28,199 nucleotides of DNA from Bacteroides sp. (lineage in GTDB: Bacteria; Bacteroidota; Bacteroidia; Bacteroidales; Bacteroidaceae), in assembly GCA_019412865.1 (NCBI GenBank), contig DXOJ01000582.1:1-28199 (forward strand), in the 5' to 3' direction. The notes under the pieces are model-generated. The model was not told where the DNA came from and searched no databases. It saw nothing but the letters and a program-made list of their open reading frames with translations. The stretch's first letter is position 1. The number at the start of each line of letters is the position of its first letter. Shown piece by piece: positions 1-28,199 of the stretch. Position numbers and translations under genes: made by a program.

Positions 1-76
1 GTTCAACCAAGTGAAAGGACAGCCTTTCGTTACGAGAGAATTGATAGATGCATTCACTAAATTATTGGAGGAATAA
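1..76 (+). CDS. korA: 2-oxoacid:ferredoxin oxidoreductase alpha subunit, C-terminal end (partial)
   Basis: Reading from base 2, an open frame of 24 codons ends with TAA at 74-76 and encodes a tail ending in TKLLEE. It stops 3 bases before the korB start, which is the usual tight alpha-beta arrangement of 2-oxoglutarate/2-oxoacid:ferredoxin oxidoreductases. The identity is inferred mainly from this position. Only the last residues are visible and no domain can be checked. Translational coupling with korB is likely, because korB's ribosome-binding sequence (GGAGGAAT) lies inside this last stretch. Confidence 0.7.
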   Translation, partial: FNQVKGQPFVTRELIDAFTKLLEE

Positions 77-79
77 AAG

Positions 80-1090
80 ATGAGCGATAAAGTATATACC
101 GTACAAGATTATAAATCAGGCCAACCTCGCTGGTGTCCGGGATGCGGTGACCACGCTTTCCTGAACTCACTGCACAAAGCTATGGCCGAACTGGGAGTAG
201 CTCCGCACAATATTGCCGTCATTTCCGGTATCGGTTGTTCTTCCCGCCTGCCTTACTACGTAAATACGTATGGGTTCCACACTATTCACGGACGTGCCGC
301 TGCTGTTGCAACAGGAGCAAAAGTAGCCAATCCAAATTTGACTATCTGGCAGATTTCCGGTGACGGTGACGGTTTGGCAATCGGTGGTAATCACTTCATC
401 CATGCCGTTCGCCGCAACATTGACTTGAACATGATTCTGTTGAACAACCGTATCTATGGTTTGACAAAGGGACAATATTCACCGACTTCAGAACGCGGAT
501 TCGTCAGCAAATCATCTCCTTACGGAACAGTGGAAGACCCGTTCCATCCGGCAGAGCTGGCTTTCGGTGCCCGCGGACGTTTCTTCGCACGTTGTATTGC
601 AGTAGATGGTGCCGCTTCCGTAGAAGTGTTGAAAGCAGCAGCCAACCATAAAGGTGCTTCTGTTGTAGAAGTTCTGCAAAACTGCGTGATCTTCAACGAC
701 GGAACTCACGCCAGTGTTGCTACCAAAGAAGGACGCGCTAAGAACGCTATCTACCTGGAACATGGCAAACCGATGTTATTTGGTGAAAATAAGGAATTCG
801 GATTGATGCAGGAAGGCTTCGGGCTGAAAGTAGTGAAACTTGGTGAGAACGGTGTCACAGAAAAAGATATCCTTATCCACGACGCACACTGCCAGGACAA
901 TACGCTTCAATTGAAACTGGCTTTGATGGAAGGTCCTGACTTCCCGATTGCACTCGGTGTAATCCGTGATGTAGATGCTCCAACTTACAATGATGCTGTC
1001 GCTGAACAAATCGAAGAAATCAAAGGCAAGAAAAAATATCATAATTTTCAGGAGCTGCTAATGACTAATGATACTTGGGAAGTGAAGTAA
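80..1090 (+). CDS. korB: 2-oxoacid:ferredoxin oxidoreductase beta subunit
   Basis: This 336-residue protein is the thiamine-diphosphate-binding subunit that decarboxylates 2-oxoglutarate (or a related 2-oxoacid) with CoA and passes electrons to ferredoxin in the cytoplasm. Visible landmarks are WCPGCGDH with C19 and C22, IGCSS with C53, and the ThDP/Mg signature GDGDG (94-98) followed by NNRIYGLT (122-129). Cysteines at these places fit the short-type beta subunits that bind a [4Fe-4S] cluster. The length is normal for the two-subunit Kor/Por type. The ATG follows a good purine-rich site just inside the end of the alpha gene. The choice of 2-oxoglutarate over other oxoacids is from family resemblance only. 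It is a housekeeping gene, in the opposite orientation to the glycan locus. Confidence 0.9.
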   Translation: MSDKVYTVQDYKSGQPRWCPGCGDHAFLNSLHKAMAELGVAPHNIAVISGIGCSSRLPYYVNTYGFHTIHGRAAAVATGAKVANPNLTIWQISGDGDGLAIGGNHFIHAVRRNIDLNMILLNNRIYGLTKGQYSPTSERGFVSKSSPYGTVEDPFHPAELAFGARGRFFARCIAVDGAASVEVLKAAANHKGASVVEVLQNCVIFNDGTHASVATKEGRAKNAIYLEHGKPMLFGENKEFGLMQEGFGLKVVKLGENGVTEKDILIHDAHCQDNTLQLKLALMEGPDFPIALGVIRDVDAPTYNDAVAEQIEEIKGKKKYHNFQELLMTNDTWEVK

Positions 1091-1114
1091 TTCACTGCTC
1101 ATCAATAATATAAG

Positions 1115-1155
1115 AGCTGGAGGAAGGATAAAACATCCCTTTCTCCAGCTTTCAT
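1115..1155 (+). terminator. Intrinsic terminator after korB
   Basis: Arms AGCTGGAG (1115-1122) and CTCCAGCT (1143-1150) pair perfectly. The stem continues inward through GAAGGAT against ATCCCTTT, with one G-U pair and a single bulged C, around an AAAAC loop. A short T-rich stretch follows the right arm. It lies 25 bases past the korB stop, so it most likely ends the kor operon. Confidence 0.75.
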
Positions 1156-1237
1156 TATAAATACACCTCAAGTTTGTTTAAAGGTCATCTTCAGTCATCC
1201 CACAGCATACTGGGCGTCACCCCACAAGCCGTGGTTT

Positions 1238-1342
1238 GTTTCATGCCATGAAACCATTTGTTTCTCACCGAGAAACGAAATGTTTCAAACAGGGAAACTA
1301 TTAGTTTCAAAGGTTGAAACAAAGTGTTTCCCTATAAGAAAG
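1238..1342. repeat. Tandem array of five 17-bp palindromes at 22-bp pitch (GTTTC-N7-GAAAC)
   Basis: Units start at 1238, 1260, 1282, 1304 and 1326, exactly 22 bases apart. Each is GTTTC, seven variable bases, then GAAAC (17 bp), separated by 5-bp variable A/T-rich spacers. The variable seven bases often extend the palindrome: units 1, 2 and 4 have 7-bp arms around 3-base centres (ATGCCAT, TCACCGA, AAAGGTT), so substitutions appear compensated between arms. Unit 3 keeps only 5-bp arms and unit 5 ends in GAAAG. The array lies between the korB terminator and a decayed gene. The pattern suggests selection on paired arms (RNA or DNA hairpins, or dyad protein sites) rather than simple slippage. Its function is unknown. 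Confidence 0.85.
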
Positions 1343-1356
1343 CATACTTTTGTTAA

Positions 1357-1632
1357 AATCTAGTGTATAACCACCTTCTATACAAAGGTTACGACATTAA
1401 GGTTGGCTATTACGGAGATAAGGAAATTGATTTTATCGGAGAGAAGAATGGAGAAAAACTATATATACAGGTCGCTTTAAAAATAGATGGCGACACAGCA
1501 GAAAGAGAATTTGGAAACTTACTAAAGATACAGGACAACTATCCCAAAATAGTGTTAACAGAAGATACATTCAGCGGAAACAGCTACGAGGGTATACGCC
1601 ATTGTCCTATACGCCAGTTCTTAATGGAGTAA
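1357..1632 (+). pseudogene. 5'-truncated remnant of a DUF4143-type AAA ATPase
   Basis: The frame opens only after a TAA at 1354-1356 and encodes about 91 residues beginning NLVYNHLLYKGYDIKVG. These resemble the end of Bacteroidetes AAA_14/DUF4143 ATPases. The tail pattern KEIDFIGEKNGEKLYIQVA, then REFGNLLKIQDNYPKIVLT, is the PD-(D/E)XK-like C-terminal part. The ATPase core (Walker A and B) and the start are missing. An alternative GTG at 1363 exists but falls inside a conserved motif, so I read this as a decayed gene and not a small complete protein. It probably marks an old insertion or deletion boundary between the kor operon and the glycan locus. Confidence 0.75.
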
Positions 1633-1653
1633 ACCATACAATATACGAAAAAT

Positions 1654-1713
1654 AAATGCAGTACACCATCGGGTTGCCACGAGCAATCAAATCGCCTTTG
1701 GTGTGCTGCATTT
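1654..1713 (-). terminator. Strong terminator at the 3' end of the glycan locus
   Basis: Fifteen-base arms at 1654-1668 and 1699-1713 pair with only one G-U wobble, around a 30-base loop. Read on the minus strand, the stem is followed by ATTTTTCG, a U-rich tail, so it fits an intrinsic terminator for the long leftward operon ending at 1779. It may also stop rightward transcription from the ATPase remnant, although the + strand tail (ACATTTG) is less U-rich. Confidence 0.75.
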
Positions 1714-1731
1714 ACATTTGAATCAAGTCAT

Positions 1732-1776
1732 CTATAATACCGTGGATTCTGCTGCAAGACGGGCGGCAATGTCCAT
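1732..1776 (-). pseudogene. Short GH3 gene remnant (14 codons plus stop)
   Basis: Two bases after the stop of the DUF4886 gene, the minus strand reads MDIAARLAAESTVL and then TAG. The intact GH3 gene at 13700-15907 contains MDIAAQLAAESMVL (DNA 14714-14755). That is 12 of 14 residues and 33 of 42 bases identical, with most differences at third codon positions. Similarity stops at both ends, so this looks like a scrap of a GH3 paralogue left by deletion or recombination. It is short, and an independent resemblance cannot be fully excluded. Confidence 0.5.
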
Positions 1777-1778
1777 TG

Positions 1779-2642
1779 TTAGTTAGTAATAGACAGCTCG
1801 GTTACCTTATACGGATGTTTTACTGCTGCATGAGCAGCTTTCTGGGCAACAGCTTTCCTCGCCTCATCCAACCCTTCCGGGGCATAAGGATTCCCGACTA
1901 CACTGTGTTTGAAGATGCGTTCGAACCAGGTACAGGCAGCGGTATAACGTCCAATCTTCACATCCAGATGATAGCCGTCCCTGTTCAGATGGTCGCCGAT
2001 AAAAGAAGTACGGGCATTCTGTATGGCAGTGCCCGAAGGGATGACAATCTTTATCTTATTCACCTTAGCCGCCTTCTTCACTGCATCGGCAATAGCCTGA
2101 TACATGGTCAGTTGATTGCAGTTGTAGTTTTTAAATCCACTATGCTTGGAAGTAGACGCGTACGCCCAGGTTTGGTGCAACATCAACTTTGTTTTCTTTG
2201 GAAGGCGTGCTTTTACATATTCTATAAGTTCCGGCAGAGAGGCTTCATACGTCTCATACATTCCCGAAAAAGGACTTGCCTGTTGCAGGCTGACGTAATC
2301 CCAGGCTTCATCTGCCAGCACCGCTTCCAAAGACATCTTGCCTTTTTCCCGTTTCTTTCCATCCGTACCGATTTTCCGGTAGGCATAGGCAGGAGCATTG
2401 TCACGGGCATTTTTCACATGACGTTCCAGGGAACAGCCGCCAATAAACATATTGCCGATTATGGTTGAAATGCCTTCGGCTTCGGCAAGTTCATGCAGAT
2501 ATTGCTCCACGGCATCTTGGGAGAAGCTGTTGCCGATGGCAAGTATCCTGACCGTTTTTTGCTGCGCATACACTCCTCCGGCAAGAAGGAGCAGTATGCA
2601 CATACAAATCACTACAATCTTATATTGCTTCATCACATTCAA
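1779..2642 (-). CDS. DUF4886 SGNH-like hydrolase, stand-alone, secreted
   Basis: This 287-residue protein has a signal peptide (hydrophobic residues about 8-22, then VYAQ). It belongs to DUF4886, an SGNH/GDSL-like hydrolase family. Visible blocks are AIGNSFS with the candidate nucleophile S39, the Gly-bearing IGGCSLERH (about 67-75), SLQQASPFSG (about 118-127), and block V RDGYHLD with D222 and H225. A Ser-Asp-His esterase on glycan acyl groups in the periplasm is a reasonable inference, but the substrate is not known. It closely resembles, roughly 70% by eye, the N-terminal half of the DUF4886-CE15 fusion at 16001-18067, and ends where that half ends (TEL...). It is the last gene of the locus, 12 bases after the GH2 gene. 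An in-frame ATG at 2633 is an equally good start. Confidence 0.8.
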   Translation of the reverse strand: MNVMKQYKIVVICMCILLLLAGGVYAQQKTVRILAIGNSFSQDAVEQYLHELAEAEGISTIIGNMFIGGCSLERHVKNARDNAPAYAYRKIGTDGKKREKGKMSLEAVLADEAWDYVSLQQASPFSGMYETYEASLPELIEYVKARLPKKTKLMLHQTWAYASTSKHSGFKNYNCNQLTMYQAIADAVKKAAKVNKIKIVIPSGTAIQNARTSFIGDHLNRDGYHLDVKIGRYTAACTWFERIFKHSVVGNPYAPEGLDEARKAVAQKAAHAAVKHPYKVTELSITN

Positions 2643-2654
2643 ATATAACTAAAC

Positions 2655-4451
2655 TTATCGGTTATTTCTCTTTTTCATGTAATAATCTCTCATCAGATAC
2701 CACGCTTTCTTACGCATACCTTGGTCGGATATGAGCCCTTTACGGTTCCAGCCATCCTGATTGGTGGGGTGGAAACGGAATGGGGAACGGAAGTCGAACA
2801 GAATCCAGGGAGATACGCCACGCAGGTTCGGGATATTGTCGAACATACGGATATTATCCCTATACAGACGTGCCTGGTATTCCTCACTCCAAGAACTGAC
2901 TACATTCTCATCACCGGACTGACCGTACAATGCTTCGCCGCCAAATTCCGAGATAATCAACGGTTTGTCCGTCACTACTTCCCATATAGCGTCTTTCGGT
3001 TCCACAGGCCACGGATGATACCAGCCCATATATTTATTGATAGCTACGACGTCCAGTTGGGAAGTAAAAGAATCTTCCATTACAAAACGCTGTTTTTCGC
3101 TATTGAAGTGCACAAGGTCGAAAGCGGCAACATACAGGCGGGTAGTGTCCAGTTGCTTTCCCGTTTCGAGCAGGGAAGTAAGGAATTCATTCCGTTCTTT
3201 GGAAGGCTGTGTTTCATTGGCGATACCCCAATAACCTACCGCGCAGCGGTTCTGATCACGCTTAATCATTTCAGAAAGCATCCTCTGCGCTTTCTTACGG
3301 GTATCATTGTCTGTAAAGTCAATGCCTTGCCAAATGGGAATCTCCTGCCAGAGAAGGAAGCCCATCTTTTCCGCCAGGCGTACCGTGTACTCATTCTGCG
3401 GATAATGAGCCAGGCGAATCATGTTCACGCCAAGCGCTTTCGCTTCATTCAGCAACATGGCCGCATCGGCTTCCGAGAAAGCACGTCCCATACGTTGCGG
3501 GATTTCTTCGTGAAAAGAGATACAGCACATAAATGTCGGCTTCCCGTTCAGGTAAATATCAGTTCCTTTCACGGTGATATTGCGGAAGCCGATTTGCTCT
3601 TCCACACGGTCGGCACTTGAAGATACAGTCACGCCATAGAGTTTCGGTTCTTCCGGCGACCAGCGTTGCAGCCTCTTCGCATTCAATACGGTTTCCGCCC
3701 TTCCTTCTGCGTCGGTGGTGAGCTCCGCGTTGATTTTGAGTCCGGGGATGGCAACTGTTACTTTCTCACCAGCCTTTTTATCTGAAAGATGCACGCGCGC
3801 GATGATGCGGTCTGGAGTGTTTTTATCCAATTGGATGAAATAATCTTTTATAAATGTCCGGGGAGTTTTCACCAGCAATACATCTCTTGTGATGCCGCCA
3901 TAGTTCCACCAGTCGAATGCCATAGCGGGAATGGCGTCTTTGGTACGGCGGTTGTTCACTTCTACCGCCAGGAAGTTGTCACCGTCTTTCAACAGGTCTG
4001 TCACTTCCACTTGGAAAGGAGTAAAACCGCCTTCGTGCTCTGCTATCTCTTTTCCGTTCAGGTAGACTTTGCTACGATAGCTGACAGCACCGAAATAAAG
4101 GAACTGGCGTTTGTCTGCCAAGCGTTTGGCATCAAAGTGACGGGCATACCATACAGTGCCTTCGTAATACTTCAATTCGGGTGATTGAGAGTTCCAGTCT
4201 CCCGGAACATTAAGACGCAACCCGCCTTCAAACGCATATTCGTAGAAATCAATATTTCCTTCCGGTTGCCGGTTCTCATAGATTTTCATCCGTTGCCCCT
4301 GGTCGTACAGGTCGATGATAGCATTCCATTTACCATTCAGCGAATGGATGTTGCGACCATATACATTCGTTATCAGCTCCTGTGCCGCAACGCTTCCAGC
4401 AAAAACGATTAGCAACAATAGACATAGACTTAATTTCTCACCTGTTTTCAT
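2655..4451 (-). CDS. GH2 beta-glucuronidase-type exo-hydrolase
   Basis: This 598-residue GH2 enzyme has a signal peptide ending VAAQ (about residue 24), a sugar-binding jelly-roll domain (about 35-195), an Ig-like domain (about 200-290) and a TIM barrel (about 295-595). The acid/base pair N412-E413 lies in GIANETQ and the nucleophile E502 in IISEFGGE. N569-R570-K571 forms the N-x-K motif that contacts the carboxylate of uronic acids in bacterial beta-glucuronidases, so release of terminal glucuronic (or galacturonic) acid in the periplasm is likely. The neighbours fit: CE7 esterase upstream and DUF4886 downstream. No C-terminal extra domains are present. Beta-galactosidase activity is the main alternative, but the N-x-K motif argues against it. 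Confidence 0.85.
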   Translation of the reverse strand: MKTGEKLSLCLLLLIVFAGSVAAQELITNVYGRNIHSLNGKWNAIIDLYDQGQRMKIYENRQPEGNIDFYEYAFEGGLRLNVPGDWNSQSPELKYYEGTVWYARHFDAKRLADKRQFLYFGAVSYRSKVYLNGKEIAEHEGGFTPFQVEVTDLLKDGDNFLAVEVNNRRTKDAIPAMAFDWWNYGGITRDVLLVKTPRTFIKDYFIQLDKNTPDRIIARVHLSDKKAGEKVTVAIPGLKINAELTTDAEGRAETVLNAKRLQRWSPEEPKLYGVTVSSSADRVEEQIGFRNITVKGTDIYLNGKPTFMCCISFHEEIPQRMGRAFSEADAAMLLNEAKALGVNMIRLAHYPQNEYTVRLAEKMGFLLWQEIPIWQGIDFTDNDTRKKAQRMLSEMIKRDQNRCAVGYWGIANETQPSKERNEFLTSLLETGKQLDTTRLYVAAFDLVHFNSEKQRFVMEDSFTSQLDVVAINKYMGWYHPWPVEPKDAIWEVVTDKPLIISEFGGEALYGQSGDENVVSSWSEEYQARLYRDNIRMFDNIPNLRGVSPWILFDFRSPFRFHPTNQDGWNRKGLISDQGMRKKAWYLMRDYYMKKRNNR

Positions 4452-4491
4452 TTAAGTATGTTGTTATAATTAGTGTATATAATAAGTTCAG

Positions 4492-4566
4492 GCACGGATT
4501 ATACGGATTTCATGGTTTTTAGAATAGAATAGGTAAAACAACAGTGTTAATCCGTGTAATCCGTGC
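4492..4566. repeat. Inverted repeat of ATCCGTG type between CE7 and GH2 genes
   Basis: The left arm 4492-4509 and right arm 4549-4566 (AATCCGTGTAATCCGTGC) are 18 bases each and match at 17 of 18 as an inverted repeat, separated by 39 bases. Each arm is itself two copies of an ATCCGTG-like word. The right arm ends on the last base of the CE7 stop codon. Similar dispersed ATCCGTGTAATCCGTG elements are, from memory, common in Bacteroides intergenic regions, so this is probably a REP-like element. It could form a large hairpin in the mRNA. No U-run follows on the minus strand, so it is not a classic terminator. Confidence 0.75.
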
Positions 4567-5864
4567 TATTTCGATTTATTTTTCAGGAAATTCATTACCC
4601 AGTTCCAGGCTGCGCTCCACTGTTCGGCATAGGCATAATGAGCGGTCGTCTCAGCTACAAACAGCTCTTTCGGAGCATTAATCACGTTGTAAGCGGAGTA
4701 AGTGGTGGTAGGCGGACAGACCATATCATTATAACCAAAAGTATAGAATCCCGGAACTTTGACCTGTCGGGCAAAGTTCACCACATCAAAATACTGAACG
4801 GTTTTAATCTTTTCCGGTGTCCGGTTCTTCTCATCCTTCAACATATGCGGCCAACCGCCTGCACGACCGTGGGTATAACCCGCCATATCACACAAGGCTG
4901 GATAGAAAGAAACCAATCCCTTGACACGATCATCGAGTCCGGCAATCACAATGGAAAGCGCACCGCCCTGGCTTCCTCCAAAGGTCGCCAAATTACCATT
5001 GAATTCGGGAAGTGTGTAAATGAAATCAATGGCTCTCACACAGCCTGTATAAACCCGTTTGTAATAGTACTTGTCCCGATTGTCCATATTGAACGAGTGG
5101 TAATTCTTCAAAGCACCGTTATAAAGCCGGTGATACACATCTCCCGTCAGGTTGACCGGAATGCCGTGGATACCGATTTCCAGAATGATAAAACCTTTTC
5201 CGGCACGTTCGGCTTCTCCGTTATAGGCACGGATACCTGCACCCGGCACTTTCAGAATCGCCGGATATTTCCCGGAAGCCTTCGGAACACAAAGGATGCC
5301 GTACATACGGGACGCATAGTCATTGTTCGCGAAGGAGACATGATATACGTTCACCTTATCTGTACACCTTTCCGGCAGTAAAGTCATTATCGGTTCCAGT
5401 GCCCACTTTTCTGCGGCTTCTTTGGTGCTTTTCCAAAATTCCAGAAAGTCGGCAGGCAACGGAGTGGTCGGTTGCAATTTCTCAGGAGAGAAGCCGACGG
5501 TAGCCACGCCTTCATACTCACGCCCTTGGCAAGTGACAAAAGCACGGCAACGCAGGAACCCTTCTTTTTTCATAGTCCCTGCGTTAATTTCAAGCTTTTC
5601 ATTCTTCAAAGGCTGTTTGCCTGTCTGATGAGGTTTCATCATGTCTTCCGAAATCTCATAGCGCACTTCCAGATTATCCTGCGGGATATTGCATTTCAAT
5701 ACCGCCACTTTGAATTTCACTTTTTCTCCCGGTTTATACAGCCAATTGGTGTGGTCGGGAGTGACCTGCACTTGAACCAGTCTTTCCTGTGGCTGCCCCC
5801 ATGCAACTATCTGCATGGAGACAAATGCTATCAGGAGAAGAAGAAAACGTACACTTTTTATCAT
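4566..5864 (-). CDS. CE7 acetyl xylan esterase-type (AXE1) alpha/beta hydrolase
   Basis: This 432-residue protein has a signal peptide (cleavage near AWGQ, residue 24), an N-terminal beta-rich domain (about 27-127) and an AXE1/CE7 alpha/beta-hydrolase domain (about 135-430). The catalytic triad is readable: S298 in GGSQGG, D380 in GYNDMVCPP and H409 in TAHYAY. CE7 enzymes remove O-acetyl groups from xylan-derived oligosaccharides and other small acetylated sugars, so this one likely deacetylates imported fragments in the periplasm. It is the first gene of the left-hand block (CE7, GH2, DUF4886). The 233-bp upstream region carries the TATTAATA array. The acetylated sugar it prefers cannot be told from sequence. 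Confidence 0.85.
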   Translation of the reverse strand: MIKSVRFLLLLIAFVSMQIVAWGQPQERLVQVQVTPDHTNWLYKPGEKVKFKVAVLKCNIPQDNLEVRYEISEDMMKPHQTGKQPLKNEKLEINAGTMKKEGFLRCRAFVTCQGREYEGVATVGFSPEKLQPTTPLPADFLEFWKSTKEAAEKWALEPIMTLLPERCTDKVNVYHVSFANNDYASRMYGILCVPKASGKYPAILKVPGAGIRAYNGEAERAGKGFIILEIGIHGIPVNLTGDVYHRLYNGALKNYHSFNMDNRDKYYYKRVYTGCVRAIDFIYTLPEFNGNLATFGGSQGGALSIVIAGLDDRVKGLVSFYPALCDMAGYTHGRAGGWPHMLKDEKNRTPEKIKTVQYFDVVNFARQVKVPGFYTFGYNDMVCPPTTTYSAYNVINAPKELFVAETTAHYAYAEQWSAAWNWVMNFLKNKSK

Positions 5865-5896
5865 AGTTCCCTATTTTATTTCATTTGTCATTGCTA

Positions 5897-6028
5897 TATT
5901 AATATTCCATTTATCAGCTATTAATACCCATTGTCTCAACTATTAATACCTATCCGCCCAACTATTAATACCTGACAACTCAACTATTAACATCCAACAG
6001 CAGAGATATTAATGCTCCTCTCCACACA
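5897..6028. repeat. Six-unit tandem array, 22-bp pitch, TATTAATA core
   Basis: The self-complementary core TATTAATA (or one-base variants) starts at 5897, 5919, 5941, 5963, 5985 and 6007, exactly 22 bases apart. The three central units (5919, 5941, 5963) share TATTAATACC and end in CAAC. The outer units are more diverged (TATTAACA at 5985, TATTAATG at 6007). The remaining bases of each unit are variable. The array fills most of the gap between the GH36-like gene and the CE7 gene, 33-164 bases upstream of the CE7 start. Equal spacing of about two helical turns puts the cores on one face of the DNA, as expected for cooperative regulator binding. An operator role is inference. I see no TAnnTTTG promoter box in the gap. 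Confidence 0.85.
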
Positions 6029-6098
6029 TCATAACACTCTGCGAATCAGAAGTTAACACATCATTCGTGATTAGCGTAAAATACAGATAGCCGCCTTT

Positions 6099-8165
6099 TT
6101 ATGGTTTTACTTCGTATTGATAGAGTGTGAAAGAGTTCTTGTCATTTAGCTCGAAACTTACTCTACCCTGTGCGCCGACTTTTGCGGCAAACTTTTTGCC
6201 ACTTCCCATTACAGGGGTAAAAGTAACTTTCTTACCCTCAGGAAGCCAGGTGTCAATAGTCCCCCTGGCTTGCTCATTATCTTCGCGGTAAACTACAAGA
6301 TAGCCTTGCGTGCCGGAAACAGTCGATTGGAATCCTGTCCACGAGCGTCCCGAAGGTTCTTCACCAATAGGCAGTATGACGCCTTGATGAAACCGGAGTT
6401 GCAAAGGTTGGTATTTCTTGAGCAGAGATGCCGTAATATAAGCCTCTTCGGGCAGGTTCGAAGCCTCCATCCAAGCCAACGGCTGTGCCGCCAAGGTGAT
6501 GGCAAAGAGGTAATCGAAACTGTAACGGGCGGGGGCAAAAGGGTCGGCAGCGTCATACTTGTCGGCATTGCGCCATTTATTAAGGAACTCTATCTGCATC
6601 TTCTCCGCCGGTACATAGCGAGACAGCATCCAGAGGTTGCGCAAGGTGCGATAAGGGTAATAGTTGCCCCAATCGGTATAGCGGTTTTCCAGGAAAATAT
6701 TGCCGTACTCGTTCATATAGTGATACCCGCCGCGACGACCGGCAGTGGCATCGAGGTTGAAAATCACTTCATAGTTGGTTTGCTCCAACACGGTATCAAA
6801 CAGTCGGCGTAGATTCTGTTCGGCTGTCTTGGTAGGTATCTGCAGACCGTCTATCTTAAAACAGCAGATGCCGTACTTCTTATAAAGTCCGATAATGGCT
6901 TGCGCATCTTTTTGCCAATCGGCAAAATCATTCTGTATGCTGGGATTGAACCATAATCCGATGCGAATACCCAATTTCTTGCCTTTCTCTACAATAGGTT
7001 TCAGCCCATGAGGGAACTTTGTAGGGTTGGGCGTCCAGTAATCGCCACTTTTCCAGATATCCTTAAAACTACCTCCGGCGGTCTTTGAGTTAGGGCTTTT
7101 TCCGCTCTGCCAGCCATCGTCCAGTTGAAAGAGGGTGATCCCCATGCGTGCGGCACGGTCTAGTTCTGCCAGACAGAAAACCTCATCTATTTTGGCATCC
7201 TGGCTACGGTCGCCCCAGGTATTGAGCATAATCATCTCATCCTGTGCGGCGGTGTGGTGGCGCAGTTGTTTCTGATAGAGGCGCAGGGCAGTAAGCGCTT
7301 CTTGCTCGCCGCCGGTATAGATGCCGGTAACGCATCCATAAACGCGGGTCCAGCTATCCGGCTTTACATCATGAGACGCAATGCCCAGCCCCACTACCAT
7401 AAAATCACTAAAGTCCGCCACGAAGTCAGAACCCGGATAATGTAATTGGGTACTGCTGCTAGGAGCCTCTTTCAAAAAAAAGAAGCCTTGACGCGTAACT
7501 ACGTCATGAGCAAAAAGCAAATTACCACGATACGTATTGCGACGGTAAGGAAGCCAGGTACGCCCGGTCACCAGATTGTCGTTCCAATCGGTGTAGTCGA
7601 AAAACTCGATTGTGCGGGCACTCCAATGATTGCCGGATAGTTGCAACCTGTCGAGCGTGGGAGTTTTCACCCCCGTAGCCATATCGGCCGTGTGCTCTAT
7701 ATTTTTGCGGTCGGCGTTAGAGCGGTTATCCTCCTTATTCTGATAAAGTTCCACTTGCCCTTTCAGATAGGTGTCGCAAGCAATGGCGGGACAGTCTGCA
7801 TAAATGCGATAGCGACGCTCTATATTCAGCGAACCGATAGTGCAAGCCACGGTAGCCTGCAGATAACTGGCGTGGATGCCATTCGTCGGTATCTCGTTCA
7901 CGGTGAATGTAGCATCCGTAGGGATACCTTTCACAATCGAGAAATCGGGTTGTTTGCCCTGTACCGGAATGTTTTTTCCGTGTTGCTTGTCAGTAAGGCT
8001 AATAGTAACAAGCGCACCGTTATTCCACAGCATGGCGCGTTCCATATAGTTATTGCCCATACGTAGCGTGTCACCTTTCAGAAAAGCGTAATACTGTTGT
8101 CCTCCCCAAAGCGGCAAGGTCCATATTGCCGATAGAAATATCGTGATAATATTTTTTTTGCTCAT
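6099..8165 (-). CDS. Clan GH-D (GH36-like) alpha-galactosidase-type enzyme
   Basis: This 688-residue protein starts MSKKNII with a signal peptide (about 1-22). The longer frame back to 8246 overlaps the upstream gene and lacks a signal sequence, so I chose the ATG at 8165, 7 bases past the previous stop. An N-terminal beta-sandwich (about 25-300) precedes a TIM barrel (about 305-560) and a C-terminal beta domain. FQLDDGW (D349, D350), GLWFNP and CFKIDG (nucleophile candidate D439, with K437) are the clan GH-D pattern. D498 in RYTDW is the likely acid/base. The usual activity is removal of alpha-linked galactose, but several sugars are possible for such divergent members. It appears co-translated with the FAD oxidoreductase, which may mean that they act on the same residue. 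Confidence 0.7.
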   Translation of the reverse strand: MSKKNIITIFLSAIWTLPLWGGQQYYAFLKGDTLRMGNNYMERAMLWNNGALVTISLTDKQHGKNIPVQGKQPDFSIVKGIPTDATFTVNEIPTNGIHASYLQATVACTIGSLNIERRYRIYADCPAIACDTYLKGQVELYQNKEDNRSNADRKNIEHTADMATGVKTPTLDRLQLSGNHWSARTIEFFDYTDWNDNLVTGRTWLPYRRNTYRGNLLFAHDVVTRQGFFFLKEAPSSSTQLHYPGSDFVADFSDFMVVGLGIASHDVKPDSWTRVYGCVTGIYTGGEQEALTALRLYQKQLRHHTAAQDEMIMLNTWGDRSQDAKIDEVFCLAELDRAARMGITLFQLDDGWQSGKSPNSKTAGGSFKDIWKSGDYWTPNPTKFPHGLKPIVEKGKKLGIRIGLWFNPSIQNDFADWQKDAQAIIGLYKKYGICCFKIDGLQIPTKTAEQNLRRLFDTVLEQTNYEVIFNLDATAGRRGGYHYMNEYGNIFLENRYTDWGNYYPYRTLRNLWMLSRYVPAEKMQIEFLNKWRNADKYDAADPFAPARYSFDYLFAITLAAQPLAWMEASNLPEEAYITASLLKKYQPLQLRFHQGVILPIGEEPSGRSWTGFQSTVSGTQGYLVVYREDNEQARGTIDTWLPEGKKVTFTPVMGSGKKFAAKVGAQGRVSFELNDKNSFTLYQYEVKP

Positions 8166-8172
8166 AGTTTGT

Positions 8173-10044
8173 CTACGGTTTGATGTAAGCTCCCGGAACT
8201 TCCAACAATTTGTTGGGTTCGTTGAAGCGTTGGTTATCGGGCACATCGCGTTTGCCCAGACCCGCTTGCATAAGTTGCTTCAGTTCCGGCAGGTGATGAT
8301 GATAGATGTCGCGCGGCTCTACACGATGCTTGTGACAGAGTCCGGCTGCCATACCTACTACTTCACCCATCATGCCGGTAGTACGCATCACACGTACCGT
8401 ACCCAAGGCTACATGGGTGCAGCTCATATTGCGGCCTGCCATAAAGAGGTTGTCCACATTGCGCGAATAGAGACAGCGATAGGGAACGGCATAAGGATGA
8501 ATCCAACGATGCACCGTAGCCGACTTGAATTCATTGCCGGGAAAGCGGACACTGTTCACGCTGTCGGGGAAGTGAAGGTCGATGCTCCAAGTTGTGGTAA
8601 ACGAAGCATCCTCGTGCGCCACATTCTTGTCTATATCGTCCTGTGACAGTACGTAGTCGCCCAAGAGACGGCGTGATTCACGTTTGCCTGAAACATACGC
8701 CACCCAGTCGAGGGAACGGTTGGCATACTTCTTATGGTCTTTATAGTGATTCTTCAGATAGCTCCAGTTGGAATATATCACCAAAAGTCCATAGTCGCGT
8801 ACACGTTCAGCTTCGCTGACTTGATTGCGGTTCATACCTGTTTCCCATTTCCACTCGCCCATGGTTACAGGCTCACAGTTTTCAGCGTCAAAGCGCACGC
8901 CATATTCAAAATGAGGGAATGAGGTTTTCTTCTTCATATCCTTGCTATACCATTGAATAGAGGCCCCCATCACCAATGAGTCGGGTTGCTCGGGAGCAAG
9001 GCTCTCACCATATTCATCGCGGCCTTCACGTCCCATAGCCCAATCGGCACCGGCTAAATAGCCTATGGTAGCATCACCTGTGCAGTCGCTAAAAAGAGGA
9101 GCGGTAAGTTCGGTTTGTCCGCCCGTCTCGATATGCTGGATAGTGACTGACGCAATGCGGTCTCCTTGCATCTTCACGGCTACCGCACGCTGAGAGGCAT
9201 AAAGAGTAATGTTCTTTTCGGCATCTATGAAGTCTTCTTTCTTCTGGTCTTCGTAGTAGTCACCCGGTTGTGCATTGCCGGAACGTTCATGACCGAACTC
9301 ACGTATCATACGCCCCAATCCCTGATTAGGCCCCATTTCGATGATACCGCCGAGATGTACACGAATCTCCGACGAGTTATTGCCGCCCAATACAGGACGG
9401 TCATTCACTAGTGCTACCTTACAACCCAATCGGGCAGCAGATGTGGCAGCACACATTCCGGCTATTCCCCCTCCTACTACCACAAAGTCGTATTGATGAG
9501 CGGGCACCGTCTGTTGTTGTCGCAGGCGGGTACGAAGTGCCGCTGTCTCTGCCGTATCCCAGGTAGCGGGTTGCGTGTTCGCATCGGTCGTAAGGTAAAT
9601 GGCATCGCAACGACCGTCGAAACCGGTGAGGTCTTTCAGCGCAAGGGTGGTAGTCCCTGCTTTCAATACTGTCTTTCCGGCAAATTGCCATTGCCAGGAA
9701 TTACCTGTATGTCCTAATGTAGCTTTCAGCAATTTGCCGCCTAAAGCCAGGCGGAATTTTCCGGGACCTTCGGCATCGGTCCAAGGTGAAGTCCAGTTGT
9801 AAGTACGGGCATATACGTAGTAAGTGCCCGCCTGGGGAATGTTGATTTCTGCCGTAGCATCCGCCACAGGGATGCCCATGCCATGTGCCATGAGATAGGG
9901 CGAACCCATCTGATCCATGAACTGCTGGTCGAGCACCCAGCCGCCTCGCTGGCTGAAGCTTTCTGCTTCGATGAGCAGTTCTTCGGCTACAGCCACAAGG
10001 CTACAGGCTACGGCTATGCATGTCAGTAAGAGTTTTTTCATCAC
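8173..10044 (-). CDS. Secreted FAD-dependent oxidoreductase with N-terminal carbohydrate-binding-like domain
   Basis: This 623-residue protein has a signal peptide (about 1-20, AVA-EE). Residues about 23-155 form a beta-sandwich resembling golvesin/CBM-like modules (EAESF...GGW, AGTYYVYAR). An FAD_oxidored (PF12831-type) domain fills the rest. Its dinucleotide site is VVVGGGIAGMCAA with G191, G193 and G196, followed by LGGNNSSEI. Homologues in Bacteroidetes are often auto-named 'xanthan lyase', a label that the Rossmann fold does not support. An FAD enzyme outside the cytoplasm, inside a glycan operon, suggests oxidation of a sugar hydroxyl, perhaps to a keto-sugar. The substrate and electron acceptor are unknown. 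It follows the GH105 gene by 50 bases and precedes the GH36-like gene by 7. Confidence 0.75.
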   Translation of the reverse strand: MMKKLLLTCIAVACSLVAVAEELLIEAESFSQRGGWVLDQQFMDQMGSPYLMAHGMGIPVADATAEINIPQAGTYYVYARTYNWTSPWTDAEGPGKFRLALGGKLLKATLGHTGNSWQWQFAGKTVLKAGTTTLALKDLTGFDGRCDAIYLTTDANTQPATWDTAETAALRTRLRQQQTVPAHQYDFVVVGGGIAGMCAATSAARLGCKVALVNDRPVLGGNNSSEIRVHLGGIIEMGPNQGLGRMIREFGHERSGNAQPGDYYEDQKKEDFIDAEKNITLYASQRAVAVKMQGDRIASVTIQHIETGGQTELTAPLFSDCTGDATIGYLAGADWAMGREGRDEYGESLAPEQPDSLVMGASIQWYSKDMKKKTSFPHFEYGVRFDAENCEPVTMGEWKWETGMNRNQVSEAERVRDYGLLVIYSNWSYLKNHYKDHKKYANRSLDWVAYVSGKRESRRLLGDYVLSQDDIDKNVAHEDASFTTTWSIDLHFPDSVNSVRFPGNEFKSATVHRWIHPYAVPYRCLYSRNVDNLFMAGRNMSCTHVALGTVRVMRTTGMMGEVVGMAAGLCHKHRVEPRDIYHHHLPELKQLMQAGLGKRDVPDNQRFNEPNKLLEVPGAYIKP

Positions 10045-10094
10045 AGTACAGCGTTTTTATGATTATTGTCTACTATCTTCACAGAGGGAACAGA

Positions 10095-11207
10095 TTATCT
10101 CGCCATTTTATAAATTTCATTGCCTGCCATCAAAAAAGCACCAACTCCATAAACCTCCGTCATGTCACGAGTCACTTTCTTCGGGTCGGCACCGATTTGC
10201 TGCACATAACCCAGTTTCCCATTCGGTTCCACAGCCGAGACTAATGCATTCCAGCCTTTTATCATTACAGGAAGATAAATTTCCTTATCCAATAAACCTT
10301 CGTTTATTCCATAAGCAATGGAATAGACAATGAAAGTAGTGCAACTCGTTTCCGGTGATGGATAAGAGGCTGGATCCAAGAGACTGGCATGCCAGAAACC
10401 GTCCGGATGCTGTAATCCGGCAACACGGGTAGCCAGTTTTACAAATAATTCCTCATAGAATTTGCGGTTCTTATCTTTCTTGGGCAGTTCCTTTAATATT
10501 TCAACCAGACCACCAAGCACCCAACCGTTGCCACGTCCCCAAAAGACTTTCTTACCATTGGCTTCGCGCTTATCAAAATAACGCCAGTCACGGTAGAACA
10601 AGTTTTCTTCTTTATCGAACAGGTAATCATAAGTCGCTTTATACTCACGATTCATAAATTTGATATATTTTTTCTCTCCGGTCAGCATATACAGTTTGGC
10701 ATATACAGGGGGAGCCATAAAGAGAGCATCACACCAAGTCCAACGTTCCAAGGTCTTTAAGTCTCCCTCCACCAGCTTGAAACTACCTTCGGATGGATGA
10801 TTGACAATCCATTCCGTACGGGCGAGCGTAGGGATAATCATTGCTTCGTCTTTGTACTTGCGGTATAAATCCAAAAAGGACTGTGATACAGCGATGTCAT
10901 CAGCATGGTAAAACCGTTTGTCCGGCTGCCAGCAATTCCGTCGGCCTATACGGGTAAGCCACTTATAATATGTATCATCATTGTCTTCTTTTTCAGCCAA
11001 TTCCGCCCAATCCACCATGCCGACATAAAGAGCACCTTGCGGCCAGTTCAAGTCGTCATGTTCAGGAGCGGGGTGTGGATTGGCAATCTGCCAATCCGCC
11101 ACCTTTCGCATGATAGACTTTATTTCTGCTTTTTGAAAAGGAATCTCTGTTGCCATTATAAAAACGGAACATAACAGAGACGCTCCCAATAAAAGTGTTT
11201 TTTTCAT
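10095..11207 (-). CDS. GH105 unsaturated uronyl hydrolase
   Basis: This 370-residue protein has a signal peptide (about 1-20) and a GH105/GH88-type (alpha/alpha)6 barrel. Recognisable motifs are FYHADDIAVSQ (about 99-109), WTWCDALFMAPP with the catalytic Asp candidate D160, and WGRGNGW (223-229). The family hydrates the 4,5-double bond of unsaturated galacturonic or glucuronic acid left by polysaccharide lyases, releasing the sugar. Family length is normal. Its presence implies a lyase step upstream, yet no lyase is recognisable in this window. It lies 29 bases after the GH3/PA14 gene in the same operon. Confidence 0.85.
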   Translation of the reverse strand: MKKTLLLGASLLCSVFIMATEIPFQKAEIKSIMRKVADWQIANPHPAPEHDDLNWPQGALYVGMVDWAELAEKEDNDDTYYKWLTRIGRRNCWQPDKRFYHADDIAVSQSFLDLYRKYKDEAMIIPTLARTEWIVNHPSEGSFKLVEGDLKTLERWTWCDALFMAPPVYAKLYMLTGEKKYIKFMNREYKATYDYLFDKEENLFYRDWRYFDKREANGKKVFWGRGNGWVLGGLVEILKELPKKDKNRKFYEELFVKLATRVAGLQHPDGFWHASLLDPASYPSPETSCTTFIVYSIAYGINEGLLDKEIYLPVMIKGWNALVSAVEPNGKLGYVQQIGADPKKVTRDMTEVYGVGAFLMAGNEIYKMAR

Positions 11208-11236
11208 TCTATATTTATTTGTTTATCATTCGGTCA

Positions 11237-13690
11237 TTACAGTTCAACTGTAGCCTTTAAAGGCAATTGACTGGAAGCAGGCCCGACTAAGATCTCAAAG
11301 TCTCCTTTTTCCACTACAAAGCGGTGTTGATTCATATCGTAAAAAGAGAATGCATCCTCATCCAACACAACAGAAACCCGCTTCTTCTCCCCTTTCTTCA
11401 AGAATACCTTTTCATATCCTTTCAGTTCTTTCAACGGACGGGGAACAGAAGACTGTACATCATGCACATACACTTGTGCCACCTCCGAAGCATCCATCTT
11501 ACCTGTATTCTCTATATCAAAGCTAATGGTAACCTGATGCTCACCCGTTTTCTCCGCAGCCATATTACTATAAGCGAAAGTAGTATAGGACAAACCGTAG
11601 CCAAACGGATAGAAAGGTTCTTTTCCCGAACGGTCGTATCCACGATAACCGACAAAAACACCTTCAGAATAGTCTACACGCTTAATCTCCGCCTTTAAGT
11701 TCTCGTAATAACTGCCGTGCACTGGATTATCTTCCCATTTCCGCTCGATAGAAATCGGTAGCTTTCCGCTTGGAGAAATCTTACCGGTCAGGATTTCAGC
11801 AATTGCCTGACCGCCTTCCTGCCCCGGATACCAGGCCATAAGAATCGCTTTTGCAGCATCATACCAGTTGGTGAAATCCACACCGCCACCGGCGTTCAGT
11901 ACAACCACAACATTGGGATGCATAGACGCAATCTTCTTGATAAACAATTCCTGATAGCAAAGCAAGGCAAACGGACGGTCAAAGCCTTCGCCTTCGGTAT
12001 TACTATTGAAACCTGTACAGAACACAACATTATCCACCTTTGCCAATCCTTGACGAAGTTTCGCCTCATTAAGGCTATAAGCATTAAAACGAATGATGGC
12101 CGAAGAAATATTATCAAAGAATTCAATCCGGAAACGGTATTCCTTACCACCCTCAACCGGCAGTTCAACTTCACGGCTAGAGTAGGAATGATTTCCCCAA
12201 TCTCCCGTAATATGCTTGTCATTCACAAACAGACGATAACCGTCATCACCACCGATATGAAGTTTCAACTGACCGTCAGTTTGTGGCATGTAGCAGGCTG
12301 TCCAACGGACAGAGAATCCATCTGTCGGAAAGCCGTCCAAAGGTGCCCCATATCCCCAGTCATAATCAACAGAGGATTCCGTGCGTATTACTTCAGGCTG
12401 GCCCGAAAGGGTCTTGTTTTTAAAGTATTCAGCTTTGAAGCCTTTCATCTGACGATTAGCATCAGTATAAAACTCATGGACAATATCTTCATAAATCACA
12501 TCATCCGTCAATAGTAACAGATTCTTTTTCTTCAATTCCTTCAAGCCTTGAGCCACTGAGACGGTAGAAAAAGGAGTGACAAACCCACTACCGCCACCGG
12601 TAGGAATCAAATTTGCATTAGGCCCCATCACGGCTGTCTTTCCTTTCAGCGGGAGCAAGTTTCCTTCATTCTTCAACAGGACTACACCCTCGCGCGCCAG
12701 CTCTAAAGCTGTCTGGCGGGAGAAAGGATTATCCTCTGCTATGTTGCTGTCTTTCTGTTCCTTATCCAGCATACCATAAGCAATCAGAGTTTGCAGGATG
12801 TGTTGTACTTTCAGGTTGATGGTTTCTTCTGTCACTGTGCCCGCTTTGATAGCAGGCAACAGATTCTCCAAATTCATAAAACGTCCTTTCGGCATTTCGA
12901 GGTCAAGTCCGGCGTTAGCAGCGCCTACGGCGGAATATACGGAAGTCCAGTCCGACATCAGAATACCTTTGAAGCCCCAAAGATTGCGCAAGACATCAAT
13001 ATTCAGCCATTTATGTTCGGTGGCATGGACACCGTTCAACAGATTGTAACTGTTCATTACGGCGCCGACATTGGCTTCCTGTACAGCTTTTCGGAAAGCC
13101 GGGAAATAGATTTCCTGCAAAGTACGTTCGTCTATGTCAGAGCTGGCATGGTGGCGGCTCCATTCCTGGTTGTTGGCAGCAAAGTGTTTGATTGTAGCAA
13201 TGACTCCTTCCGATTGTACTCCCAGGATATATTGTTTCGCCGTTTCACCTGTCAAGTAAGGGTCTTCACCGAAGTATTCAAAGTTACGGCCGCACAACGG
13301 AGCACGATAGATATTCACGCCCGGACCAAGCAGGATATTAACTCCTCTTGCCTTGGCGTCCTGTCCCAAGCCTTGCCCTAATTTATAAAGTAATTCCCGG
13401 TTCCAAGTAGAAGCGGAAAGTATTCCGGAAGGATATAAAGTGCTCTTGGGAGCATGATTACGAATTCCCTGCGGCCCGTCAGCCAACTTGATTTCAGGTA
13501 TTCCCAAACGGGGGATGGCACGCAGAGAAAAACTGGTATATCCGGAGATATACTCTATTTTCTCTTGCAAAGTCATTTTTGTTACAATGTCCTTCGCACG
13601 TTGTTCGGCTTGGGGAGTGATTGTCTGTGCATGGGCTGTGATACCTACCATAAATAAAAACACACCTACGCTTCGTATTAATTTTCTCAT
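11237..13690 (-). CDS. GH3 beta-glucosidase-type enzyme with PA14 insert
   Basis: This 817-residue protein has a signal peptide (about 1-21). The order is the GH3 N-terminal barrel (about 35-310), then the C-terminal alpha/beta sandwich split by a PA14-like insert (about 414-540, GGDDGYRLFVND), then a fibronectin III-like domain (about 720-815). The nucleophile is D247 in LMSDW, the substrate-holding KHFAANNQE is at about 168-176, and the acid/base candidate is E568 in NTEGEGFDR. Such enzymes usually release non-reducing beta-glucosyl residues. The PA14 module often shapes the active-site rim and selects short oligosaccharides. It starts 9 bases after the stop of the second GH3, so the two are surely co-transcribed. 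Beta-xylosidase or another beta-glycosidase activity is possible. Confidence 0.88.
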   Translation of the reverse strand: MRKLIRSVGVFLFMVGITAHAQTITPQAEQRAKDIVTKMTLQEKIEYISGYTSFSLRAIPRLGIPEIKLADGPQGIRNHAPKSTLYPSGILSASTWNRELLYKLGQGLGQDAKARGVNILLGPGVNIYRAPLCGRNFEYFGEDPYLTGETAKQYILGVQSEGVIATIKHFAANNQEWSRHHASSDIDERTLQEIYFPAFRKAVQEANVGAVMNSYNLLNGVHATEHKWLNIDVLRNLWGFKGILMSDWTSVYSAVGAANAGLDLEMPKGRFMNLENLLPAIKAGTVTEETINLKVQHILQTLIAYGMLDKEQKDSNIAEDNPFSRQTALELAREGVVLLKNEGNLLPLKGKTAVMGPNANLIPTGGGSGFVTPFSTVSVAQGLKELKKKNLLLLTDDVIYEDIVHEFYTDANRQMKGFKAEYFKNKTLSGQPEVIRTESSVDYDWGYGAPLDGFPTDGFSVRWTACYMPQTDGQLKLHIGGDDGYRLFVNDKHITGDWGNHSYSSREVELPVEGGKEYRFRIEFFDNISSAIIRFNAYSLNEAKLRQGLAKVDNVVFCTGFNSNTEGEGFDRPFALLCYQELFIKKIASMHPNVVVVLNAGGGVDFTNWYDAAKAILMAWYPGQEGGQAIAEILTGKISPSGKLPISIERKWEDNPVHGSYYENLKAEIKRVDYSEGVFVGYRGYDRSGKEPFYPFGYGLSYTTFAYSNMAAEKTGEHQVTISFDIENTGKMDASEVAQVYVHDVQSSVPRPLKELKGYEKVFLKKGEKKRVSVVLDEDAFSFYDMNQHRFVVEKGDFEILVGPASSQLPLKATVEL

Positions 13691-13699
13691 TATCGAATT

Positions 13700-15907
13700 T
13701 TACTCTGTTAAGTCTATCTTTACTTTCTGGTCTTTTACCTGGATATAATACTCTCCGATTTCCAAGAATCGTTTGCCGTTCCCGTTAACAAAACCAAAAT
13801 CGCGTTCCAAGTCAACATCAAAACGGAATACTTTCGTTTCACCAGCCTTGATTAATTGCTTCTCAAAGTGTTTCAACTCTTTCACCGGACGGGTAATAGA
13901 ACAATAAGGGTCGGAGATAAACCAATGTACCGTTTCCAAGCCATCACGTTTTCCTGTATTCGAAACAGATACTTCTACTGAAAGTTTTCCACCACGTTTG
14001 ACTGTTGTTACAGAAGGAGTAACAGTGCCATATTTGAATTCTGTATAGCTCAGTCCGTGCCCGAACGAGTATAAGGGCTCACTCGTGATGTCCTTATAGA
14101 AGCCCTGATGTCCACGTCCACTCTTGCGACGATTATAATAGATAGGAATCTGCCCAGTTGAATAAGGGAAAGTCATAGCCAGTTTACCGGAAGGGTTGAT
14201 ACGTCCAGACAATATTCCAGCCATTGGAAGCGCACCATTCACACCCGGCTGCCAAATTTCCAATATAGCATCCGAAATCGGTTCCAACCGGTTCAATTCC
14301 AACGGGCGTCCGTTCACCAATACCAGTACGATGGGTTTGCCGGCTTTCTTCAGCTCTTTTGCCAGTTCTTCCTGAATTTGAGGCAATGCAATAGAGGAAC
14401 GAGAAGCATTCTCACCACTCCAAGTCATCATTTCGCCCAGACAAAGAACAACGACATCAGACCAACGGGCTGCTTCTAATGCTTCTTCAAAACCTTTTCG
14501 ATTATCCCCTTGTGTGCTACAACCTAACGCATAACGCAGTTCAGCTTTTCCCACAAACTCGGTTGCCAGTCCGTTATAGAGCATTGCTACATCCGTATCT
14601 TTCCCATGTCCACACCAAGAACCTAACAAGTCCCAGCCATTTTTTGCCATGGGTCCTACTACGGCAATCTTCTTCTTATCTGTCAGAGGCAGTATCCCGT
14701 TCTCGTTTTTCAACAATACCATCGACTCTGCTGCAAGCTGGGCTGCGATATCCATACTCTGCGGACGGAAGAAACGTTCTTTCTCATTTGTAACCGGGGT
14801 ATAAGGGCGTTCAAACAAGCCCAAACGAAATTTCACCCGCAAAACACGACGAACTGATTCATCAACCTGCGCCATCGTTATCTTTCCCTCTTCGACAAGC
14901 TCTTTCATATAACGGTCGTAAGCATGAGACATCATATCCATCTCAAGCCCTGCATTGAAAGCATACACTGCAGCTTCTTTTTTGTTAGCTGCCAATCCCT
15001 GATTTTTCAATTGTTCGATTGCCCCCCAATCGGAAACTATAAATCCATCATGCCCCCAACGTTCTTTCAATATTTCCGTCATCGTATAGTGATTGGCCGA
15101 TCCGGGAACTCCGCTGATATCATTAAAAGAGCTCATCAGGGTGGCCGCCCCCGCTTTCACACCCATTTCATAAGGCAGTAGATAGGTATCCCAAAGAGTT
15201 TGAGCAGAGATTTCAGTATAAACATAATCACGTCCGGCTTCGGAAGCGCCATAACCGATATAATGTTTCAGACAAGCCGCTATTCGGTCTTCGGCCGACA
15301 TATCATCTCCTTGATAACCACGCACCGAAGCGGCGGCAAACACTCCATTAGCATATGGATCTTCACCATATCCTTCGGCTACACGTCCCCAACGAGGGTC
15401 ACGCGCCACATCAATCATCGGCGAGAACGTCCAGTCCACTCCCGACATACGGGCTTCCTGTGCAGTAACGGCACATGCTTTTTCCACCAGTTCAGGATTC
15501 CATGAACAAGCCTGTCCCAAAGAAATAGGATATACAGTACGAAATCCGTGAATGGCATCGTAACCAAAAATAATAGGAATACCCAAGCGGGATTCTTCCA
15601 TAGCCTTCTTTTGCACATTATTACGCAAAGCCGGATTCGTATCGTAGTAAATCAACGAACCGATTTCCGCCGGCACTTTCTTAACCTCTTCTCCTATATT
15701 ATTCACATTGTTATTCCGCCCCATGGTATATTGGTTTAGTTGCAGAATTTTCTCTTCCAAAGTCATGCGTGACAACAAATCATCAACCCGTTTTTCAATC
15801 GGTGCTTTGGCATCCTTATACAAAGGAATACTTTTTTTATCTTTTGCCGAAAGGGCACATGTTACTTCCAACAGGCATAAACCGAAAATTAATACTTTTC
15901 TTTTCAT
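13700..15907 (-). CDS. GH3 beta-glucosidase-type enzyme (BglX-like)
   Basis: This 735-residue protein has a signal peptide (about 1-20) and the standard GH3 three-domain order without PA14: barrel (about 35-365), alpha/beta sandwich (about 390-615) and fibronectin III-like end (about 645-730). D293 in IVSDWGA is the nucleophile and E499 in WSGENASRS the acid/base candidate. DARDPRWGR-like text (VARDPRWGR, about 167-175) and KHYIGYG (about 214-220) match the BglX group of periplasmic beta-glucosidases. Residues MDIAAQLAAESMVL match the 14-codon scrap at 1732-1776. Beta-glucosidase is the likeliest activity, with xylosidase possible. Confidence 0.88.
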   Translation of the reverse strand: MKRKVLIFGLCLLEVTCALSAKDKKSIPLYKDAKAPIEKRVDDLLSRMTLEEKILQLNQYTMGRNNNVNNIGEEVKKVPAEIGSLIYYDTNPALRNNVQKKAMEESRLGIPIIFGYDAIHGFRTVYPISLGQACSWNPELVEKACAVTAQEARMSGVDWTFSPMIDVARDPRWGRVAEGYGEDPYANGVFAAASVRGYQGDDMSAEDRIAACLKHYIGYGASEAGRDYVYTEISAQTLWDTYLLPYEMGVKAGAATLMSSFNDISGVPGSANHYTMTEILKERWGHDGFIVSDWGAIEQLKNQGLAANKKEAAVYAFNAGLEMDMMSHAYDRYMKELVEEGKITMAQVDESVRRVLRVKFRLGLFERPYTPVTNEKERFFRPQSMDIAAQLAAESMVLLKNENGILPLTDKKKIAVVGPMAKNGWDLLGSWCGHGKDTDVAMLYNGLATEFVGKAELRYALGCSTQGDNRKGFEEALEAARWSDVVVLCLGEMMTWSGENASRSSIALPQIQEELAKELKKAGKPIVLVLVNGRPLELNRLEPISDAILEIWQPGVNGALPMAGILSGRINPSGKLAMTFPYSTGQIPIYYNRRKSGRGHQGFYKDITSEPLYSFGHGLSYTEFKYGTVTPSVTTVKRGGKLSVEVSVSNTGKRDGLETVHWFISDPYCSITRPVKELKHFEKQLIKAGETKVFRFDVDLERDFGFVNGNGKRFLEIGEYYIQVKDQKVKIDLTE

Positions 15908-15957
15908 TGTGTTTTCGTCGGTTAGTTATTATTTAATCAATCAAATATAGCTTTTTC

Positions 15958-15974
15958 AGACAGACGTACTGTCT
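15958..15974. promoter_or_regulatory. AGACAG-N5-CTGTCT inverted repeat upstream of the BglX-like gene
   Basis: Perfect 6-bp arms, 15958-15963 and 15969-15974, flank a 5-base centre in the 93-bp gap between the CE15 fusion and the GH3 gene. Nearby, 15942-15949 read on the minus strand gives TATATTTG, a match to the Bacteroides -7 box TAnnTTTG. No TTTG -33 box is found at the right distance, so an internal promoter is only a possibility. The hairpin has no U-tail in the transcribed direction. An operator or processing site is equally plausible. Confidence 0.3.
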
Positions 15975-16000
15975 ATCATTGTTTTTCATGCAAAGCTCTG

Positions 16001-18067
16001 CTAATTATCTTTTTTCAGATGTTTATCAGCAAACTGTACATACTGCGTCCAGTCATACAAATTAATGTCATGTTGCCCCGAACGGATATGATAACCAATG
16101 GTCCCGGACAACACTGGCTCGTTGACAGCCGGCATCTCCTTCACCGGTAATCCCGGCAGACCGAACAATTCATAAACAGGAGAGGCATAAAGTCCGGAAA
16201 GGAACTCTCCTCTAGGATCGGCCCAACAGTCTTCTTCCGCGCTAGCGATATAAACAGGACGAGGAGCTATCAGAGCTATGAGTTCATGCTGATCAACAGG
16301 CAGGTTTTCTTCCTTATCGTTATATTGCCAGAAATTCCGACAGAACCAATGTGTAAATTGCCGATTTACAGCCCGCACGGTTTCTCCGACTTTTCTTCTC
16401 GATAACGCTGCACCACCACAACCTGAATCATTTGAGATGACCAATGCAAAACGCGGGTCTATCGCTCCGGCCCATAAAGTAGTTTTTCCAAGGCGCGAAT
16501 GTCCGAAAATTGCTACACGTTTTGCGTCAATGTCTTTGTCTGTCTCAAAATAGTCCATTACACAGCTCATTCCCCATGCCCAAGCAGCCAAAGTTCCCCA
16601 TTCATCGTCGGCCGGTCGTTTTTGCCCTTTCTTATAAAATAACGGATGAACCCCATTACGGAATGCATCATCAAAGTCCGGATCAATATCTCCACGATAA
16701 AAGGTAGCCAGCCCATAACCATGTTTCATCAGCATTTCTACCGGCCATCTGGAAGCAGCATTACCACGTGGAAACATGTATTTTCTGCCATAAGTCAGTA
16801 ATTTTTCTTCCGACGGCAAAGTAATGCCTTCATCCGGGTGAATGGCATGATTACCCTTAAAGTTTATTCCGAAGAACATGGGTACCGCTCCTTGCCGTTG
16901 GTTAGGCAGATAGATAAGTACTGTCATATAATGCTTTTCATCTTTTGTGAGATAAACAGCCACTTCCCGCCGGGTAGCCAAGCCATTCAATGCGTTTTTG
17001 TCTTCGGTCAGCACCCGGAAATGTAAATCCTTCGGATGTGCCGGAGCTTTGCCATACATCTGCGTTTCGAAAAGATGAATCAATTCGGGACGACGTTTCT
17101 TCACCCATTCTTTTATGGTAACCACTTTTTGCCCGTTGTTTAGGGTCAATACGTCAGGAAGTGTATAAGCCGGAACTTTGCTTTCATCATAATTGACTTT
17201 CGCGGCAGGTTCTTTTAATTCAGTTAATTCCGTAATCCGGTCCGGATGCAACACTGCTCCATGGGCGGCTTTTTGAGCCACTTCCCGCTGATCATAATTC
17301 ATACCTTCCGGATAATACGGGTTTCCTACGACATTGCGCTCGAATATTTTCTCAAACCATGTACAAGCGGCCGTATAACGTCCGATTTTCAAATCGAGAT
17401 GATAACCGTCACGATTCATGTGGTCACCGACAAATGAAGTACGGGCATTCTGAATAGCTGTACCCGTAGGGATTATCATTTTTATTTTTGTTAGTTTCGA
17501 TGCCTTATCTACTGCTTTTACAATAGAATGATACATCGTTAGCTGATCCCGCCCATAATTCTTAAATCCGGTATTTGTTGCATTTGCAGCATATGCCCAT
17601 GTCTGATGCAACATCAATTCCGTTTTCTTAGGAAGACGTACTTTCACATATTCCACCAATTCCGGCAACGATGTCTCATAAGTCTCATACATGCCTGAGA
17701 AAGGACTAGCTTGCTGAAGGCTGACATAATCCCACTCTTCATCCGCTAGTACTGTTCCCAACGCCATTTTTTTCTTTTCTATCTTCTTACCGTCCAGACT
17801 GATCTTCCGATAGGCATAAGCGGAATCATTACTACGAGCATTCTTTACATGACGTTCCAAAGAACAACCTGCTATATACATATTGCCAATAATCACAGGA
17901 ATACCTTCCGCATTTGCCAGCTCATACAAATACTGTTCCACCGCATCTTGTGAGAAGCTATTCCCAATAGCCAATATTTTAATAGCCTTTTGCTGCGCAC
18001 ATGCTCCACTCGCAAGAAATGATAGCAACAAAAGCAGAATTACAATCAGAACTTTATTTTGTTTCAT
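16001..18067 (-). CDS. DUF4886-CE15 fusion: SGNH-like hydrolase joined to glucuronoyl esterase
   Basis: This 688-residue protein starts at the ATG at 18067 (MKQNK..., signal peptide to about ACAQ, residue 25). A TTG-started extension to 18100 gives a non-signal-like lead. Residues about 27-275 are DUF4886 with S37 (GNSFS), SLQQASPFSG, and D220/H223 in RDGYHLD. Residues about 300-688 are CE15: nucleophile S524 in FGHSRLGK, then NDSGCGGAALSRR (D547), SAEEDCWADPRGE (E611, E612, D613) and H666 in SGQHDIN. The triad acid may be D547 or one of E611-D613, because CE15 enzymes use two alternative positions. CE15 cleaves esters of (methyl-)glucuronic acid. The two esterase-like domains on one chain suggest that they act on neighbouring acyl groups of one substrate. 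It follows the DUF4886 lipoprotein by 33 bases. Confidence 0.85.
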   Translation of the reverse strand: MKQNKVLIVILLLLLSFLASGACAQQKAIKILAIGNSFSQDAVEQYLYELANAEGIPVIIGNMYIAGCSLERHVKNARSNDSAYAYRKISLDGKKIEKKKMALGTVLADEEWDYVSLQQASPFSGMYETYETSLPELVEYVKVRLPKKTELMLHQTWAYAANATNTGFKNYGRDQLTMYHSIVKAVDKASKLTKIKMIIPTGTAIQNARTSFVGDHMNRDGYHLDLKIGRYTAACTWFEKIFERNVVGNPYYPEGMNYDQREVAQKAAHGAVLHPDRITELTELKEPAAKVNYDESKVPAYTLPDVLTLNNGQKVVTIKEWVKKRRPELIHLFETQMYGKAPAHPKDLHFRVLTEDKNALNGLATRREVAVYLTKDEKHYMTVLIYLPNQRQGAVPMFFGINFKGNHAIHPDEGITLPSEEKLLTYGRKYMFPRGNAASRWPVEMLMKHGYGLATFYRGDIDPDFDDAFRNGVHPLFYKKGQKRPADDEWGTLAAWAWGMSCVMDYFETDKDIDAKRVAIFGHSRLGKTTLWAGAIDPRFALVISNDSGCGGAALSRRKVGETVRAVNRQFTHWFCRNFWQYNDKEENLPVDQHELIALIAPRPVYIASAEEDCWADPRGEFLSGLYASPVYELFGLPGLPVKEMPAVNEPVLSGTIGYHIRSGQHDINLYDWTQYVQFADKHLKKDN

Positions 18068-18100
18068 TTTTATCTGAATATAGAAGAGAATGAGAACCAA

Positions 18101-19927
18101 TTACTGCACCTGCTTTATAGACAACGCATTTAAATGTCCCTCTGTCGCAGCTCCGCTCAAACCGACAACCTCAATAACAACTTTACCGTCAGCAGTTGGC
18201 TCTACATTTTCAAACTTAGTGATATATTCTCCATAAGGAACTTCTTCAAAAGTTGCATACTCTCCCTCATTAGTACCTAACTTCAAACCTGTCCTAATCT
18301 CTTTCGGACCGATAGTATTTTTTCCTTTCAGCGTATATTCAGATGTACGGGCCGCCTTGCTACCACCAAAGCGAACAGCCAATATCGTGAAATTATATTT
18401 ACTTGCAGAACTCAAGCCTGTTACTTCAACTGTTGCCGGTTCAGTATTTCCGGCGTTAGCAACGCCACTTACAATAAGCCCGTCTTTCCATGCCGACATC
18501 GGAAATTCCACTTCATCCACAACCATTACTTTATCCGGTTCTCCAGATACTCCATTATAGACAGAAGTAAATCCGCCAGCTACTCTCACACTTACATTCG
18601 TAGCATTAGCCTTTGCATCGGACAATAACAATGGAGCAGCACTTACGGAAGAAGTATAATTATTCCATGGAGTAGCGGACGTTATAGTCGAACTACCAAA
18701 ATCAACATAAATAGGAACAGCCAATAGGTCCGAATCGACACGTTTCTTCAAATCAACTAACTCCGTCACGGTATTCGGGCTCTGTACAGCCATATGAGCT
18801 GCTGTTTGAGCAACCTTTATAGTTTTCTCATCCAACCCTTTCGGGGCATATGTATTACCTACCACATTCTTTCCCGTAATCTTCTCAAACCAGACACAAG
18901 CAGCAGTATAGCGCCCGTAAGTTGTTTCCAAATGATAGTATCGCGTGGCGTCACCATTGTCAAGACGAGTGAAATTGTCGCCGATAAAGGAAGTACGTCC
19001 ATTCTGAATAGCAGTTCCAGCAGGAATAATTATACTGATATTCTGGTCGGACGCTGCTTCATTTACTGCATTGACAATAGCACTGTACATTGTCATCTGA
19101 TCATTATCATAGTTTTTAAAATCAGTATGATTTGAATAAGACGCATAAGCCCACGTCTGATGTAACATCAGTTTCATATATTTGTTAGTGGCACACCCTT
19201 TTACATAATTAACCAAATTACTCAAATAAGGCTTGTATGTATCATATTGTCCGGATTTGCCACTCACTTGCTGAAGACTGATATAATCCCATTTGTCATC
19301 TTTCAAAGCTGTTTCCAGTGTAGTATTCGCCTTAGTAATCTTGCTCCCGTTCTCAATTTTGCGATAACTATATTTTGCCTGATTACCGTTAGCATTGGCC
19401 CAATGAGTTTCCAAAGAGCATCCTCCGATGTACATATTACCGATAATAGCTTCAATGCCTTCCGCTTTCAACAATTCATACAGATATTGCTCGACTGCAT
19501 CCTGCGAAAAACTGTTGCCAATTGCCAAAATACGAAGCGGAGATTGTTTGACCGTTACAGATATTACTTTAGAAAGCCGTTTAGTCTCTCCTGGAGATTC
19601 CACTTTGATGAAAGCCTTTCCTGCTTTCACACCTTCAACCTTTACATTGGTACCATTGTCCTCTATGATTTTCAGTATTTCCGGATCGGAAGATGTCCAT
19701 ATATATTCCAGGTTTTCAGCTTCCGTACTGCTAAAAATTGGATTAATAGCCATTTCATCACCAGTCTCCAAGCTAACAACATCTTCCACAATCATCCAAT
19801 GATCACCCTTGATAGGATTGTCCACGTCATCGTCAGAACAAGATATAAACGCATTACCTATAAACAGAAATATCAGGAACATGCAAGATTTCCATGCTAT
19901 GTCACTTTTTAAAAATACATTTTTCAT
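18101..19927 (-). CDS. Surface lipoprotein with Ig-like, DUF4886 and C-terminal beta domain
   Basis: This 608-residue protein has a lipoprotein signal with C30 followed by SDDD, the acidic pattern linked to surface export in Bacteroidetes. A Big_2-like Ig domain spans about 45-127 and DUF4886 about 131-395, with candidate nucleophile S139 in AIGNSFS. A C-terminal beta-rich domain (about 405-608, starting IYVDFGS and ending LNALSIKQ) follows and may bind carbohydrate. Block V differs from the two paralogues: instead of RDGYHLD it reads DATRYYHLE, so H332 is present but the Asp three residues before is Arg, with an insertion (about 322-331). It may be a catalytically altered or non-catalytic version. 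It is the first gene after the hairpin at 19992-20013. A surface-acting esterase or glycan-binding role is inferred. Confidence 0.78.
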   Translation of the reverse strand: MKNVFLKSDIAWKSCMFLIFLFIGNAFISCSDDDVDNPIKGDHWMIVEDVVSLETGDEMAINPIFSSTEAENLEYIWTSSDPEILKIIEDNGTNVKVEGVKAGKAFIKVESPGETKRLSKVISVTVKQSPLRILAIGNSFSQDAVEQYLYELLKAEGIEAIIGNMYIGGCSLETHWANANGNQAKYSYRKIENGSKITKANTTLETALKDDKWDYISLQQVSGKSGQYDTYKPYLSNLVNYVKGCATNKYMKLMLHQTWAYASYSNHTDFKNYDNDQMTMYSAIVNAVNEAASDQNISIIIPAGTAIQNGRTSFIGDNFTRLDNGDATRYYHLETTYGRYTAACVWFEKITGKNVVGNTYAPKGLDEKTIKVAQTAAHMAVQSPNTVTELVDLKKRVDSDLLAVPIYVDFGSSTITSATPWNNYTSSVSAAPLLLSDAKANATNVSVRVAGGFTSVYNGVSGEPDKVMVVDEVEFPMSAWKDGLIVSGVANAGNTEPATVEVTGLSSASKYNFTILAVRFGGSKAARTSEYTLKGKNTIGPKEIRTGLKLGTNEGEYATFEEVPYGEYITKFENVEPTADGKVVIEVVGLSGAATEGHLNALSIKQVQ

Positions 19928-19991
19928 AATACAGAAGTTTTAGCAGTCATACATTTTCTTATAATGAATAAAAAGGATATATAGAATTACC

Positions 19992-20013
19992 CCGCTCCTC
20001 CAATAAGGAGCGG
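19992..20013 (-). promoter_or_regulatory. Intergenic hairpin between DUF4832 and DUF4886 lipoprotein genes
   Basis: CCGCTCCT (19992-19999) and AGGAGCGG (20006-20013) form a perfect 8-bp GC-rich stem with a 6-base loop. On the minus strand it is followed within about 20 bases by CCTTTTTATTC, so it could act as a leaky terminator or attenuator, or shield the 3' end of the surface-module mRNA. It is in the 126-bp gap that separates the surface genes from the enzyme genes. No promoter box is evident in the rest of the gap. Confidence 0.6.
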
Positions 20014-20053
20014 AACAACATACTTCATGTAGATATTTATAACAGGAAAACCG

Positions 20054-21649
20054 TTATTTAACCGTTATATCCATTAGCTTCACCCAACCGGAGTCTAACA
20101 GGTTATTTTTAACTGCCATCCGCAGCCCTATTGTATTATCTTTAGTGGTATCCACAAGACCTACCGCCCACTTATAAGCACCCACGGAAACTCCTTTCAG
20201 TGTCAAATCAAAATTATAAGTAGTCGGTTTATTCTTCAACCACGTAGATAAATCTGTCTGGGTATCAACAAATACCTTTTTTACTTCGTTCTTATCGTCC
20301 AACAAAGCAAATGCTACTTTATAGCGTTGATTCCATTGCGGAATATTAGTGGGACAATATCCCCATCCCATATTATTCCAACGATGAACGATCGTTATTT
20401 TCTCGCCACTCTTAACATCTTTAGGCAATGAAACCATATCAGGATATAAACGATAACCACCTTCGGTAACAAAACGCTGTACAAGTCCGAAACATTTGAA
20501 CCAAGACATGGTTTCGCTTCCTGCACGAAAATCCATCATATTGACCCGTGCCTCAGCTGATGCGTCGAATTCTCCCTGACGTACATCTTCCGGATGCCCT
20601 TCACGATACCCCATAGGATCAAGCCAATAACGATGCTGGCTAACAATCCATCCTCCTTCCATTATGATAGGACGTTTATAGTTCCAACGAGCAGCAAACT
20701 GTTTTTCCCAATCCTGATAATAACCGTTCATACCAAAAGCATCATGACGCAAACTATATCCCTTGTTTATAGCACTCTCAAGCAAGCCTTCCGTTTCAGG
20801 GTCTAAAGCCCCCCAGCCGGATGTGTTTTCAGCACCAATCAAACGATGATAGTTAATAACTAACGGCACTTTGGTAAAGCATCGGGAATACAAATCTGTA
20901 ATCCATTCGAAAACCTGCTTCTTTTTTGAATGATCTTCATAAATCATTGTATGTGCTTCACCCCATTTCCCCAATCCGTAAGCATCTATAAAGTCTACTT
21001 TATCCGGATCGTTAAATTCCTGTGCCAGTGCTTCGATGAACTTAGTATATTTTTCCTGAAAGATCTTATCATCCGGAAAAGGTGATTTACGTGCTAATGC
21101 AGTCGCCTCGTTAGTAGGTCCCGGGTCTTTATACCAATGTGCACCGGCGTCAAAAACATATTGGGGAGTATTTAATCCTTGGTCACGTCCATCCACTACA
21201 ATTCGGAATGACAAACGCATCCCACGATCCAAAACACTTTTCAGCAATCTGGTCAAACGGGCAGTCGGATCTTTCCATATATATTTCCCTTCTTCCGGCT
21301 CCAATGAACTCCAACTTGTCCGTATATAGCAGGTACTGGCATAATCTGAAACTTTTACTGGTTCTGCCAGTTCCGGTACAGAAACATTATCGTAACCTTC
21401 TGTAGTCCAGAAATTTTCATCCCAACCACGTCCCATATAGATCACCCATCCGTTTAATGGATTACGCAATACTGTTTTCTTATCCGGAGTGATTTTCACT
21501 GTGACATTACCGGCAGGCAGTTCACCACTTCCATTTCCTTCATCACCATTATTATCACCACCCGAACATGCGGATAAATTTGCTGAACAGAAAAGCAAAA
21601 GAACTACACTCCAACTTTTCATAACAGATATTGTTTTTTCTATTTTCAT
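20054..21649 (-). CDS. DUF4832/DUF4874-type lipoprotein, putative clan GH-A-like glycosidase
   Basis: This 531-residue lipoprotein has LSAC with C28 followed by SGGDNN. The start could be M1 or M10. Residues about 60-370 begin with VLRNPLNGW, the hallmark opening of DUF4874/DUF4832 proteins, and look like a TIM barrel. Residues about 395-530 are the beta-sandwich DUF4832 end. E231 in GLGKWGEAH (end of strand 4) and E331 in IIMEGGW (strand 7 position) are spaced like the acid/base and nucleophile of clan GH-A enzymes. Position directly after SusE is where surface endo-enzymes usually sit, so it may make the first cut in the glycan. I know of no activity established for the family. A carbohydrate-binding surface protein is the alternative. 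Confidence 0.7.
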   Translation of the reverse strand: MKIEKTISVMKSWSVVLLLFCSANLSACSGGDNNGDEGNGSGELPAGNVTVKITPDKKTVLRNPLNGWVIYMGRGWDENFWTTEGYDNVSVPELAEPVKVSDYASTCYIRTSWSSLEPEEGKYIWKDPTARLTRLLKSVLDRGMRLSFRIVVDGRDQGLNTPQYVFDAGAHWYKDPGPTNEATALARKSPFPDDKIFQEKYTKFIEALAQEFNDPDKVDFIDAYGLGKWGEAHTMIYEDHSKKKQVFEWITDLYSRCFTKVPLVINYHRLIGAENTSGWGALDPETEGLLESAINKGYSLRHDAFGMNGYYQDWEKQFAARWNYKRPIIMEGGWIVSQHRYWLDPMGYREGHPEDVRQGEFDASAEARVNMMDFRAGSETMSWFKCFGLVQRFVTEGGYRLYPDMVSLPKDVKSGEKITIVHRWNNMGWGYCPTNIPQWNQRYKVAFALLDDKNEVKKVFVDTQTDLSTWLKNKPTTYNFDLTLKGVSVGAYKWAVGLVDTTKDNTIGLRMAVKNNLLDSGWVKLMDITVK

Positions 21650-21669
21650 ATATTTCGATGTTGATATTA

Positions 21670-21703
21670 ACTATTGCCGTATTTTGTGCAATACGGCAAT
21701 AGT
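21670..21703 (-). promoter_or_regulatory. Perfect 14-bp intergenic hairpin after the SusE-like gene
   Basis: ACTATTGCCGTATT (21670-21683) and its exact complement (21690-21703) enclose a 6-base loop, all within the 65-bp gap between the SusE-like stop and the DUF4832 start. No U-tract follows on the minus strand, so simple termination is unlikely. Stabilising or processing the susCDE message is more plausible, giving more transport proteins than downstream enzymes. Confidence 0.65.
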
Positions 21704-21714
21704 ATAAATTCAAA

Positions 21715-22965
21715 TTATTTATATGCTACAATCTTTTTATTTCGCAAATCTAAAACAACAAGAGTACTTGACGGAACATTAAAGTATGAGTTACGTTGCT
21801 CACCATCAGCTCCTCCAGTAATTGCTTGAGACACACCATATGTAAGTGTCTTTTGCTGGCGCAATCCATTCAATAATGCAGGAGAGAAGCAATAAGTATT
21901 ATTGGCTTTACCACTTATATTTGCTATAAGGAACTTTATTTGGCTTCCGGATATGGGAGTACCTTTATGTACAAGTACTTGCGGATCGGCCAAACTTGGC
22001 GTAAAGTTTCCATCTACAGGCGTCCCCCAACCATTTATATTACCCTGCAACCACAAATTCGTTACAGTAGTAGTTATTATATCTTCAGTAGCACTTCCAT
22101 TATATCTCCATTCGAGTGTCAATGGTTCCAGTTGTTTACTTGGCGGATAGACAGCAACTGTTTTCGCTTGCATATCAACAACAACGCGATGCTCACCTGT
22201 TTCCGTAATCTTCCATCCGACAGCCGCTCCTTTTTGTCTCATAACTACAGATAATGTATCTATTTTATCGGCTGACAATGCAACATCATCCCCACTTTCG
22301 GGACTGATATAATTAATCTCACTTTCAAACTCAACAGGTATCTTCAACACTCCCGGTTTCAAATCCAATAAAGCTGCATACAGATATTCATTTTCCTGTG
22401 TCAATGTCATTTGTATCTTATCCGCACCTACCGCATCACCTTCCAGGAATACTTTATCGGCATCAAACACAATAGGTTTATAAGGACGCACATCTACATT
22501 GATTGTTCTCACTTCAGGCATCGCATATTTAGAACCACCATCCCATTTGGCAAGTACACGGAACTGCAAAGTAGCGGGTTTAGTATAAGTCCTTCCCCAC
22601 TTTTCTACCAATAGCTTCTGCAATTGCTCGGTCGTATAGCTTCTGGAGAACACACCTTCATCCTCTTCTGTGCGTACACTGGAAGCAAAATCATTGCCTT
22701 CAATATCTAACTTTGTGACATAAGTAACCGAATATTCTTCCGGCATCTGGCGCGCTTCTGTCCAATCAAAAGTCAAAACCACTTTATTAGGTTCATTGCC
22801 GTCGAGTTCGATATTTGTACTTGACGCATGTACTTCCAATGTTTCCGCAGCAGCAAAAAAATCACTGTTGTCCACATTATCATCATCATTGCATGCACTT
22901 AAACAAATCCAAACAAATAACGGCAGTATATTATAGAATGATATAATTTTTCTCATATTTATCAT
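21715..22965 (-). CDS. SusE/SusF-like surface glycan-binding lipoprotein
   Basis: This 416-residue protein has the lipobox LSAC with C25 followed by NDDD, a strong surface-export pattern. An N-terminal SusE-type Ig domain (about 38-160, FDWTEARQMPEEYSVTY) is followed by two further beta domains (about 165-285 and 305-416, with WLQGNINGWG typical of SusE/F starch-binding-like modules). Such proteins hold the glycan outside the cell to feed SusC/D. Ligand-binding residues cannot be identified with certainty. The gene lies 19 bases after SusD. It may start at M1 or M4. Confidence 0.82.
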   Translation of the reverse strand: MINMRKIISFYNILPLFVWICLSACNDDDNVDNSDFFAAAETLEVHASSTNIELDGNEPNKVVLTFDWTEARQMPEEYSVTYVTKLDIEGNDFASSVRTEEDEGVFSRSYTTEQLQKLLVEKWGRTYTKPATLQFRVLAKWDGGSKYAMPEVRTINVDVRPYKPIVFDADKVFLEGDAVGADKIQMTLTQENEYLYAALLDLKPGVLKIPVEFESEINYISPESGDDVALSADKIDTLSVVMRQKGAAVGWKITETGEHRVVVDMQAKTVAVYPPSKQLEPLTLEWRYNGSATEDIITTTVTNLWLQGNINGWGTPVDGNFTPSLADPQVLVHKGTPISGSQIKFLIANISGKANNTYCFSPALLNGLRQQKTLTYGVSQAITGGADGEQRNSYFNVPSSTLVVLDLRNKKIVAYK

Positions 22966-22984
22966 TGTTTACTTAAATAAAACA

Positions 22985-24919
22985 TTATCTACACCATCCA
23001 GGCAATTGTCTCAGATTAGTATTCTTATCAATATCATCCTGAGGAATCGGCCACCAATAACTAATAAATCTTCTGGTTTGATAAAGGGTACGTTTATAAT
23101 ATTCATCTCTTTCGGTACTTTTAGCCAAGGCATTCATTCCATAGAATTTTCCATTCAAAGCTGTTTCAGCTTCTTTCCAACGACGTAAATCATCAAAACG
23201 TATACCAGCTTCACAATTCAACTCTACACGTCTTTCACGACGAATCAAATCACGCAATTGAGCTTCTGTGACAGGTATCTGATCCGCTCCCTTTCCATAC
23301 TGAGGAATACCAGCTCTATAACGGACTCTATTAATATAATCCAGAATTTCTGTCTCATTATCCGTATATGTGCCCGTTGCCACACTATACTCATATAATG
23401 ATTCTGCATAGCTCAGATAAGCTTCTGCCAAGCGATAAAGTACTCCTTGACGTTTTTTGTAAGTACCGCTACTAGAGGCAGGAATCGCAGAGGGGTCAAC
23501 ACGTTTACGTATCAAATACCCTGCACTAGGAGAGTCATGAGAAGGACCACCATCTTCACCACCTGAAAAGAAATTGGCAAACTTATTTTTTGCATTCGAC
23601 TTATCTTTTCCCCAGTGATACTCTTCATTATAAAGTACTGAAATATAAAAACGAGGTTCACGACCGCAATACATCTTATATGTATTTTTAGGAACAATCA
23701 CATGCTCTGTTTCCTGTTCAGTACCGCCTTTTGTAGCATACATCCATGTAGTCTTATATGACTCGTCAACTGTAGAATATCCCGTCTCACTGTATCCTGA
23801 TTCAGAATTGATAACTGGAGTAGCTCCATCATTTGTATAACCTGTGATAGGCACTAAACCATTGTTCATAAAGAATGCATCCACCAATGATTGGGTAACA
23901 CCAATAGCACCTGCACCACCCATACTACGAGGATTAGCCTGACGGTCAAAATAACCTGCATCATCATATGTTCGTGGGAAAAGGATTTCCATATTTCCTT
24001 GATTATAACGTAACATCAATGCATTCTGATAAGATTGAAATGCATCTACATCATCTCCAATCGTCTCAATATATAACTTATGCCCCGCCTTTTCAGCCTC
24101 ATCTATCAGCAACTTATTAGCATCAACAGCGGTCTTCCAACGTTCTGGTTTGAAGGTTGAATCAAAAATAGAAACACCATCACAGTTTTTCATATTCACC
24201 ATGTCCGAGTCCTGGTTACCATTCACCAAAGGACTAGCAGCAAATGTCAATAAACGGGCACGCATAGCGAGACAAATAATAGAAGTGATACGCCCATATT
24301 TATTATCTTCATCGTAATAAGCCGGTAGCAATTTAGAAGTTTCTAACAATTCATTTGCAGCCCAATCCACTACTGTATTAAACGGCTCCTGCTTCAACAA
24401 CAAGGTTTCACCTGTAATCTCTTCTGTTGCATCACGAATAATAGGAACTGCTCCGTAAGTCATAGCCATCACAGCATGAAAGTAAGCAATGAAAAAGCGA
24501 CATTCGGCTTTCATATAATTCACTTCCTTCTCTGTTACATCAGGAAGTGCATGCGCATATTTAATAAAGATATATGCTTGGCGAATACGCATAGGAAAAG
24601 TCTCCCAGTAGTTAATCACGCCACCGCTTGCAGACGTCCAGTTTCCATTCTGATAAAGAATAGCCTTAAATCCCTGTGATTCCCAACCAACAGAAGGTGC
24701 CAACTCGTCTGCTACTGCATCTGCACCATCATAATTATAGAACTTGGGAGTAGCATTATATATATAAGCTAACCAACGTTCCATATTTGTTTTATTCTCA
24801 AATACAGTTTCTAATGTCAACTGATCATCCGGCTCCTTATCCAAATAGTCAGAACAAGAAGATAGAGAAAACATGGCAATCGTGCCTAATGCTATATATT
24901 TCCTTATTTTATTTTTCAT
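22985..24919 (-). CDS. SusD/RagB-family outer-membrane glycan-binding lipoprotein
   Basis: This 644-residue lipoprotein (LSSC, C22, then SDYLDKEPDDQL) has the typical SusD opening. It has the TPR-rich helical fold, with RQAYIFIKYAHALPDV and MKAECRFFIAYFHAVMAMTYGAVPI in the first half. Near the end are LNCEAGIRFDDLRRW and a FYGMNALAK region of the RagB/SusD domain. It caps the SusC barrel and captures glycan for import. It is somewhat longer than average, with inserts around 370-480. The spacing is 11 bases after SusC, and the two are always paired functionally. Confidence 0.93.
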   Translation of the reverse strand: MKNKIRKYIALGTIAMFSLSSCSDYLDKEPDDQLTLETVFENKTNMERWLAYIYNATPKFYNYDGADAVADELAPSVGWESQGFKAILYQNGNWTSASGGVINYWETFPMRIRQAYIFIKYAHALPDVTEKEVNYMKAECRFFIAYFHAVMAMTYGAVPIIRDATEEITGETLLLKQEPFNTVVDWAANELLETSKLLPAYYDEDNKYGRITSIICLAMRARLLTFAASPLVNGNQDSDMVNMKNCDGVSIFDSTFKPERWKTAVDANKLLIDEAEKAGHKLYIETIGDDVDAFQSYQNALMLRYNQGNMEILFPRTYDDAGYFDRQANPRSMGGAGAIGVTQSLVDAFFMNNGLVPITGYTNDGATPVINSESGYSETGYSTVDESYKTTWMYATKGGTEQETEHVIVPKNTYKMYCGREPRFYISVLYNEEYHWGKDKSNAKNKFANFFSGGEDGGPSHDSPSAGYLIRKRVDPSAIPASSSGTYKKRQGVLYRLAEAYLSYAESLYEYSVATGTYTDNETEILDYINRVRYRAGIPQYGKGADQIPVTEAQLRDLIRRERRVELNCEAGIRFDDLRRWKEAETALNGKFYGMNALAKSTERDEYYKRTLYQTRRFISYWWPIPQDDIDKNTNLRQLPGWCR

Positions 24920-24930
24920 ACAATCAATTC

Positions 24931-27900
24931 TTAGAATTTAATTTCAAAACCTGCAGATATAGATTTCATAGCCGGATAAACTGCACCAGTCCTCGAAGCA
25001 CCACTATCCGATGTAACTTCCGGATCCCACAAATCAAACTTAGAGAATGTCAGTAGATTTGAGCCTCTAACAAAAATACGCGCTCCGGAGATCAACATAT
25101 TTTGCATCCATCTCTTCGGAAAAGAATATCCTAATTCTATATTTTTCATGCGTAAGAAACTCATATTACGTAACCACCATGTAGAACTCTGGCTGTTATT
25201 AGCATTTGTACCATAATCTAAACGTGGATAAAAGACATCCTGACTGGGATTATCCACCGTCCAGCGATCTTGATAATTAGTAAAGATATTATAGGTTGTA
25301 CCCTTATTTGACGCAGGAATAATATTACCAGAAAGAACATTCCATGTTCGACCGATACCTTGAAATAACACACCAAAATCTAAATCTTTCCACTTCATAT
25401 TTAACCCAAACCCATAAACGATTTCTGGGTTTATCGGCCCCCCAATTGGAGATACATCAAATGCATCAATCTTCCCATCTTGATTTACATCTACATATTT
25501 AATATCACCCGGGCGCAATTTAGCAGTAAAGGTTTGCGCAGGAATACCCTCTTTTAAAGTACCAGCTGCAACATCAGCAAAGTCATCATTTGTAAACAAT
25601 CGTTCTGCAATATATCCTCTATTTTGTCCTGTTGGATATCCTGTTTCTGCCCGATTTGTACCAACAACAGCTGCCGGTTCGTCCTTTTCTGTAATCTCAT
25701 TATGAGCATATGTAAGTGTCCCCATCAAGCTCACAAACAAGTTCTTATTAAACTGTTTATTGATATTCAATGTAACCTCTGCCCCTTGATTCTTCATTTT
25801 ACCATAATTATCCCAAGGTTGTTTTATAAATCCGGCAGTTATTGGAATCGATTCACGAGGCATAAAAATATTGTGACGGCGTTCGTCAAACAAATCAAAT
25901 TGTAAATCTACCATACCATTAAATAGTCCCAATTCCAATCCCACATTCGCTTTATTTACTACTTCCCAGGTCAAATTAGGAACTGCAAACTCACCTTCAG
26001 CCATACCATTACGATTATACTCGCTCTCGGTACCCCAGTTATATTGTTTCAAATCATTCCATGAATCATTGATAGTAGAAAGATATGCAAAACGTCGTCC
26101 ATTCAAAGTAGCATTACCTGTTTGCCCATAAGATGCACGTAATTTCAATTTAGAAATAGTTCTACGAAGAGGTTGCATAAATGATTCTTCTGACACAATC
26201 CAACCAATAGCCCCTGAAGGAAAAAAACCATAACGTTTTCCCTTAGCAAAATTTTCAGAGCCATTATATCCAAAATTGAACTCCCCTATATATTTCCCTG
26301 AATATGTATAAGAAGCACGTCCTGCCATTCCCTGAGTTCGATAAGGTAGTTTCTCTCCTTTATCAAAATGACGACGATTAAATAACAACATGCCAGATAC
26401 TGCATGTTTTTCCGCAAATGTATGATCATAAGACAAGGTTGCCTCCATATAGAGACTTTTAGTTCCATAAGTCCCTGTAGATTCATGTCCTAATGTATTG
26501 CTTCCATTTTCCTTTTTTGTCAACATCAATTCCCCCTCTTCCGTTCTTCCAGAAGCTGCATTATATATATCAGGCTTTGTTGACCGTTTTACTGTCCCCG
26601 TAGAATAACGGTCAAAAGAAAATACTCCTTTTACCTTTAACCCCGGAGTTATAAATTTCAAGTCTTGTTCAAGTGAAAATAATGTTTCAATCTTACTAGC
26701 ACTAGTACGCTGGTACCCCATCTGAGTTGCCATTGCCCACACATTAGACTCCTCAGTTCCTGCAATTTGTCCTGTAGAATATTGTGCTGGAAACTGAAAT
26801 GGAACAGAACGGAAAGCTCTATTAAAAATCTCACTTACACTTTGTGTTGTAGAATTACGATCTTGCAAATATCCTCCAATATTAAAACGCAGCTGTGTAG
26901 TTGGAGATAGCTTTAAATCAACATTTGAACGGACATTATATCTCTGCAACTTAATAGAAGGATCCCACTCTCGCTTTTTGTCACGTTCCAAAATACCGCG
27001 TTCATTATAAACAGCGGCCACAAACGAATAACGTAGGATTTCTGTACCACCAGAGATATCTACCGTCACACGCTGATTGGAAGCATGATCCTTAGATACT
27101 GCGTCAACCCAATCCACGTCCGGATATAAATCAGGATCATAATTGGCACGAGTTTTCGCAATTTTATCAGTATATATAGGTCTCTGTCCTGTATCGATTA
27201 AAACATCATCCAATAATTGCATGTAATCAGCAGCCCCAATATATTCCGGAAGTTTTATAGGTTGTGTAGCTGCAAACTCTGCTTTTACAGTTACACGTGG
27301 TTTCCCCACCTGTCCCCGTTTTGTATTAATCAAGATAACACCATTAGCACCGCGTACTCCATAAACAGCACTAGCGGCAGCATCTTTCAATACAGAAAAA
27401 GATTCAATTTCTTCCGGATCAATATTATTTAATTCACGTTCAATACCGTCAACTAAAACTAATGGATCACCACCAACTTTTTGAAAGGTACTAATACCAC
27501 GAATCCAAAAAGTTGAATTATCATATCCCGGTTCCCCCGAACGTTGAACTGCCAATACACCTGCAACCGTACCTGCTAAATTGTTACTCAACGAGCGACT
27601 GGTAGATACTTTTAATTTCGCAGGTTCAATTGTTGTAATAGAACCCACTACAGATTCTTTTTTTTGTGCGCCATAAGCCACAACGACAACTTCATCCAAC
27701 TGACCGACATCTTCTACCATCTGTACATTGACTACTTTTCGATTATCAACGACCTCTTCTTTAGGCACAAAACCTATATAACGGAAAGAGAGCACTGACC
27801 TCTTTGCAGGAACAGTAATACTATAATTACCATTCATGTCTGTCAATGAATGTACTGTAGAATCATTTTTTAGAATAATTGTCACACCGATCAAAGGTTC

Positions 27901-28199
27901 TCCCTTCTCATCTGAAACGTTACCTGTTACCTTTATACCTTTTTGTTGTGTAGCTTGCTGTACTTTAGGAGCTTCTGGTATCGAAATTGTAATTTGTCTT
28001 CCCGACATCTTATAATTCAGTCCTGTCTCTGAAAACAGCTCTTTTAACACAGCATCTATTTTCTTATTGGAAACTGAAATGGAGACTTTGTTATTCAGAT
28101 TTTTCTGAACATTAGCAGAGTATATAAAAATATATTTACTATGTTTTTCGATATAATCTAAAATATCTTTAACTGTAGCATTCTCATACTGTACTGAGA
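24931..28199 (-). CDS. SusC/RagA TonB-dependent transporter with STN domain (5' end beyond window)
   Basis: The frame is open to the right edge, giving at least 1088 residues. A GTG at 28050 is not the true start, because the upstream codons encode an STN (secretin/TonB N-terminal) domain (ATVKDILDYIEKHS, VSISVSNKKIDAVL). Next are a carboxypeptidase-regulatory-like domain (VTGNVSDEKGEPLIGVTI), the DEVVVVAYG box, the plug (PLVLVDGIER, DAAASAVYGVRGANGVILI) and the 22-stranded barrel ending in EIKF with the terminal Phe needed for barrel assembly. It imports oligosaccharides powered by TonB. STN-bearing SusC proteins in Bacteroides typically signal to a FecR-type anti-sigma and an ECF sigma factor, so control of the locus by such a pair just beyond the right edge is expected. 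Confidence 0.95.
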   Translation of the reverse strand, partial: SVQYENATVKDILDYIEKHSKYIFIYSANVQKNLNNKVSISVSNKKIDAVLKELFSETGLNYKMSGRQITISIPEAPKVQQATQQKGIKVTGNVSDEKGEPLIGVTIILKNDSTVHSLTDMNGNYSITVPAKRSVLSFRYIGFVPKEEVVDNRKVVNVQMVEDVGQLDEVVVVAYGAQKKESVVGSITTIEPAKLKVSTSRSLSNNLAGTVAGVLAVQRSGEPGYDNSTFWIRGISTFQKVGGDPLVLVDGIERELNNIDPEEIESFSVLKDAAASAVYGVRGANGVILINTKRGQVGKPRVTVKAEFAATQPIKLPEYIGAADYMQLLDDVLIDTGQRPIYTDKIAKTRANYDPDLYPDVDWVDAVSKDHASNQRVTVDISGGTEILRYSFVAAVYNERGILERDKKREWDPSIKLQRYNVRSNVDLKLSPTTQLRFNIGGYLQDRNSTTQSVSEIFNRAFRSVPFQFPAQYSTGQIAGTEESNVWAMATQMGYQRTSASKIETLFSLEQDLKFITPGLKVKGVFSFDRYSTGTVKRSTKPDIYNAASGRTEEGELMLTKKENGSNTLGHESTGTYGTKSLYMEATLSYDHTFAEKHAVSGMLLFNRRHFDKGEKLPYRTQGMAGRASYTYSGKYIGEFNFGYNGSENFAKGKRYGFFPSGAIGWIVSEESFMQPLRRTISKLKLRASYGQTGNATLNGRRFAYLSTINDSWNDLKQYNWGTESEYNRNGMAEGEFAVPNLTWEVVNKANVGLELGLFNGMVDLQFDLFDERRHNIFMPRESIPITAGFIKQPWDNYGKMKNQGAEVTLNINKQFNKNLFVSLMGTLTYAHNEITEKDEPAAVVGTNRAETGYPTGQNRGYIAERLFTNDDFADVAAGTLKEGIPAQTFTAKLRPGDIKYVDVNQDGKIDAFDVSPIGGPINPEIVYGFGLNMKWKDLDFGVLFQGIGRTWNVLSGNIIPASNKGTTYNIFTNYQDRWTVDNPSQDVFYPRLDYGTNANNSQSSTWWLRNMSFLRMKNIELGYSFPKRWMQNMLISGARIFVRGSNLLTFSKFDLWDPEVTSDSGASRTGAVYPAMKSISAGFEIKF

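Follow-up and report, generated by a model that had tools for sequence, protein, structure and literature searches.

Ruminococcus flavefaciens CesA unites a CE3 and a CE15 domain on one chain, and the available part of its description presents an AlphaFold model in which the two sites face each other (PMC11345330). CE3 is assigned to the Lipase_GDSL group, as "GDSL-2/CE3", in the accessible text of PMC9487903, which also lists DUF4886 among five SGNH families that had no member of known function in 2022. The available part of PMC12313940 reports relatives of CE20 to which CE15 domains have been added, and the tested CE15 enzymes are described in the available text of PMC10807430 as acting on terminal or branching uronates and not on the backbone. 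FjoAcXE and PbeAcXE are SGNH acetyl esterases, with the SGNH fold that is also seen in DUF4886; FjoAcXE removes an acetyl group next to MeGlcA, the glucuronate branch, according to the accessible passages of PMC5863359, and PbeAcXE was solved with MeGlcA-Xyl, according to the title of 7toh. Here we analyze a gene from a Bacteroides sp. in which DUF4886 and CE15 are joined on one chain, together with the surrounding locus and the related genomes.

Results

The window, which is the whole stretch of DNA analyzed, comprises 28,199 nucleotides. On its minus strand, a frame is open from an ATG at 18067 to a stop at 16001, and this DUF4886-CE15 fusion gene (16001..18067), identified from its ORF, Pfam and PDB-sequence matches, and homologs, encodes 688 amino acids. 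The mechanical ORF list starts the frame at a TTG at 18100, directly behind the stop of the preceding gene, to give 699 amino acids, but the ATG is the preferred start, because a typical signal peptide appears to open there. The predicted Sec signal peptide (residues 1–24, 17996..18067, minus strand), whose cleavage between ACA and QQ was read by eye, has no acidic residues after the cysteine, which, again by eye, suggests a periplasmic location; residues 2–21 form a helix in the structure model. DUF4886 at residues 30–271 is followed by CE15 at about 291–688 with almost no linker. The first-pass annotation had described a single secreted chain that joins an SGNH-like domain to CE15, and this description holds: both profiles were found, and S37, D220, H223, S524, D547, E611, D613, and H666 all stand where it had placed them. 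The structure model of the full chain (pTM 0.90) is confident over both domains, and the packing of DUF4886 against CE15 is also predicted with confidence. In a comparison of the window with G263, a genome of the same genus, dN/dS was 0.059 for the DUF4886 part and 0.038 for the other part, with dS of about 1.1–1.2, which is near saturation; judged from this pair of genes, both parts are under purifying selection.

A homolog search was run with the full chain as query. It scored 7998 candidates and gave 3887 matches, and among the best 120 of these, which were taken within a length band and do not represent frequencies, 81 carry both domains and 39 carry CE15 only. The 81-protein alignment used below consists of the window's chain and 80 of the 81 listed two-domain proteins, the one left out, P0002, being the window's own chain with a longer start. 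The search with DUF4886 alone (residues 25–285) gave 3055 matches, and on the best 120 of these, again drawn from a length band and not a measure of frequency, GH3 was found 89 times and CE15 seven times, while a few carry BNR_2, a beta-helix, a metallophosphatase (phosphoesterase) domain, or Big_2. The idea that DUF4886 occurs only with CE15 was rejected on these counts. In a rescan of nine proteins, DUF4886 was found in eight.

Among the named genomes, DUF4886 lies on the same chain in four of the 80 CE15 loci that were kept (L002–L005) and is the next gene beside CE15 in one further locus, L009, in a count that could miss a strongly diverged DUF4886. In L009, as in L114, DUF4886 and CE15 are adjacent separate genes, and close to 300 further amino acids at the C-terminus of the CE15 protein resemble, by eye, a phosphodiesterase-type domain. 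A CE15 protein of G035 (L082:1498-3897, minus strand) carries an N-terminal GH88-like domain, whose GH88 match (E 3e-5, 23.6 bits) falls below the curated cut-off of 26.6; G007 (L084) has a near-identical chain and was judged by that similarity. The sequences of these CE15 and GH88-like chains point to glucuronate release.

In the fused chain, Pfam places DUF4886 (PF16227) at residues 30–271 (17255..17980, minus strand; E 1.6e-111, profile positions 1–242 of 242), and in the PDB sequence search the DUF4886 structure 4i8i aligns over residues 21–287 (E 9e-119). An SGNH-like alpha/beta fold was found for a stand-alone DUF4886 paralog that is 72% identical to the fused domain, and the match to the structure 4i8i was obtained with the fused chain's own model, so that DUF4886 is predicted to have the SGNH-hydrolase fold. 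The Ser of Block I is S37, and the D-x-x-H of Block V is D220-x-x-H223. The SGNH-like domain with these three residues had been proposed in the first-pass annotation and is borne out by the fold in the model and by the alignment, in which all three are kept in 77 of the 81 fused proteins. The classical Block III Asn was not found in the fused domain; the presumed Block III, assigned by eye, has Q118/Q119, and Q119 is present in 72 of the 81 aligned proteins. The Asn is likewise lacking from SASA/CE6 members, according to the accessible text of PMC9487903. In P0104, the Asp of DUF4886 is absent, and in P0065, P0066, and P0081 the catalytic residues of DUF4886 are gone, while the CE15 triad is kept in all four. 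That DUF4886 is a noncatalytic module for binding, positioning, or folding help, which would leave CE15 as the sole enzyme, might be read from the latter three relatives, which retain the domain in degenerate form, but it is very improbable in view of the 77 intact sets of Ser, Asp, and His, the invariance of Ser and His in the 62-row DUF4886 set (outside which the three degenerate rows lie), and the low dN/dS of this part of the chain.

The CE15 domain, at about residues 291–688 (16004..17197, minus strand), was delimited from the alignment with PvCE15, Foldseek, and conserved residues. It extends beyond the Pfam match to GCE_fung (CE15, PF22244; residues 487–636, E 1.2e-32), as PvCE15 (8q6s) aligns over residues 285–685 in the PDB sequence search (E 7e-149), and Foldseek of the fused-chain model against 8q6s gave a TMt of 0.94. 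In an ungapped part of the alignment, S524, R525, K528, E562, D613, W615, and H666 correspond to Ser264, Arg265, Lys268, Glu302, Asp353, Trp355, and His406 of PvCE15, which are the triad, oxyanion, and sugar-holding residues according to the available text of PMC10807430, whose residue numbers are the aligned chain positions plus one throughout. The features of CE15 members are thus present: the profile, the fold, the Ser-His-acid triad, the oxyanion Arg, and the uronate-holding Trp, Glu, and Lys. The first-pass annotation had named either D547 or E611-D613 as the acid of the triad. Because D613 is aligned to Asp353 of PvCE15, the sequence assigns this role to D613, and the triad S524/D613/H666 is invariant in all 81 aligned proteins. 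D547 was rejected as the main acid, since its position is mostly C, D, or E in relatives (in 38, 23, and 13 of the 81 fused proteins, respectively), and it would be an auxiliary acid at most. The position presumably matches the site of the additional acid in OtCE15A.

A SusC/SusD pair lies beside carbohydrate enzymes in the window, which is the criterion for a polysaccharide utilization locus (PUL), and all the listed genes are on the minus strand. Upstream of the fusion gene are genes for a SusC-like TonB-dependent transporter (24931..28197, reaching the window end), a SusD-like protein (22985..24919), a SusE-like protein (21715..22965), a DUF4832-like protein (20054..21649, below the curated cut-off), and a second DUF4886 protein of 608 amino acids (18101..19927, DUF4886 at residues 132–380). 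The last has a lipoprotein-like N-terminus by eye and an Ig-like (Big_2) region below the cut-off, and the Pfam scan gave nothing above the cut-off at about residues 390–608; by eye, it looks like a surface lipoprotein. The downstream neighbor of the fusion gene encodes a GH3 enzyme (13700..15907) and is followed by genes for a GH3 enzyme with a PA14 domain (11237..13690), a GH88 family enzyme (10095..11207), an FAD-dependent oxidoreductase (8173..10044), a GH36-like protein (Melibiase, partial match; 6099..8246), an AXE1 (CE7-like) esterase (4566..5864), a GH2 enzyme (2655..4451), and the stand-alone DUF4886 paralog of 287 amino acids mentioned above (1779..2642). The oxidoreductase has a Golvesin-like N-terminal match below the cut-off, and its presence in a sugar-degrading locus makes an oxidative step possible. 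Its open frame overlaps with that of the GH36-like protein, whose true start may lie further in. The Pfam scan of the window genes gave no lyase match and no evident xylanase.

Identity to G001 changes from 97.8% over 1355–13631 to 79% over 13698–15934, between the two GH3 genes, reflecting either a recombination event between two versions of the PUL or a join within the contig. A fusion could be imitated by misassembly or by a frame that happens to be open through two genes, and the change could indeed mean a chimeric contig, but it lies outside the fusion gene, many homolog clusters carry both domains, and two independent genomes of the genus, G263 and G267, have frames of 692 and 690 amino acids, respectively, each with both domains complete. 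With these frames, the two-domain proteins among the best 120 of the 3887 matches, and the purifying selection, a chance fusion or frame artifact was rejected, and the probability left to it is negligible.

Among the 149 same-genus genomes searched, DUF4886 was matched in 45 and was near-complete, with at least 200 of 242 positions (in two pieces in G300), in 28, and the surroundings were read for 27 of the 28, G408 being left out. When an orthologous PUL is defined as DUF4886 beside GH2, GH3, or GH36-like genes at no less than 57% identity, DUF4886 lies in such a PUL in 17 of the 27 inspected genomes and elsewhere in 10. Within the 17, it stands alone in 10 (G001, G271, G290, G397, G379, G375, G383, G385, G260, and G388), is fused to GH3 in three (G419, G391, and G056, single frame confirmed) and to CE15 in three (G263, G267, and G316), and is broken in one (G300). 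The fused frame of G316 (L134) stops after 335 of 398 CE15 positions, ahead of the His, through either a real loss or a sequencing error. G391 and G056 have extra DUF4886 copies outside the orthologous PUL, and only one DUF4886 exists genome-wide in each of G001, G263, and G267. No CE15 was found within the stretches read around the PUL in G001 and G271. Genome-wide GH88 matches number 17 in G001, 24 in G263, and one in G267, and several of the ten neighbor genes scanned in G263 (GH26, GH130, and epimerase) form part of a mannan-type locus and were not counted in the PUL. Because the copies in the same PUL are alone, with GH3, or with CE15, and because G001, G263, and G267 each have a single DUF4886, the domain would be a pathway part with a varying partner, and it has the appearance of a dedicated esterase that has changed partners.

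These findings also bear on the reading that both esterases are active but at sites on one glycan that are unrelated to each other, in which case the fusion would only secure equal dosage and export, and there would be neither a common groove nor adjacent esters. DUF4886 pairs with several other enzymes and stands by itself in this PUL in 10 of the 17 genomes, and CE15 enzymes without DUF4886 are active or common in relatives, all of which would fit with such an arrangement; the persistence of the fusion in 81 of the best 120 of 3887 matches and the confidently predicted packing of the two domains argue against it, and we consider it unlikely, although it retains a real share of the probability.

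Bacteroides ovatus-type proteins that carry CE15 only are 81–85% identical in CE15 to the fused protein and have a similar signal peptide, which is followed by a stretch aligning to fused residues 265–291, that is, the DUF4886 end and the junction. In a remnant test with 500 shuffles of ten CE15-only rows aligned with P0001, plus P0079, P0011 scored 74 versus a shuffle best of 39, and P0009, P0010, P0027, P0041, and P0044 beat all shuffles by less (47–59 versus 37–46); the scores of P0022 and P0033, which have differing starts, do not exceed shuffles. By eye, P0048 starts too late and P0115 has a plain signal peptide, and neither gives a meaningful score; P0079 begins within sequence of the fused type. 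The junction stretch that remains suggests that the ovatus-type CE15 proteins descend from a fused ancestor and that the core of DUF4886 was lost on the way. G379 is without the equivalent of window positions 16257–17675, from inside DUF4886 to near the CE15 end. At L168:13710-13713 of this genome, a related PUL half is 89–93% identical and most of the DUF4886-CE15 gene is gone.

In the CE15 tree, the grouping of fused rows as one clade was strongly rejected (p 1.8e-42, 40 versus 44 rows) by a test that counts later losses as evidence against it and L009 and L114 as unfused; with losses allowed, 51 of the 84 rows are already on one side of a branch, at support 0. This tree alone is compatible with one fusion followed by losses and with several fusions. 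In a quick tree of 79 of 116 DUF4886 domains, the CE15-fused label needs five changes, four of which are forced by well-supported branches. A trimmed tree of 50 rows, from which 15 named rows were left out as degenerate, long-branched, probably incomplete, or having a single partner and for which only roughly one in four of the CE15-fused rows beyond P0008 were taken, agrees with the several changes needed in the larger tree and places neither the CE15-fused domains (AU p 0.006, 23 versus 27 rows) nor the GH3-fused domains (p 0.003, 11 versus 39 rows) in one clade. Fusion partners have, therefore, been swapped or acquired on more than one occasion.

Discussion

Two esterases acting on one glycan are the best reading of the fused chain, which is probably a dual esterase for carbohydrates that works in the periplasm as part of a Bacteroidota PUL. 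An oligosaccharide would be imported into the periplasm by SusCD, and CE15 would then hydrolyze the ester on the carboxyl group of a terminal or branching glucuronate, with S524 as the nucleophile, H666 as the base, D613 as the acid, and R525 at the oxyanion, while W615, E562, and K528 would hold the sugar. DUF4886, as an SGNH-type serine esterase with S37, H223, and D220, would follow the usual SGNH route to take a second ester off that imported oligosaccharide and thereby open it to CE15, GH3, and GH88. By analogy with FjoAcXE, which acts on an acetyl group next to MeGlcA, and with CesA, where CE3 accompanies CE15, the second ester is most likely an O-acetyl group. It is plausible that the two esters are neighbors on the glycan, but this idea is weakened because DUF4886 is also fused to GH3 and other domains, and the link between DUF4886 and a uronate ester is not exclusive because BNR, beta-helix, and phosphoesterase domains are among its partners as well. 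An obligate role of DUF4886 is argued against by the three fused relatives in which it is degenerate and by the CE15-only relatives that appear to have lost it. Against the dual-esterase reading itself stand the listing of DUF4886 among families of no known activity, the degenerate domains and the missing Asp of P0104, the low number of CE15 partners (seven among the best 120 matches of the DUF4886 search), the loss in G379, the PUL in G001 and G271, where the stretches read contain no CE15, and the Gln at Block III.

One wider proposal, which we offer tentatively and with slightly less than even confidence, is that DUF4886 is an unrecognized carbohydrate esterase family of gut Bacteroidota, which serves one particular ester decoration on a glycan containing glucuronate and has been attached in turn to whichever enzyme that decoration blocks, GH3 or CE15, so that the fused chain would remove a neighboring ester pair in one encounter. 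Fusion to an enzyme of known chemistry in a defined PUL offers a concrete first substrate class for DUF4886, and related genomes, in which copies are intact, rewired, or lost, provide natural comparisons. The fused chain is valuable mainly because it may lead to a first known activity for DUF4886.

Comparison with known systems places the chain nearest to CesA and the CE20-CE15 enzymes, as far as the available parts of the literature describe them. In CE20-CE15 enzymes, the CE20 domain has an inserted ancillary domain. Other multi-enzyme chains with CE15, in the accessible accounts of Bacteroides eggerthii CE15-GH8 (PMC8417218) and OtCE15C (CE15-GH106; PMC10807430), have a glycoside hydrolase and not an esterase as the partner. 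PvCE15 from Phocaeicola vulgatus has the same seven active-site residues as the window's CE15, and the PULs of AsCE15 and BiCE15, likened here by description only, contain GH88, GH2, and GH3 as the window locus does, while the available text mentions no DUF4886 or SGNH fusion for any of these three (PMC10807430). The presence of CE15 enzymes in PULs with seemingly other targets than xylan is left unexplained in the available part of that work, and the fused chain could help to account for it. On the DUF4886 side, 4i8i, which is BACUNI_01406 of Bacteroides uniformis, was solved alone without CE15 under a title that gives no function. PbeAcXE is distant from DUF4886 (16–17% sequence identity), and FjoAcXE comes from a xylan PUL; a CE15 domain on the chain of either is not mentioned in the accessible text. 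The first-pass annotation had named no characterized enzyme of this architecture, and for DUF4886 with CE15 this stands in the literature searched, from which most subscription journals were outside; it does not stand for the wider pairing, since an SGNH domain with CE15 is known from CesA, and CE20 with CE15 has been reported. Like the fused chain, CesA has its SGNH-type esterase at the N-terminus and its CE15 glucuronoyl esterase at the C-terminus, according to the available description, but its SGNH part is CE3, an acetylxylan esterase, whereas that of the fused chain is DUF4886 and not CE3, which sets the chain apart from the CesA type. In addition, the CE15 domain of CesA (8tse) is 21% identical to that of the window in the Foldseek row, and CesA is discussed, in the text available, for xylan, while the window locus has no xylanase in evidence. 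The pairing of SGNH and CE15 is, therefore, already known from CesA, and the use of DUF4886 as the SGNH part is the variant found here.
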